In this document: one piece after another, positions 1-50,743 of the stretch
How the letters are laid out: every line of letters starts with the position of its first letter
How positions within the stretch are numbered: the first letter of the stretch is position 1
Assembly: GCA_030681525.1 (NCBI GenBank)
Contig: JAUXSD010000135.1
Span: forward strand, 1 to 50,743
Reading direction: 5' to 3'
From: Solirubrobacteraceae bacterium
GTDB lineage: Bacteria; Actinomycetota; Thermoleophilia; Solirubrobacterales; Solirubrobacteraceae
DNA length: 50,743 nucleotides
Position numbers and translations under genes: made by a program
Notes under the pieces: model-generated
Told to the model about the DNA's origin: nothing
Databases searched by the model: none
Seen by the model: only the letters and a program-made list of their open reading frames with translations

Positions 1-1
1 G

Positions 2-97
2 ATCGGCATCGCCCGCGCCTACAGCGCGACCGCTCGCTACAAGTGGTACTGGACGACCGACTTCGGCGGCTACGTCGACCAGTCCGTGGCCTGCTGA
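2..97 (+). CDS. CAP/SCP-domain protein, C-terminal fragment
   Basis: Only the last 31 codons are in the window; the gene starts before base 1 and stops at TGA 95-97. The fragment carries the typical end of a CAP (cysteine-rich secretory / PR-1-like) domain: a Gly-Ile-Ala-Arg-Ala-Tyr stretch, then Tyr-Trp-Thr-Thr-Asp-Phe-Gly-Gly and a short tail ending in Cys. Bacterial proteins of this family are usually secreted; their biochemical role is poorly known. The call rests on this final strand motif alone, so domain architecture and signal peptide cannot be judged. Confidence 0.6.
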   Translation: MGIARAYSATARYKWYWTTDFGGYVDQSVAC

Positions 98-162
98 GCC
101 CGCGTTCGGAGCGCGCTCACCCCACCCCTCCTCCACCCCGATCGCACCTTCCGCCCGCGGGC

Positions 163-1368
163 CTACGCAGCCGGAGCCGGCACGCAGTCAATCCGCCGCT
201 CCCACAGGCCCGCGGGCGGGCGCGCGGACGCGCTGAGCAGACGCGCCTCGTCGACGACGTGGTCGTACTCGCCGGCGAACCGGACGCCGCCGGCGACGCC
301 GGCGGCGGCTCCGCTCGCGGTGGCGCTGGTGCGGTAGGTGCGGACGTCGAGGTGGGCGCGGTCGCGGATCGCCTCGCCCAGCGCGCGGATCGCAGCGACG
401 GAGGTGGGGTCGCGGCGAACGCGCTCCCACGTCGCCCGGACGGCGGGATCCAGCAGGCTCAGGCGCGCGTTGAGCTCCCAGCGCCGCCCGTCGAGGGCGC
501 CGACCGACGCGCCGCCGGTGCCTCCGCGCAGGGCGCGCTTCAGCGCCAGGGGCAGCGCCGCGCCGGCCGCGATCGTGCCGCCGGCCGAGGCCGACAGCTC
601 CGTCGGGCGCCGGTCGCGGTCGAGCGTCAGGCCGAACGTCGTGGCGCGGTCCGCCGTACCCGCCAGGCCGAACGCGGTGGTGATGGCGCCCCATCCGGCC
701 GCGCCCGCGTTCAGCGTCAGCGTCGTGTCCCCCGTCTCGCGGTCGCGGCGCACGCCGAGCGCCGTGCCCGACAGCCCCTCGATCGCGACGCCGCCGAGCC
801 CCGCCTCGCCGAGGGCGCGCACGCCGCCCTCGTACTGGACCTCGCGCGGGGGCGCGGGCTCACGGCCGTCGCGCAGCGCCCGGATGAACGCGTCCGCCTC
901 CTGCTCGTCGCGCGCGACGTAGACCTTGGCCCGGCCGAGCGTGCCCTGTGCGGCGGCCAGCAGCTCGCCGCCCGCGCCGAGCCGTCGGCCGCCGACCGCC
1001 GCGCGGGCCGCGGCGCCGGCGCCGAACGTGACGCCGAAGGCAGCGCTGCGCGCGACCGTCAGGCGCACGGTTCCGTCCGACATCTCCTCGCGCAGCACGG
1101 AGCGGTCGTGGTCGATCCGCAACAGCAGGGCGCTGACGGCGAAATGGTGCAGCTCGCGCGTACTCGCGACCGTGCAGGGCTTCGAGCGCGGGTCGGCGCA
1201 CGGACCGCCGCCGACGCGGCACAGCGCAAGTCGGATCTGCCCGGTGACCGCGTTGACGATGCCCGCCGCGCCGGCGGGCGCCACCCCGAGGGCCAGACCG
1301 AACACGATCGCCAGCACGGCGACGAGCGCCACGTAGTCGATCGTCGCCTGGCCGCCGTCGGAGCGCAT
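163..1368 (-). CDS. pilin-like (Flp/TadE-type N-terminus) secreted protein, 401 aa
   Basis: The N-terminus has a short basic leader, then Gly-Gly-Gln-Ala-Thr-Ile-Asp-Tyr followed by a hydrophobic stretch at about residues 12-35. This is the layout of a class III (prepilin-type) signal as found in Flp pilins and TadE/F pseudopilins, where a prepilin peptidase cuts ahead of the hydrophobic helix. The rest, about 365 residues, is Ala/Gly/Arg-rich with repeated Thr/Gly strands and no recognised domain, so the protein is far longer than a Flp pilin. It is the last gene of a minus-strand run with two membrane-protein genes, 33 bases upstream. Its role in a surface or secretion structure is inferred from the leader only. 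Confidence 0.6.
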   Translation of the reverse strand: MRSDGGQATIDYVALVAVLAIVFGLALGVAPAGAAGIVNAVTGQIRLALCRVGGGPCADPRSKPCTVASTRELHHFAVSALLLRIDHDRSVLREEMSDGTVRLTVARSAAFGVTFGAGAAARAAVGGRRLGAGGELLAAAQGTLGRAKVYVARDEQEADAFIRALRDGREPAPPREVQYEGGVRALGEAGLGGVAIEGLSGTALGVRRDRETGDTTLTLNAGAAGWGAITTAFGLAGTADRATTFGLTLDRDRRPTELSASAGGTIAAGAALPLALKRALRGGTGGASVGALDGRRWELNARLSLLDPAVRATWERVRRDPTSVAAIRALGEAIRDRAHLDVRTYRTSATASGAAAGVAGGVRFAGEYDHVVDEARLLSASARPPAGLWERRIDCVPAPAA

Positions 1369-1401
1369 GGCAGCGAGGCTGCCGGGCGGCGCGTGACGGA
1401 T

Positions 1402-1920
1402 CTACGCGCGTTTGCTCAAAAAGAAGCCCAGGTTCGTGCCGGAGGTCGCGCGCGAGCCGGGCAGCCGGACGTAGCTGCGGCCGTTGCGCGCCTCGTCGGA
1501 GGCGACGAGCCGCTCGACCAGCAGGGCCTGGGCGAGCCCGACCAGCATGCAGCCCAGCGTGATCCGCAGACCCGCGTCCCAGCCGACGGCGCCGAAGCCG
1601 AGCTCACCCGGGGCGACGAACAGGGCGGTCAGCCCGGCGACGACGAGCGGCGGCTTCCACAGCGCGGTCGGCTGACCCGTGAGGCCGGCGCCGTCGGCGA
1701 CCGGCCGCGCCGCGGCGAGCCAGCGGCGCACGAAGCTCGGGCCGGCGACGGCGAGCACGGCTGTCACGAACGTGATCTGCAGCGCCGTGCTGGCCGCCCG
1801 CTCGCTCGCCTCGTCGGCGAACGCCAGCAGCAGCACGCTGCCCAGCCCGCCGGCGGCGGCGAGCACGGCGCCCTCGAGGCGCAGGCGCTCGCGATAGGTC
1901 GGTGGGGGCGTCGGCGTCAT
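1402..1920 (-). CDS. small integral membrane protein of unknown function, 172 aa
   Basis: Reads from ATG at 1920, which overlaps the stop of the preceding gene as ATGA, a sign of translational coupling. The product has a Pro-rich cytoplasmic start (Thr-Pro-Thr-Pro-Pro-Pro) and about four hydrophobic segments near residues 17-35, 45-62, 90-107 and 115-140, ending in a basic tail. I do not recognise a family. The tight coupling to the larger membrane protein upstream and the pilin-like gene downstream suggests a common membrane or secretion task, but nothing in the sequence identifies it. The reading frame stays open upstream, but that extension is the shadow of the neighbouring gene. Confidence 0.65.
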   Translation of the reverse strand: MTPTPPPTYRERLRLEGAVLAAAGGLGSVLLLAFADEASERAASTALQITFVTAVLAVAGPSFVRRWLAAARPVADGAGLTGQPTALWKPPLVVAGLTALFVAPGELGFGAVGWDAGLRITLGCMLVGLAQALLVERLVASDEARNGRSYVRLPGSRATSGTNLGFFLSKRA

Positions 1921-3188
1921 CCGCTGGACAGTACGGCTGCGGCCGCCAGGCCGATCACGGCCGCGACGAGCGCCGCGTCGCGCCACGTCGTGCACAGGGC
2001 CCCACGCGCCGCCGCCGGCGGCGGCGTCCGGAAGGCGCGGGCCTCGGCGGCGACCCACCGCAGCACGGCTCGCGCGAGCGGGACCGGGCGCCGCCGGACG
2101 CCATGCATCTGCGCGACGAGCGCCCGTCCGGAGGCGCCGAGCGCACCGCCCGCGCCGAGCCGGTCGAGCATGTGCGCCGCCTCGGCCATCGCGGGCATCC
2201 GTCGCAGCCGCCACAGCGTCCGCCGCGCCGTCTCCCGCACGCCCGCCTCGCCCGCGGTGGCCCGCAGCCATGTCGCCACGAGGACGAGCAGGGCGGCCCG
2301 GAGCGTCCGCCGCAGCGTCAGCTCCATGTCGAGGCCGCCGATCAGCCCGAACGCCAGGACGCCGCCGGCGAGCAGCGCGGCGAGCGCGAGACCGGCGCGG
2401 ATCGGCGCCGCCTCGGCGCGTGCCGTCAGCCATGCGACGGCCAGCCAGCCGCAGACGCCGGCCAGCACGATCCATTCGGTTGTCGCGAGCAGGACGCCGA
2501 ACGCCAGCAGCGCGGCGAGCGTGACGGCGCGCGGGTCGTAGCGCGGCTGCCGCCCGCCGGCGCTTTGCGCCCGGGGTGTCGCTGCGGCGCCGGCGCCGGG
2601 CCCGGCGCCGCCCGCGGACGGCTCCGCCGGCGCCGCCGGCCACCCCCGCAGCGCGGCTCGGTAGGTGAGCACCTGCACGACGCTCGCAAACGCGGTCCAC
2701 GCGACGAGCACGAGCGCGGTCGCGACGAGCGCGGCGGTCGTTCCGTCGGGGACGCCCGGGATCCGGCCGGCGAGCACGTCGTACGTGGCCGCGTAGGCCT
2801 CGACGCCGCCGACGATCCAGATGTAGAACAGCGTGAACAGCGTCTGGTCGCCGGCGCGAATCGCGGCACAGGCGCCGATCTGCGCGGCGAGGTGCGCCCC
2901 GTGCTCGTGCAGACGCCCGAGCAGCGGCGCGGACAGCGCCTGGGTCAGCGGCACGCTGACGCGCGACGGCCCGAGCACCGCGATCGACTGGAGCATCGCG
3001 GCGAGGCTCGCGCCGTAGCCCATCCGCATCCCGGCGAGCTGGGCCGCGCGGGCGAGCGCGACGCCGCCGGCGAGCGCGACCGCGTAGCCACCGGTCGGCA
3101 CGACGCGGGAGGCGAGGAACGATGCCGTCGCGACGTGGGCGAGACCGGCCTGGGCGTCGGCCTCGGAGGCGAGCTGGTCGTCGTGCAT
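1917..3188 (-). CDS. polytopic membrane protein of unknown function, 423 aa
   Basis: I start it at ATG 3188 (Met-His-Asp-Asp-Gln-Leu-Ala-Ser); an earlier in-frame start would run into the 3269-3514 gene region and encodes low-complexity Arg/Ala sequence. The protein has around nine or ten hydrophobic helices separated by short loops, an Ala/Pro/Gly-rich cytoplasmic linker near the middle, and an Arg-rich region before the last helix. No transporter, kinase or secretion signature is visible. It is the first gene of the run ending in the pilin-like gene at 163-1368 and is coupled to the next gene by a 4-base overlap. Function unknown. Confidence 0.65.
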   Translation of the reverse strand: MHDDQLASEADAQAGLAHVATASFLASRVVPTGGYAVALAGGVALARAAQLAGMRMGYGASLAAMLQSIAVLGPSRVSVPLTQALSAPLLGRLHEHGAHLAAQIGACAAIRAGDQTLFTLFYIWIVGGVEAYAATYDVLAGRIPGVPDGTTAALVATALVLVAWTAFASVVQVLTYRAALRGWPAAPAEPSAGGAGPGAGAAATPRAQSAGGRQPRYDPRAVTLAALLAFGVLLATTEWIVLAGVCGWLAVAWLTARAEAAPIRAGLALAALLAGGVLAFGLIGGLDMELTLRRTLRAALLVLVATWLRATAGEAGVRETARRTLWRLRRMPAMAEAAHMLDRLGAGGALGASGRALVAQMHGVRRRPVPLARAVLRWVAAEARAFRTPPPAAARGALCTTWRDAALVAAVIGLAAAAVLSSG

Positions 3189-3268
3189 CGGCCTCCACAG
3201 TGTGCGGGCCGCGCCGGGCGAGGCGCGCCGGGCGCCGGCGTGCGTGCGGTCGCGCGCGGCGATCGTGC

Positions 3269-3514
3269 TCAGCGCTGGCGATACCAGCGCCGCCCCTCGA
3301 GCTCGCGGAACACCACGACGTTGCGCCCGCAGGTCGTGACGACCTCCCAGTAGCGCCGGCGCAGCGGCCGGTCGGTCCACCAGCGGTCCTCGATGAGCCA
3401 GCTCTCGCGGACGGCGTCGACGGGCCGCCCGTCGACCTCGAGCGGGACGCCGTGGTCGTCGGCGTGCACCCGGGCCGGTCGCGGCTCGGCGATCCTGCGC
3501 GGCCCGGGACTCAT
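3269..3514 (-). CDS. DUF6504-like ImuB-associated small protein, 81 aa
   Basis: Starts at ATG 3514, overlapping the imuB stop as ATGA. The C-terminal half carries Asp-Arg-Trp-Trp-Thr-Asp-Arg-Pro, then Arg-Tyr-Trp-Glu-Val-Val and Asn-Val-Val-Val-Phe-Arg, ending in Trp-Tyr-Arg-Gln-Arg. This compact aromatic/basic pattern fits the small proteins annotated DUF6504 that sit next to Y-family polymerase genes in actinobacteria. No catalytic motif is visible. Coupling to imuB implies the same SOS-induced mRNA and probably a role in translesion synthesis, perhaps as a protein partner. The family name is from memory of the motif, so moderately certain; the gene itself is well supported by its position and overlap. 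Confidence 0.75.
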   Translation of the reverse strand: MSPGPRRIAEPRPARVHADDHGVPLEVDGRPVDAVRESWLIEDRWWTDRPLRRRYWEVVTTCGRNVVVFRELEGRRWYRQR

Positions 3515-4731
3515 GGGCGACCCGATCCGGGATCGAACGGGGTCAGGACGACGCGGCGCTCGGGCACGCGCGAGCCGGGGTCGATCTCCAGGACGCGCAG
3601 CGCCGCATCGGGGCCGGCCGCGGCGCGCGCCTGGCGCACGGCTTCGCGCAGGCGCTCGTCGCGGCGCGCGGCGCCGTCGTCGAACAGCGCGCGGTCGCCG
3701 GAGTGCGGCGGGCCGAAGCGCTCGACGGTGAGCTCGAGCACCTCGGCCGGCGCGGGCAGCAGCGCCAGGCGGTTGCCGAGCACCATGCGCATCCGCTGCG
3801 CGTCGGCGAGCGCCTCGCGGAAGACGACGCGCTCGCGCCAGGTGCCGCCCTCGACGAGCCGGGCGGCCAGCACGACGGCGCGCAGCGTGCGCCCGCGCCG
3901 CTCGCGCCGCGCGAGCAGGCGGTCGATGAGCAGCCCGAGCGCGCGGCCCAGCTGCTCGCCCGAGCCCGACTCGGGCAGTTCGAGCTCCTCGCGCAGCAGC
4001 TCGCCGGGCAGGCGCGGCGCGAGCGGGGTGTCGTGCCCGCGGGCGAGGTCGTGGGCCAGCAGGCCGGTGCGGCCGAAGCGGTCGGCGACGGCGCTGCGCG
4101 GCAGCGCGGCGTGGGCGCCGCGCGTCGCGACCCCCAGCCGTTCGAACGGCTCGACGAGCGCGGCGGTCTCGGCGCGGCGGCGCAGCAGCGCCACCGGGTG
4201 GGGGGCGAGGTCGGCGGCCCCCGCGACCTTCGCGGGGCGGCGCACGCGCGCCGCGGAGGCGGCGACCATCGCGCAGAACCGCGTCGGCCCCTGCCCGATC
4301 CGCGGGCCGGCGAGCACCCGGCGCAGGCGCTCGTCGCCCTGCGCGGCGAGGTAGCCGTCGGCGAGCATGCGCACGACGCGGCCGGCGTGCAGGCGCTCGA
4401 GGCCGCGCGCGTCGAAGCAGGCCTCGCCGGGGCGCAGCGACTCGACCGCCGCGCCGAGGCTCTCCAACCGGGTGAGCGCGCGCTCCCACGCCTCGGCGAC
4501 GCCCATCGGATCCGGCGGCACGAGCGCCAGCCGCGGGCAGCGCGACAGCGCCTCCCCCATACGCATCCCGGCGTGGATCCCGAAGGCCTCCGCGGCCTGC
4601 GAGGCGGCCCCGATGAACAGCTCGCGACCGGGTTCGGGGGCGAGCGCGGCGGGCTCGCCCAGCAGCCCCGCCCGGCCGCCCGCCGCGACGGCGAGCTCGA
4701 AGCGCTCGAGCAGGATGCAGACGATCGTCAT
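3511..4731 (-). CDS. imuB: ImuB-type Y-family DNA polymerase homologue, 406 aa
   Basis: Start ATG 4731 gives the expected first beta strand (Thr-Ile-Val-Cys-Ile-Leu-Leu-Glu-Arg-Phe). In active Y-family polymerases this strand holds a catalytic Asp; here it is replaced by hydrophobic residues. The second acidic motif, normally Ser-Ile-Asp-Glu, reads Leu-Arg-Pro-Gly-Glu. Loss of these acids is the hallmark of ImuB, the non-catalytic hub of the DnaE2-ImuA'-ImuB translesion mutasome. A fingers/thumb region and a little-finger-like C-terminal half follow; overall length is slightly short for ImuB. A LexA box ends 1 base before the start codon, so it is almost certainly SOS-regulated. No imuA or dnaE2 lies in the window. 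Confidence 0.8.
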   Translation of the reverse strand: MTIVCILLERFELAVAAGGRAGLLGEPAALAPEPGRELFIGAASQAAEAFGIHAGMRMGEALSRCPRLALVPPDPMGVAEAWERALTRLESLGAAVESLRPGEACFDARGLERLHAGRVVRMLADGYLAAQGDERLRRVLAGPRIGQGPTRFCAMVAASAARVRRPAKVAGAADLAPHPVALLRRRAETAALVEPFERLGVATRGAHAALPRSAVADRFGRTGLLAHDLARGHDTPLAPRLPGELLREELELPESGSGEQLGRALGLLIDRLLARRERRGRTLRAVVLAARLVEGGTWRERVVFREALADAQRMRMVLGNRLALLPAPAEVLELTVERFGPPHSGDRALFDDGAARRDERLREAVRQARAAAGPDAALRVLEIDPGSRVPERRVVLTPFDPGSGRP

Positions 4732-4732
4732 A

Positions 4733-4746
4733 CGAACAGATGTTCG
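4733..4746. promoter_or_regulatory. LexA box of imuB
   Basis: CGAACAGATGTTCG, the same 14-base operator (in reverse orientation) as the one before lexA at 9212-9225, and a match to the actinobacterial SOS box CGAAC-N4-GTTCG. It ends one base upstream of the imuB ATG. A repressor here would cover the start codon, so the transcript must begin inside or at the edge of the box and be leaderless or nearly so. Confidence 0.85.
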
Positions 4747-4827
4747 CACCGATGGGGTCGCGCCGCAAGCGGCGGGTGCGTTCAGCCGGCCGGCCGGCGG
4801 GCGAGCGATCGGGCGACCCCCGCCGGG

Positions 4828-4870
4828 GTGAGTCGGTTTGCTCGCGCCCGGCGCGATCAACCCGACTCAC
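4828..4870. repeat. inverted repeat between imuB and the 4992 gene
   Basis: GTGAGTCGG at 4828-4836 and CCGACTCAC at 4862-4870 are perfect 9-base arms; the inner flanks (TTTG and CAAC) partly continue the pairing. It lies in the divergent region between two genes that both point away from it, so it is not placed as a terminator for either. It may be an operator or a transcribed leader structure of the plus-strand gene. Confidence 0.4.
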
Positions 4871-4991
4871 GAACCGCGGCACCAAACACACTCACCCCTC
4901 AATGCCGCAGTTCTGACGGGCGCCGGCCCATCACGAACCACGCGACAGCCTGCGACCGCCCCAGCCAGCACGGCCGTACAGTCCGCACCCG

Positions 4992-5660
4992 ATGTCCCGC
5001 CGCGTCCTCATCGGCCTCGTCGTGGCGCTGACGGCGGGCGTTCTCGCCGGCAGCGGACTCGCCGGCCTGTCGAGCCCGCTGCCGAACGATGCGTGCGCGG
5101 ACTTCGGATCGCTGCCCGAGGGCTCGACCTCCGGCGGGTCGCTGGAGCTCTGGCCGCTGGGCAATCGCTGCGAGTACTACGTCGGCAGCCGCCTGGCGCG
5201 AACGACCCGCTTCGGCCCGACGACCGCGGAGCTGTACGCGTGGATCGTCGCGGCCACGCTGCTCGCCGCGCTCGCGCTGTTCAGGCGCGGCTCGGCCGCG
5301 GCGCGCGGCGCCGCCACAGCGGCTGTCCTGCTGGCGCTGGCCGGAGCCGGCTGGCACTTCGCCGGGGTCGTGTTCGCGCTCTTCGCCCCCGCGATCTTCG
5401 GGATCCCCCTGGCCTGCGCGGTCGATCACCTCCTGCGCCCGCCCGGGACGCGCGCACTCGGCCGATCCATGCTGCTCGCCGCCCTTCTCGGGGCGCTGAC
5501 GTTCTGCGCGGTCTTCGGCGTGATCGTGAGCCCGCTGGTCGGCATCGCCTTCGGCATCGCCGCCGGCTCGCTTGCGAGCGCGCTGCTCGAACGCTCATCG
5601 CGAGCGCGGTCCGTCGAACCTGGAAGCCCCCGATCGCTCCGTCCTAGGCTCGGCCGGTAG
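4992..5660 (+). CDS. membrane protein of unknown function, 222 aa
   Basis: Begins with Met-Ser-Arg-Arg and a hydrophobic segment (about residues 5-25), followed by an extracytoplasmic stretch with two Cys residues (Asp-Ala-Cys-Ala-Asp and Asn-Arg-Cys-Glu-Tyr), which could form a disulfide. Three or four further helices follow at about residues 80-95, 103-145 and 155-195, then a short Arg/Ser-rich tail. I recognise no family. Its last 66 bases overlap, on the opposite strand, the end of the I9-like gene. The surrounding genes give no clue to its role. Confidence 0.6.
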   Translation: MSRRVLIGLVVALTAGVLAGSGLAGLSSPLPNDACADFGSLPEGSTSGGSLELWPLGNRCEYYVGSRLARTTRFGPTTAELYAWIVAATLLAALALFRRGSAAARGAATAAVLLALAGAGWHFAGVVFALFAPAIFGIPLACAVDHLLRPPGTRALGRSMLLAALLGALTFCAVFGVIVSPLVGIAFGIAAGSLASALLERSSRARSVEPGSPRSLRPRLGR

Positions 5661-5903
5661 GCGCGCGCTGTCGTCCAACGACTGGATCTCGGCATCGGGC
5701 GGCGCGAGCCCGACAGGCCGGTCGAGCTCGACCGCCACGACCCCGGGAACGGCCGCCAGCGATGCGCGGCGCTCGGAGTCGACCGATCCGGTGACGATGC
5801 CGACCGCGCCGAGCACCCGGTCGACGGTCATGCCCGCGGCCCGCAGCTGCTCGGCCACCGGCTCGGCCTCGCCCGCGACGGTCACGATGATGCTCTCGAT
5901 CAT
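5595..5903 (-). CDS. free-standing I9-like protease propeptide/inhibitor, 102 aa
   Basis: Starts at ATG 5903, overlapping the stop of the subtilase gene as ATGA. The first about 65 residues follow the beta-alpha-beta-beta-alpha-beta pattern of inhibitor I9 / subtilisin propeptides: Ile-Ile-Val-Thr-Val-Ala, an amphipathic helix (Ala-Glu-Gln-Leu-Arg-Ala-Ala-Gly-Met), Val-Asp-Arg-Val-Leu, Val-Gly-Ile-Val-Thr-Gly, then Leu-Ala-Ala-Val-Pro-Gly-Val-Val-Ala-Val-Glu. Proteins like this next to S8 proteases act as trans inhibitors or folding chaperones. Translational coupling to the protease supports that role here. The last about 35 residues are Arg/Ser-rich and disordered. The 3' end overlaps the convergent plus-strand gene by 66 bases. 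Confidence 0.7.
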   Translation of the reverse strand: MIESIIVTVAGEAEPVAEQLRAAGMTVDRVLGAVGIVTGSVDSERRASLAAVPGVVAVELDRPVGLAPPDAEIQSLDDSARLPAEPRTERSGASRFDGPRSR

Positions 5904-7219
5904 CAGGACGGCGCCTGGACCAGCCCGGCCCCGACGTCCGCGGCGGGGATGTCGAGCGGCTGAGCGCCCTCCACGAGCGCACGCCACAGGTCCATGCCGC
6001 GGGCCCCCGTGGACTGGCTGATGAGCGCCCCGACGCCTGCGACGTGCGGCGTGGCCATGCTCGTGCCGGAGATGGCGCGGTAGCGGGTCGGCATCGGCCA
6101 CGACGAGTAGCACGCCACCCCGGGTCCGGCGATGTCGACCTCGCCGCCGGGCACCGTGCTGCTGCGCGACGAGAAGTTGGCGATCCGCAGGCCCGCGTCG
6201 ACGGCGGCGACGGCCATGATCGACGGGCTGTTCGCCGGCATTCCCACGAACCCGGGATTGCCGACGGAGCGGTTGGCGTTGTTGCCCGCCGCCGCCACGA
6301 TGAGCGTGCCGGCGGCCAGCGCTCGCTGCCCGACGGTCTCGTAGGCCTGCGAGACCTGATCGACGTCTGCGCCCAGCGACAGGGAGATGACGCGGACGTC
6401 GTTGGACAGCGCCCAGTCGATGCCGGCGAGGATCGAGCTGTCGGTCCCGTTGCCCCGATCGTTGAGCACCTTGCCGACGTAGAGCGCCGCCCCGGGGGCG
6501 ACGCCGTAGCGGCGGCTGCCGTCCGGCGGATCCGCCGGACCGCACGACGTGCCGACGCAGTGGGTGCCGTGCCCGCTGCCGTCCTGGACCTCCGCGCCCT
6601 CCACGAATGACATCGAGACGATCGGCCGCCCCGCGTAGTCGGGGTGCACGAGGTCCAGCCCCGAGTCGAGGATCGCGACGCCGATCCCCGCGCCGGTGGC
6701 GCCCGTCGAGGACGCGCGCGTCGCGATGAGGCCCCAGGTGAACTCCTCGGTGTCGGTGAGGGTCGCCGCGGGCTCCGCCGCGTCGGCGGCCAGGCGGTCG
6801 TACAGGCTGCTGACGCCGTCGCGAAAGCCGCGCACGTAGTCCAGCGAGAACGCTCGCTCATCGAGCGCATGAAGGATCCGCTCGGGCTCGACCGCGAGGA
6901 TCCGCGGGTCGGCGTCCGCCAGCGTCGCGAGCGAGGCCCCGCTCGCGTCCGCGGGGGTGACGACGGCCACGCCGAGCCGGGCGAACAGCGTGGCGTCCGC
7001 GGAGCGAAGCTGCTCGAGGTCGGCGCCCCCCTCGACGTCGCGGGTGCTGGCGACATAGGACACCCCCGTCAGCGAGGCGATGGCGTCGGCGCTGGCCCCG
7101 GCGTCGCCCGCCACGTCGTCGCTGAGGACGACGAGGTAGCGGCCCGTCAGATCCGAGCCCGGAGCCGATCCGGGAGATTCGCCGAAGCGTCCCGCGCCCG
7201 TCTGCGCACCGTCATCCAT
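5903..7219 (-). CDS. S8 family subtilisin-like serine protease, 438 aa
   Basis: Catalytic triad visible: Asp185 in Val-Ala-Ile-Leu-Asp-Ser-Gly, His217 in Gly-Ser-Gly-His-Gly-Thr-His, Ser387 in Gly-Thr-Ser-Met-Ala-Thr-Pro-His, with oxyanion Asn313 in Ala-Ala-Gly-Asn-Asn. Residues about 25-115 resemble a built-in propeptide (Gly-Arg-Tyr-Leu-Val-Val-Leu-Ser ... Arg-Ile-Leu-Ala-Val-Glu-Pro). No signal peptide or membrane helix is present, so the enzyme looks intracellular or exported by an unrecognised route. It is coupled to a second, free-standing I9-like protein, an unusual double arrangement. The start has a purine-rich GGGGGAA stretch just upstream, consistent with a ribosome-binding site. 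Confidence 0.9.
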   Translation of the reverse strand: MDDGAQTGAGRFGESPGSAPGSDLTGRYLVVLSDDVAGDAGASADAIASLTGVSYVASTRDVEGGADLEQLRSADATLFARLGVAVVTPADASGASLATLADADPRILAVEPERILHALDERAFSLDYVRGFRDGVSSLYDRLAADAAEPAATLTDTEEFTWGLIATRASSTGATGAGIGVAILDSGLDLVHPDYAGRPIVSMSFVEGAEVQDGSGHGTHCVGTSCGPADPPDGSRRYGVAPGAALYVGKVLNDRGNGTDSSILAGIDWALSNDVRVISLSLGADVDQVSQAYETVGQRALAAGTLIVAAAGNNANRSVGNPGFVGMPANSPSIMAVAAVDAGLRIANFSSRSSTVPGGEVDIAGPGVACYSSWPMPTRYRAISGTSMATPHVAGVGALISQSTGARGMDLWRALVEGAQPLDIPAADVGAGLVQAPS

Positions 7220-7354
7220 TGTCGGTTCCCCCGTTGTTTCGCTGACGATCAGATCTGCCCGGCATGACGACTGCCGTGCCCGGCCACCGCGCTCCGCAAC
7301 TGCCGATCGGGCGGGCGCCGGCGCGGCCTAACGTAACGCTTTCGGCGCCCCGCG

Positions 7355-7384
7355 AATAGAAAGGCCCCGCCGAAGCGGGGCCTC
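7355..7384 (-). terminator. intrinsic terminator of rnpB
   Basis: On the minus strand GGCCCCGC-TTCG-GCGGGGCC forms a perfect 8-base stem with a stable TTCG tetraloop, immediately followed by a T-rich run (TTTCTATT). It lies right after the 3' end of the RNase P RNA. Confidence 0.85.
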
Positions 7385-7712
7385 TCCGTAGCAGACCGAT
7401 AAGCCGGATTCTGTCGTGAGCAGCCATCCATCTGACGCGGCCGACCTGGACCTCGGCGGGCAACCTGCAAACGGTCCTGCTTGGCCTTGCATCGGGTGGG
7501 GTTTACCTGGCCGCCGTGTCGCCACGGCGCCGGTGCGCTCTTACCGCACCTTTTCACCCTTGCCTGTGCGCGCTCGCGCGCGCCATCGGCGGTGTGTTTC
7601 TGTGGCACTTTCCCGCGGGTTTCCCCGGGTCGGGTTCCCGACCACCCTGCCCTGTGATGTCCGGACTTTCCTCGAAGGGCGAGCCTCCGCGGCTGCTTGG
7701 TCTGCCCGTCCA
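7385..7712 (-). ncRNA. rnpB: RNase P RNA, bacterial type A
   Basis: The catalytic RNA of RNase P, which matures tRNA 5' ends. Landmarks on the minus strand: GAGGAAAGTCCGGAC near the 5' end (about 7670), the P15-type GGGTAAACCCC-like segment near 7495-7510, and the hallmark ACAGAATCCGGCTTAT close to the 3' end (7401-7416). Helix P1 pairs GCAGACC (7705-7699) with GGTCTGC (7397-7391). The ends are placed from P1 and are uncertain by a few bases. A terminator follows directly. Long GC-rich extra arms are typical of actinobacterial type A RNAs. Confidence 0.93.
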
Positions 7713-7797
7713 GCGTACCGCCGCCCAGCCGCCTGCACGAGGCCTCGCAGGACCGCCGCCGCGCCGCCGCCCCGCCTGCCCGGATAGATTGCGGCAC

Positions 7798-8289
7798 ATG
7801 GGAGACGTGACCGGCCGGCGCATCGCCGCGGCGCTCATCGACGCCGCGATCATCGCGATCCTCCTCGTGCTCGTCGCCAAGGGGCTCGGCGACGAGGGGA
7901 CGACGAAGCGTTCGCTGTGGGCAGAGACCGAAGGCAGCCCGCGAGCGGTGTTCCTGCTGCTGACGTTCGCCTACTTCTTCGGCACCGAGGCGCTGTGGGC
8001 CCAGACGCTCGGCAAGCGCGTCATGAAGATCCGCGTCGTCGGCGAGGACGGGGGCAAGCTCGGCATCGGCCCCGCGCTGATCCGCAACGTCGTGCGCTTC
8101 GTCGACGCGTTCCCGGCGCTCTACCTCGTCGGTGGCATCACGCTGTTCGCCACCGGGGAGCGGCGCGCGCGGCTCGGCGACCTGGCCGCCAAGACGAAGG
8201 TCGTCGCCGACGACGCCCCGCCGCCGCCGCCGAGCGAGCGGCGCGATCGCCCCGAGGACGACGACATCCTCGCGCAGGTCCTGCGCTGA
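7798..8289 (+). CDS. RDD family membrane protein, 163 aa
   Basis: The protein opens with Gly-Arg-Arg-Ile-Ala-Ala-Ala-Leu-Ile-Asp-Ala, a version of the RDD signature (Arg ... Asp-Asp/Ala in the first helix). A second helix region includes Ala-Gln-Thr-Leu-Gly-Lys-Arg-Val-Met-Lys-Ile-Arg-Val-Val, strongly conserved in the family, and a third helix follows before Arg-Arg-Ala-Arg-Leu-Gly-Asp. RDD proteins are small membrane proteins, some implicated in ion transport, most of unknown role. The tail is Pro-rich then acidic (Glu-Asp-Asp-Asp). I start at ATG 7798, since an upstream in-frame extension would run through rnpB. Confidence 0.85.
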   Translation: MGDVTGRRIAAALIDAAIIAILLVLVAKGLGDEGTTKRSLWAETEGSPRAVFLLLTFAYFFGTEALWAQTLGKRVMKIRVVGEDGGKLGIGPALIRNVVRFVDAFPALYLVGGITLFATGERRARLGDLAAKTKVVADDAPPPPPSERRDRPEDDDILAQVLR

Positions 8290-8290
8290 G

Positions 8291-8554
8291 TCAGACCAGC
8301 TCGGTGCAGCACGACCGGCAGCGTCCACCGACCGCCGACGGCCCGGCTCCGTAGCGGGGCTCCATCGCCCCGTCGCAGATCGGGCACGCCGCGGTGCGGT
8401 GCGCGGTGAGGTCCTCCCAGGCGCCGGAGAGCACGTCATCCAGCGTCCGGCCCTCGCGCGGGGGTGCCTGCAGCAGCTCGGCGGCCGTGCCCCGCTGCGG
8501 GAGGCGGCGGACGGGCAACTCGTAGAACAGGACGGGGGCGTGGACCGCCATCAC
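8291..8554 (-). CDS. small zinc-ribbon protein translationally coupled to lexA, 87 aa
   Basis: Starts at GTG 8554 (next codon ATG), overlapping the lexA stop as GTGA. The C-terminal third holds Cys-Pro-Ile-Cys and Cys-Arg-Ser-Cys-Cys about 20 residues apart, a plausible four-Cys zinc site, after a short helical region that includes Asp-Asp-Val-Leu-Ser-Gly-Ala-Trp-Glu-Asp-Leu. The coupling means it is made with LexA from the same SOS-controlled mRNA. No named family is recognised. It could bind nucleic acid or protein; the sequence does not say which. Confidence 0.75.
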   Translation of the reverse strand: MMAVHAPVLFYELPVRRLPQRGTAAELLQAPPREGRTLDDVLSGAWEDLTAHRTAACPICDGAMEPRYGAGPSAVGGRCRSCCTELV

Positions 8555-9171
8555 TGCACGCTCCGAAACAGGCCGACCACCCGGCCGAGGATCTGCACAT
8601 CGCGCGAGCGGATCGGCTCCATCGTCGCGTTCTCGGGCTGCAGGCGGATGTGGTCGGACTCGCGGTAGAAGCGCTTGACGGTCGCCTCCTCGCCCACGAG
8701 CGCGACGACGATCTCGCCGTCCTCGGCGGTCTCCTGCGGGCGGACCACGACGTAGTCGTCGGGCAGGATGCCGGCGTCGATCATCGACTCGCCGCGCACC
8801 CGCAGGACGTACTCGCCGACCTCGCCGCCGGCCAGCGACGGCACCGTCACGTACTCCTCGATGTTCTCCTCGGCGAGCACCGGCGAGCCGGCCGCGACCT
8901 GGCCGACGAGCGGCAGCCCGTCGGGGCGCACGACCGACTTGACCTGCTCGAGCGCGCGGTCGAGCAACTCGATGGCGCGCGGCTTGGACGGGTCGCGCCG
9001 CAGCAGCCCGAGCTTCTCGAGGTTCGCCAGATGGGCATGCACCGTGGAGGAGGAGGCCAGGCCGACGGCGGCGCCGATGTCGCGCACGGTCGGCGGGTAG
9101 CCGTGCTTCGCCGAGTGGCGCTTGATGAAGTCGAAGATCTCCTGCTGGCGCTTGGTCAGATCGAGATCCAT
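8551..9171 (-). CDS. lexA: LexA repressor, 206 aa
   Basis: SOS master repressor and self-cleaving S24 protease. The N-terminal winged helix (residues about 1-70) begins Leu-Thr-Lys-Arg-Gln-Gln-Glu-Ile-Phe-Asp-Phe-Ile, followed by Gly-Tyr-Pro-Pro-Thr-Val-Arg-Asp-Ile and the recognition helix Ser-Ser-Ser-Thr-Val-His-Ala-His-Leu. The cleavage site is Ala94-Gly95 (Val-Ala-Ala-Gly-Ser-Pro); catalytic Ser129 lies in Gly-Glu-Ser-Met and Lys166 in Thr-Val-Lys-Arg. Start at ATG 9171 matches the family start. A LexA box lies 41 bases upstream, giving autoregulation, and the same box controls imuB in this window. Confidence 0.97.
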   Translation of the reverse strand: MDLDLTKRQQEIFDFIKRHSAKHGYPPTVRDIGAAVGLASSSTVHAHLANLEKLGLLRRDPSKPRAIELLDRALEQVKSVVRPDGLPLVGQVAAGSPVLAEENIEEYVTVPSLAGGEVGEYVLRVRGESMIDAGILPDDYVVVRPQETAEDGEIVVALVGEEATVKRFYRESDHIRLQPENATMEPIRSRDVQILGRVVGLFRSVQ

Positions 9172-9211
9172 GGCGCAGGCTCCTTGACGGGGGGTGAGGT
9201 TTCGGGCGAGG

Positions 9212-9225
9212 CGAACATCTGTTCG
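9212..9225. promoter_or_regulatory. LexA box of lexA
   Basis: CGAACATCTGTTCG, a match to the CGAAC-N4-GTTCG SOS box, 41 bases upstream of the lexA start. It is the reverse complement of the imuB box at 4733-4746. Confidence 0.9.
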
Positions 9226-9296
9226 CACAAGCTACGTGACCTGTCGGACGGAAGTCAAGGCGGGGCGGCGACGCGGCCTATACTGGCGATCGCCCT

Positions 9297-9382
<86 letters not shown>

Positions 9383-9388
9383 TGAGAT

Positions 9389-9424
9389 GAGAGACCCCGG
9401 TCCTGCCGGGGTTTCTCACGTTTC
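9389..9424 (+). terminator. terminator after tRNA-Leu
   Basis: GAGAGACCCCGG at 9389-9400 and CCGGGGTTTCTC at 9406-9417 form a 12-base stem with one G-T pair and a 5-base loop, followed by ACGTTTC. The T-tract is short, but position right after the tRNA fits a factor-independent terminator. Confidence 0.75.
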
Positions 9425-9460
9425 GGGCGCCCGGTGCACCGCGACCGGGCGAGGTGCAGT

Positions 9461-9500
9461 CGCGCGACCGCCCGCAGGGGGAGCGCGGGGCGGTCGCGCG
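9461..9500. repeat. strong hairpin between tRNA-Leu and lysR-type gene
   Basis: CGCGCGACCGCCC (9461-9473) and GGGCGGTCGCGCG (9488-9500) are perfect 13-base arms around a 14-base loop. It lies downstream of the end of the LysR gene on the minus strand with no gene of its own in the 9425-9631 gap. It could end transcription of the LysR gene without a U tract, as is common in GC-rich actinobacteria. Confidence 0.55.
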
Positions 9501-9631
9501 GTCTGCGCGTGCGGAGCGCCTTGGGGGCTCGGCGTCCGTTGATCTCACTTTCGCGCCCGGGCGCCGATCGGATCACCGCCGGCCGCGCGGCTCGCCCCCG
9601 CCGCGCGTCCCGCGCACCGCGCGCCGCGCGC

Positions 9632-10567
9632 TCAGCTCGCCTGCGCCAGCGAGCCCTGCTGCTCGGTCCACTCCGCGCCGACCTCGCGCAGGATCTCGAG
9701 CATCGCCGCCGCCGCGGGCGACACGAAGCCGCCGGCCAGCGTCGCCGCCAGCACGTGGCGGACGGGCGCGCGGCCCTCGAGGCAGCGGATCACGACGTCG
9801 TCGCGCACGGCGACGAGGGCGAGGTCGGGGATCAGGCACACCCCGACGCCCGCGGCCACGAAGCCCTGGATGGCGTAGTAGTCGTCGGACTGGAAGGCCA
9901 CGCGCGGCTCGAACCCGGCGGCCTGGCAGGCCCGCTCGAGCACGACGCCGTCGGGGCAGCGGCCGGTCGTGCCGAGGATCCAGCTCTCCTCGGCGAGGTC
10001 GGCGAGGCGGATGCGTGGCTTCTTGGCGACGCGATGGCTGGCCGACACGCAGAGGTACATTGGGTCCACCAGCAGCGCGTGGCGCTCGATCGCCGGATCG
10101 GAGATCGGCGCGAAGCCCGCCTCGACGGTCAGCGCGATGTCGCACTCCCCCGACTTCAGGCACTCCAGCCCCTCGTCGGGCTCGCGCGGCGCCAGCGTCA
10201 CCTCGACGCCGGGGTGACGCTCGCGAAAGCGCGCGATCGCCAGCGGCGCGATCGTCGCCCCGGCGGTCGGGAAGGAGACGAGCCGCAGCCGGCCGCCGCG
10301 CATGCCGGCGATCGCCTCGAGCTCGGCCTCGGCGTCGGCGAGGCGCGAGAGGATCACGTCGGCGTGGGCCACGAGCGCCCGTCCCGCCTCCGTGAGGTGC
10401 ACGCCGCGCGCGCGGCGCTCGACGAGAACCGTGCCCGCCTCGCGCTCCAGTGCGGCGATCTGCTGGGAGACCGCCGACTGCGTGTAGGCGAGCGACTCCG
10501 CCGCGGCGGAGAACGACCCCCGCATCGAGACCTCGCGCAGGACCCGCAAGCGCTTCACATCGAGCAT
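9632..10567 (-). CDS. LysR-family transcriptional regulator, 311 aa
   Basis: Residues about 3-60 form the LysR winged helix-turn-helix (Leu-Arg-Val-Leu-Arg-Glu-Val-Ser ... Ser-Ala-Ala-Ala-Glu-Ser-Leu, Thr-Gln-Ser-Ala-Val-Ser-Gln-Gln-Ile). From about residue 90 a periplasmic-binding-like effector domain follows (Gly-Arg-Leu-Arg-Leu-Val-Ser-Phe-Pro-Thr-Ala ... Val-Gly-Val-Cys-Leu-Ile-Pro-Asp), normal for the roughly 300-residue family. It diverges from the small GNAT-like gene at 10673; two inverted repeats between them (10570-10605) are likely its binding sites. The effector and the regulated genes cannot be read from the sequence. Confidence 0.92.
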   Translation of the reverse strand: MLDVKRLRVLREVSMRGSFSAAAESLAYTQSAVSQQIAALEREAGTVLVERRARGVHLTEAGRALVAHADVILSRLADAEAELEAIAGMRGGRLRLVSFPTAGATIAPLAIARFRERHPGVEVTLAPREPDEGLECLKSGECDIALTVEAGFAPISDPAIERHALLVDPMYLCVSASHRVAKKPRIRLADLAEESWILGTTGRCPDGVVLERACQAAGFEPRVAFQSDDYYAIQGFVAAGVGVCLIPDLALVAVRDDVVIRCLEGRAPVRHVLAATLAGGFVSPAAAAMLEILREVGAEWTEQQGSLAQAS

Positions 10568-10569
10568 TA

Positions 10570-10605
10570 GCGCAGCTTATCGCCAACTGCGCCAAATGTC
10601 ATTTG
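10570..10605. promoter_or_regulatory. probable LysR operator, two adjacent inverted repeats
   Basis: GCGCAG-N11-CTGCGC (10570-10592) has the arm spacing of LysR T-N11-A-type sites. It is followed at once by the 13-base palindrome CAAATG-T-CATTTG (10593-10605), A/T-rich in a GC-rich genome. Both lie within 40 bases of the lysR-type start and upstream of the divergent gene. Confidence 0.6.
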
Positions 10606-10672
10606 TGCTCATGGACTCACGCTGAAAAGGTAGGTCGCGTTGCAATCAACGAACCCCGCAAGGAGCATCGTC

Positions 10673-10990
10673 ATGACCACCACTCAGACCGGCGCGATCG
10701 TCATACGCCGCGCCACCGACGCCGACACCGGCACGCTCAGGGACCTCGCGATGCTCGACAGCCGCGCGCCGCTCGCCGGGCCCGCCCTGGTCGCCGAGAT
10801 CGACGGAGACGTGCTCGCCGCGCTGGACACGGCCGACGGCAGCGTCGCCGCCGACCCCTTCGCCCCCACCGCCGAGCTCGTCGAACTGCTGCGCCTGCAC
10901 GCGCGCGCCACGATCGCCGCCCGCACGATCCGCGGCTCGCGGCTCGGACGCGTCGCGTCGTCCCTGCGACCGGTCTCCGTCCGTGCATAA
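10673..10990 (+). CDS. short GNAT-like protein, 105 aa
   Basis: ATG 10673 has a good ribosome-binding site (AAGGAG about 8 bases upstream); an earlier in-frame ATG at 10640 lacks one. The product reads Ile-Val-Ile-Arg-Arg-Ala-Thr-Asp-Ala-Asp, then Leu-Arg-Asp-Leu-Ala-Met-Leu-Asp-Ser-Arg and Leu-Val-Ala-Glu-Ile-Asp-Gly-Asp-Val-Leu-Ala-Ala-Leu, like the first strands of a GNAT acetyltransferase. The acetyl-CoA-binding loop (Arg/Gln-x-x-Gly-x-Gly/Ala) of a full GNAT domain is absent, so catalysis is doubtful. A helical tail rich in Arg follows. Divergent from the LysR gene, which may control it. Confidence 0.65.
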   Translation: MTTTQTGAIVIRRATDADTGTLRDLAMLDSRAPLAGPALVAEIDGDVLAALDTADGSVAADPFAPTAELVELLRLHARATIAARTIRGSRLGRVASSLRPVSVRA

Positions 10991-11201
10991 GGCCACGTTC
11001 GAGGCGTTCGCCACGTGGCGGACCGATGCCGCCGCCGGCCCGCCGCCGCGCCGCACGATGCCCGCCGGTTCAGCGCCGGGCGAGCCCCTGCGGGCGCCTC
11101 CTCGCTCCCGCGCGGCCGCGGGCGCGCGCGAGCGCCTGCGCCGCGTGCTGCCGCGCGGGCAGCGTGCGGCGGCGGCGCGCTGCGCGTGATGAGATAGGCG
11201 C

Positions 11202-12263
11202 ATCGCACCGGCGAGCTTTCAGTGGAGGGACGGCGAGCGCACGATCCACTTCGGACGTGACGCGCTCGCCGCCGTCCTGCCGCGGCTCGGCGAGGGCTAC
11301 ACGCTGCTGACGACCCCCCGCGCAGCGGCGATGGCCCCCGCCGTCGCCGCGCGCGCGGCGGCCGTCCACGAGGTCGCGCGGGGCCGCGTCGACGAGCTGG
11401 CCGGCGCGCTGCTGGACGCCGTCGATCCCGGCGAGCTCATCGTCGCGCTCGGCGGCGGGCGCGTGATCGACACGGCCAAGGCACTCGCCGCGGCCCGCGC
11501 GCCGGGCGCCGGCCGGCCCCGCGTCGCGGCGATCCCGACGACGCTGAGCGCCGCCGAGATGACGGTGGTGCATCGCCGGGCGGCGGGTGCCGACACGTCG
11601 CTGCCGGGAGTGCGCCCGGCGATCGTCGTCAACGATCCGGCGCTGAGCGCCTCCCAGCCGCCGGCCGAGCTCGCCGCGAGCGCCGCCAACGCCCTCGCGC
11701 ACGCCGCCGAGGGACCGGCCACGGTGCGGGCCAGCCCCGTGCCCGCGCTGGCCGGGCGCGAGGCCGCGCGGCTGATCGGCGTCGCCTACGCGGGCGCGGG
11801 CGATCCCGACCCCGACAGCCGGGCGCTGGCGGCGTTTCGCTCCTTCCACGCGGGCGACGCTCCCACGGCGCCCGGCGCCGCCGAACCCGACCGCGACACG
11901 CTCGCGCTCGCCGCGCTGCTGTCGGGCTACACGATCGACAGCGCCGGCTACGGCCTGCACCACGTCCTGTCGCAGACGCTGGCGCGCCTCGCCGGCGTCG
12001 GTCACGGCCCCTCCAACGCGGTCATGCTGCCGCACACGCTCGTCGCGCTCCAGCGGCGCGGGGCGCCCGGCGCCGCCGATCTCATCCCGCTCGCCACGCA
12101 CCTCGCACAGCGCGCGCAGGCCGTAAGTCTGCGCGACCTCGGCGTCGACGAGGCGATGCTCGACACCTGCGCCGACGCGGCCGCCGAGCGCCCTGAGCTC
12201 GACCACGTCCCGCCGCGGCCCGATCGCGCGGAGCTGCGCGCGCTGTACGCCGCGGCCTACTGA
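11202..12263 (+). CDS. iron-containing alcohol dehydrogenase / maleylacetate reductase-like protein
   Basis: Fold and motifs of the Fe-ADH family: Gly-Gly-Gly-Arg-Val-Ile-Asp-Thr-Ala-Lys for nucleotide binding, Ile-Pro-Thr-Thr-Leu-Ser, and metal ligands in Asn-Ala-Leu-Ala-His-Ala-Ala-Glu, Gly-Leu-His-His-Val-Leu and Gly-His-Gly-Pro-Ser-Asn-Ala-Val-Met-Leu-Pro-His. The Asn before the first His block is as in maleylacetate reductases, which reduce maleylacetate to 3-oxoadipate. Conserved N-terminal residues (Phe-Gln-Trp-Arg-Asp-Gly-Glu-Arg-Thr-Ile-His-Phe-Gly) are encoded before the first ATG (11331), yet no ATG, GTG or TTG exists in frame upstream to the stop near 11190. The boundary given uses an ATC and is uncertain. 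About 353 residues if so. Confidence 0.7.
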   Translation: MAPASFQWRDGERTIHFGRDALAAVLPRLGEGYTLLTTPRAAAMAPAVAARAAAVHEVARGRVDELAGALLDAVDPGELIVALGGGRVIDTAKALAAARAPGAGRPRVAAIPTTLSAAEMTVVHRRAAGADTSLPGVRPAIVVNDPALSASQPPAELAASAANALAHAAEGPATVRASPVPALAGREAARLIGVAYAGAGDPDPDSRALAAFRSFHAGDAPTAPGAAEPDRDTLALAALLSGYTIDSAGYGLHHVLSQTLARLAGVGHGPSNAVMLPHTLVALQRRGAPGAADLIPLATHLAQRAQAVSLRDLGVDEAMLDTCADAAAERPELDHVPPRPDRAELRALYAAAY

Positions 12264-12276
12264 CGCGGGCGCGCCG

Positions 12277-12323
12277 CTAGATGGTTGATCCGGCGGTGAT
12301 CGTCGTGAACATCAATCATCTAG
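12277..12323. terminator. inverted repeat between convergent genes, probable bidirectional terminator
   Basis: CTAGATGGTTGAT (12277-12289) and ATCAATCATCTAG (12311-12323) pair over 13 bases with one G-T/mismatch. The arms are A/T-rich, unlike the surroundings, and the right arm contains the stop codon of the convergent lipoprotein gene. No U tract. Confidence 0.5.
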
Positions 12324-13273
12324 GGCTTGAACGCCGCGTCCCACGTCTTGGCGCCGTCGCGCGTGTGCAGGATCGTCCCGTCGCCGATGACGAGGTAGAG
12401 CTCCTCGCGCGACACGGCCTTCAGGCGGTAGGGCTCGCCGTCGATCCGGCCGGCCGTCTCCCATGAGCTGCCGCCGTCGCCCGACACCTGCACCCCGCCG
12501 TCCTTCAACGCCCGGTACAGCGCGTCACGCGCCGGCCAGGCGAGCCGCGCGCCGGAGGCGCCGCCGAGCGGCTTCCACGCCGCCCCGCCGTTCGTCGAGC
12601 GATACATCTCGGCATCGCTCGCGGCGACGATCCGCCGCGGATTGGCCGGATCGACCTCGAGGTCGGCGATCGGCACGCCGCTCGGGGTGAACTGCTCGGA
12701 GAAGGTCTTTGCGTCGTCGCGTGAGACGAGCAGCGCCCCGGTCACCGCGTCGAAGCCGTACATCCGGTCGTGCTTCATGACGATCCTGTGCAGGTCCGCC
12801 TCGCCCAGCCGCGACACGACGCGCCACGTGCGCCCGCCGTCGGCCGACGTCATGACGCCGAGAAACTCCGGCAGCGCGCCGCCCTGGTCGGGATGGCCCG
12901 AGCCGATGAGCCGCCCGCGGCCGCTGACGGCGAGCTCCAGCGAGGTCCCGACGTTCGCCGTCGTCGCGCCCGATCGGACGGTGCCCCGCACCTGCGTGAT
13001 CTCTCCCGAGTCGCGCCCGATGCGGAAGAAGCCGCGGTTCGTGGTGAGCAGGAACTCGTTCGCCACCGGGTCGATGTCGAGCGCGTTGATGGAAGGCGGG
13101 GGCGCCGCCGGATCGACGACGCGGTTGGCCTGCGGCGCCTCCGCCGCCGGGAGCCCCGACGGCTCGGCGGCGGTGGGCGCGTCGTCGTCGTCGCCCCCGC
13201 AGCCGCTCAGCGCGAGGACGGCGATCAGGGCGGCCGCGCGCACGACGCGGCGACGAGGACGGGCGCGGCTCAC
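12320..13273 (-). CDS. BNR/beta-propeller lipoprotein, 317 aa
   Basis: GTG at 13273 gives a short basic leader, a hydrophobic segment and the lipobox Leu-Ala-Leu-Ser-Gly-Cys, so the mature protein should be lipid-anchored on the outside of the membrane. After an acidic/Pro linker, repeated Ser-x-Asp-Gly-Gly-x-Thr-Trp-type blocks (Ser-Ala-Asp-Gly-Gly-Arg-Thr-Trp, Ser-Gly-Asp-Gly-Gly-Ser-Ser-Trp, Thr-Arg-Asp-Gly-Ala-Lys-Thr-Trp) mark BNR/Asp-box repeats of a sialidase-like beta-propeller. No sialidase active-site Arg triad is evident, so a binding or structural role is as likely as an enzyme. Confidence 0.85.
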   Translation of the reverse strand: MSRARPRRRVVRAAALIAVLALSGCGGDDDDAPTAAEPSGLPAAEAPQANRVVDPAAPPPSINALDIDPVANEFLLTTNRGFFRIGRDSGEITQVRGTVRSGATTANVGTSLELAVSGRGRLIGSGHPDQGGALPEFLGVMTSADGGRTWRVVSRLGEADLHRIVMKHDRMYGFDAVTGALLVSRDDAKTFSEQFTPSGVPIADLEVDPANPRRIVAASDAEMYRSTNGGAAWKPLGGASGARLAWPARDALYRALKDGGVQVSGDGGSSWETAGRIDGEPYRLKAVSREELYLVIGDGTILHTRDGAKTWDAAFKP

Positions 13274-13329
13274 GGGGGCATCGTAATCGCGAGGGTGCGT
13301 CGCCCGCGCAGGCGGGGATACTGCGGGCG

Positions 13330-14766
13330 ATGCTCGACGTGCTGACCGAGGTACTGGGCCGGGCCCCGGCCCGGTGCACGTACGCGGAGGCGCGGCACGT
13401 CGCCACCGACGACGAGGATCTGCTCGTCCGCAACGGCCGCGTCGACCACGTCGAGAGCACGGCCTCCGACGGCGTCGGCGTGCGCGTCCGCGCCGGCGGC
13501 GGCTGGGGCTTCGCCGCGACCCGTCAGACCTCCCGCTCCGGGGTGGAGCGCGCGCTGGCGCGCGCGCTGGCGATCGCCGAAAGCCAGCCGAGCGCGCCGG
13601 CCGGTCCGCTGGCCGCGGTCGCGCCGGCACGCGGACACTGGTCCTGCCCGCACGACCAGGACCCGTTCGACATCTCGCTGGAGGACAAGCTCGCGCTCCT
13701 GTTCGCCGCCGAGGAGCGCCTGCGCGGCGACCCCCGCATCGTCCGGTCGGAGGCCACCTGCACCGGCCGCCGCGTGCGCACCGCGTTCGCCTCCACCGAG
13801 GGCGCCGCCTGCACGCAGGAGCGCGTCGAGTGCGGCGCGTCGATCAGCGCGGTCGCGGTCGCCGCCGACGAGCTGCAGGTGCGCTCCTACCCCGGCTCGC
13901 ACGGCAGCGCGGCCGCCTGCGCCGGCTGGGAGCACGTGCTCGGCTTCGATCTCGCGGGGCACGCGCCGCGCGTCGCCGCCGAGGCGATCGAGCTGCTCAC
14001 CGCCCCGCCGTGTCCGGCCGGCCGCGCGACGGTGATCCTGGACGGCGAGCAGCTCGCGCTGCAGATCCACGAGTCGATCGGCCACGCGCTCGAGCTCGAT
14101 CGGATGCTGCTCATGGAGGCCTCCTACGCGGGCACGAGCTGGGTCGTGCCCGCCGACCTCGGCCGGCTGCGCTACGGCTCCGAACACCTGCACGTCACCG
14201 CCGACGCGACGCTGCCCGCCGGGCTGGGCACGTTCGGCTGGGACGACGAGGGCGTCGCGGCGTCGCGCACCGCGCTGATCGAGGCCGGCCTCCTGCGCGC
14301 CGCGCTGTCGGACCGCGGCTCGGCGGCGGCGATCGGGCTCGGCGGCTCGGGCGGTTGCGCGCGCGCCGACGGCTTCGCGCGACAGCCGATCGTGCGCATG
14401 ACGAACGTCTCGATCGAACCCGGCGAGGCCGGCTCGCTGGCGGATCTCGTGGCCGACACCGGCGCGGGCCTGTACCTCGAGACGAACCGCTCCTGGTCGA
14501 TCGACGACCGCCGCCTGCACTTCCAGTTCGGCACCGAGGTCGCGCGCGAGATTCGCGGCGGCGAGCTCGGCCGGCTGCTGCGAAACGCCTCGTACGCGGG
14601 CGTGACGCCGACGTTCTGGAGCGGCCTGGATGCGGTCTGCTCGGCGCCCGAGTGGCGGCTGTGGGGCGTCGGCAACTGCGGCAAGGGCGAGCCGGGTCAG
14701 ACGATGCGGGTCTCCCACGGGACGGCCCCCGCGCGCTTTCGCGACGTGCAGGTCGGCGTCGCGTGA
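13330..14766 (+). CDS. tldD: TldD-type metalloprotease subunit, 478 aa
   Basis: The zinc-binding motif His247-Glu248-x3-His252 (His-Glu-Ser-Ile-Gly-His) and the third ligand Cys450 in Gly-Asn-Cys-Gly-Lys-Gly-Glu-Pro-Gly-Gln identify the catalytic subunit of the TldD/TldE heterodimer. In E. coli this complex degrades unfolded peptides and processes the microcin B17 leader and CcdA antitoxin. Length matches the family. The stop overlaps the start of the partner gene (GTGA). No RiPP precursor or toxin-antitoxin pair is seen close by, so a general peptide-clearing role is likely. Confidence 0.92.
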   Translation: MLDVLTEVLGRAPARCTYAEARHVATDDEDLLVRNGRVDHVESTASDGVGVRVRAGGGWGFAATRQTSRSGVERALARALAIAESQPSAPAGPLAAVAPARGHWSCPHDQDPFDISLEDKLALLFAAEERLRGDPRIVRSEATCTGRRVRTAFASTEGAACTQERVECGASISAVAVAADELQVRSYPGSHGSAAACAGWEHVLGFDLAGHAPRVAAEAIELLTAPPCPAGRATVILDGEQLALQIHESIGHALELDRMLLMEASYAGTSWVVPADLGRLRYGSEHLHVTADATLPAGLGTFGWDDEGVAASRTALIEAGLLRAALSDRGSAAAIGLGGSGGCARADGFARQPIVRMTNVSIEPGEAGSLADLVADTGAGLYLETNRSWSIDDRRLHFQFGTEVAREIRGGELGRLLRNASYAGVTPTFWSGLDAVCSAPEWRLWGVGNCGKGEPGQTMRVSHGTAPARFRDVQVGVA

Positions 14767-16124
14767 GCATCGGCGCGGGCGCATCCGCGCGCGACATCGC
14801 CGAGCGCGCGCTCGCGCTGGCGGGGCCGGGCGAGACGCAGGTGACGGTCGTGCGCGAGCGCTCGCTGGTATCGCGCTTCGCCCGCTCGGCGCCGACCCAG
14901 GCGACCGCGGTCGAGGACACCGAGGTCGAGATCCTCGTCGTGCGCGACGGGCACACCGCGTCGGCCTCGACGAACCGCCTCGACGACGACGCGTTGCGCG
15001 ACGCCGCCCGGCGGGCCGGGGCGGCCGCGCGCTCCGTCGCGCGCTCGGGCGCGGGCCCCTACCCCGGGCTGCTCGAGCCGGACGCGGCGGGTGGCGCCGC
15101 CGCTCCGGGCAGCTCTCGCGCCCGCGGCTTCGATGCCGCGACGGCGCGGCTGGATCCGGCGGACGCCGGCACCGCGCTGGCGGCCGCCTTCGCGGTGGCG
15201 GCCGAGCACGGCCTCGAGGCGTTCGGCATCTGGACGGCCGGCGCGGTGCGGACGGTCATCGCCTCGAGCACCGGCCTGCGGCGCGACGAGCAGGTGACCG
15301 ACGCGTTCATGAAGGTCGTCTGCCGCGACGACGACGGGCGCAGCGGCTTCGCCGCGGCACTGGCGCGCGACGCCGCCGGGAAGGTCGGCCCCGAAGCGCT
15401 GGCGGAGCTGGGCCCCGGCGCGTATCCCGTCGTGCTCGAGCCCGCCGCCGTGGGTGCGCTGCTGGAATTCCTGGGCTGGCTGGCGTTCAACGGGCTCGCG
15501 CACGCCGAGGGCCGCAGCGCGCTCAGCGGCCGGCTCGGCACGGCGGTCGCGGCACCCACGATCGACCTCGCCGACGACCCCGTCGCCGCCGGCACCCTGC
15601 CGCGCGGCTTCGACTTCGAGGGCGTGCGCAAGGCGCCGCTGACGCTCATCGAGGGCGGCGTCGCCCGCGCGGTGGTGCACGACCGCCGCTCCGCCGCGCT
15701 CATGGGCCGCGACGTGCGCTCGACGGGCCACGCCACCCGGCCGGCGGGAGCCTCGGACGGTCCGTCGCCGTCGAACCTCGTGCTGGCCGGCGGCGACGCC
15801 GCGGACGTCGCCGAGCTCCTCGCGCCGATCGAGCGCGGGATCTACGTGACCCGGCTGTGGTACGTCAACGCCGTCCGCGAGAAGGAGACGCTGCTGACCG
15901 GGATGACGCGCGACGGCACCTTCCTCGTCGAGGACGGGGCGATCACGCGGCCCCTGCGCGACGTGCGCTTCACCGACTCGGTCCTGCGCCTGCTCGGCGC
16001 GACCGAGGCGCTCACCACCGCCCGGCAGCTCGCCAGCGAGGGCGACTTCTACGGCCGGCGCTTCGCGCACGGCGTGCTGTGTCCCGCGCTGCGGGCCGGC
16101 GGCTTTCGCGTCACCGGGCCGTGA
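14763..16124 (+). CDS. tldE: TldE/PmbA non-catalytic protease subunit, 453 aa
   Basis: GTG 14763 overlaps the tldD stop by 4 bases. The protein has the PmbA layout: an N-terminal domain with Ser-Arg-Phe-Ala-Arg-Ser and Asp-Thr-Glu-Val-Glu-Ile-Leu-Val-Val-Arg-Asp-Gly, a middle stretch, and a C-terminal beta domain with Arg-Gly-Ile-Tyr-Val-Thr-Arg-Leu-Trp-Tyr-Val-Asn and Leu-Leu-Thr-Gly-Met-Thr-Arg-Asp-Gly-Thr-Phe. It lacks the HExxxH motif, as expected for the structural partner that shapes the peptide channel. It should form a heterodimer with the upstream TldD in the cytoplasm. Confidence 0.9.
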   Translation: MSIGAGASARDIAERALALAGPGETQVTVVRERSLVSRFARSAPTQATAVEDTEVEILVVRDGHTASASTNRLDDDALRDAARRAGAAARSVARSGAGPYPGLLEPDAAGGAAAPGSSRARGFDAATARLDPADAGTALAAAFAVAAEHGLEAFGIWTAGAVRTVIASSTGLRRDEQVTDAFMKVVCRDDDGRSGFAAALARDAAGKVGPEALAELGPGAYPVVLEPAAVGALLEFLGWLAFNGLAHAEGRSALSGRLGTAVAAPTIDLADDPVAAGTLPRGFDFEGVRKAPLTLIEGGVARAVVHDRRSAALMGRDVRSTGHATRPAGASDGPSPSNLVLAGGDAADVAELLAPIERGIYVTRLWYVNAVREKETLLTGMTRDGTFLVEDGAITRPLRDVRFTDSVLRLLGATEALTTARQLASEGDFYGRRFAHGVLCPALRAGGFRVTGP

Positions 16125-16154
16125 CTCGCGCCGGCCGCGCCGCGCGTCAGGGCG

Positions 16155-16379
16155 CTAGAGCTTGAGCAGGACGATCGTGTTCGCGACCCACACGAGCGAC
16201 AGCGCGATCGTCCAGCGGTTGAGGTTGCGCTCCACGAGCGAGCCGCCGCCGAAGGGTCCCGCGCCCGTGCCGACGCCGAAGGCGCCCGACAGCCCCGCGT
16301 CCTTCCCGGAGTGCATGAGCACGAGGAAGATCACGACGACCGACAGCACGACCTGCAGGGCGGACAGGATGTTCACCAT
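16155..16379 (-). CDS. secG: SecG protein-export subunit, 74 aa
   Basis: Typical SecG: two transmembrane helices (about residues 4-22 and 54-73) joined by a Gly-rich cytoplasmic loop, with His-Ser-Gly-Lys-Asp-Ala-Gly-Leu-Ser-Gly-Ala-Phe-Gly and Leu-Asn-Arg-Trp-Thr before helix 2. It binds SecY and assists SecA-driven translocation. It follows the ccmI-like gene by 5 bases, so it is probably cotranscribed with cytochrome c maturation genes, an odd but harmless neighbourhood. Confidence 0.93.
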   Translation of the reverse strand: MVNILSALQVVLSVVVIFLVLMHSGKDAGLSGAFGVGTGAGPFGGGSLVERNLNRWTIALSLVWVANTIVLLKL

Positions 16380-16384
16380 GGACG

Positions 16385-16687
16385 TCAGGGTACCTCAGCG
16401 TTCTCGGCGCCCGCGTCATCGAGCGCCTTGAGGATCGCCATCGCCTCGGCGCGCAGCGCGCGATCGAGCACGCGATGGTCCTCCTCGGACAGCTTGCCGG
16501 TACGCAGGTCCATCTCGGCGTCGCGGATCTCGCGGTACTTGGCCTCCTTGCGCGCCTCGAGCTCGGCGATCTCGTCGGCGCCAGCGCCGCGCGCGCGCTC
16601 GCGGTGACCGGCTCGCAACGGCGTGCCGACGATCGCCACGACCGCGGTGACGACGACGACGATGACGAGCAGGGCGACCACGTCCAC
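16385..16687 (-). CDS. CcmI-like small membrane protein, 100 aa
   Basis: One N-terminal membrane helix (about residues 3-22), then a charged helix with Glu-Ala-Arg-Lys-Glu-Ala-Lys-Tyr-Arg-Glu-Ile-Arg-Asp-Ala-Glu-Met-Asp and Thr-Gly-Lys-Leu-Ser-Glu-Glu-Asp-His. This matches the first part of CcmI/CycH, where the sequence continues into TPR repeats that bind apocytochrome c; the TPR part is missing here. Position 27 bases after ccmF supports a role in cytochrome c maturation, perhaps as a minimal membrane tether. Confidence 0.75.
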   Translation of the reverse strand: MDVVALLVIVVVVTAVVAIVGTPLRAGHRERARGAGADEIAELEARKEAKYREIRDAEMDLRTGKLSEEDHRVLDRALRAEAMAILKALDDAGAENAEVP

Positions 16688-16714
16688 GGGATGATTGTGC
16701 GACGCGCCGGCCCG

Positions 16715-18904
<2,190 letters not shown>

Positions 18905-19073
18905 CTAGTGCTCGCCCCCGCAGGTACGCACCCTGCCAGGCGCCCGCTGATCACCGCCTGGCGGCGTCCTCGGTCGTCCCTGGGCTGCCGGCACACCATC
19001 CTCCCTGCGTCCTGGCCAGCCGGCGCCACCGAACGCCTGATCGGGGCACGTACCCACGGGGACGAGCACCGGC

Positions 19074-19490
19074 CTAGGAGGAAGCGCGCTGCGTGGCGTC
19101 TTCGGTGAACTTCGAGGGGCACTTCGTCACGAGCGAGTCGCGTTCGCCGACGAACGTCGCGCCCTGCTTGCGGACCGTGATGATGACCTCGCGGCCCTCG
19201 CGGAACGGGTCGGGGATCGCGCCGCTGTAGCTGACCGGGACCGACGTGGTGCCCTCGCGGTCGCGGACACGGAAGTCGACGCCGCCGTCGGTCGTGCGCA
19301 CCGAGCCGTCGACGACCTTGCCGGTCAGGGTGTACGAGGCGCCCGCGGACGCGTTGGCGGCCACGAGGTCGCTCGGGGTGACCGACTCGCTCGAGCTCAG
19401 CAGGCTCGTGTAGACCAGCGCGCCCGCCAGCAGGACCGCCGCGGAGAGCGCGACGACGAGACGGATCTTGCGTTTGCGGGTGGGCGGCAC
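19074..19490 (-). CDS. ccmE: CcmE heme chaperone, cysteine type
   Basis: Periplasmic heme chaperone with an N-terminal anchor helix and an OB-fold beta barrel (Ser-Tyr-Thr-Leu-Thr-Gly-Lys-Val-Val-Asp-Gly ... Val-Asp-Phe-Arg-Val-Arg-Asp ... Val-Pro-Val-Ser-Tyr-Ser-Gly-Ala-Ile-Pro-Asp-Pro-Phe). The heme-binding motif near the C-terminus reads Cys-Pro-Ser-Lys-Phe: Cys replaces the usual His (HxxxY), as in the Cys-type CcmE of Desulfovibrio and archaea, and Phe replaces the Tyr. I start at GTG 19490 (138 aa, Val-Pro-Pro-Thr-Arg-Lys-Arg); an in-frame ATG at 19541 would add 17 residues. 170 bases separate it from ccmF, with no feature seen there. Confidence 0.87.
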   Translation of the reverse strand: MPPTRKRKIRLVVALSAAVLLAGALVYTSLLSSSESVTPSDLVAANASAGASYTLTGKVVDGSVRTTDGGVDFRVRDREGTTSVPVSYSGAIPDPFREGREVIITVRKQGATFVGERDSLVTKCPSKFTEDATQRASS

Positions 19491-19622
19491 GAGGCCGTCC
19501 AGTATCGCAACTCCGGCCGGGCAACCGCCCCGATCCGCCACCGGCCGCGCGCCAGGTGGCGAGGAAACGTCCGGTGCACAGAGAAACCTTTGGGGAGTTC
19601 AGGAGTCTCTGTCGATAGAGCC

Positions 19623-19865
19623 ATGGCGCCGATGACCGTCCGACACTTCCCCTTTCCCCACAAGACCCCGAGCGGCCGGCGGCTGCACGTCGTGCCCGAG
19701 CCCGAGCCGCGGCCGGAGCCGATGCATCCCGCCGAGCGGCGCATGCGCGACGCCGGCGGGCCCGACGACCGCGCCTGCTACTCGTGCGGCTGCGGCTTCA
19801 TCTTCGTGGCACCGGTGTCGACGTCGGTGGACTGCCCGCACTGCGGGACAGACCAGGCCTGGTAG
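19623..19865 (+). CDS. small zinc-ribbon protein, 80 aa
   Basis: Starts at ATG 19623 (a second in-frame Met follows at 19632). A Pro/Glu/Arg-rich first half is followed by Cys-Tyr-Ser-Cys-Gly-Cys-Gly-Phe and Cys-Pro-His-Cys-Gly-Thr about 18 residues later, a two-knuckle zinc ribbon. The basic Arg-Arg-Met-Arg-Asp segment precedes it. Function unknown; the fold suggests a nucleic-acid or protein contact. It diverges from ccmE. Confidence 0.7.
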   Translation: MAPMTVRHFPFPHKTPSGRRLHVVPEPEPRPEPMHPAERRMRDAGGPDDRACYSCGCGFIFVAPVSTSVDCPHCGTDQAW

Positions 19866-19874
19866 GAGCGTTCC

Positions 19875-20303
19875 CTACAGCAGGACCGTCGCGCCCGAGG
19901 CCTGGTACTCGATGTTGCGAGCGAGGCCCTCGAACTCCAGCGGCTCGGATGTGAGCGTCGCGCCGACCCGCGCCGATGCCGTCATCGCGCGGCGGCGGGA
20001 GGCGTGGATGCCGACGGTGCGGAAGCTCAGCTCGTCGCGGCAGTCCTCGAGCTCGAGGTCGGGCAGGAAGACCGTCAGCGTGAAGGTGCGCAGATGCGAG
20101 ACGCGATCGAGCGTCACGCTGATCTCCAGGCCGCGCGCGCTGTTGTGCGTCTGGATCTCGTCGCCCGCGAAGGAGTACCTGCCCATCGGGCCGTCGTAAT
20201 GCAGCTCTGCCGACCCGTCGAGGGCGCCCGGGGCGTACACGATCTTCGTGTCCTCGTGGGTGAGCTCGAAGAGGGTGGGACCTGCACTCTGCACAGCAAC
20301 CAT
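19875..20303 (-). CDS. conserved hypothetical protein, 142 aa
   Basis: A beta-rich soluble protein without signal peptide or membrane helix. Strands such as Lys-Ile-Val-Tyr-Ala-Pro-Gly, Ala-Glu-Leu-His-Tyr-Asp-Gly, Leu-Glu-Ile-Ser-Val-Thr-Leu-Asp and Thr-Phe-Thr-Leu-Thr-Val-Phe-Leu-Pro-Asp alternate with turns; an Arg-Arg-Arg-Ala-Met run is near residue 105. It might be a small jelly-roll or lipocalin-like barrel, but I recognise no family. The region just upstream is A/T-rich for this genome (CATAAG), suggesting its own promoter. Confidence 0.65.
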   Translation of the reverse strand: MVAVQSAGPTLFELTHEDTKIVYAPGALDGSAELHYDGPMGRYSFAGDEIQTHNSARGLEISVTLDRVSHLRTFTLTVFLPDLELEDCRDELSFRTVGIHASRRRAMTASARVGATLTSEPLEFEGLARNIEYQASGATVLL

Positions 20304-20409
20304 GGTGTCCTCGCTTCAGACGGTCGGCGCGATGAACGCTGGATGGTGAGGCCGCGGGGCGTCGCTGTCCAGCAATTTCGGAACTTCTTATGTCCAGAGC
20401 CGTTGATTT

Positions 20410-20883
20410 CTAGTCGTGCGCGACCAGCTTCGCGTTCAAGCGCTCGGCCAGGCCGCGAGCCCCCTGGCGCATGACGTAGTCGTGATTCCAGGCGAACGCG
20501 GGACGCCCGAGCCAGGCCAGGCGGTTCATCCATGCGCGTGACGTGGAGACGTCCCAGCTGTAGACGAGAGCCGTTCCGGCGGCGCCTTCGTACAGCCGCC
20601 AAATCCCGACCCCGACGAGCTCTCCGGCGGCGCGTCCCTCGAGCACGTAGGGCGGCTCGGAGCGCGTCACGCGCATGTCGAACTCCAGCGAGTAGGGCAG
20701 CTTGCTGCGCCACTCGAAGCGGTTCAGCGCGCCGATGCCGTGCTCGCCGCCGGGCTCGAGCTCCTCGACGCGGCGCACGCCCTTCCACCATTCGGGATAG
20801 CGGTCGCTGGCCGAGATGACGTCCCACACGTCCTGGATCGGTGCGTCGACGCACCACGTCGTGAGGAAGCTGTAGGCCGCCAT
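20410..20883 (-). CDS. SRPBCC (START/Bet v1-like) family protein, 157 aa
   Basis: Opens with Phe-Leu-Thr-Thr-Trp-Cys-Val-Asp-Ala-Pro-Ile-Gln-Asp-Val-Trp-Asp-Val-Ile and Tyr-Pro-Glu-Trp-Trp-Lys-Gly-Val, the first strand and helices of the polyketide cyclase/START-like fold, with later Tyr-Glu-Gly-Ala-Ala-Gly-Thr-Ala-Leu-Val-Tyr-Ser-Trp-Asp and a long C-terminal helix. Such proteins bind lipids or other hydrophobic ligands. The start codon lies only 3 bases after the 3' end of tRNA-Gly on the same strand, so the two are almost surely on one primary transcript. Confidence 0.85.
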   Translation of the reverse strand: MAAYSFLTTWCVDAPIQDVWDVISASDRYPEWWKGVRRVEELEPGGEHGIGALNRFEWRSKLPYSLEFDMRVTRSEPPYVLEGRAAGELVGVGIWRLYEGAAGTALVYSWDVSTSRAWMNRLAWLGRPAFAWNHDYVMRQGARGLAERLNAKLVAHD

Positions 20884-20886
20884 CAG

Positions 20887-20959
20887 AGCGGACGACGGGC
20901 TTCGAACCCGCGACCTCGAGCTTGGGAAGCTCGCGCTCTACCAACTGAGCTACGTCCGC
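20887..20959 (-). tRNA. tRNA-Gly, anticodon CCC
   Basis: A 73-base tRNA. The acceptor stem pairs GCGGACG with CGTCCGC, discriminator T. The D arm contains AGCTCAGTTGGTAGAGC. The anticodon stem CGAGC/GCTCG closes the loop TTCCCAA, anticodon CCC, reading GGG. The T arm contains GGGTTCGAAGCCC. CCA is not encoded. The SRPBCC gene starts 3 bases after it. Confidence 0.95.
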
Positions 20960-21030
20960 GCTGATCGGCGATTCTACGTCGCCTGCGTCTGGGGTGCACG
21001 ACCTCACCGGCCATCTAGGCTGATGGGTCG

Positions 21031-21573
21031 ATGCAGCGCCTGATCGCCCCGATCCTCGCCGCCGTCGTCGCGCTCGGCCTCGTCGGCCTGCTCGCGTACG
21101 GGCTCATGTCCAAGGCCGAGGACGACTCGATCGAGCAGGCCGTCGCCCGCGGCGACTTCCCGCCGGCGCCCAGCGCGGCGCTGCCGGTGCTGGGCGGCAG
21201 CGCGACGCAGTCGGTGGCCGCGCTGCGCGGCCAGGTCGTCGTGCTGAACTTCTGGGCGTCGTGGTGCGTGCCCTGCCGGACCGAGGCGCCGATCCTCGAG
21301 CGGGCGCACCAGCGGCTGACCACGTCGGGCGCGGGCACCGTCCTCGGCGTCACCTACAACGACTCCGCCCCGGCCTCGCTGAAGTTCGCCGGCCAGACCG
21401 GCATGAGCTTCCCCAGCGTGCGCGACGTCGGCACGAAGCTCGCCGAGCGCTACGGCACCAACCGTATCCCGGAGACCTTCGTCATCGATCGTCGGGGGCG
21501 CGTCGTCGACGTCTTCCGCGGTCAGATCGACCAGGCGTTCATCGACCGCGCGCTCGCCAAGGCGCAGGCATGA
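21031..21573 (+). CDS. ccmG: CcmG/DsbE-type membrane-anchored thioredoxin, 180 aa
   Basis: An N-terminal anchor helix (about residues 5-25) followed by a TlpA/ResA-like thioredoxin domain: Val-Val-Val-Leu-Asn-Phe-Trp-Ala-Ser-Trp-Cys79-Val-Pro-Cys82, then Ile-Pro-Glu-Thr-Phe-Val-Ile-Asp-Arg with the cis-Pro. It reduces the heme-binding cysteines of apocytochrome c outside the membrane. Its stop overlaps the ccmH start (ATGA), which together with ccmE-ccmF nearby makes the CcmG role much more likely than a general TlpA. Confidence 0.88.
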   Translation: MQRLIAPILAAVVALGLVGLLAYGLMSKAEDDSIEQAVARGDFPPAPSAALPVLGGSATQSVAALRGQVVVLNFWASWCVPCRTEAPILERAHQRLTTSGAGTVLGVTYNDSAPASLKFAGQTGMSFPSVRDVGTKLAERYGTNRIPETFVIDRRGRVVDVFRGQIDQAFIDRALAKAQA

Positions 21574-22073
21574 GCCGGATGCTCGCGCCGGTGCTGGCGG
21601 TGCTCCTGCTGGCGGTGGCGCCCGGCGCCGCGCTCGCCGCGGCGCCGAAGGTCGACCTGATCGACGTCGAGGACGAGGTCATGTGCGTCGACTGCGGAAT
21701 CCCGCTGAACACCGCCGAGGGCGCGCAGCCCGACAGCATGCGCGCGCTCATCCGCGACCTCATCGCGCAGGGCCGGACGAAGGCGCAGATCAAGCACGAG
21801 CTCGTCGCGCAGTACGGCGAGGACGTGCTCGCGCTGCCCGAGACCGAGGGCGTCGGGATCACCGCGTACGCGATCCCGCTCGTGCTCGGCGCGATCGTCG
21901 TCGCCACGCTCGTGCTGCTCGTGCCGCGCTGGCGCCGCCGGCCGGCCGCGGGGATGACGAGCGGGGACGACGGCGTGGCCGCGGCCGGCCCGAGTCCCAA
22001 CGGAAGTCGCGAGCTCAGCGAGGCGGACGCGGCGCGCCTCGACGAGGACCTCGCCCGCTACGACGGGCGCTGA
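21570..22073 (+). CDS. ccmH: CcmH-type cytochrome c maturation thiol protein, 167 aa
   Basis: Signal-like N-terminus (about 24 residues), then the CcmH redox motif Val-Met-Cys39-Val-Asp-Cys42-Gly-Ile-Pro-Leu-Asn-Thr-Ala (usually Arg-Cys-x-x-Cys-Gln), a three-helix region with Ser-Met-Arg-Ala-Leu-Ile-Arg-Asp-Leu-Ile-Ala-Gln-Gly and Tyr-Gly-Glu-Asp-Val-Leu-Ala, and a membrane helix near residues 97-117 with a cytoplasmic tail. It works with CcmG in keeping the CxxCH cysteines reduced. The last 16 bases overlap the convergent gene at 22058. Confidence 0.87.
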   Translation: MSRMLAPVLAVLLLAVAPGAALAAAPKVDLIDVEDEVMCVDCGIPLNTAEGAQPDSMRALIRDLIAQGRTKAQIKHELVAQYGEDVLALPETEGVGITAYAIPLVLGAIVVATLVLLVPRWRRRPAAGMTSGDDGVAAAGPSPNGSRELSEADAARLDEDLARYDGR

Positions 22074-23386
22074 GCCGCGCCTTCGCTCAGGCGCTCGATC
22101 TCGTAGCGCAGCGTCAGAAAGCGCCGCCCGCCGAGCGAGAAGCTGTGGTCGGTGCGCAGCTCCCCGCGCGTGACGTAGACGTGGATCTCCTCCTGGAAGC
22201 CCAGCAGCTTCAGGACGGTCAGCGCGTCACGCTCGCTGTCCACCGTGCTCAGGTAGTGGCCGGCGAATTCCAGCTCGGTTCGCGACGTCAGCAGCAGGTC
22301 GCCGTCGCCCGTGTTGTGCGGCAGCAGCGTCGCCGTGAAGTTGGCGCCGGGGATCGGAAAGCCGACGCTCACGTAGCCGCGGCCGTCGTGGCGAAAGCTC
22401 GTGTAGATGCCGACGTAGATCGGCTTGCCGGAGTCCGCGAACGTCCGGATCCAGCCGCGGATGTCGATCTCGTCGTCGCCGTCGAGCGTGATCGTGTCGA
22501 TCGTGCTGACCATCCCGCGCTGGGCCTCCTCGATGTTGGACGGGATCGCCGCCTGCCCCAGCGGCTCGGCCACGGTCCGCTTGAAGATCTCGTAGGCGGG
22601 CTTCATCCACGGCCGCCACTCGGGGAAGATCGACAGGGCAAAGCGGCTCGTGTGCTCGTAGAACTCGCGGATCAGCGGGTCCACCCGGGCGGGATCGAAC
22701 GTCGGCCCGGCCAGGCTGTCGAGCGACGCGAGGATCCCGACGTCGGGCGGGTTGCGCCGGAAGGTCCCGCCGCGGACCGCCGCGAGCTGCTCGACGTAAT
22801 CGGCGCCGACGTAGCGCGACCGCGCCTCGAACGGCACGACGTAGTGCAGCTCGGCCGCCGGGACCTCCTCGGCCATGACGCGGACCAGCGGCCGGTCGCG
22901 GTAGGCGAGCGCCGCGATCGTGCGGTAGGCGATCGTCACCGCGGCCGCGACGACGGCCGGCGCCAGGCCGCCGTCGAGCGCCTGCGCCAGCCCGCCCACG
23001 ACCGCCCCGACGACCAGCCCGAGGGCGAGCTTGAGCGGTCGCAGCCCGAGCAGCCCGAGCAGCGCCCCGCTGAGCAGCGCGGTCGGCAGGATGGCATCGG
23101 AACCGAGCAGCAGGCCGAGCAGCCAGCCGAGCAGCGCCATGAGCAGCGCGCTGGCGAAGACGCGCTGCCACAGCGGCTTCGTCGCGCCGACGGTCCGTCG
23201 CAGGCTCGTGATCGCCTCGGCGGGGGCGTACAGCGCCAGGCCGATCAGCGCCCCCGTGCCGGCGCCGAGGCCGTCCACCGCCGCGCCGAGGACGGCGCCA
23301 CCGGCGGCACCCAGCGCCGCGCCCCAGACCAGCGCGTCGAGCAGCCGCCCGGAGCGGCTGCGCCTGCGTCGGTCCTCGCCGGCCAT
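22058..23386 (-). CDS. conserved membrane protein of unknown function, 442 aa
   Basis: After a basic start come about five hydrophobic, Gly/Ala-rich segments in residues 15-160 (several like Gly-Ala-Ala-Leu-Gly-Ala-Ala-Gly-Gly-Ala-Val-Leu-Gly), then a large soluble domain of about 280 residues. That domain contains Phe-Tyr-Glu-His-Thr-Ser-Arg-Phe and Trp-Arg-Pro-Trp-Met-Lys-Pro, and a beta-rich end with Tyr-Val-Gly-Ile-Tyr-Thr-Ser-Phe-Arg-His-Asp-Gly-Arg-Gly-Tyr-Val. It looks conserved rather than random, but I cannot name the domain. It overlaps ccmH by 16 bases on the other strand. Confidence 0.75.
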   Translation of the reverse strand: MAGEDRRRRSRSGRLLDALVWGAALGAAGGAVLGAAVDGLGAGTGALIGLALYAPAEAITSLRRTVGATKPLWQRVFASALLMALLGWLLGLLLGSDAILPTALLSGALLGLLGLRPLKLALGLVVGAVVGGLAQALDGGLAPAVVAAAVTIAYRTIAALAYRDRPLVRVMAEEVPAAELHYVVPFEARSRYVGADYVEQLAAVRGGTFRRNPPDVGILASLDSLAGPTFDPARVDPLIREFYEHTSRFALSIFPEWRPWMKPAYEIFKRTVAEPLGQAAIPSNIEEAQRGMVSTIDTITLDGDDEIDIRGWIRTFADSGKPIYVGIYTSFRHDGRGYVSVGFPIPGANFTATLLPHNTGDGDLLLTSRTELEFAGHYLSTVDSERDALTVLKLLGFQEEIHVYVTRGELRTDHSFSLGGRRFLTLRYEIERLSEGAAQRPS

Positions 23387-23459
23387 GGTGCGGGAGTATC
23401 GCGGGGGTGGCGTGCGCCAGAATCGAGGCGGCCACCCGAGCCACGCGTCGGCGTGGCGA

Positions 23460-24440
23460 TCAGACGCTGACGACGAGCTTGCCGCGCGCGCGGCCGTCCT
23501 GCATCCGGGTGATCGCGGCGGCCGTCTCGGCCAGCGGGTACGTCCGGTCCACGGCCGGCGTGATGTGGCCCGCTTCGGCCAGCTCGCGCAGGACGACGAG
23601 GTCGGCGGCGTTCTCCGACGCGATGAACGTGGCGAGCTTCTGGCGGACGAGCGGCGACAGCGCCAGCGCGCGGATCGAGCGCTCGCTGCCGCCCAGCAGG
23701 CGCCCGCCGGTCTCCCCTCCGACGAGGACGAGCCGGCCGCGCGGCGTGAGCGCGCGGCGCAGGTCCGACAGCCGCCGGTTGCCGCCGGTGTCGACGATCA
23801 CGTCGTAGCGCTGATCGCCGCGCGTGAAGTCGTCCTGGGCGTAGTCGATGACGTGATCGGCGCCGAGCGACCGGACGAGGTCGGCCTTGCCGGCGCTGCA
23901 CACGCCGGTGACGGTTGCGCCGTAGGCCTTGGCGATCTGCACGGCGAACGTGCCCACCCCGCCCGACGCACCGACGACGAGCACGTGCTGGCCGGACTCG
24001 ACCCGCCCCTGGTCGCGCACGGCCTGCAGCGCGGTCGTCCCGGAGATCGGCATCGCCGCCGCCTGCGCGAAGGAGAGGTCGGCGGGCCGGCCGGCGAGCT
24101 TGCCCGGGTGGGCGCCGGCGTACTGCGCGAAGGAGCCCTCGCAGGTGCCGTACACCTCGTCGCCCACCGCGAAGCCGGTCACGGCCGGTCCGACGGCGGC
24201 GACCGTCCCCGCGACGCTGCGGCCCGGGTTGAGGGGCTTGGGCGCCCGCAGCCCGAAGCCCGCGAGGCGGATCGGGTACGGCAGGCCCGCCATGATGTGC
24301 CACGTGCCGCGGTCCACGCTCGCCGCGGCTACGCGCAGCAGAACCTCGTCCTCACCGATCGTGGGCCGGGCGACCGCCTCCTCGAGCCTCAGGACGTCCT
24401 CGGCGGCGGACCCGTACTCGTCCTGCACGATCGCCCGCAT
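23460..24440 (-). CDS. zinc-free MDR-family NAD(P)H:quinone reductase-like protein, 326 aa
   Basis: Medium-chain dehydrogenase fold: an N-terminal GroES-like domain (Met-Arg-Ala-Ile-Val-Gln-Asp-Glu-Tyr-Gly, Val-Leu-Leu-Arg-Val-Ala-Ala-Ala-Ser-Val-Asp, Pro-Gly-Arg-Ser-Val-Ala-Gly-Thr-Val) and a Rossmann domain with Val-Val-Gly-Ala-Ser-Gly-Gly-Val-Gly-Thr. Catalytic and structural zinc cysteines are missing, so it belongs with quinone reductases rather than alcohol dehydrogenases. I use ATG 24440, where homologues begin. A GTG at 24482 in the same frame overlaps the argS stop as GTGA and would add 14 Pro-rich residues; coupling to argS makes it a real alternative. Confidence 0.85.
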   Translation of the reverse strand: MRAIVQDEYGSAAEDVLRLEEAVARPTIGEDEVLLRVAAASVDRGTWHIMAGLPYPIRLAGFGLRAPKPLNPGRSVAGTVAAVGPAVTGFAVGDEVYGTCEGSFAQYAGAHPGKLAGRPADLSFAQAAAMPISGTTALQAVRDQGRVESGQHVLVVGASGGVGTFAVQIAKAYGATVTGVCSAGKADLVRSLGADHVIDYAQDDFTRGDQRYDVIVDTGGNRRLSDLRRALTPRGRLVLVGGETGGRLLGGSERSIRALALSPLVRQKLATFIASENAADLVVLRELAEAGHITPAVDRTYPLAETAAAITRMQDGRARGKLVVSV

Positions 24441-24478
24441 CGTTTCGTCCGGCGCGGTCGTGGGTGGCGGCGACGGCT

Positions 24479-26125
24479 TCACATCTTGTCCGGCGCGCCG
24501 ACCCCGAGCAGGTCCAGCGCGCGGGCGATCGTGCGCTTCGTCGTCGCGCTCAGCGCCAGCCGGAAGGACTCGGTGCCCTCGCCCGCGGCGCCGACGACCT
24601 GGCAGTCGCGGTAGAAGGCGGTGAACGTCTGGGCCAGCTCGAGCGCGTAGACGGCGATGCGGTGCGGGGCGCGCTTGTCGGTGGCCTCGCCGACCTCGTC
24701 GGGGAACGCCAGCAGCTTCTTGACCAGCGTGCGCTCGGCCGGCTCGAGCGGGCCGGCGAAGCTCGCGGCCTCCTGCAGCGCGGCCGGCACGCGCGGCGAG
24801 CCGCCGGCCTTCGCGAGGATCGACGCGATCCGCGCGTGGGCGTACTGGACGTAGTAGACCGGGTTCTCGCTGGACTGCTCGCGGGCGAGGTCGAGGTCGA
24901 GATCGATCGTCGTGTCGTGCGAGCGCTGCAGCATGAAGAAGCGCACCGCGTCGACGCCGATCTGCTCGATGAGGTCGTCGAGCGTGACGAACTCGCCACG
25001 GCGCTTGGACATCTGCGCGCGCTCGCCGCGCTCGATGATGTTGACGAACTGCATGATGATGAGCTCGAGCTGTCCCGGCTCGCCGCCGAGCGCCTCGAAC
25101 GCGGCGTGCATCCGGGCGACGTGCCCGTGATGGTCGGCGCCCCAGACGTCGATCAGCCGGTCGAAGCCGCGCTCGCGCTTGTCGAGGTGGTAGGCGATGT
25201 CCGACGCCAGGTAGGACGGCTCTCCGGTCGAGCGCTCGAGGACGTCGTCCTTCGACGCGCCGTGGGCGCTCGTGCGCAGCCACAGCGCGCCTTCGGAGCG
25301 GTAGGTCTCGCCGCGCCGTTCGAGCGCCTCGAACGCGCCGCGCACCCTCGACGACTCGCCGGCGTGCAGCGAGCCCTCCGAGAACCAGACGTCGAACTCG
25401 ACCCCGATCCGCGTCATCGAGGCGCGGATCTTCTCGAGCAGCAGCCGGACGCCGCGCTCGGCGACGACGACGGGATCGCCGGTGGCGGCGTCGGGGATCC
25501 GCTCGGCCAGCTCGACGACGTACTCGCCCTCGTAGCCGCCCTCCGGCACCGCCTCGCCGCGGGCGCGGGCGCGGATCGACTCGCCGAGCCGGCGCACCTG
25601 GCCGCCGATGTCGTTGATGTAGTACTCGCGCGTCACGTCGTGGCCGCTGAACTCGAGCAGCCGGGCCAGCGAGTCGCCGTAGGCGGCGTGGCGCCCGCCG
25701 GCCGCGGTCATCGGGCCGGTCGGGTTGGCCGAGACGAACTCGACGTTGACCTTCTCGGCGCGGAGGGCGCCGCCGCCGCCGTACGCGTCGCCCGCGGCGA
25801 CGACGTGGCCGAGCGCCGCGACCAGCCACTCGTCGGACATGAAGAGGTTCAGGAAGCCGGGACCGGCCACCTCGACGCGGTCCAGCGCCGTGCCGAGGCG
25901 CTGCTCGAGCTCCTCGGCGAGCTGCCCGGCGACCTCGCGCGGCGGCTTGCCGGCGCGCGGCGCGAGCAGCATCGCCGCGTTCGTGGCGTAGTCGCCGAAG
26001 CCGGCCTGCTTGGGCCGCTCGAGCGTCGGCAGCACCGCGCTCGGACCGTCCGACCCGGTGACGGCGCCCGACGCGGCGCCGACGGCGTCGCGCAGGTCTG
26101 AGAGGGGGCCGGCCATGGCGTCCAA
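24479..26125 (-). CDS. argS: arginyl-tRNA synthetase, 548 aa
   Basis: Class I synthetase charging tRNA-Arg. The N-terminal Add-1 domain (about 1-110) has Gly-Phe-Gly-Asp-Tyr-Ala-Thr-Asn-Ala-Ala; the catalytic core follows with Phe-Val-Ser-Ala-Asn-Pro-Thr-Gly-Pro, Glu-Tyr-Tyr-Ile-Asn-Asp and Val-Trp-Gly-Ala-Asp-His-His-Gly; the KMSKS counterpart is Gln-Met-Ser-Lys-Arg-Arg-Gly; a DALR anticodon-binding helix bundle ends the protein. The HIGH motif after Thr-Gly-Pro is not His-Val-Gly-His but Met-Thr-Ala-Ala-Gly-Gly-Arg-His. ATG 26125 or the Met three codons later could be the start. Length is normal for bacterial ArgS. Confidence 0.93.
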   Translation of the reverse strand: MDAMAGPLSDLRDAVGAASGAVTGSDGPSAVLPTLERPKQAGFGDYATNAAMLLAPRAGKPPREVAGQLAEELEQRLGTALDRVEVAGPGFLNLFMSDEWLVAALGHVVAAGDAYGGGGALRAEKVNVEFVSANPTGPMTAAGGRHAAYGDSLARLLEFSGHDVTREYYINDIGGQVRRLGESIRARARGEAVPEGGYEGEYVVELAERIPDAATGDPVVVAERGVRLLLEKIRASMTRIGVEFDVWFSEGSLHAGESSRVRGAFEALERRGETYRSEGALWLRTSAHGASKDDVLERSTGEPSYLASDIAYHLDKRERGFDRLIDVWGADHHGHVARMHAAFEALGGEPGQLELIIMQFVNIIERGERAQMSKRRGEFVTLDDLIEQIGVDAVRFFMLQRSHDTTIDLDLDLAREQSSENPVYYVQYAHARIASILAKAGGSPRVPAALQEAASFAGPLEPAERTLVKKLLAFPDEVGEATDKRAPHRIAVYALELAQTFTAFYRDCQVVGAAGEGTESFRLALSATTKRTIARALDLLGVGAPDKM

Positions 26126-26153
26126 TCTATCCGGCCATCGCCGCGGCCCCGCG

Positions 26154-26561
26154 TCAGTAGTGGTAGGGCTCGCCCGCGAGGATCTTGTGGCCGCGGTAGA
26201 GCTGCTCGAGCAGGACGACGCGCGCGAGCTGGTGGGGCAGCGTCAGCGGGCCGAGCGAGAAGCGGTGGTCGACCTCGTCGAGTTGCAGGCCGAGCGGTCC
26301 GCCGATGACGAAGCACACGTCGCGCGCGGCATGGCGGCGCTGCTCGAGGAAGCGCGCGAACGTCAGCGAGTCGAACTGCTCCCCGTCACGCGCCAGCAGC
26401 GAGACGAACGCGCCCTTCGGGATCCGGCCGGTCACGCGCTCCTCCTGGCGGACCTCGATCATCTCGACGCGCGCGTGGCGCGCGAGCATCTTCAGGTAGT
26501 GCTGCGTGTCGTCCGCGTACGGCGGGCGCAGGCGCCCGACGGCGAGGACGATGATGCGCAC
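26154..26561 (-). CDS. rlmH: 23S rRNA pseudouridine-1915 N3-methyltransferase RlmH, 135 aa
   Basis: SPOUT-fold methyltransferase: Met-Arg-Ile-Ile-Val-Leu-Ala-Val-Gly-Arg at the start, Phe-Val-Ile-Gly-Gly-Pro-Leu-Gly-Leu in the knotted SAM site, Pro-His-Gln-Leu-Ala-Arg-Val-Val-Leu-Leu-Glu-Gln-Leu-Tyr-Arg and the conserved end Glu-Pro-Tyr-His-Tyr. It methylates position 1915 of 23S rRNA in the intact ribosome. Slightly shorter than the E. coli enzyme. It diverges from the DUF3467 gene with only 21 bases between start codons. Confidence 0.93.
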   Translation of the reverse strand: MRIIVLAVGRLRPPYADDTQHYLKMLARHARVEMIEVRQEERVTGRIPKGAFVSLLARDGEQFDSLTFARFLEQRRHAARDVCFVIGGPLGLQLDEVDHRFSLGPLTLPHQLARVVLLEQLYRGHKILAGEPYHY

Positions 26562-26582
26562 GATGCGATATTAGATGGGTGC

Positions 26583-26906
26583 ATGGCTGAACCAGACGAG
26601 ACAGAACGCCACATCAACATCCACTTCTCTCCCGAGATGATGGGCGGCGTCTACGCGAACTTCGCGAACGTGTCGTTTTCCGATTACGAGTTCACGATCA
26701 CGTTCGCGCGCGTCGACCACGAGATCGACGCCGACGAGATCCCCGGGGTCGTCGTCTCGCGCGTCAACCTCGCACCGAAGTTCATGCGCGAGCTGGCCGA
26801 TGCGCTGGAGGACTCCTACTCGAAGTACGCCACGCGCGAGGGCATCAAGAACCTGCCCGAGTTCGGGGGCGGCGCGGGCGGCCCGCCGCCGCGCGACGAC
26901 GAGTAG
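26583..26906 (+). CDS. DUF3467 family protein, 107 aa
   Basis: The core reads His-Ile-Asn-Ile-His-Phe-Ser-Pro-Glu-Met-Met-Gly-Gly-Val-Tyr-Ala-Asn-Phe-Ala, Asp-Tyr-Glu-Phe-Thr-Ile-Thr-Phe-Ala-Arg-Val-Asp and Val-Val-Ser-Arg-Val-Asn-Leu-Ala-Pro-Lys-Phe, the pattern of the widespread small DUF3467 family, followed by a helix and a Gly/Pro-rich acidic tail. Members are soluble and uncharacterised. The start at 26583 is 21 bases from the rlmH start on the other strand, leaving no room for a conventional leader. Confidence 0.88.
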   Translation: MAEPDETERHINIHFSPEMMGGVYANFANVSFSDYEFTITFARVDHEIDADEIPGVVVSRVNLAPKFMRELADALEDSYSKYATREGIKNLPEFGGGAGGPPPRDDE

Positions 26907-27105
26907 CTCCGACACACGGCGGGCGTCGGCGTGGCGGTTCGCGCTTGCGCTCGAACTGCATCGATGAGGGGATGAGTTGGGAGCAGCGGGGCGTCTCGGC
27001 CGGGTTCGGCGGTCTGCCGGAGCCTGGTCGGTTTGTTCATCCCGCACGTGAACACACCGACCGCCCCCACGCAGGCCCCCGGCGACCGGCCGCGTCGATC
27101 CCGTT

Positions 27106-27140
27106 GGCACGAACTCCCCAAATGCAGGGGAGTTGGTGCC
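27106..27140. terminator. long hairpin downstream of the M48 protease gene
   Basis: GGCAC-G-AACTCCCC (27106-27119) pairs with GGGGAGTT-G-GTGCC (27127-27140): 13 pairs with one G-G mismatch and a 7-base A-rich loop. It lies 24 bases past the protease stop on the minus strand and past the DUF3467 gene on the plus strand, so it may serve both. Nothing else is seen in 26907-27164. Confidence 0.55.
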
Positions 27141-27164
27141 ATTGACCCGCGGGGACGGCTAGCG

Positions 27165-28391
27165 CTACCGCCGTTCGCGCTCGCGCTCGTAGGCGACGCC
27201 GATGCCGATGCGCTCGATCGCCGGCGGATGGGTGGCGAGCAGCGCCGTCTGCCAGCCCGGCGGATCGGGGTCGGAGAGGTTGCGCAGGGCGATCCGCTTC
27301 TCGAAGCCGATGAACGGCTCGGGCTCGCCGGTCAGCGTCAGCGCGTAGGAGTCCGCGCGCGCCTCGACCTGGCGGCTGAGCTGGTTGGAGATCGTCGTGA
27401 TCGTCGTCGTCATGACGAAGAGGCTGAGGGCCAGCGCGGGCAGGATCGCCGGGCCGGGCTCGGCGCCGGCCGGGGCCAGGCGGCGCGTCAGCTGGGCGAC
27501 CGCGAGCAGCCCGAAGGGCGCCACGATCGCGACGTACAGCAGCCCGTGGGGCACGTCGTCGTGGTGCTGGTGGGCGAGCTCGTGCGCGACGACGAGCCGC
27601 ACCTCGTCGCGCTCGAAGTTGTCCAGCAGCGTGTCGTAGAGCACGACGCGCTTCGTGCGGCCCAGCCCGGCGACGTAGGCGTTGGCCGCCGTCGAGCGGC
27701 GGCTGGCGTCGACGCTGTAGACCTCGCCGATGTCCACGCCGGCGCGGTCGGCGAGCTCGAGCACGTCGTTGCGCGTCTGCCCCGCGGGCAGCGCCTGGAA
27801 CTTGTTGAAGAGCGGGTCCAGCACGACCGGTCCCGCGTAGATCGTCACGACGCCGAACGCCACGACGATCGCCGAGCCGGGCACCCACCAGCCGCGCGGG
27901 TAGCGGCGGATCAGACCGACCGCGGTGGCCGCGCCGAGGCCGGCGAACACCGCGCCGATCCCCCACGAGATCGACTTGTCGCGCGCGTAGCCGCCCCAGG
28001 ACTGGGTGACCAGACCGACGTCCTTCGCGCGCTCGCGCGAGACGATCTGCAGCGGCAGGATCGCCATCGAGACGGCGATCGAGAGCGCCGCCCCGGCGGC
28101 GGCGCCGGCCAGCACCGGGCGCCGGAACGGCCCGCGCAGCCGGGCCGGCGGGCGCGCGACGAGCAGCGCCAGCAGGCCGAGCTCGACCACCAGCACGCCG
28201 CCGTAGATCGCCACCTGCGGGCGCCGGTAGTCGCGCGCACGCTCGATCTCGGCAGCGCTGAAGTACGATTCGGTGCGTACCGGAGCGGGCTCGATGACGC
28301 CGCTGCGCGGCCGCAGCAGCAGCACCGCCAGCTCTGCGATGACGACGGCACCGACAATTGCCGCTCCCCAGCGCAGGCGTGTCCGTTCCAC
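27165..28391 (-). CDS. M48 family (Ste24-like) membrane metalloprotease, 408 aa
   Basis: GTG 28391 gives a membrane helix at once (about residues 8-26). The N-terminal half resembles the Ste24/CAAX protease-1 N-domain with several helices, including Trp-Gly-Gly-Tyr-Ala-Arg-Asp-Lys-Ser-Ile-Ser-Trp. The zinc site is His270-Glu271-Leu-Ala-His274, and the third ligand is the Glu in Gln-Val-Glu-Ala-Arg-Ala-Asp. The Asn-Ala-Tyr-Val-Ala-Gly-Leu-Gly-Arg-Thr-Lys-Arg-Val-Val-Leu-Tyr stretch is typical. Such proteases cleave membrane or secreted substrates in quality control. Start is 16 bases from the divergent phosphoesterase start. Confidence 0.9.
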   Translation of the reverse strand: MERTRLRWGAAIVGAVVIAELAVLLLRPRSGVIEPAPVRTESYFSAAEIERARDYRRPQVAIYGGVLVVELGLLALLVARPPARLRGPFRRPVLAGAAAGAALSIAVSMAILPLQIVSRERAKDVGLVTQSWGGYARDKSISWGIGAVFAGLGAATAVGLIRRYPRGWWVPGSAIVVAFGVVTIYAGPVVLDPLFNKFQALPAGQTRNDVLELADRAGVDIGEVYSVDASRRSTAANAYVAGLGRTKRVVLYDTLLDNFERDEVRLVVAHELAHQHHDDVPHGLLYVAIVAPFGLLAVAQLTRRLAPAGAEPGPAILPALALSLFVMTTTITTISNQLSRQVEARADSYALTLTGEPEPFIGFEKRIALRNLSDPDPPGWQTALLATHPPAIERIGIGVAYERERERR

Positions 28392-28407
28392 GATCGAACT
28401 GTACGAG

Positions 28408-29145
28408 ATGCAGGTCGCGATCCTCTCCGACATCCACGGCAATCGCCACGCCTTCGAGGCGGTGCTCGCCGACGCCGAGTCCGCCGGCGCCGACGAGATG
28501 TGGTGCCTCGGCGACCTCGTCGGCTACGGCGCCGAGCCCGATGCCTGCGTCGAGCTCGCCCGCCGTCACGCGGCGATCTGCCTGGCCGGCAACCACGACA
28601 TGGGCGTCACCGGCGCGATCGGCCTCGACGAGTTCTCGACGGGCGCCGCGATCGCGGCCCGCTGGACGCGCGAGACGATGAGCGACGCGAACATGGAGTT
28701 CCTCACCGCTCTGCAGCCGGCGGGCGAGGAGGACGGCATCGGCCTCTACCACGCCAGCCCGCGCGATCCCGTCTGGGAGTACGTCCTGAGCGCGCTGCTC
28801 GCCGAGCTGTGCTTCGACGCCCAGCCCCAGCGCGTCGCGCTGATCGGCCATTCGCACGTCGCGCTGTCGTTCACACGCCCGGAGGGCGACGTCGCGACCG
28901 GCGAGGCGCGCCGCCACGGCGACGCGCTGGACATCGGCGCGAAGAGCGGCGAGTGGCTGCTGAACCCCGGCTCGGTCGGCCAGCCGCGCGACGGCGATCC
29001 GCGTGCGGCGTGGCTCATGCTCGACACGGACGGCTGGCAGGCGCGCTGGCAGCGCGTGGAGTACGACGTCGCGGGCGCCGCCGCGGCGATCCGTGCCGCG
29101 CGGCTGCCTGATTCGCTCGCCGAGCGGCTCGGGTACGGTCAATGA
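28408..29145 (+). CDS. calcineurin-like metallophosphoesterase, 245 aa
   Basis: All metal-binding blocks are present: Asp-Ile-His-Gly-Asn at residues 8-12, Gly-Asp-Leu-Val-Gly-Tyr-Gly, Gly-Asn-His-Asp, Gly-His-Ser-His, and the closing Asn-Pro-Gly-Ser-Val-Gly-Gln-Pro-Arg. This is the YfcE-like branch of phosphodiesterases, of about this length, cytoplasmic with a two-metal centre. It leads a run with a lipoprotein and a protein kinase, joined by a 4-base and an 8-base overlap. I start at ATG 28408; the frame is open upstream, but that region holds the start of the divergent protease. Confidence 0.9.
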   Translation: MQVAILSDIHGNRHAFEAVLADAESAGADEMWCLGDLVGYGAEPDACVELARRHAAICLAGNHDMGVTGAIGLDEFSTGAAIAARWTRETMSDANMEFLTALQPAGEEDGIGLYHASPRDPVWEYVLSALLAELCFDAQPQRVALIGHSHVALSFTRPEGDVATGEARRHGDALDIGAKSGEWLLNPGSVGQPRDGDPRAAWLMLDTDGWQARWQRVEYDVAGAAAAIRAARLPDSLAERLGYGQ

Positions 29146-29720
29146 GCGTGCGCCGCGCCCTTCCCTACGTTCTCGCCCTGTCGCTCGGCATGAGCACCGC
29201 CCTGCTGGCGGCATGTGGCGGCGGCGGGACGAAGGGCGGCATCCCGTCGGCCAGCGCCGGGGAGCTCAAGAGCCAGATCACCGACGTCGGGCAGGCCGTC
29301 GACGACCGCCGCTGCGACGACGTGCCCGGGCAGCTCAAGCAGGTCGACGAGGGCGTCGACCAGCTGCCGGCGACGACCGACCGCCAGCTCGTCAGCGCGC
29401 TGCGCGAGGGCGCCGAGCAGCTGCGCAGCCGCGCGGTCGAGGAGTGCGAGGACGCCGAGACCGAGACGACCGAGACGACGCCGGAGGAGACGCCGACGAC
29501 CGAGACGCTGCCCGAGGAGGAGCAGACGCCGACCGAGACGCTGCCGACCGAGACGACGCAGACGCCGACGACGACCACTCCACCGCCGCCTCCGCCGCCG
29601 ACGGGCGGCACGCCGCCGGTGACGCCCCCGCCGCCGCCAGCGACCCCCACCCCGCCCCAGCCGCAGCCGCCGGTCTCGCCCGGCGGCGGCGTGTCGCCGG
29701 AGGTCGATCCCGATGGCTGA
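29142..29720 (+). CDS. Pro/Thr/Glu-rich lipoprotein, 192 aa
   Basis: ATG 29142 overlaps the phosphoesterase stop (ATGA). A lipoprotein signal ends in Leu-Leu-Ala-Ala-Cys at about residue 25. A short helical domain (residues about 38-100) with Cys residues in Arg-Arg-Cys-Asp-Asp and Glu-Glu-Cys-Glu-Asp, likely disulfide-linked, is followed by a low-complexity tail of Thr-Glu-Thr and poly-Pro. It looks like an exposed, extended surface stalk. It overlaps the kinase gene by 8 bases, suggesting it could be a sensor or target linked to that kinase. Confidence 0.8.
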   Translation: MSVRRALPYVLALSLGMSTALLAACGGGGTKGGIPSASAGELKSQITDVGQAVDDRRCDDVPGQLKQVDEGVDQLPATTDRQLVSALREGAEQLRSRAVEECEDAETETTETTPEETPTTETLPEEEQTPTETLPTETTQTPTTTTPPPPPPPTGGTPPVTPPPPPATPTPPQPQPPVSPGGGVSPEVDPDG

Positions 29721-30939
29721 GCTCGACGTCATCGCCGGCCGCTACGAGCTTGGGGAGCGGCTCGGCTACGGCGGCATGTCGACCGTCCAGGTCGCGGTCG
29801 ATCGCCGCCTCGAGCGTCAGGTCGCGGTCAAGCTGCTGGCCGAGCACCTCGCCGACGACAGCCAGTTCATCTCGCGCTTTCGCCGCGAGGCGCTGTCGGC
29901 GGCGCGCCTCGTGCACCCGAACATCGTTCAGGTCTTCGACTTCGGCCTCGATGAGGTCAGCGGCCGCCACTACATCGTCATGGAGTACATCCAGGGCCGC
30001 TCGGGCGCCGAGATCCTGCGCGAGGAGACGCGCCTCGGCGTCGCCGACACGCTCGAGCTGGTCGACGGGGCGTGCCGCGGGCTCGTCCACGCGCACCGCA
30101 TGGGCGTCATCCACCGCGACGTCAAGCCGGGCAACATCCTGCGCTCCGACGACGGTGCCGTGAAGCTCGCCGACTTCGGCATCGCCAAGGCGGTCGGCGG
30201 CACGTCGCAGCTCACCCAGGCCGGCTCCGTGCTCGGCACCGCCGCGTACCTCGCCCCCGAGCAGGCCAGCGGAACCGAGGTCGGGCCGGCGGCCGACATG
30301 TACGGGCTGGGCGTCGTGACCTACCAGCTGCTCGCCGGGCGCCTGCCCTACGAGGCCGGCTCGCTCACCGAGCTCGCGCTGCTGCAGCAGCGCGAGTACC
30401 CGATCCGCCTGGACGAGATCACGCCCGAGGTGCCGGCGGCGCTCGCGCTAGCCGTCGAGCAGGCGCTCGCGCTCGAGCCCGCCCAGCGCTACGCGAGCGC
30501 CGAGGAGATGCGCCGGGCGCTGCACGACGGCGCGCGCGGGATCGCCCCGCCCGGAGCGGAGTCCACCGCGGCGACGTCGATGCTGGCGCGCGACGAGACG
30601 GCCGCGACGCGCATGGCGGGTACGGCGCCGCCGCCCCCGCCGCGCGGCGGCCGCCGCCTGGAGCCGCAGCCGCCGCCCGGCGGGCTGCCGCCGCCCGTCT
30701 ACGAGCCGATCCCCGATCTGCCCCCCTCCCGCCGCGACCGCGAGCCGCAGCGCAGCGGCAGCGGGCTCAACCGGCTGATCGCGGTCCTCGGCGTCGCCGC
30801 GCTGCTGGCGGTCGTGATCGCCTTCGCCGTCGGCAGCTCCTCCGGCAGCTCGGACGTGAACCTCTCGCCCGTCGACGGCAACGACACGGGCGAGGTCGTC
30901 GACCAGCTCAACTCGCTGATCGAGGACAACACGCGCTAG
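29713..30939 (+). CDS. PknB-type Ser/Thr protein kinase with membrane anchor, 408 aa
   Basis: A full Hanks-type kinase domain (residues about 10-270): Gly-Tyr-Gly-Gly-Met-Ser-Thr-Val at 18-25, Lys40, Glu59, His134-Arg135-Asp136 with Lys-Pro-Gly-Asn, Asp154-Phe-Gly, and Ala-Pro-Glu at the end of the activation loop. A Thr-rich and Pro-rich linker follows, a membrane helix lies at 354-373, and only about 35 residues are outside. There are no PASTA repeats, so it does not sense peptidoglycan the way PknB does. The upstream overlapping lipoprotein gene may supply the external partner. The gap 30940-31223 holds no gene that I can support. Confidence 0.93.
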   Translation: MAELDVIAGRYELGERLGYGGMSTVQVAVDRRLERQVAVKLLAEHLADDSQFISRFRREALSAARLVHPNIVQVFDFGLDEVSGRHYIVMEYIQGRSGAEILREETRLGVADTLELVDGACRGLVHAHRMGVIHRDVKPGNILRSDDGAVKLADFGIAKAVGGTSQLTQAGSVLGTAAYLAPEQASGTEVGPAADMYGLGVVTYQLLAGRLPYEAGSLTELALLQQREYPIRLDEITPEVPAALALAVEQALALEPAQRYASAEEMRRALHDGARGIAPPGAESTAATSMLARDETAATRMAGTAPPPPPRGGRRLEPQPPPGGLPPPVYEPIPDLPPSRRDREPQRSGSGLNRLIAVLGVAALLAVVIAFAVGSSSGSSDVNLSPVDGNDTGEVVDQLNSLIEDNTR

Positions 30940-31223
30940 GTCGAGCGCCGCGCACCGGTCGCGCTGACGCCGCGATCTCGACCGGCCGGCGGTCGCCGTC
31001 GCGCTGTTGTCGTGGGCCGCGACCCGGCGCCGGCCGCGCCTGCGGCGGCTCGCGCTGCTGCCCGGTGGCGCGGCGCCGTCGCGCTCAGCTGCGCCCCTCC
31101 GCCGATCATCCGGTGATGTGCGGGGAACTGCGGTCGCGCTCCGCCGGCGGACGACCGATGATGGATCTGTGACCATGGAGCGTCGGACAATCCGAACGGC
31201 GTCGGCGAGAGACTGAGTCGCGA

Positions 31224-31565
31224 ATGACGATCCACTTCATCTTCAGGTGTCAGTTCTGCGACGAGCAGCCTGATCCGCTGACGCAGATGAGCCTCCAGAG
31301 CGCCATGCGCGAGCGGACCTGGGGCGCCTACCAGGACGTGTTGCCGGGCCGCTGGCTCGTCTTTCACGGCGGCGGTCTGTACGGCCCGGCGCGGCATGCC
31401 TGTCCCGAGCATCGCGGCGACCTCGTCGCCTACCTGCGCGCCCACTACGGCACGATCGGCTGGCACGTGTGGAAGCGCCCGCCGTACCCGTCGAGCCTCG
31501 CGCACGCCGAGACCGACAACGCCTGGAATGCCGCCACGCGACGGCAGGGCGGCTGGGGCGCCTAG
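31224..31565 (+). CDS. conserved hypothetical protein, 113 aa
   Basis: Begins Met-Thr-Ile-His-Phe-Ile-Phe-Arg-Cys-Gln-Phe-Cys-Asp-Glu, with a later Cys-Pro-Glu-His, so a Cys/His zinc site (Cys-x2-Cys ... Cys-x2-His) is possible. Rich in aromatic residues (Trp-Gly-Ala-Tyr, Trp-His-Val-Trp-Lys-Arg-Pro-Pro-Tyr). No family recognised, but composition, lack of repeats and codon pattern are those of a real soluble protein. Confidence 0.65.
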   Translation: MTIHFIFRCQFCDEQPDPLTQMSLQSAMRERTWGAYQDVLPGRWLVFHGGGLYGPARHACPEHRGDLVAYLRAHYGTIGWHVWKRPPYPSSLAHAETDNAWNAATRRQGGWGA

Positions 31566-31599
31566 ACCGGGCGCGCCACCACCCGCCGCCGACGGCACG

Positions 31600-31872
31600 T
31601 CAGCCCGTCCGCCTCCCGCAGCGGCGGTCGATCTCGTCCGACAGCTCCGGGAGGACCGCGGCGGCGTCGATCAGCCCGGCGTTGACCTGGCGCAGGTTCT
31701 CCGGGGCCGCGCGCAGCTGGCGCTCCACCGCTCGCGCGCCGAAGGTCACCTCGGCCAGCGTGCTGACGATGGCCTTGAGCCCCTGCGCCACGGCCAGCAG
31801 GTAGATCCCGAGCGCGGCGACCAGCGCGACGACGACGACGACGCTCAGCCCGTACAGCAGTCCGGTGCTCAT
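31600..31872 (-). CDS. small membrane protein of unknown function, 90 aa
   Basis: ATG 31872, then one long hydrophobic helix (about residues 5-30) and an amphipathic helical tail containing Phe-Gly-Ala-Arg-Ala-Val-Glu-Arg-Gln-Leu-Arg-Ala and Leu-Pro-Glu-Leu-Ser-Asp-Glu-Ile-Asp-Arg. It may oligomerise through the tail. Located downstream of tgt, separated by a structured 89-base element at 31966-32054. The frame is open far upstream, but that part is the antisense of tgt. Confidence 0.55.
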   Translation of the reverse strand: MSTGLLYGLSVVVVVALVAALGIYLLAVAQGLKAIVSTLAEVTFGARAVERQLRAAPENLRQVNAGLIDAAAVLPELSDEIDRRCGRRTG

Positions 31873-31965
31873 ACGTCGCGTCCCGGCCGCGGCGCGACGT
31901 GACGGGGGAGCTGTGCGGAGCGGCGGGATCGCCGCCCCGGTCGGCGGCGCAGGGACGTGAGCGGT

Positions 31966-32054
31966 GCTGGCTGCAAGGCGTGACCCCCTCGGGCTTCGAG
32001 TACGGCCGCTTCTGCGGTCGCCGGTCCCTCCGGGGTCACTCCCGGTGCGCCAGC
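31966..32054 (-). ncRNA. candidate structured RNA between tgt and the 31600 gene
   Basis: Nested and branched pairings can be read: outer GCTGGC/GCCAGC (31966-31971 with 32049-32054), then GTGACCCC/GGGGTCAC (31980-31987 with 32032-32039), enclosing CTCG-N5-CGAG and CGGCCGC-N4-GCGGTCG hairpins. On the minus strand the second hairpin carries an AGAA loop. It begins 15 bases after the tgt stop. Known RNA families were considered (including tRNA) and none fits. It may simply be a compound terminator. Confidence 0.35.
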
Positions 32055-32069
32055 TTCTGCGACCCAGTA

Positions 32070-33257
32070 CTAGGGCGCGGCGCCGGCGCGCTGCGCCGCG
32101 GCATACGCGCCGAGCGTCCCGGCCGCGATCGCGCCGCGCAGCCCGGCCATCAGCCGCGCCACGTACGCCAGGTTGTGCAGCGTCAGCAGCCGCGCGCCGG
32201 TCAGCTCCTTGTTCTTGACGAGGTAGCGCAGGTAGCCGCGCGAGTGGCCGTTGCGGCAGGCCGGGCAGGGGCAGTCCTCCATGATCGGCGCGTCGTCCTC
32301 GCGGTGGCGGGCGGCGGTGAGGTCGACCCGCCAGCGCTGGTCCGGCTCGGGCACGATCGCGACGCCGTGGCGGCCCAGCCGCGTCGGCATCGCGCAGTCG
32401 AACGTGTCGACGCCGAGCTCGACCCCGCGAATCAGGTCGTCGATGTCGCCGATGCCCAGCAGATGGCGCGGGCGGGCGACGTCGATCGCGGCGATCGACC
32501 AGCCGACGACCTCGTACATCTGTGCCTTGTCGGCGCCCAGCGAGCCGCCGATCGCGATCCCGTCGACCGGCCGCGCGGCGACCTGCTGCGCCGACTCGAT
32601 GCGCAGGTCCTCGTAGACGCCGCCCTGGATGATCCCGTAGACGAGCTGCCCGGTCGGGCCGTGCTCGTCGTGCCAGGCCAGGCAGCGGTCCAGCCAGCGG
32701 TGCGTGCGCTCGGTCGAGCGCGCCGTGTAGTCGCGGTCGATGTTGAAGGGCGTGCACTCGTCGAACACGAGCGCGATGTCCGAGCCCAGCTTGGCCTGCA
32801 CCCCCATCGAGGTCTCGGGCCCGAGAAAGCGCTCCGAGCCGTCGATGTAGGAGCGAAACCGCACGCCGTCCTCCTCGATCGACACGACGCGGCCCATCCG
32901 GTCCGGTCCCATCGGCGCGCGGCCCTTGACCTCGTCGGCGACGGTCCCGTAGCCCATGCTGAAGACCTGAAAGCCGCCGGAGTCGGTGATGATCGGCTGC
33001 CGCCAGCCCATGAAGTCGTGCAGCCCGCCGAAGTGCTCGACGAGGTCGGGGCCGGGGTCGAGGAACAGGTGAAACGTATTGCCGAGCACCATGTCGTAGC
33101 CCAGCGCGGCGACCTCGCGCGCCTCGAGGCCCTTGACCGTGCCCTTCGTGGCCAGCGGGACGAACGCCGGCGTGCGGATCTCGCCGTGCGAACAGCGCAG
33201 GACCCCGGCCCGCGCCTGCGAGCCGGGGTCCCGGTGAAGGATCTGCAGGGCGCTCAT
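32070..33257 (-). CDS. tgt: tRNA-guanine transglycosylase, 395 aa
   Basis: Queuosine-pathway enzyme that exchanges guanine-34 for preQ1 in tRNAs for Asn, Asp, His and Tyr. Visible: Asp92 in Thr-Asp-Ser-Gly-Gly-Phe-Gln-Val, nucleophile Asp287 in Phe-Asp-Cys-Ala-Met-Pro-Thr-Arg, and the zinc site Cys-Pro-Cys-Pro-Ala-Cys (329, 331, 334) with a following His. Length is standard. It lies 25 bases after the hsp20 stop on the same strand, so it may be read from the heat-shock promoter. No other queuosine genes are in the window. Confidence 0.96.
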   Translation of the reverse strand: MSALQILHRDPGSQARAGVLRCSHGEIRTPAFVPLATKGTVKGLEAREVAALGYDMVLGNTFHLFLDPGPDLVEHFGGLHDFMGWRQPIITDSGGFQVFSMGYGTVADEVKGRAPMGPDRMGRVVSIEEDGVRFRSYIDGSERFLGPETSMGVQAKLGSDIALVFDECTPFNIDRDYTARSTERTHRWLDRCLAWHDEHGPTGQLVYGIIQGGVYEDLRIESAQQVAARPVDGIAIGGSLGADKAQMYEVVGWSIAAIDVARPRHLLGIGDIDDLIRGVELGVDTFDCAMPTRLGRHGVAIVPEPDQRWRVDLTAARHREDDAPIMEDCPCPACRNGHSRGYLRYLVKNKELTGARLLTLHNLAYVARLMAGLRGAIAAGTLGAYAAAQRAGAAP

Positions 33258-33282
33258 GCGCCCGGCAGGTTATGGATGCGAG

Positions 33283-33777
33283 CTACGCCGCCTGCGGCTC
33301 GGTCGTCTCGCCCTCGATCGTCCGCGGCGCGCCGCCGCCGACGGCGATCTGCACGCGGTGCGGCGCGGCCTGGACCGGCTTCGGGAAGCGGACCTCGAGG
33401 ACGCCGTTGGCGAACGTCGCGGTCACCGACTCGGGGTCGAGGCCCTCGGGCAGCGCGAGCGCGCGCGAGAACGAGCCGCTCGTGCGCTCGACGCGGTAGA
33501 AGCCCGCGTGCTGCGCCTCGAGCTGGGCCTTGCGCTCGCCGGAGATCGTCAGGACGTTGTCCTCGATCTCGATGGTCACGTCGGCCTCCGTCATGCCGGG
33601 GAGGTCGGCCTTGACGACGTAGTGCTCGCCGGCCTCGAAGATGTCCATCGCCGGGAGCCAGCGGCGCGTCCCGGCGCCGTTGGCGCCGCGCGCGGTCGGG
33701 GTGTCGAAGAAGGTCGAGAAGAGGCGGTTGACCTCGGTGCTCAGGTCGGGGGTGCGACCAAAACGAACAACTGACAT
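33283..33777 (-). CDS. Hsp20 family small heat-shock protein, 164 aa
   Basis: ATG 33777 has AGGAGAA five bases upstream. The alpha-crystallin domain spans about residues 45-140: Ala-Asp-Leu-Pro-Gly-Met, Asp-Val-Thr-Ile-Glu-Ile-Glu-Asp-Asn-Val-Leu-Thr-Ile-Ser-Gly-Glu-Arg and Ala-Thr-Phe-Ala-Asn-Gly-Val-Leu-Glu-Val-Arg-Phe-Pro-Lys. An ATP-independent chaperone that holds unfolding proteins. A C-terminal Ile-x-Ile/Val tail motif is not obvious. A HAIR operator 44-64 bases upstream implies control by HspR. Confidence 0.95.
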   Translation of the reverse strand: MSVVRFGRTPDLSTEVNRLFSTFFDTPTARGANGAGTRRWLPAMDIFEAGEHYVVKADLPGMTEADVTIEIEDNVLTISGERKAQLEAQHAGFYRVERTSGSFSRALALPEGLDPESVTATFANGVLEVRFPKPVQAAPHRVQIAVGGGAPRTIEGETTEPQAA

Positions 33778-33782
33778 TGCGG

Positions 33783-33789
33783 TTCTCCT
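33783..33789 (-). promoter_or_regulatory. ribosome-binding site of hsp20
   Basis: AGGAGAA on the minus strand, five bases before ATG 33777. It decides between this start and an upstream in-frame ATG at 33858 that would place the HAIR element inside the gene. Confidence 0.8.
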
Positions 33790-33820
33790 ATGGACGTCGG
33801 TGGACTTCGGTGCAACAAAA

Positions 33821-33841
33821 CCTGAGTCGATTGTACTCAAG
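33821..33841 (-). promoter_or_regulatory. HAIR element (HspR operator) of hsp20
   Basis: CCTGAGT-N7-ACTCAAG matches the actinobacterial HAIR consensus CTTGAGT-N7-ACTCAAG at 13 of 14 arm positions. On the minus strand a TACAAT -10-like box lies inside it, so bound HspR would block the promoter. The surrounding 60 bases are A/T-rich compared with the rest of the window. Confidence 0.85.
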
Positions 33842-33876
33842 TTTCTTGCGAGCTCCATAGGTGATCTGCCCGGCCG

Positions 33877-34227
33877 CTACGACGCCTGATCGGCCCCCGA
33901 TCTGGCGCGTGGCTTCTCCCCCAGCTGCGCGGCCGGCGCCTTCGCGGCCAGCTCCGGCGGCGGCCGCCATGGCTCTCCCGGCTTGCGCTCCGGCGGCTTC
34001 CAGCCCTTCGCCGTCATGCCGAGCGCGCTCATCGCGCGTTCCTTCGCCGCCCAGGGGATCCGGCGGTACACCGGCACGAAGAACACCCGCCAGAAGCGGT
34101 CCCCCTTCGGCCGGTAGGGCTCGACCGTTCCGGGCTGGCCGCGGCCGATCTCGCTCAGCACCGCGCGCCGCAGCGCCCCCTCGGAGCGCTCGCGCAGGTT
34201 GCGCTTGGCGTCCGACAGCCCGCTCAT
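33877..34227 (-). CDS. small basic protein of unknown function, 116 aa, last gene of the nitrogen super-operon
   Basis: ATG 34227 overlaps the stop of the flavoprotein gene (ATGA). The sequence is hydrophilic and basic: Ser-Asp-Ala-Lys-Arg-Asn-Leu-Arg-Glu-Arg, then Pro-Lys-Gly-Asp-Arg-Phe-Trp-Arg-Val-Phe-Phe-Val-Pro-Val-Tyr-Arg-Arg-Ile-Pro-Trp-Ala-Ala-Lys, and a Pro/Lys-rich tail. No membrane helix or known motif. As the eleventh gene of an unbroken overlapping run it is probably made with the others. Function unknown. Confidence 0.65.
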   Translation of the reverse strand: MSGLSDAKRNLRERSEGALRRAVLSEIGRGQPGTVEPYRPKGDRFWRVFFVPVYRRIPWAAKERAMSALGMTAKGWKPPERKPGEPWRPPPELAAKAPAAQLGEKPRARSGADQAS

Positions 34228-35579
34228 GTCGCGACCGCCAGCCGGTTGGCCCGCTGCTCGGCCAGCGCGTTCTGCGCGGCGATCTGGATCGGCTCGAAGA
34301 GCGCGCCGATCGGCGGCGAGTAGATGTTCTCCATGTACGCGAGGTCGTAGAGGGTGGCGCCGCGCTTCGCGGCGAAGGCCAGGAAGTCGCAGCGCTCCTT
34401 GACGCCCTCGCCGCCGTGGATCACCCCGCCGATGAGCCGCAGCGTGTCCGGCTCGGCGAGCAGCTTGACGAACGTCTTCTCGGCGCCGGGGTAGTAGCGC
34501 GCTTTCGTGATGCCGACGCCCTTGGCCAGCACGTACGGGATGCCGACCGACTTCGCGAGGTTCTCGCCCATCGAGAAGCCGCCGATCGTGTAGTCGCCGG
34601 CGACCATCCCCCACGGCACCCAGACCGGGTCGTAGGCCAGGTCGCCGCCGGTGATGTTCACCGCCGCGACGCGGCCCTGCGCGTACGCGTGCGCGCCGGT
34701 CAGGCCGACGATCGGGATCATGTTCAGACCGTGCGGGATCTCGACGACGTCGCCCGCGGCCCAGACGCCGGGCGCCGAGGTGCGCATGTGGTCGTCGACG
34801 ACGACCGCGCCGGTCGTGCCGAGCTTCAGCCCGGCGGCCTCGGCCAGCTTCGTGTTGGGCACCTTGTGCAGGCCGGTCACGACCGCGTCGCACTCGAGCA
34901 CGCCGTCGCTCGTGACGACCGCGTTGACGTGGCCGTCCTTGTCGCCCTCGAAGGACTCGGTCTTCGTGCCGAGGTGCAGCGTCACGCCGCGCGCCTCCAG
35001 CGAGTCGTGGACCGGCTTGGCGACATCCGGATCGAGGATCTCGTGCAGGACCCACGGACCCTCGTCGACGAGGTCGACCTGCAGGCCGCGGCGCGCCAGC
35101 CCGCCGGCCATCTCGACGCCGACGGGGCCGGCGCCGACGACGACGATCCGCTTCATCGAGTCCAGCTGCTTGTCGAACTCCATCGACTGGCGGATGTCCT
35201 TGACGTAGTGGATGCCGTCGAGGTTCACGCCCGGGACGTCGGGCTGCTCCCAGAAGAAGCCCGTGCAGAGGATGAGCTGGTCGAAGCCCTCGGGCTGGTT
35301 CTTCGTGGTGATCGTGCGCCGGTCGAGGTCGATGTCGGTGACGACCGTCTCCATGCGCATGTCGAGGCCGTCCTCCTCGTAGCGCTGGACCGTCGACAGG
35401 AAGAGGTCCTCGAACTTCTCGATCTCGCGGCCGTGCACGAACGGGATGCCGCAGGGCGAGTAGGCGATGTCCGAGAACTCCGTGAAGACGCTCACCTTGA
35501 GCTCGGGGTTCAGACGTTTGGTGATGGTGGCGGCTGCCGTCCCCGCGCCGCCACCGCCGATGACGACTACGCGCTCCAT
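34224..35579 (-). CDS. FAD-dependent pyridine nucleotide-disulfide oxidoreductase, CoA-disulfide reductase-like, 451 aa
   Basis: FAD site Val-Ile-Gly-Gly-Gly-Gly-Ala-Gly-Thr at residues 6-14, NAD(P)H site Val-Val-Val-Gly-Ala-Gly-Pro-Val-Gly-Val-Glu-Met-Ala, and Trp-Ala-Ala-Gly-Asp-Val near residue 280. A single redox Cys43 in Tyr-Ser-Pro-Cys-Gly-Ile-Pro-Phe is in the position of the active Cys of CoA-disulfide reductases and NADH oxidases. A C-terminal dimerisation domain completes the normal length. It overlaps the PLP decarboxylase gene upstream (13 bases) and the small basic gene downstream (4 bases). Its electron acceptor in this pathway is unknown. Confidence 0.87.
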   Translation of the reverse strand: MERVVVIGGGGAGTAAATITKRLNPELKVSVFTEFSDIAYSPCGIPFVHGREIEKFEDLFLSTVQRYEEDGLDMRMETVVTDIDLDRRTITTKNQPEGFDQLILCTGFFWEQPDVPGVNLDGIHYVKDIRQSMEFDKQLDSMKRIVVVGAGPVGVEMAGGLARRGLQVDLVDEGPWVLHEILDPDVAKPVHDSLEARGVTLHLGTKTESFEGDKDGHVNAVVTSDGVLECDAVVTGLHKVPNTKLAEAAGLKLGTTGAVVVDDHMRTSAPGVWAAGDVVEIPHGLNMIPIVGLTGAHAYAQGRVAAVNITGGDLAYDPVWVPWGMVAGDYTIGGFSMGENLAKSVGIPYVLAKGVGITKARYYPGAEKTFVKLLAEPDTLRLIGGVIHGGEGVKERCDFLAFAAKRGATLYDLAYMENIYSPPIGALFEPIQIAAQNALAEQRANRLAVAT

Positions 35580-36784
35580 GATGGTTCCTCTCGGTCGGAG
35601 ATGATCAGGTCTGAAAGCTCCTCGCGCCGGCGGGCGATGCGCCAGGTCCCGCCGTCGCGCGCGACGACGCCCGGCCGCAGGTCGCCGAACTGCGTCGACT
35701 GCACCTGCTGGTAGGCGCCCACGGCGCGGGCGATCAGCACGTCGCCGACGGCCAGCTCGCCGAGCGGCGCGGCGGGCGCGACGACATCGATGTTCAGGCA
35801 CAGCGGGCCGGCGACGAGCGTGGGCGAGGACACCGTCCCCGCCCGCCCCCGCGGCGCCAGCGCCTCCAGCTGCGGCCAGGCCCACAGCGCGCCGGGCAGC
35901 AGGTCGGTGCCGCCGTCGACGACCGCGCAGACCGTGCCGTCGGCGAGCGTCTTGACCGCGACGACGGTCAGCGCGAGGTCGACGGCGTCGGCGACGAGCG
36001 CGCGGCCCGGCTCGAGCAGCACGCGCCCGCCGAACCCTTCGCGCAGCAGGACCTCGCCCACCGCCGCGGCGTGCTCGGCCACCGCCGGCGCGGCCGGGAG
36101 GCCGCCGCCGAGGTCGATCGTCGGGACGCCCAGCTCGGCGGCCAGCCGCGCGAGGATCGTGGCGGCCTGCGCGTGGACGGCCGGCGGCTTGGCCCAGCCG
36201 ACCCGGACGTTCGCGGCCAGCGTGCCGGACCGCTCGTCGCCGAGCGCCGCGGTGAAGTCCGTCGAGACGAGGTGCACCGAGAGCACCTCGAGCGTCAGCC
36301 CCAGGTCGCGGGCGCGTCGCCCCGCCGCGACGACGGCGGCGGGCGCGATTCCGAAGCGACTCGGGTGTCCCTCCGGACCGGGCAGGCCGACGCGCAGCCC
36401 CACCCGGCTGACGCCGGCCAGGGCCAGGCGCTCGAGCTCCGCCGCGCTGTCGGCGATGACGAGCGCGCCGTCGGCCGCGCTGCGCGCCAGCAGCGCGTCG
36501 GGCTTGGCCGGTCCGTTGACCGTGATCCGCGCGCCGTCGACGCCGACGATGTCGCGCGCCAGCGCGTACTCGGCCGCGCAGACGACCTCGGCCCCGGCGT
36601 CGTCGTCGGCGAAGGCGCGCAGGAACGCGGTCGTGCGGTTGGTCTTGTAGGAGTAGGAGATCTCGACGTCGGGCCACACCGCCGACCAGGCGGCGCGAAA
36701 GCCGGCCAAGCGCTCGCGCGCGCGGTCGACGTCGGCCAGCCACAGCGGCGAGCCGTGCTCGGCCAGCAGCGCGACGACGCTCAC
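35567..36784 (-). CDS. fold-III PLP-dependent decarboxylase, 405 aa
   Basis: GTG 36784 overlaps the preceding stop (GTGA). The PLP Lys is Lys47 in Ser-Tyr-Ser-Tyr-Lys-Thr-Asn; His-Pro-Ser-Arg-Phe-Gly-Ile, the phosphate loop Asp-Leu-Gly-Gly-Gly-Leu and Glu-Pro-Gly-Arg-Ala-Leu-Val follow in the order of the alanine-racemase-like barrel and C-terminal beta domain. This is the diaminopimelate/ornithine/carboxynorspermidine decarboxylase family. The usual Cys-Glu-Ser-x-Asp motif is replaced by Ala-Gly-Pro-Leu-Cys-Leu-Asn-Ile-Asp. Substrate unknown; an amino acid linked to the surrounding nitrogen cluster is likely. Confidence 0.87.
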   Translation of the reverse strand: MSVVALLAEHGSPLWLADVDRARERLAGFRAAWSAVWPDVEISYSYKTNRTTAFLRAFADDDAGAEVVCAAEYALARDIVGVDGARITVNGPAKPDALLARSAADGALVIADSAAELERLALAGVSRVGLRVGLPGPEGHPSRFGIAPAAVVAAGRRARDLGLTLEVLSVHLVSTDFTAALGDERSGTLAANVRVGWAKPPAVHAQAATILARLAAELGVPTIDLGGGLPAAPAVAEHAAAVGEVLLREGFGGRVLLEPGRALVADAVDLALTVVAVKTLADGTVCAVVDGGTDLLPGALWAWPQLEALAPRGRAGTVSSPTLVAGPLCLNIDVVAPAAPLGELAVGDVLIARAVGAYQQVQSTQFGDLRPGVVARDGGTWRIARRREELSDLIISDREEPSWSA

Positions 36785-38142
36785 AACCCGCCTCGCACGG
36801 TCGCGGCGAGATCGATCGCGCGCGGCGTGCCCTTGCTGTCCAGCAGCGCCGCGACCGGCTCGCGCCAGCGCCCGGACGCCGCCTCGGCGATCGCCTCCGG
36901 CAGCATCGCGCGCAGGTGCTCCATCGCCCACGGATCGGGCCGGGAGAGGTTCAGGCGCAGCGTCGTCGCCGCGCCGGTCGTGCCCATCCCGTCGCCGGGG
37001 TACGTCGCGACGCGGCGCGCGAACAGGGCCACCATGAGCTCCTGCGAGGTGACGCCGGCGCCCGACGTGTCCAGGGCACAGGCCAGCCCGCGCACCGGGG
37101 CGGTGGTGAGCTCCAGGCCGTCGACATCGGCCAGCGTCGCCTGCAGATGCGCGAGGTTGCCGCGCACGATCCCCTGCGCATGCGCGAGGTAGTGCTCGTC
37201 GCGCAGCGCCGCGAGCGCCCCGTGCTGGGCGATCAGGCTCGTGTTCAGGCGCGTCAGCGCCGCCTTCAGGCGCAGGCAGCTGCGCATGAGGCGCGACGGC
37301 CCGGCGAGGAAGCCGATCCGCGCGCCCGCCATGCCGAAGCAGTGCGAGACCGAGAACGTGGCGACCGCGTTGGCGGTCAGCTCGAGCGCCGGAAGGGACC
37401 GGAACGGCACGTCGGGGTCGATGACGAGCGACCCGTGCGTGACGTCGTGGATGAGCAGCAGGTCATGCTCGTCGGCCAGGCGGGCGAGCGCGGCGAGCTC
37501 GTCCTCGGTCTGCACGGTGCCGTAGGGGTTCAGCGGATCGACGATGACGATCGCGCGGGTGCGCGGCGTGATCGCGGCGGCCACGACGTCGGGGTCGAGG
37601 CGGTAGCCGTTGGAGGCGTCGATCGAGACGGTGACCGGCGTCGCGCCCGCCGCGATGACCGCCGACGGGACGTGGAAGTAGCCCGGATCCGACAGGATGA
37701 CCTCGTCGCCGGGCCCGGCCACCGCCATGAGCGACAGCGCGATCCCGGCCTGGGCGCCCTCGGTGCCGATGACCTCGAAGCCGTCGTCGCGGGCGCGGCC
37801 GAGGACGCCGGCCGCCGCCTCGCGCAGCGGCTCGATGAGATCGGGGCTGTACTGGTTGAGGTGCTCGGCGGTCACCGCGTCGCGCATCGCGTCGACGGCG
37901 CTCGCCGGCGGGCCGGCGAAGCACGTCAGCCACCCGAGGTCGGCCCACGTCGCGGGATCCAGCCGCGTCGTGCCGCCCGGATAGAGGTCCGCCGGGTTCA
38001 GCCCGACGATCCCGATGGCGTCGCGGTAGGTCAGGTAGTTCCACATCGCGTGGTGGGAGCGCTCGAGCAGGCGCAGCCGGTCGGATGCCAGCCGCGGGGT
38101 GCTGCCGGGGTCGGCCCCCCACGTCAGGACGGAGGAGCTCAT
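36781..38142 (-). CDS. fold-I aminotransferase-like protein lacking the PLP lysine, 453 aa
   Basis: Overall an aminotransferase class I/II fold: Gly-Thr-Glu-Gly-Ala-Gln-Ala-Gly in the cofactor phosphate region, Ser-Asp-Pro-Gly-Tyr-Phe, Asn-Pro-Tyr-Gly-Thr-Val near residue 205, Asp233 in Leu-Ile-His-Asp-Val, and Arg-Leu-Asn-Leu-Ser near the C-terminus. At the Schiff-base position the expected Ser-Lys is Ser-His: Phe-Ser-Val-Ser-His267-Cys-Phe-Gly-Met-Ala-Gly-Ala-Arg-Ile-Gly (codon CAC). Normal transamination would be impossible without that Lys. It overlaps the methyltransferase stop (ATGA) and the decarboxylase start (GTGA). It could be a PLP sensor, a PLP-independent enzyme or a structural partner. 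Confidence 0.85.
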   Translation of the reverse strand: MSSSVLTWGADPGSTPRLASDRLRLLERSHHAMWNYLTYRDAIGIVGLNPADLYPGGTTRLDPATWADLGWLTCFAGPPASAVDAMRDAVTAEHLNQYSPDLIEPLREAAAGVLGRARDDGFEVIGTEGAQAGIALSLMAVAGPGDEVILSDPGYFHVPSAVIAAGATPVTVSIDASNGYRLDPDVVAAAITPRTRAIVIVDPLNPYGTVQTEDELAALARLADEHDLLLIHDVTHGSLVIDPDVPFRSLPALELTANAVATFSVSHCFGMAGARIGFLAGPSRLMRSCLRLKAALTRLNTSLIAQHGALAALRDEHYLAHAQGIVRGNLAHLQATLADVDGLELTTAPVRGLACALDTSGAGVTSQELMVALFARRVATYPGDGMGTTGAATTLRLNLSRPDPWAMEHLRAMLPEAIAEAASGRWREPVAALLDSKGTPRAIDLAATVRGGL

Positions 38143-39017
38143 CGCGCCGCTCCCGGCGCGGCGTCGGCGCGCACGAAGCGCATGACGCGGTAGATGCCGT
38201 GGCGGTCGGCGGTCACGGATGCCGCGGCATACCCAGCCACGCGGGCGTAATCCATGATCTGCTCGGCTGGGCGCAGCCGCCACACGCAGCGCCCGCCCGC
38301 GGCGTTGCGCCAGACCCGCGCGATGTACTCGATCTCGGGGTTGGCGACCTGCACGTTGCAGACGATCTGGGCCGGCGCGACGGTCTCGGCGAGGTCGCTG
38401 AAGTGGCGCTCGATGACGGCATCGTCGTGGTAGATGCCGTACAGGCCCAGCTCGCAGACGACGTCCGGGCGTGGCCGCAGGGCGGTCAGCGCGGCGCGGT
38501 CGAAGGCGCTCGCCTGCCGGGTGGCGACGCGGTCCTGCACGCCCAGCTCGCGCGCGGCGCCGGCCGCCTGCGCGAGCGCCGCGGCGTCGATGTCGCAGAG
38601 CACCGCGCTCGCCCCCGGGCGGCGGGTCAGCGCGTGCAGCAGGTACGGGCTCGGGCCGGCGGCCAGGTCCGCGACGACCGGACTCGGCGTCTCGGCGGCG
38701 TCGATCGCTTCGAGCACCGCGGCCTCGGCCAGGCCGCGGATGTCGCGAAACGCCTGGCAGGTCGCGCGGTTCAGCAGCCGGCGGTCCAGCCGGCGCCCCA
38801 GCGGCGTGCGGCCGACCGCGCGGTCGGCGTAGACATGGGCCATGAACGGGCCGGAGTCGAAGCCGTGGCGGTGGCCGATCCGCGTGCCCTCCGAGACACG
38901 GGCCTCCGCACGCGACGCCAGCGACAGCGCGGCGAAGCGCCACGCCCGCGGGGAGCTGCGCGGCAGCTCGGCGCGCAGCGACTCGAAGCGGCGGGCGGCG
39001 GCGAGCTCAGCCGACAT
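38139..39017 (-). CDS. class I SAM-dependent methyltransferase, Methyltransf_20-like, 292 aa
   Basis: A helical N-terminal part with Gly-Phe-Asp-Ser-Gly-Pro-Phe-Met-Ala-His-Val-Tyr and Thr-Pro-Leu-Gly-Arg-Arg-Leu-Asp-Arg-Arg-Leu-Leu-Asn precedes the Rossmann core: Val-Val-Ala-Asp-Leu-Ala-Ala-Gly-Pro-Ser-Pro-Tyr (SAM motif I) and Val-Leu-Cys-Asp-Ile-Asp (motif II). The Gly-Phe-Asp-Ser-Gly start is what I associate with the Methyltransf_20 family, some of which are fused to lipases. Target unknown. It overlaps genes on both sides (11 and 4 bases). Confidence 0.78.
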   Translation of the reverse strand: MSAELAAARRFESLRAELPRSSPRAWRFAALSLASRAEARVSEGTRIGHRHGFDSGPFMAHVYADRAVGRTPLGRRLDRRLLNRATCQAFRDIRGLAEAAVLEAIDAAETPSPVVADLAAGPSPYLLHALTRRPGASAVLCDIDAAALAQAAGAARELGVQDRVATRQASAFDRAALTALRPRPDVVCELGLYGIYHDDAVIERHFSDLAETVAPAQIVCNVQVANPEIEYIARVWRNAAGGRCVWRLRPAEQIMDYARVAGYAAASVTADRHGIYRVMRFVRADAAPGAAR

Positions 39018-39543
39018 ACAGGCCGGTCTCGACGAGCTCGCGCAGCCGGTAGAGCTCGTGCGCGTCGAAGGCGGCGCTGTGCGGCTGGCGCATGAGCTCG
39101 GCCAGCCGCGCTCGCGCGGCGTCGTTGTCGGCGGCGACCAGCGCGATCGTCGCCGCGTCCTCGCCGGTCGCGCCGGCGGCGTAGGCGTCCAGCAGCTGGC
39201 CGAAGTGATCCAGCGAGCCGGCCGCGTAGGCGACCAGCTCGTCGAAGTCCTCGATGCGCTCGATGCGCTCGTAGATCGCCTCGCCCTCCGGCGGCGCGAC
39301 GTAGGCGTCGGGGTCGACGCCGTGGGCCACGGCGCGCGCCCGGAAGAGGTTCATGTGGCGGGCGTTGGCGGCGACGATCTCGGCCAGCAGCTGCTTGGCC
39401 TCGGGATCGCACGTCAGCGGAACGCGGATCGAGAACAGGTCGACCCAGCGGCGCATCCCGTAGGCGTGGCGCGCGAAGACCTTGCCGATCCGCCGTGGAT
39501 CGTCGAACAGCACGCCGAGCAGCTCGTCGCGGTTGTCAAGCAT
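39007..39543 (-). CDS. all-helical protein, possibly ferritin-like, 178 aa
   Basis: Predicted to be almost entirely helical, with Glu/His-bearing helices: Phe-Ala-Arg-His-Ala-Tyr-Gly-Met-Arg-Arg-Trp, Leu-Leu-Ala-Glu-Ile-Val-Ala-Ala-Asn-Ala-Arg-His-Met, Glu-Asp-Phe-Asp-Glu-Leu-Val and Ser-Leu-Asp-His-Phe-Gly. This spacing would suit a four-helix diiron (ferritin-like) bundle, but the usual Glu-x-x-His pairs are not clearly there. Embedded in the overlapping run (8 bases with osmC-like, 11 with the methyltransferase). Function unknown. Confidence 0.7.
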   Translation of the reverse strand: MLDNRDELLGVLFDDPRRIGKVFARHAYGMRRWVDLFSIRVPLTCDPEAKQLLAEIVAANARHMNLFRARAVAHGVDPDAYVAPPEGEAIYERIERIEDFDELVAYAAGSLDHFGQLLDAYAAGATGEDAATIALVAADNDAARARLAELMRQPHSAAFDAHELYRLRELVETGLYVG

Positions 39544-39970
39544 TGGACGGATTGGTGGGCGGGGAGTGGAGCACGGTGGACACGTAGGAGACCTCGAGAT
39601 CGTCGGCGAGCATGTTGGAGACCCAGCAGAACGGCTTGGCGCGGGTGACGAGGGCGGCCAGGTCGTGCTCGCCCGAGGCCGCCGCGACCTCCACGCGCAG
39701 GCGGCTGTAGCGCAGCTCCTTGCCGACGCGCTCGGCGTCGACGGTGACCCGCAGGCCCGGCAGCTCGATGTCGCGCTTGGCCGCGACGTGGGCGACCGCG
39801 AGGCAGAAGCAGCTCGCCAGGCCCGCGAAGAACAGCTCGGTCGGCATCATGCCCTGGTTGCCGCCGCCGTACGTCTCGGGCTCGTCGGCGGTCAGCTCGT
39901 GGTCGCGCGCCGTAACGGTGGCCGACAGCCCACCCTGCCAGCGCGCCTCGACGTGGCGTGGCTCGCTCAT
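39536..39970 (-). CDS. OsmC/Ohr family protein, 144 aa
   Basis: The OsmC fold is recognisable by Gly-Met-Met-Pro-Thr-Glu-Leu-Phe-Phe-Ala-Gly-Leu-Ala-Ser-Cys-Phe in the first half and Ala-Lys-Pro-Phe-Cys-Trp-Val-Ser-Asn-Met-Leu in the second, giving the two Cys residues that reduce organic hydroperoxides in active members. Arg near the N-terminus of the core is also present. Within this operon it might protect against, or act on, a reactive intermediate. ATG 39970 overlaps nothing upstream but its start pairs with the glycosyltransferase stop (ATGA). Confidence 0.88.
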   Translation of the reverse strand: MSEPRHVEARWQGGLSATVTARDHELTADEPETYGGGNQGMMPTELFFAGLASCFCLAVAHVAAKRDIELPGLRVTVDAERVGKELRYSRLRVEVAAASGEHDLAALVTRAKPFCWVSNMLADDLEVSYVSTVLHSPPTNPSNA

Positions 39971-41148
39971 GACGACAGCGCTCCGAGCATCGGGTCGGCC
40001 TGAAACGAGCGGTAGGCGTCCTCGTGCGCGACCGCCGCGACATCCCAGCCGTAGGCGTCGACGACCTCGCGGCCGCCCGCGACGAGACGCGCACGCAGCG
40101 CCGGGTCACGCGCGAGCCCGACGAGCGAGCTGCCCAACGCGCTGCCGTCGCCGGGGGGCGACAGCAGCGCGCTTTCCCCGTGGGACAGGAAGGTGAGAAA
40201 GACGTCGATCTCCGACGCGACGACCGGCAGCCCGGCGGCGAGCGCCTCGAGTGCGACGAGCCCGAAGCCCTCCTTCGTCGACGGGAAGGCGAAGACGTCG
40301 GCCGCGCGGTAGTGGCGCTCGAGCTCGGCGGGCGTCACGGTGCCGACGACGCGCACGTGCTCGCTGACGCCGAGCGCCCGGGCCCGCTCCGCGAAGCGGT
40401 CGATCTCGTCGCGGTAGTCGAACAGCGTCGCGCCGCCGACGACGAGCAGCAGCGGGTCGCGCTCGGGCGCCTCGGCGCGCAGCTTCGCGAAGCCCTCCAG
40501 CAGCGTGAGCGATCCCTTGCGCGGCTCGATGCCGCCGACGGTGAGCACGGTCAGGCGGTCGCCAAGCCCCAGCGCGGCGCGGTCGGCCGCGCGCTCGGCG
40601 GCGTCGCGCGGCGCCCGGAAGCGGTCGCGGTCGACGCCGTTTCGCACGAGCCGGGCGTCGACGCCGAACTCGTCGGCCAGCCGCTCGATCCACGGCTGCG
40701 ACACGCAGAGCACGAGGTCGGGCATGAGGATCGACCGGTCCTGGCAGGCGATGAGCGACGGCGAGATGAAGTCGTCGACGTGGTGGACCGTGCGCACGAC
40801 GTGGTCGATGACGCCCTCGTCGCGCAGGTCGAGCGCCGCGTTGGCCGAGATGCAGTCCTGGGCGTGGACGATGTCGAAGGCGCCGCCGGCCAGCAGCGGG
40901 CGCAGCCCCTCGCGGTAGGCGGCGACCATCGCCAGGATCCGCTCGTCGAACACCGGCTCGGTCGGCACGTGCTCGACGAGATGCGTCGCCACCCCGCCGG
41001 CCGGCGCGCGGAAGAACGCCTCGCCGGGCTGGGCCAGCGCCGCCGCGCAGACCTCTTGGCCGCGGCCGGCCAGCGCCTCGGCGACGGCGAGCGCGTGCTC
41101 GACGCCGCCGCGCGGCTTGACCGAGTACGTGAGCATCGCCACCCTCAT
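39967..41148 (-). CDS. MSMEG_0565-type GT4 glycosyltransferase, 393 aa
   Basis: GT-B fold, family GT4. The N-terminus Met-Leu-Thr-Tyr-Ser-Val-Lys-Pro-Arg-Gly-Gly-Val-Glu-His-Ala-Leu matches the conserved beginning of the MSMEG_0565 glycosyltransferases that accompany the Nit1C nitrogen cluster. Val-Gly-Gly-Ile-Glu-Pro-Arg-Lys-Gly and Pro-Ser-Thr-Lys-Glu-Gly-Phe-Gly-Leu-Val-Ala-Leu-Glu-Ala form the nucleotide-sugar site (E-x7-E type). Sugar donor and acceptor are unknown. Coupled to fdrA-like upstream (ATGA) and the OsmC gene downstream (ATGA). Confidence 0.87.
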   Translation of the reverse strand: MRVAMLTYSVKPRGGVEHALAVAEALAGRGQEVCAAALAQPGEAFFRAPAGGVATHLVEHVPTEPVFDERILAMVAAYREGLRPLLAGGAFDIVHAQDCISANAALDLRDEGVIDHVVRTVHHVDDFISPSLIACQDRSILMPDLVLCVSQPWIERLADEFGVDARLVRNGVDRDRFRAPRDAAERAADRAALGLGDRLTVLTVGGIEPRKGSLTLLEGFAKLRAEAPERDPLLLVVGGATLFDYRDEIDRFAERARALGVSEHVRVVGTVTPAELERHYRAADVFAFPSTKEGFGLVALEALAAGLPVVASEIDVFLTFLSHGESALLSPPGDGSALGSSLVGLARDPALRARLVAGGREVVDAYGWDVAAVAHEDAYRSFQADPMLGALSS

Positions 41149-42638
41149 GCCGCGACCTCGGCCGGGGCGATCGCCCGCAGCGCCAGGCGTGTGGCGGCGG
41201 CGTTCGACGGCGCGACGATCGCGCCGGCGTCGCGCAGGATCTTCGTCTGACGGCCGGCGTCCTGCGGGTCCCCGGTCGTGCCGCAGACGCGGGCGAGTAC
41301 GACCGCGTCCTTCGCCACGGCGCTGATCGCCTCCGACAGGCCGGAGGCGGGATCGCTGTGGCCGCCGTGGCCGAGCACGACGTCGAGCAGGACGCAGCCG
41401 ACGTTCTCGTCCGCCGCCGCCTCCTCGAGGAAGCCCAGCCGCACGTCGAGGTCGACCATCGGGTGCGGGCGGCCCTGCGTGTACTCCTCCTCGCCGAGGT
41501 CGAGCACGGCATGGCCGCCGTTGCGCTCGTCGGAACCGTGGCCGACGTTGCCCTCCAGCGGGCCGAGCTCGGGCTCGAGCAGCGTGACCGCCTCGTGCGC
41601 CAGCGAGCCGCCGGAGAACAGGCCGAGCAGGCGCCGCCCGGCGGAGCGCTCGCGCGCGGCGTCGACGGCCTCTTCCAGCTCGGAGAGATCCTCGGGCTCG
41701 GTGCCGGCCGCGGCACGCGCCGCCGCCTCGAGCGTGTCGTGGATCTCGAAGGGGGCCTCGTCGCCGTTGCCCTCCCAGCCGACGAAGGCGGCGACGACGC
41801 GCTTGCCAGCGGGCAGGTCGCCGGCCAGCGACGCGACGACCTCCGGGGCCGGCGGCTTGGAGACGAGCAGCAGCGTCTCGGTCTCGTCGTCGGCGGCGAG
41901 CAGGTGCATCGCCTGGCGGAACATGATCCCGCCGATGTCGGCCGACAGATCGCGGCCGCCGACGCCGACGATCTGCGAGACGCCGACGCCGGCGTCGTCG
42001 AGCAGGCAGGCGGACTCCTGCGCGCCGGTGCCCGCGGCGGCGACGATGCCGACCGGGCCCGAGGTGACGACGTTGGCGAAGCCGAGCCCGACGTTGCCGA
42101 GCATCGCGGTGCCGCAGCCCGGGCCCATGACGAGCAGCCCGAGCTCCTGGCCGCGCTGCTTGAGCTCGAGCTCGTCCTCGAGCGAGACGTGGTCGGAGAA
42201 GAGAAGGACGTGCATCCCGGCGCTCAGCGCGCGATGCGCCTCGAGCGTCGCGTACTCGCCGGCGACCGAGATGAGCGCGAGGTTCGGATCCGACAGCCGG
42301 CGCCGCGCGGAGACCAGCGAGCGCGGCGGCTCGCGGTCGGCCTGGCCTCCGGCCGAGGCTCCCGAGGCGGCGCCGCCGCTGGAGAGCTCCTCCTCGGCGG
42401 CCTTCAGCGTGTCCTGGGCGACGTCCTCGCCCTCGGCGTCGACCGCGACGATGAGATCCGACGGGCCGGCGCCGGACACCTCGACGCCGCGGGCCTCGAG
42501 CGCCTCGAGGTTGGCGGCGGTGCCCATGCCCATCTCGCAGCCGGCGACGCCGTCGCGGCTACGCAGGCCGCGGGCGATGCCCATGAGCTTGACGCTGTCC
42601 GCGTAGCGGTTGGCGATGACCTTCACATGCCAGCTCAC
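41145..42638 (-). CDS. FdrA/AllF-like subunit of an oxamate-carbamoyltransferase-type complex, 497 aa
   Basis: The fold is that of succinyl-CoA synthetase alpha/beta chains fused: a CoA-binding-like domain with Met-Gly-Pro-Gly-Cys-Gly-Thr-Ala, Ala-Ala-Gly-Thr-Gly-Ala-Gln-Glu and Val-Gly-Gly-Arg-Asp-Leu-Ser, then a ligase-like part with Gly-Leu-Phe-Ser-Gly-Gly-Ser-Leu and Val-Leu-Gly-His-Gly-Gly-His-Ser-Asp-Pro. In E. coli the counterpart is one of three subunits that transfer a carbamoyl group to phosphate in allantoin breakdown. GTG 42638 overlaps the carbamate kinase stop. The other two subunits lie at 48973 and 50399, on the other strand. Confidence 0.87.
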   Translation of the reverse strand: MSWHVKVIANRYADSVKLMGIARGLRSRDGVAGCEMGMGTAANLEALEARGVEVSGAGPSDLIVAVDAEGEDVAQDTLKAAEEELSSGGAASGASAGGQADREPPRSLVSARRRLSDPNLALISVAGEYATLEAHRALSAGMHVLLFSDHVSLEDELELKQRGQELGLLVMGPGCGTAMLGNVGLGFANVVTSGPVGIVAAAGTGAQESACLLDDAGVGVSQIVGVGGRDLSADIGGIMFRQAMHLLAADDETETLLLVSKPPAPEVVASLAGDLPAGKRVVAAFVGWEGNGDEAPFEIHDTLEAAARAAAGTEPEDLSELEEAVDAARERSAGRRLLGLFSGGSLAHEAVTLLEPELGPLEGNVGHGSDERNGGHAVLDLGEEEYTQGRPHPMVDLDVRLGFLEEAAADENVGCVLLDVVLGHGGHSDPASGLSEAISAVAKDAVVLARVCGTTGDPQDAGRQTKILRDAGAIVAPSNAAATRLALRAIAPAEVAA

Positions 42639-43576
42639 AGCAGCGCGGCCTCCTGCTCGGCCTCGATCCAGGTGCCGTCCTCGCCGCGGATCGCGGCCAG
42701 CAGCGATGCGGGATCGGTGATGATCGCGGCGCGCCCGCCGCCGGTCGCGAAGCGGTGGGCGGACTCGACCTTCGGGCCCATGCTGCCGGGCGGAAACTCG
42801 CCGGCCTGCAGCCGCCGTTGCGTCTCGGACGCGCTCATGTGAAACAGCGGGCGCTCCCAGCGCGTGCCGAAGTCCTCGACGACCCGCGGGACGGCGGTCA
42901 GCAGCACGAGGATGTCAAAGCCCAAGGCGATGCCGAGCTCGGCCGAGGAGCGGTCCTTGTCGATGACCGCCGCCATGCCCGACAGCGTGCCGCCGCGGGT
43001 GCTGACGGGGATGCCTCCGCCGCCGCCGGCGATGACGATCTCGCCGCTCTCGGCGAGCACCCGGATCGCCTCGAGCTCGAGGATCTCGACGGGCTTGGGG
43101 CTGGCCACCATGCAGCGCCAGCCGCGCCCGGAGTCCTCGCCGACGGTCCAGCCGCGCTCGCGGGAGAGCCGCTTGGCGTCCTCCTCGGAGTAGAACGGGC
43201 CGACCGGCTTGGTCGGGTTGTCGAACGCCGGGTCGTCGTCGTCGACGCGCACGCGGGTCAGGATCGTCGCGGTCTGGGCGGTGGGATCGATCTCCGCGAT
43301 GCTCGTCTGCAGCAGGTAGCCCAGCTCGCCCTGCGTCATCGCGCCGAGCGCGTGCAGCGGCAGGCCGGGGACCTGCGGCTCGCCCATCGCGTGCTGGAGC
43401 ATGAGCGTGCCGACCTGCGGGCCGTTGCCGTGGGTCAGCACGACCTGATGGCCGTCGCGGCGCAGCGCCACGACGGCCTCGGTCACCGGCCGAGCGCTGT
43501 CGAGCTGGTCGGCCCAGGTGCCGCGCTGGTTCTCCTTGAGCAGGGCGTTGCCGCCGACGGCGATCACGATCCTCAT
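42635..43576 (-). CDS. arcC: carbamate kinase, 313 aa
   Basis: Amino-acid-kinase fold: Ile-Val-Ile-Ala-Val-Gly-Gly-Asn-Ala-Leu at the start, Thr-His-Gly-Asn-Gly-Pro-Gln-Val-Gly, Ile-Ala-Gly-Gly-Gly-Gly-Gly-Ile-Pro-Val, Ala-Val-Ile-Asp-Lys-Asp and Gly-Ser-Met-Gly-Pro-Lys-Val. It converts carbamoyl phosphate and ADP to ATP, ammonia and CO2. No arginine deiminase or ornithine carbamoyltransferase is near, so the carbamoyl phosphate probably comes from the FdrA-AllG-AllH-like complex. It follows the regulator gene by 4 bases and overlaps the fdrA-like gene. Confidence 0.94.
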   Translation of the reverse strand: MRIVIAVGGNALLKENQRGTWADQLDSARPVTEAVVALRRDGHQVVLTHGNGPQVGTLMLQHAMGEPQVPGLPLHALGAMTQGELGYLLQTSIAEIDPTAQTATILTRVRVDDDDPAFDNPTKPVGPFYSEEDAKRLSRERGWTVGEDSGRGWRCMVASPKPVEILELEAIRVLAESGEIVIAGGGGGIPVSTRGGTLSGMAAVIDKDRSSAELGIALGFDILVLLTAVPRVVEDFGTRWERPLFHMSASETQRRLQAGEFPPGSMGPKVESAHRFATGGGRAAIITDPASLLAAIRGEDGTWIEAEQEAALL

Positions 43577-43580
43577 GTCC

Positions 43581-44240
43581 TCAATCCACTCCCCTCACCA
43601 TGAACCAGAGCGCGCGCGCCGAGCGCTCGGTCGGGTTTTGCCACGTGTGCGGCCGGTCGGTTCGAAAGTGGATCGAGTCGCCGGCCGCGAGGTCGATCGG
43701 CTTGCCGTCGACCGTGAAGCGCAGCGCGCCGTCGAGCAGGTAGACGAGCTCCTCGCCGGGGTGGCGCATCGGGTCGGGCCCGCTGTCGGCCAGCGGCTCG
43801 ACGACGGCCTCGGCGCCCGCCAGGCGGTAGCGGCCGTAGCGGCCGGAGACGTTGTCGAGCGCGATCCCGCTCTTCGAGGTGTACAGCCGCGCGCGCTCGT
43901 CGCCGCGAACGACGATCGCCGCCGGCACCGCGACGTCCTCGTCGATGAAGAAGCTCACGCTCGTGCCGAGCGCCGCCGCGACCTTCATGAGCGTCGCGAT
44001 CGTCGGGGTCATGCCGCTCTTCTCGATCTTGTGCACGGACGCCGTCGACACGCCCGCCCGGCGGGCCAGCTCGGCCAGCGACCAGCCGCGCTCGGCGCGG
44101 GCCATCGCGAGCTTCGCGCCGAGCGCCGAGACGGTCCGCTCGATGTCCGGCAGCGAGAGCGGTGCGATCTTGCGCTCGGGCGAGCCGCCTTCGAGGATGT
44201 GATCGGGGCTGGATGACACGACGTGTCGGATAGTACACAT
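43581..44240 (-). CDS. XRE-family regulator with cupin domain, 219 aa
   Basis: Helix-turn-helix of the XRE type at about residues 35-92 (Leu-Ala-Met-Ala-Arg-Ala-Glu-Arg-Gly-Trp-Ser-Leu-Ala-Glu-Leu-Ala-Arg-Arg-Ala-Gly-Val-Ser), followed by a cupin barrel (His-Pro-Gly-Glu-Glu-Leu-Val-Tyr-Leu-Leu-Asp-Gly, Asp-Ser-Ile-His-Phe-Arg-Thr-Asp-Arg-Pro-His). Regulators of this type (such as PuuR) sense small amines or acids through the cupin. ATG 44240 or GTG 44219 may be the start. It is the first gene of the minus-strand run and probably controls both arms through the motif at 44215-44228 and 44326-44334. Confidence 0.92.
   Translation of the reverse strand: MCTIRHVVSSSPDHILEGGSPERKIAPLSLPDIERTVSALGAKLAMARAERGWSLAELARRAGVSTASVHKIEKSGMTPTIATLMKVAAALGTSVSFFIDEDVAVPAAIVVRGDERARLYTSKSGIALDNVSGRYGRYRLAGAEAVVEPLADSGPDPMRHPGEELVYLLDGALRFTVDGKPIDLAAGDSIHFRTDRPHTWQNPTERSARALWFMVRGVD
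44215..44228. promoter_or_regulatory. putative operator 1 of the XRE-cupin regulator
   Basis: GACACG-A-CGTGTC is a 13-base palindrome overlapping the start region of the regulator gene. Its right part plus one base, GACGTGTCG, recurs at 44326-44334 inside the promoter facing the other way. Palindromic form and repetition in the shared control region suggest a binding site. Confidence 0.5.
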
Positions 44241-44314
44241 CCGTCGGCGTCATGCAACACGGCCGTAACGCCCCCGAAACATTAGGGCCCAAGCGTGCGA
44301 ATCATGGTTTCGAC

Positions 44315-44343
44315 TTGACGCGCGGGACGTGTCGCGCTAGGAA
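44315..44343 (+). promoter_or_regulatory. putative promoter with embedded operator for the plus-strand arm
   Basis: TTGACG (44315-44320) as -35, a 17-base spacer, and TAGGAA (44338-44343) as a weak -10. The spacer contains GACGTGTCG (44326-44334), shared with the palindrome at the regulator start. A protein bound here would sit between the two promoter boxes. The -10 is poor, so the promoter may need an activator. Confidence 0.45.
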
Positions 44344-44362
44344 TGCGTACACAATCCGATAT

Positions 44363-44401
44363 GGGTTCCGGCTGCGGAACCCGGCCGGCGTGACAGCCGG
44401 C
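44363..44401 (+). promoter_or_regulatory. two tandem hairpins in the leader of the MSMEG_0572-like gene
   Basis: GGGTTCC-N6-GGAACCC (44363-44382) and GCCGGC-N6-GCCGGC (44384-44401) are perfect stems of 7 and 6 bases with 6-base loops, one base apart. They end 8 bases before the AGGAGG ribosome-binding site. They may modulate translation or elongation of the plus-strand arm. I could not match them to a known riboswitch. Confidence 0.4.
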
Positions 44402-44408
44402 TATACCC

Positions 44409-44415
44409 AGGAGGG
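44409..44415 (+). promoter_or_regulatory. strong ribosome-binding site of the MSMEG_0572-like gene
   Basis: AGGAGGG, four bases before ATG 44420. Near-perfect Shine-Dalgarno sequence, stronger than most in this window, selecting this start over an earlier in-frame ATG at 44252. Confidence 0.8.
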
Positions 44416-44419
44416 ACGC

Positions 44420-44896
44420 ATGGCCGACAACTTGACGGACGCCGGAACCGAGCTGTTCAACACCAGCGAGAAGCTCTTCGAGGACATCCAGGCCGAGCCT
44501 GGACAGTCGGCGTACACGTTCATGCACACGGTGCCCTACGAGGGTTCGGTGGGCCTCGTGAACCTGCTCACCACGACGCGCGTCCTGCGCAAGGGATTTC
44601 AGACCAACCTGATCCTGTACGGCCCCGGCATCCTGATGGCCTCGGGTACTCGCGGCTTCCCGAAGGTCGGCGACGAAGCCTTCCCGGGCCACATGGCGAT
44701 CAACAACCAGATCGGCAAGTTCATCGAGGAGGGCGGCAACGTCTACGCGTGCCGGTTCGCCGCCGGCGCCCTGTACGGATTCCCGGAGGCGAACTTCATG
44801 CCAGGCGTCAAGCCGTTCCATCCGCTCGACGTGCTCGACGCCGCCCTCACCGCGTGGCGCGACAAGGCGTTCCAGCTCAACACCTGGACCGTCTAG
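44420..44896 (+). CDS. MSMEG_0572/Sll0783 family nitrogen-starvation response protein, 158 aa
   Basis: The sequence [14 protein letters not shown], [18 protein letters not shown] and [11 protein letters not shown] matches the small DsrE-like protein that opens Nit1C clusters. In Synechocystis its homologue is strongly induced by nitrogen starvation and affects polyhydroxybutyrate build-up. A Cys in the position of a DsrE redox Cys is present. First gene of the plus-strand arm, with promoter, leader hairpins and a strong ribosome-binding site. Confidence 0.9.
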
Positions 44897-44900
44897 GGCG

Positions 44901-45530
44901 ATGCTCGTGCTGGACCGGGACGCAGCGGTGGCCGCGTGGCGCCGGGCGGAGGGGCACATCTACCCCACCGTCATGCTCAACGCGACGCTCTACCAGGAGT
45001 ACGTGGCGGTCATCAGAGGGATCGCCGAGGAGCTCGCCGACGTCCACAGCGAGGACGACCTCGTGCTGGCATGGCACGAGCGCCGCGACCTCGCGGACGC
45101 GGTGATCTCCCGCACCGCTCCGTCGATGGCCCAGCTCATGAACCGCGAAGGGCTGCGCGATGCGGCGTTCTGCACCCGCCACCGCGAGATCACGCGGGAG
45201 CAGGGCAAGCAGATCGCCGCGCAGCGGCTCGAGGAGGCCAAGCGCACCGGTGCCGAGTGGGTCACGTTGTTCGACGACGTGACGCCGCTCGGCGCTCAGC
45301 GCCTGGAGATGCACGTCCGCAGCGGGCGCGCACTGCATACGAGCACGGAGCTGCCGCTCGACGGCACCCACCCGTCCTGGGAGCTCGAGGTCGTCCAGCT
45401 CGACCCCCACGACGGGGCCTGGCTGCTGGACAAGCCTCCGCTGCTGCAGACCCAGAAGTTCGACCGTCAAGACGAATGGGAGGCGCGCGTGCAGCAGGCC
45501 CGGACCTCCTTCGGAGGTGACCTGCCGTGA
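44901..45530 (+). CDS. unknown protein between the MSMEG_0572-like and amidohydrolase genes, 209 aa
   Basis: Starts 4 bases after the preceding stop and overlaps the amidohydrolase start (GTGA), so it is a full member of the operon. Soluble, acidic/basic mixed, helical first half (Ala-Ala-Trp-Arg-Arg-Ala-Glu-Gly-His-Ile-Tyr-Pro-Thr-Val-Met-Leu-Asn, Leu-Val-Leu-Ala-Trp-His-Glu-Arg-Arg-Asp) and beta-rich second half (Ala-Glu-Trp-Val-Thr-Leu-Phe-Asp, His-Pro-Ser-Trp-Glu-Leu-Glu-Val). One Cys, in Ala-Ala-Phe-Cys-Thr-Arg-His. I recognise no family. It is not a standard Nit1C component, to my knowledge. Confidence 0.8.
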   Translation: MLVLDRDAAVAAWRRAEGHIYPTVMLNATLYQEYVAVIRGIAEELADVHSEDDLVLAWHERRDLADAVISRTAPSMAQLMNREGLRDAAFCTRHREITREQGKQIAAQRLEEAKRTGAEWVTLFDDVTPLGAQRLEMHVRSGRALHTSTELPLDGTHPSWELEVVQLDPHDGAWLLDKPPLLQTQKFDRQDEWEARVQQARTSFGGDLP

Positions 45531-46387
45531 CGACCCACCCGAAGAAGATCATCGACGCGCACTGCCACATCGGCGAGATCCCGCCGTGGAAGTTCTACGA
45601 CCTCGAGCACCCGGTCAAGCCGACGGTCTACGACTACAAGGACACGAAGGCCTTCATCAAGAACCACATGGACGAGTTCAAGATCGAGCGCGCGCTCGTC
45701 ATGTCGAACTACGGCGTGCCGATCCACGAGCTGTCGTTCGACCTCAACGAGGTCGTGCTCGACGCGGCCGGGAGCACGGACCGCATCCTCGGCGCGATCT
45801 GGGTCTCGTTCCTTCCGCGCAACGCCGAGATGACGCGCAAGGCGCTCAAGCACGCCGCGGAGTCCCCCGTCGTCGCGCTGAAGACGACGTTCCTGCTCGG
45901 CGGCAACCCCGACCCGAACACGTGGGACGAGGAGACGCAGGCGATCGCCGACGAGTGCTTCGACGTCTGCGAGAAGCACGACCTCGTCTTCCACTTCCAC
46001 ACGAGCCCGGGCGGCAACTCGGACTTCTCGAACTTCGTCCCGCTCGTCGAGAAGTACGGCAAGCGCTGCAAGATCTATCTCGTCCACATGGGCGGCGGCG
46101 TCTCGGGCCACATCAAGCTCGTGCCGAAGTTCCTCGACTGGTGCGAGCAGGGCTTCAAGGTCTACACGGACACGTCGTGGGCCGTCGGCTTCGGCGCGCG
46201 CTGGCTGCTGACCGAGATCGAGCGCCGCGGCGTCGGCGGCGACCGCGTCTTCTTCGGCTCCGACGAGCCGTGGTCGGACTTCGACTCGGAGTACTGGAAG
46301 CTCAACGGCGTGCGCAACATCTCCCAGGAGCTCAAGGACAACGTCTTCTGGCGCAACTTCGAGAACCTGTACGACAACCGTGGGTGA
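45527..46387 (+). CDS. amidohydrolase-2 family metal-dependent hydrolase, 286 aa
   Basis: TIM-barrel amidohydrolase: His12-Cys-His14 in Ile-Ile-Asp-Ala-His-Cys-His-Ile-Gly, Phe-His-Thr-Ser-Pro-Gly-Gly after strand 5, Val-His-Met-Gly-Gly-Gly after strand 6, and the final Asp in Phe-Gly-Ser-Asp-Glu-Pro-Trp. These give the mononuclear metal site of the family that includes decarboxylases and hydrolases of cyclic or carboxylated substrates. GTG 45527 overlaps the previous stop. In Nit1C clusters the place next to the Sll0783-like gene belongs to a nitrilase; here this unrelated hydrolase is found instead. Confidence 0.9.
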   Translation: MTTHPKKIIDAHCHIGEIPPWKFYDLEHPVKPTVYDYKDTKAFIKNHMDEFKIERALVMSNYGVPIHELSFDLNEVVLDAAGSTDRILGAIWVSFLPRNAEMTRKALKHAAESPVVALKTTFLLGGNPDPNTWDEETQAIADECFDVCEKHDLVFHFHTSPGGNSDFSNFVPLVEKYGKRCKIYLVHMGGGVSGHIKLVPKFLDWCEQGFKVYTDTSWAVGFGARWLLTEIERRGVGGDRVFFGSDEPWSDFDSEYWKLNGVRNISQELKDNVFWRNFENLYDNRG

Positions 46388-47546
46388 GCCCGCCGTCACC
46401 GACCGGCCGCCGCTGTCGCTCGACGACCGGCGCCTGCTCGTCGAGCTGCAGTCCTTCGGCGTGCGCGTCGTCGGCGGCGACGGCACGCTGGGCCGCCGCG
46501 GCGGCGCCGGCCCGTCGGACGCGCTGTTCATGTACGTGCGCGGGCTGCCGCTGACGGTGCCCCAGCACGCCGAGTACGTCGGCGGCTCGCCGTACACGCT
46601 GCACCTCGACGGCGCGAAGCCCACGCTGTTTCGCGAGGAGGAGCTCGTCGGCGTCGTCGGGCTGCCGCGGCGCCCGAAGATCTACGACATGCAGACGGCG
46701 GACGGGATCCCGTACTGGAAGATCGCGCTGCTGCATCTGGACTCGATCGCCTCGACCGTCGTGCAGAAGTGCATCTACTGGGGCACGCACGAGCAGTGCG
46801 GCTTCTGCGGCATCGAGCTCACCCGCGGCGAGCAGACGATCCCGGTCAAGACGCCGGCGCAGCTCGCCGAGGTGTGCAGCGCGGCGCACGAGCTCGACGG
46901 CGCCGTCGACGCGACGCTGACGACCGGCTCGATCAACCGCCGCGACCGCGGCGCGCTGTACATCTCGCGCTGCGCGGCGGCGATCAAGGACGCCTGCGGC
47001 ATGCCCGTGCAGGTGCAGTTCGAGCCGCCCGACCAGCTCTCGGTCATCGAGGACGTGCACCGGGCGGGCGTCGACGCCGTCGGCATCCACATCGAGACGT
47101 TCGATCCCGACGTGCTGGCGCGTGTCGCGGCCGGCAAGGCGCAGTGCGGCGTCGAGGGCTACTTCCGCACGTGGGAGAAGGCCGTCGAGGTCTTCGGCCG
47201 CGGCCGCGTGACGACGTACGTGATCCTCGGCATGGGCGAGCGCCGCGAGCTCATCGAGGAGGGTTGCCGCCGCGCGATCGAGATGGGCGTCTACCCATTC
47301 GTCGTGCCGATCCGGCCCGTGCCGGGCACGCTGCTGGAGGACACCCCCACCCCCGACCCCGACTACGTCGCCGGCATCTACCGCAGCGTGTCCGCGATGC
47401 TCGCCGAGTCCGGCCTGGACCATTCCGAGGCCGCGGCGGGTTGCGCGCGCTGCCAGGCCTGCTCGGGCCTGTCGGCCTGGGAGCGCGTCTTCGAGAAGGA
47501 GGACAACGGTGGCCATTTCCAGCTCGGCACCGTCCAGGCTTCCTGA
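46380..47546 (+). CDS. MSMEG_0568 family radical SAM protein, 388 aa
   Basis: Cluster cysteines Cys131-x8-Cys140-x2-Cys143 (Cys-Ile-Tyr-Trp-Gly-Thr-His-Glu-Gln-Cys-Gly-Phe-Cys-Gly-Ile) depart from the common CxxxCxxC but are what the Nit1C radical SAM protein shows. Glu in Ile-His-Ile-Glu-Thr-Phe-Asp and Ile-Leu-Gly-Met-Gly-Glu fit the SAM barrel. A second Cys set near the C-terminus (Cys-Ala-Arg-Cys-Gln-Ala-Cys-Ser) could hold an auxiliary cluster. GTG 46380 overlaps the amidohydrolase end by 8 bases. Substrate unknown. Confidence 0.9.
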   Translation: MGEPAVTDRPPLSLDDRRLLVELQSFGVRVVGGDGTLGRRGGAGPSDALFMYVRGLPLTVPQHAEYVGGSPYTLHLDGAKPTLFREEELVGVVGLPRRPKIYDMQTADGIPYWKIALLHLDSIASTVVQKCIYWGTHEQCGFCGIELTRGEQTIPVKTPAQLAEVCSAAHELDGAVDATLTTGSINRRDRGALYISRCAAAIKDACGMPVQVQFEPPDQLSVIEDVHRAGVDAVGIHIETFDPDVLARVAAGKAQCGVEGYFRTWEKAVEVFGRGRVTTYVILGMGERRELIEEGCRRAIEMGVYPFVVPIRPVPGTLLEDTPTPDPDYVAGIYRSVSAMLAESGLDHSEAAAGCARCQACSGLSAWERVFEKEDNGGHFQLGTVQAS

Positions 47547-48015
47547 GCACCGCCTCGTCCCGGTCTGCGCGCTGGCGCGCGACCCGGAGGAGTTGGCGGC
47601 GCATTTCACGATCCGGCGCAGCGTGTTCGTCGCGGCCCAGGGGCTCTTCGAGCTCGACGACCGCGACGCGCGCGACGACGACCCGGCGACGCTGCACGCC
47701 GTCGGCCTCACCGGTGAGGACATCGTCGGCGCGGTGCGCCTGTATCCGCTCGACGGTGACGGCCTCTGGAAGGGCGACCGCCTCGCGGTCCTGCCGACCG
47801 AGCGCGCGCTGCGCCTCGGCGCGATGCTCGTGCGCTTCGCCGTGCGCACCGCCGGCGAGCGCGGCGGCCGGCTGATGGTGGCGCAGGTCCAGTTGCCCAA
47901 CGTGCCGTTCTTCGAGCGCCTCGACTGGCACCGCGACGGCGAATCGGCGCCGATGCTCGGCGTCGAGCACCAGCCGATGGCGATCGAGCTCAGCCCCCCC
48001 GACCCAGGCCGGTGA
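47509..48015 (+). CDS. MSMEG_0567/Sll0786 family GNAT acetyltransferase, 168 aa
   Basis: GTG 47509 has AAGGAGGA six bases upstream and lies 38 bases inside the radical SAM gene. The GNAT fold is visible from Phe-Thr-Ile-Arg-Arg-Ser-Val-Phe-Val-Ala-Ala-Gln, Ile-Val-Gly-Ala-Val-Arg-Leu-Tyr-Pro, Arg-Leu-Gly-Ala-Met-Leu-Val-Arg-Phe-Ala-Val and Val-Pro-Phe-Phe-Glu-Arg-Leu-Asp-Trp. It is the standard Nit1C acyltransferase; the acceptor is unknown. Its 3' end overlaps the convergent AIR-synthase-like gene by 26 bases. Confidence 0.88.
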   Translation: MAISSSAPSRLPEHRLVPVCALARDPEELAAHFTIRRSVFVAAQGLFELDDRDARDDDPATLHAVGLTGEDIVGAVRLYPLDGDGLWKGDRLAVLPTERALRLGAMLVRFAVRTAGERGGRLMVAQVQLPNVPFFERLDWHRDGESAPMLGVEHQPMAIELSPPDPGR

Positions 48016-48934
48016 GCGGGGCGATGTCGAGGTCCCAGACCGTCGCCCGCTCGGCGCCGGACTGCAGGTCGAGCCTGCGCGAAGCCTCGAAGTCGCCGCA
48101 GGCCGCGCAGGCCAACCCGCGCCGCGTGAACACGTCGCCCGCGGCGTCGGCGTGCTCGGGCGCCGCGGCGAGCAGGAAGCCGAAGCTCGGGAAGGTCTTC
48201 AGCCAGCGCTCGGTCGAGACCCCTTCGGGCCGCGGGACGCGGTCGACGTCGAGCACGGCGCCGCACCCCGCCGCCTCGAGCAGCTGCAGCAGCGAGCCGG
48301 CCGCCCCCGGCATCGAGACGTCGCGCGCCGCGTGGCACAGACCCGCCTCCGCGACCTCGGTGAGCGCGTCTCCGTCGGTGCGCAGCCGCTCGGGCGCGCG
48401 GTCGCGCAGCGACGTGAAGAAGTCGTGCTCGTCGCTCATGTACCGGCCCTCGAGGCAGAACGCGGCGAGCAGGACATCGCCCGGCCGCGCCCCGGTGGCC
48501 CGCAGCGGCCGGCGCGCGATGCCCGTGCACGTGGCCGACAGCGACGCCGGGCCGCCGATCGTCAGGTGCCCGCCCACCACCTCCACGCCGAGCAGGTCCG
48601 CCGCCCAGGCGAGGCCCTCGAGCACCTCGGCGGCATGAGCCTCGTCGGGGCTGACCAGCATGTCGAGGATCGCCAGCGGGCGGCCGCCCATGGCGCGGAC
48701 GTCGGAGACGTTCGTCACGACCGCCGAGGCGCCCGCGGCGCGCGGCTGCGCGGCGACGAACGAGGGCAGGATCGCCTCGCCGCACAGCACGATCCACTCG
48801 TCGCCGTGGGCGATCAGCGCGCCGTCGTCGCCGTCGCCGACGGGCCCGAGACAGCGCACGATCTGCAGGTCGCGCTTGGCGTGCAGGGCGGGCAGGTCGC
48901 GGATCGCGGCCGCCAGAGCGTTGACGTCGGACAT
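47990..48934 (-). CDS. Sll0787 family AIR-synthase-like protein, 314 aa
   Basis: PurM/SelD/HypE superfamily: Gly-Pro-Val-Gly-Asp-Gly-Asp-Asp-Gly-Ala (ATP/Mg loop), Val-Thr-Asn-Val-Ser-Asp-Val-Arg-Ala-Met-Gly-Gly-Arg-Pro, Val-Gly-Gly-His-Leu-Thr and Ala-Ala-Arg-Asp-Val-Ser-Met-Pro-Gly, followed by the C-terminal domain. Such enzymes phosphorylate an amide or formyl oxygen with ATP. In Nit1C clusters it normally follows the acetyltransferase on the same strand; here it is turned around and converges on it. Start ATG 48934 is 38 bases from the divergent AllG-like gene. Confidence 0.88.
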   Translation of the reverse strand: MSDVNALAAAIRDLPALHAKRDLQIVRCLGPVGDGDDGALIAHGDEWIVLCGEAILPSFVAAQPRAAGASAVVTNVSDVRAMGGRPLAILDMLVSPDEAHAAEVLEGLAWAADLLGVEVVGGHLTIGGPASLSATCTGIARRPLRATGARPGDVLLAAFCLEGRYMSDEHDFFTSLRDRAPERLRTDGDALTEVAEAGLCHAARDVSMPGAAGSLLQLLEAAGCGAVLDVDRVPRPEGVSTERWLKTFPSFGFLLAAAPEHADAAGDVFTRRGLACAACGDFEASRRLDLQSGAERATVWDLDIAPLTGLGRGG

Positions 48935-48972
48935 CGGCGGGACCCTAGAGAACCCGAAAATCGGAGGACGTT

Positions 48973-50391
48973 GTGAGCCTTGATCAGGCGGTGCTGCAAA
49001 AGGTGGAGGTCGTCAACATCGGGCTGCTCGCGTTCGGCGACGCGATCCGCGATCAGGACACGCCGGTCGTCGACGTCGACTGGCGCCCGCCGGCGTCCGG
49101 CGACCCCGAGGCCGTCCGCGCGCTCGAGCGCCTGTGGGGCGCCCACGGCGCCACGGTCGCGCGGGCCAACGCGCAGGTCGTCGAGCGGATGGAGGCGACG
49201 TCGCCGAAGGCCGTCGGGATCGCCACGGCGCGCGACGTCCTGCCGGTGCTGGCCGAGGGCCGCACGCTCATCCACTCGGGCCCGCCGATCGAGCCGCACC
49301 GGCTCGCCGACCCGCAGCGCCGCGCGCTCGTCGCCGCCTGCCTGTTCGAGGGCTGGGCGGACGATCGCGATCGCGCCCGGGCGATGATCGAGGAGGGCGT
49401 GATCGGCCTCGCGTCCGGCAACGAGCACAACCACGTGGGCGCGATGACCGGCGTCTGCTCGCCGTCGATGCCGGTCTGGGTCGTCGAGGACGAGAACTCC
49501 GGAGCGCGGGCCTACTCGACGTTCAACGAGGGTTCCGGCAAGACGCTGTGGTTCGGCACCGACGCCGACGAGGCGATCGAGCGCCTGCGCTTCTTCCGCG
49601 ACGACCTCGGCCCGCTCATGGGCAAGCTCATCGACCGCCAGGGACCGATCGAGATCTTCAAGCTCGCCGCCCAGGGTTTGCACCAGGGCGACGAGCTGCA
49701 CATGCGCAGCCAGGCGACCGGCAACCTGCTCATCCGCGACCTGCTGCCCGGGTTCGCGGCGCTCGGCGGCGAGCAGGCCGCGCGCTTTCTGTCGACGAAC
49801 TGGCACTTCTTCCTCAGCCTCACGATGGGCGCCTCGAAGTGCACGCTGCTGGCCGGCTCGGGCGTGCCGGGGGCCAGCGTCGTGTCGCTCATCTCGCGCA
49901 ACGGCACGGACGTCGGGGTGCAGCTCTCGTCGATGCCGGGGCGCTGGTTCACCGCCGACTCGCCGCCGGTCTCCGACGCGCTGCTGCGCGAGGGCTACGA
50001 GGAGGCCGACAAGGCCAAGGACATCGGCGACTCGGCGGTGATCGAGTGCGTCGGGCTGGGCGGCATGGCCGTCGGCGCGGCACCCGCCGTGGCGGCGTTC
50101 TTCGGCGGCGACGCCGCGGACGCGATCGCGCGCACGGAGCGCATGCGGGAGATCTGCACCGGGCGGTCCACGCGCTTCACGATCCCGTCGATGGACTCCG
50201 CCCCCACGCCCGTCGGCATCGACTCGCGGCTGGTGTGCGAGCTGGGGATCGCCCCGCAGATCACCACCGGCGTGCTGCACGTGTCCGACGGCGTCGGCCA
50301 GATCGGCGCGGGCGTCGCGCACCAGCCGATCGAGCCCTTCCAGGCCGCCGCGATCGCGCTCGCCGCCGAGCTCGACGGCGCCGCCGCGTGA
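48973..50391 (+). CDS. DUF1116 / AllG (YlbE)-like subunit of oxamate-carbamoyltransferase-type complex, 472 aa
   Basis: GTG 48973 has GGAGGA five bases upstream. Long conserved stretches are typical of DUF1116: Asp-Val-Asp-Trp-Arg-Pro-Pro, Ile-Asp-Arg-Gln-Gly-Pro-Ile-Glu-Ile-Phe, Gly-Asp-Glu-Leu-His-Met-Arg-Ser-Gln-Ala-Thr, Gly-Ala-Ser-Lys-Cys-Thr, Ser-Arg-Asn-Gly-Thr-Asp-Val-Gly and Gly-Leu-Gly-Gly-Met-Ala. The E. coli counterpart works with FdrA and YlbF in oxamate carbamoyltransfer. Adjacent to a DUF2877 gene as in E. coli, while the FdrA-like partner lies 6 kb away on the other strand. Confidence 0.9.
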   Translation: MSLDQAVLQKVEVVNIGLLAFGDAIRDQDTPVVDVDWRPPASGDPEAVRALERLWGAHGATVARANAQVVERMEATSPKAVGIATARDVLPVLAEGRTLIHSGPPIEPHRLADPQRRALVAACLFEGWADDRDRARAMIEEGVIGLASGNEHNHVGAMTGVCSPSMPVWVVEDENSGARAYSTFNEGSGKTLWFGTDADEAIERLRFFRDDLGPLMGKLIDRQGPIEIFKLAAQGLHQGDELHMRSQATGNLLIRDLLPGFAALGGEQAARFLSTNWHFFLSLTMGASKCTLLAGSGVPGASVVSLISRNGTDVGVQLSSMPGRWFTADSPPVSDALLREGYEEADKAKDIGDSAVIECVGLGGMAVGAAPAVAAFFGGDAADAIARTERMREICTGRSTRFTIPSMDSAPTPVGIDSRLVCELGIAPQITTGVLHVSDGVGQIGAGVAHQPIEPFQAAAIALAAELDGAAA

Positions 50392-50398
50392 GCGCGCC

Positions 50399-50743
50399 GT
50401 GACCACAACCGCCGCCCCCGTGCGGCGCTCGGCGCGGGCGGTCGTGGTCGGCCCGGGCGCCCGTCGGGTGCTGCGCGCCGCGGCGGGCGCCACCGCCGGC
50501 GGGGCGGTCGAGCTGGCCTTCGGGCCGGGCGGCTACGTGCGCCTGGGCGAGCGGCGCGTGCTGCTGGCGCCCGCCCGGTCACCGCTCGGGCCGCTCTCGA
50601 TCCTCGTTGCCGGGCTGGTGCGCGGCGACCTCGCCGTGGGCGATCCGGCGGTCGTCCGCGGCGGCGCGCTCGTCGTCGGACCGCTGCGCATCGAGCTGGC
50701 CGGCGCCCGCGCGGCGCCGGCGCCGCGGGCGAGCGCGCCGGCA
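50399..50743 (+). CDS. DUF2877 / AllH (YlbF)-like protein, N-terminal part
   Basis: 115 codons from GTG 50399 to the end of the window, no stop. After a basic start (Val-Arg-Arg-Ser-Ala-Arg-Ala-Val-Val-Val-Gly-Pro-Gly), Ala-Val-Glu-Leu-Ala-Phe-Gly, Leu-Leu-Ala-Pro-Ala-Arg-Ser-Pro-Leu-Gly-Pro-Leu-Ser-Ile-Leu-Val fits the beginning of DUF2877, the third subunit of oxamate carbamoyltransferase in E. coli. It begins 7 bases after the DUF1116 stop, the usual gene order. The identification rests on half a domain plus position. Confidence 0.75.
   Translation, partial: MTTTAAPVRRSARAVVVGPGARRVLRAAAGATAGGAVELAFGPGGYVRLGERRVLLAPARSPLGPLSILVAGLVRGDLAVGDPAVVRGGALVVGPLRIELAGARAAPAPRASAPA

What the first reader, a model, noticed from the sequence alone, without database searches (positions are those of the whole stretch)
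36781..38142. Aminotransferase-fold protein with His in place of the PLP lysine
The motif normally Ser-(x)-Ser-Lys-x-Phe/Tyr-x-Met-x-Gly reads Val-Ser-His267-Cys-Phe-Gly-Met-Ala-Gly; the codon is CAC on the minus strand near 37342-37344. The pyridine-binding Asp233 and the Asn-Pro-x-Gly loop are kept, so the cofactor site may survive without Schiff-base chemistry. His replacing this Lys is known in a few PLP-fold sugar dehydratases (ColD type), which gives a possible chemistry.
Basis: partly seen in the sequence, partly recalled or inferred. Interest (0 to 1): 0.8.

Follow-up and report, generated by a model that had tools for sequence, protein, structure and literature searches.

The report
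Lysine-less aminotransferase in nitrogen-scavenging operon
A bacterial enzyme built like a vitamin-B6 aminotransferase has, across a whole family of species, swapped the lysine that normally holds the vitamin for a histidine while keeping the rest of the active site, and it always sits in one conserved nitrogen-scavenging gene cluster, so it probably carries out an undescribed reaction rather than ordinary amino-group transfer.

Summary
P0001 (36781-38142, minus strand, 453 aa) is a class I/II aminotransferase-fold protein with His267 (CAC, 37342-37344) at the PLP-lysine position. It is not an error: 16 of 17 genomes sampled, 46-91% identical, keep His; one deletes it; none has Lys. The Tyr that binds the PLP hydroxyl is also His (His236, 17/17), and one new invariant lysine (K293) appears in the segment that lines the partner subunit's substrate pocket. 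Asp233, Asn205, Tyr98, Arg275 and the carboxylate Arg396 are all kept, so this is not decay. The His family is one clade on a long stem. It is not a ColD-family member; the resemblance is convergent. Its gene is translationally coupled inside a deeply conserved cluster that shares the nit1C core (Sll0783, radical SAM, GNAT, AIRS) but has no nitrilase. Instead it has AllF, AllG and AllH (oxamate transcarbamylase-like) and carbamate kinase. All 16 His-AT genomes in a class sample of 399 carry the Sll0783 family, 30/399 overall. Most likely it is an active, Lys-independent PLP/PMP enzyme using His as acid-base on an amino or keto acid in a carbamoyl-nitrogen pathway. The reaction is unknown; dehydration or elimination is the leading guess.

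The parts
36781..38142 (-). Lysine-less aminotransferase-fold protein (P0001, 453 aa)
   Evidence: PF00155 121.7 bits; AlphaFold2 pLDDT 86.6, nearest solved folds aspartate, prephenate and aromatic aminotransferases; orthologues
37342..37344 (-). His267 codon CAC at the PLP-lysine (Lys258) position
37435..37437 (-). His236 codon at the Tyr225 position (cofactor 3'-OH contact)
   Evidence: 17/17 orthologues His; nearest 27 Lys-type relatives Tyr
37444..37446 (-). Asp233, pyridine-N Asp222 equivalent, kept
37264..37266 (-). Lys293, the only invariant lysine of the family; Gln in the nearest Lys-type relatives
36955..36957 (-). Arg396, substrate alpha-carboxylate Arg386 equivalent, kept
35567..36784 (-). 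Group IV PLP decarboxylase, LysA/ornithine decarboxylase-like (P0002)
   Evidence: PF02784, PF00278; TIGR01048 below cut-off; 4-base overlap with the His-AT gene
34224..35579 (-). FAD/NAD disulfide oxidoreductase, CoA-disulfide reductase-like
   Evidence: PF07992; TIGR03385 285 bits, below cut-off
38139..39017 (-). Methyltransferase (PF12147); Solirubrobacteraceae-type clusters only
39007..39543 (-). Unknown 178-aa protein of the operon
   Evidence: no family; conserved in near-clade clusters
39536..39970 (-). OsmC-like protein
   Evidence: PF02566
39967..41148 (-). MSMEG_0565-family glycosyltransferase
   Evidence: TIGR04047 385.6 bits, over cut-off
41145..42638 (-). AllF (FdrA)-like subunit
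   Evidence: NF004760 419 bits, cut-off 433
42635..43576 (-). Carbamate kinase-like protein
   Evidence: TIGR00746 335.6 bits (cut-off 358) and NF009007 282.6 bits (cut-off 266)
43581..44240 (-). HTH-cupin regulator (PuuR-like)
44252..44896 (+). MSMEG_0572/Sll0783 (NitB) family protein, start of the divergent arm; conserved part 44432-44896
   Evidence: TIGR04044 201.8 bits, over cut-off
44901..45530 (+). Unknown 209-aa protein found only with the His-AT cluster type
45527..46387 (+). Amidohydrolase (PF04909)
46380..47546 (+). MSMEG_0568-family radical SAM protein (NitD)
   Evidence: TIGR04043 377.5 bits, over cut-off
47509..48015 (+). MSMEG_0567/Sll0786 GNAT (NitE)
   Evidence: TIGR04045 100.1 bits, over cut-off
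47990..48934 (-). Sll0787-family AIR-synthase-like protein (NitF)
   Evidence: TIGR04049 286.2 bits, cut-off 321.3
48973..50391 (+). AllG (oxamate carbamoyltransferase subunit)
   Evidence: PF06545 221 bits
50399..50743 (+). AllH amino-terminal part, cut by the contig end
   Evidence: 65% identical to the frame that carries PF11392 in sister genome G070

Best explanation
P0001 is an active fold-type-I vitamin-B6 enzyme that has given up the Schiff-base lysine. Shown: an aminotransferase fold (by profile and model); His at the Lys258 and Tyr225 positions; kept contacts for the pyridine nitrogen, 3'-OH (Asn), phosphate and substrate carboxylate; one origin; a fixed place in a coupled operon. Inferred: PLP or PMP is held non-covalently. 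The substrate, an amino or keto acid recognised by Arg396, forms its Schiff base directly with free PLP or PMP. His267 then acts as general acid-base at C-alpha/C4', as the lysine would, but cannot re-form an internal aldimine. That favours dehydration/elimination (as in ColD) or tautomerisation over ping-pong transamination. Pathway (inferred): the cluster releases nitrogen from a carbamoyl (ureido-type) compound. AllFGH-like enzymes and carbamate kinase take the last steps to carbamoyl phosphate and then ATP, NH3 and CO2. P0001 acts on an amino-acid-like intermediate upstream.
For: H267 in 16/17 genomes and H236 in 17/17 across two clades 46-52% apart, with D233, N205, Y98, R275 and R396 invariant. 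The nearest 27 Lys-type homologues are all K/Y, and the His family is one side of a branch with SH-aLRT 100 and stem length 2.77. Model pLDDT 86.6, with solved aminotransferases as the best folds. Genes are coupled by 4- to 13-base overlaps from carbamate kinase to the oxidoreductase. 16/16 His-AT genomes carry the Sll0783 family on the same contig against 30/399 overall. AllF and AllG are in cluster copies of both clades, and AllH lies beside the cluster in the six other His-AT genomes that resolve it. Precedent for His as acid-base in a PMP aminotransferase fold: ColD, E1, SpnQ (PMC8987622).
Against: No substrate, cofactor or activity has been measured. One orthologue (G252/L036) deletes the His in an open frame while keeping the cluster, so His267 may not be essential everywhere. 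K293 could be a relocated functional lysine. K219A kills the Lys-type relative GntC (PMC10367076), so losing the lysine is normally lethal to this chemistry. The pathway reading rests on family names only.
Confidence: 0.5

Rival explanations
1. Relocated lysine: invariant K293, in the segment that reaches the partner subunit's active site (the region of pig Arg292* and GntC His250*), takes over Schiff-base or acid-base duty in trans, so the chemistry is fairly ordinary PLP chemistry with a moved lysine.
For: K293 is the only lysine invariant in all 17 orthologues and replaces a Gln that is near-universal in the nearest Lys-type relatives. Arg292 contacts the maleate ligand in AAT (PMC6715241) and GntC His250* comes from the partner subunit (PMC10367076).
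Against: By alignment K293 sits where a substrate side chain is bound, so binding a distal anionic group is the simpler role. Relocation would not explain the fixed His pair. No dimer coordinates could be examined.
Confidence: 0.17
2. Non-catalytic: a PLP/PMP- or ligand-binding scaffold or sensor for the cluster, an aminotransferase pseudoenzyme.
For: Loss of the catalytic lysine is the usual sign. One orthologue lacks His267 as well.
Against: Cofactor-contact and carboxylate-binding residues remain invariant over a clade 46-91% identical. Substrate-pocket residues changed in a fixed, family-wide way (H157, Y/F207, K293, R298). The gene sits among enzymes without a fused DNA-binding domain.
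Confidence: 0.17
3. Cofactor-independent enzyme reusing the pocket with a His-based acid-base pair.
For: Two invariant histidines face the former C4' region by alignment.
Against: Asp233, Asn205, Arg275 and Tyr98* have no obvious reason to stay if PLP is absent.
Confidence: 0.06
4. Ordinary aminotransferase whose lysine codon is mis-sequenced, or a recent mutation.
For: None beyond the single window.
Against: His or a deletion in 17 genomes of different genera; CAC and CAT codons both occur.
Confidence: 0.01

Closest known systems
Class I/II (Igamma) aspartate, prephenate and aromatic aminotransferases (1gd9, 1j32, 6f5v, 1bjw)
   Same: Fold, NP-x-G, Asp222, Arg266, Arg386 and Tyr70* equivalents
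   Different: No PLP lysine; Tyr225 is His; about 25% identity; about 75-residue distinct N-terminal segment; new K293 and R298
GntC / VioD / OrfR guanidino-amino-acid cyclases
   Same: Among the best-scoring named families (GntC model 162 bits, VioD 103 bits); Arg for the alpha-carboxylate; elimination chemistry on a hydroxy amino acid
   Different: They use their lysine (K219A of GntC is dead, PMC10367076); P0001 scores far below the cut-offs of 415 and 391
ColD / E1 / SpnQ 3-dehydratases (DegT family)
   Same: His in place of the PLP lysine on an aminotransferase fold (PMC8987622)
   Different: Different superfamily branch; Arg386 for an amino or keto acid kept; no sugar-nucleotide genes next to it apart from one GT4
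nit1C cyanide/nitrile assimilation cluster
   Same: Sll0783 (NitB), radical SAM (NitD), GNAT (NitE) and AIRS (NitF) families present
   Different: No nitrilase NitC; AllFGH, carbamate kinase, amidohydrolase, decarboxylase and His-AT added
AllFGH oxamate transcarbamylase with AllK carbamate kinase (E. coli allantoin pathway)
   Same: AllF, AllG, AllH and a carbamate kinase together (PMC11326118)
   Different: Embedded with nit1C genes; no allantoin, ureidoglycolate or AllECD genes seen among the genes examined; activity unknown

Membership tests
Aminotransferase class I/II (PF00155) | Profile score over curated cut-off and fold | tested here: met
   121.7 bits against 19.7; Foldseek top hits all aminotransferases
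Aminotransferase class I/II (PF00155) | Schiff-base lysine | tested here: not met
   H267 in 16/17, deleted in 1/17
Aminotransferase class I/II (PF00155) | Tyr225, Asp222, Asn194, Arg266, Arg386 | tested here: inconclusive
   All kept except Tyr225, which is His
ColD/E1/SpnQ 3-dehydratases | His at the lysine position | tested here: met
ColD/E1/SpnQ 3-dehydratases | DegT/DnrJ/EryC1 family membership | tested here: not met
   PF01041 matches only residues 124-237 (62 bits) against PF00155 over 78-410 (121.7 bits); no DegT-type model among the best NCBIfam hits
ColD/E1/SpnQ 3-dehydratases | PMP cofactor and NDP-sugar substrate | not testable with these tools
   Needs protein; the kept Arg396 argues against a sugar
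GntC cyclodehydratase | NF041364 cut-off 415 bits | tested here: not met
   162.1 bits
GntC cyclodehydratase | Catalytic lysine K219 | tested here: not met
   His; K219 role from PMC10367076
Capreomycidine synthase VioD | TIGR03947 cut-off 390.9 bits | tested here: not met
   103.1 bits
nit1C cluster | NitB, NitD and NitE families | tested here: met
   TIGR04044, TIGR04043, TIGR04045 over cut-off
nit1C cluster | NitF (Sll0787 AIRS) | tested here: inconclusive
   TIGR04049 286.2 bits against cut-off 321.3
nit1C cluster | Nitrilase NitC | tested here: not met
   No CN_hydrolase on the cluster contig in the multi-contig genomes, none near the cluster in G237 or G330; tblastn negative
nit1C cluster | NitG and NitH | not tested
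   No dedicated model run; the FAD protein found scores as CoA-disulfide reductase-like
AllFGH transcarbamylase | AllF, AllG and AllH subunits together | tested here: met
   AllF-like 419 bits against cut-off 433, AllG; AllH beside the cluster in 6 of the 7 other His-AT genomes tested (not seen in G126, whose cluster contig ends early) and cut by the contig end in the window
AllFGH transcarbamylase | Carbamoyl transfer to or from oxamate | not testable with these tools
   Needs assay

The most novel reading that the evidence does not exclude
A previously undescribed Lys-independent vitamin-B6 enzyme family that arose within class I/II aminotransferases, convergent with ColD. It has a fixed His/His pair and a new inter-subunit lysine, and it is the signature enzyme of a nitrilase-less nit1C-type pathway that releases carbamoyl nitrogen through AllFGH and carbamate kinase.
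Probability: 0.45. Interest if true: 0.75.

Novelty: new variant of a known kind. Interest (0 to 1): 0.62.

Why it matters
The PLP lysine is among the most constrained residues known. A clade that replaced it without losing the rest of the site offers a natural experiment on what the lysine is needed for, and would be a second, independent origin of His-based B6 catalysis besides the ColD group. It also marks a second architecture of the still poorly understood nit1C cluster, in which the CN_hydrolase is replaced by a carbamoyl-phosphate-forming module. That makes a concrete prediction about what nit1C pathways handle (a carbamoyl or ureido group) and can be tested.

Tried and rejected
Sequencing error or recent mutation: rejected by orthologues. 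ColD-family membership: rejected by Pfam, NCBIfam and fold. GntC or VioD membership: rejected by cut-offs and lysine. G300 'AAT' hit: an ordinary DegT protein near a Sll0783 homologue that lacks the rest of the cluster. Plasmid search: only matches of about 30-36% identity, none covering 80% of the query; their lysine column was not inspected. The degenerate DNA pattern for HG[YF]GMAGAR found only members already known. Solved-structure search for the Sll0783 protein: nothing. The unknown 209-aa protein: a confident monomer model (pLDDT 85) but no solved fold match. Literature searches for a Lys-to-His class I aminotransferase, or for nit1C with AllFGH, found none in the held library; subscription papers are not held. 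Coordinates of the model were not available, so the H267, H236 and K293 geometry was not measured. Spread outside Actinomycetota was not surveyed beyond one genome-contig scan with a single-sequence query.

Full report
Observation. The minus-strand gene 36781-38142 encodes 453 residues. Its best curated family is class I/II aminotransferase, PF00155, 121.7 bits. Aligned to solved aspartate aminotransferases, the PLP lysine falls on His267, codon CAC at 37342-37344, in FSVSHCFGMAGAR. Asp233 (Asp222), Asn205 (Asn194), Arg275 (Arg266), Tyr98 (Tyr70*) and Arg396 (Arg386, the alpha-carboxylate arginine) are kept.

More than one residue changed. Position 236, which should be the Tyr225 that contacts the cofactor 3'-OH, is also His (DVTH or DTTH in place of DEIY). 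Over 17 genomes (window included), H236 is in 17/17 and H267 in 16/17; the exception (G252, locus L036) has lost the codon cleanly within an open frame. Only 106 of 453 positions are invariant, only one lysine is invariant (K293), and only three histidines are conserved (157, 236, 267). K293 and R298 replace Gln and Ser that are near-universal in the nearest Lys-type relatives. By alignment they lie in the segment that, in aspartate aminotransferase and GntC, contributes to the substrate pocket of the partner subunit (Arg292 contacts maleate, PMC6715241; GntC H250* comes from the other monomer, PMC10367076; that Arg292 comes from the partner subunit is my own knowledge). That assignment is by alignment only; no dimer coordinates were examined.

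Origin. The 27 best Lys-type homologues found in a 198-genome phylum sample all have K and Y at the two positions. In a maximum-likelihood tree the His sequences are one side of a branch with SH-aLRT 100 and a stem of 2.77 changes per column; the place of that stem among Lys-type enzymes is uncertain because of long branches. In the class sample, 16 of 399 genomes have the gene; an order-wide search adds two more. They fall into a clade close to the window protein (65-91% identity) and a second clade, in another family of the class (46-52%). An alignment-based AlphaFold2 model has mean pLDDT 86.6 and pTM 0.88. Its best solved matches are Igamma-type aminotransferases (1gd9, 6f5v, 1j32), with GntC 8fft at rank 48.

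Surroundings. The gene overlaps its neighbours by 4 bases on both sides in a run from carbamate kinase to a flavin disulfide oxidoreductase in which every junction overlaps by 4 to 13 bases. The cluster contains the nit1C-core families: Sll0783/MSMEG_0572, MSMEG_0568 radical SAM, MSMEG_0567 GNAT (all over cut-off), Sll0787 AIRS (below cut-off), and the MSMEG_0565 glycosyltransferase. It also contains AllF and AllG, the start of AllH at the window edge, carbamate kinase, an amidohydrolase, a group IV decarboxylase, OsmC and a flavin protein. The same set recurs in the second clade, where a luciferase-like monooxygenase stands in for the methyltransferase.

Co-occurrence. All 16 His-AT genomes of the class sample carry the Sll0783 family on the same contig, against 30 of 399 genomes in all. 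The hypergeometric figure is 1e-20, which ignores shared ancestry and so overstates the strength. The Sll0783 clusters without the His-AT that could be read through (7 of 7) carry a CN_hydrolase next to the AIRS gene; the best-scoring named model for the one scanned is N-carbamoylputrescine amidase, far below its cut-off. His-AT clusters carry none. AllH lies beside the cluster in six of the other His-AT genomes tested and in none of the five CN_hydrolase-type genomes tested. So there are two alternative architectures: a hydrolytic CN_hydrolase type, and a type with the AllFGH/carbamate-kinase module plus the His-AT.

Mechanism (inference). Kept cofactor contacts plus the kept carboxylate arginine argue that PLP or PMP and an amino or keto acid still bind. 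Without a lysine, an internal aldimine cannot form, so the substrate must condense with free cofactor; His267 is placed to move protons at C-alpha/C4'. In ColD, E1 and SpnQ, the known His-for-Lys enzymes of this superfamily, His does exactly this and starts a dehydration (PMC8987622). The nearest named models include GntC, a cyclodehydratase, so a dehydration or elimination is the leading guess, but it is a guess. K219A inactivates GntC, so His would have to take over all proton transfers. The module AllFGH plus carbamate kinase suggests that the pathway ends in phosphorolysis of a carbamoyl group to carbamoyl phosphate and then ATP, ammonia and CO2 (AllFGH chemistry from PMC11326118). The substitution of a CN_hydrolase by this module suggests a ureido-type intermediate. 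Neither the substrate nor the direction is shown.

Verdict. It is a new variant of a known kind with a reasonable chance of being a new B6-enzyme activity. Main uncertainties: no biochemistry, possible relocation of function to K293, one natural member without the His, and no survey beyond the phylum apart from one single-query scan.

Noticed in passing
window 34224-50743: A nit1C-related cluster with no nitrilase but with AllF, AllG, AllH and carbamate kinase, conserved between two families of Thermoleophilia; alternative to CN_hydrolase-bearing Sll0783 clusters in the same class.
   Followed up: partly
window 44901-45530: 209-aa protein with no Pfam/NCBIfam family and no solved-structure fold match (pLDDT 85), found only in His-AT clusters.
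   Followed up: yes
L036:9082-10434 (+): Orthologue that has lost the His codon (SGLA-GLGLASIRLG), with the Gly at window position 273 changed to Ser, in an intact frame and intact cluster.
   Followed up: partly
L036:10450-11451 (+): SsuD-like luciferase-family monooxygenase next to the His-AT in the second clade, where the window has a methyltransferase.
   Followed up: partly
L067, L068, L069, L070, L072, L073, L074: CN_hydrolase beside Sll0783/radical SAM/GNAT/AIRS; best named model for L073 is N-carbamoylputrescine amidase, far below cut-off.
   Followed up: partly
window 50399-50743 and G000:C201:26809-26988: AllH is cut by the window's contig end; a fragment of the same family lies on another contig of the same assembly.
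   Followed up: partly
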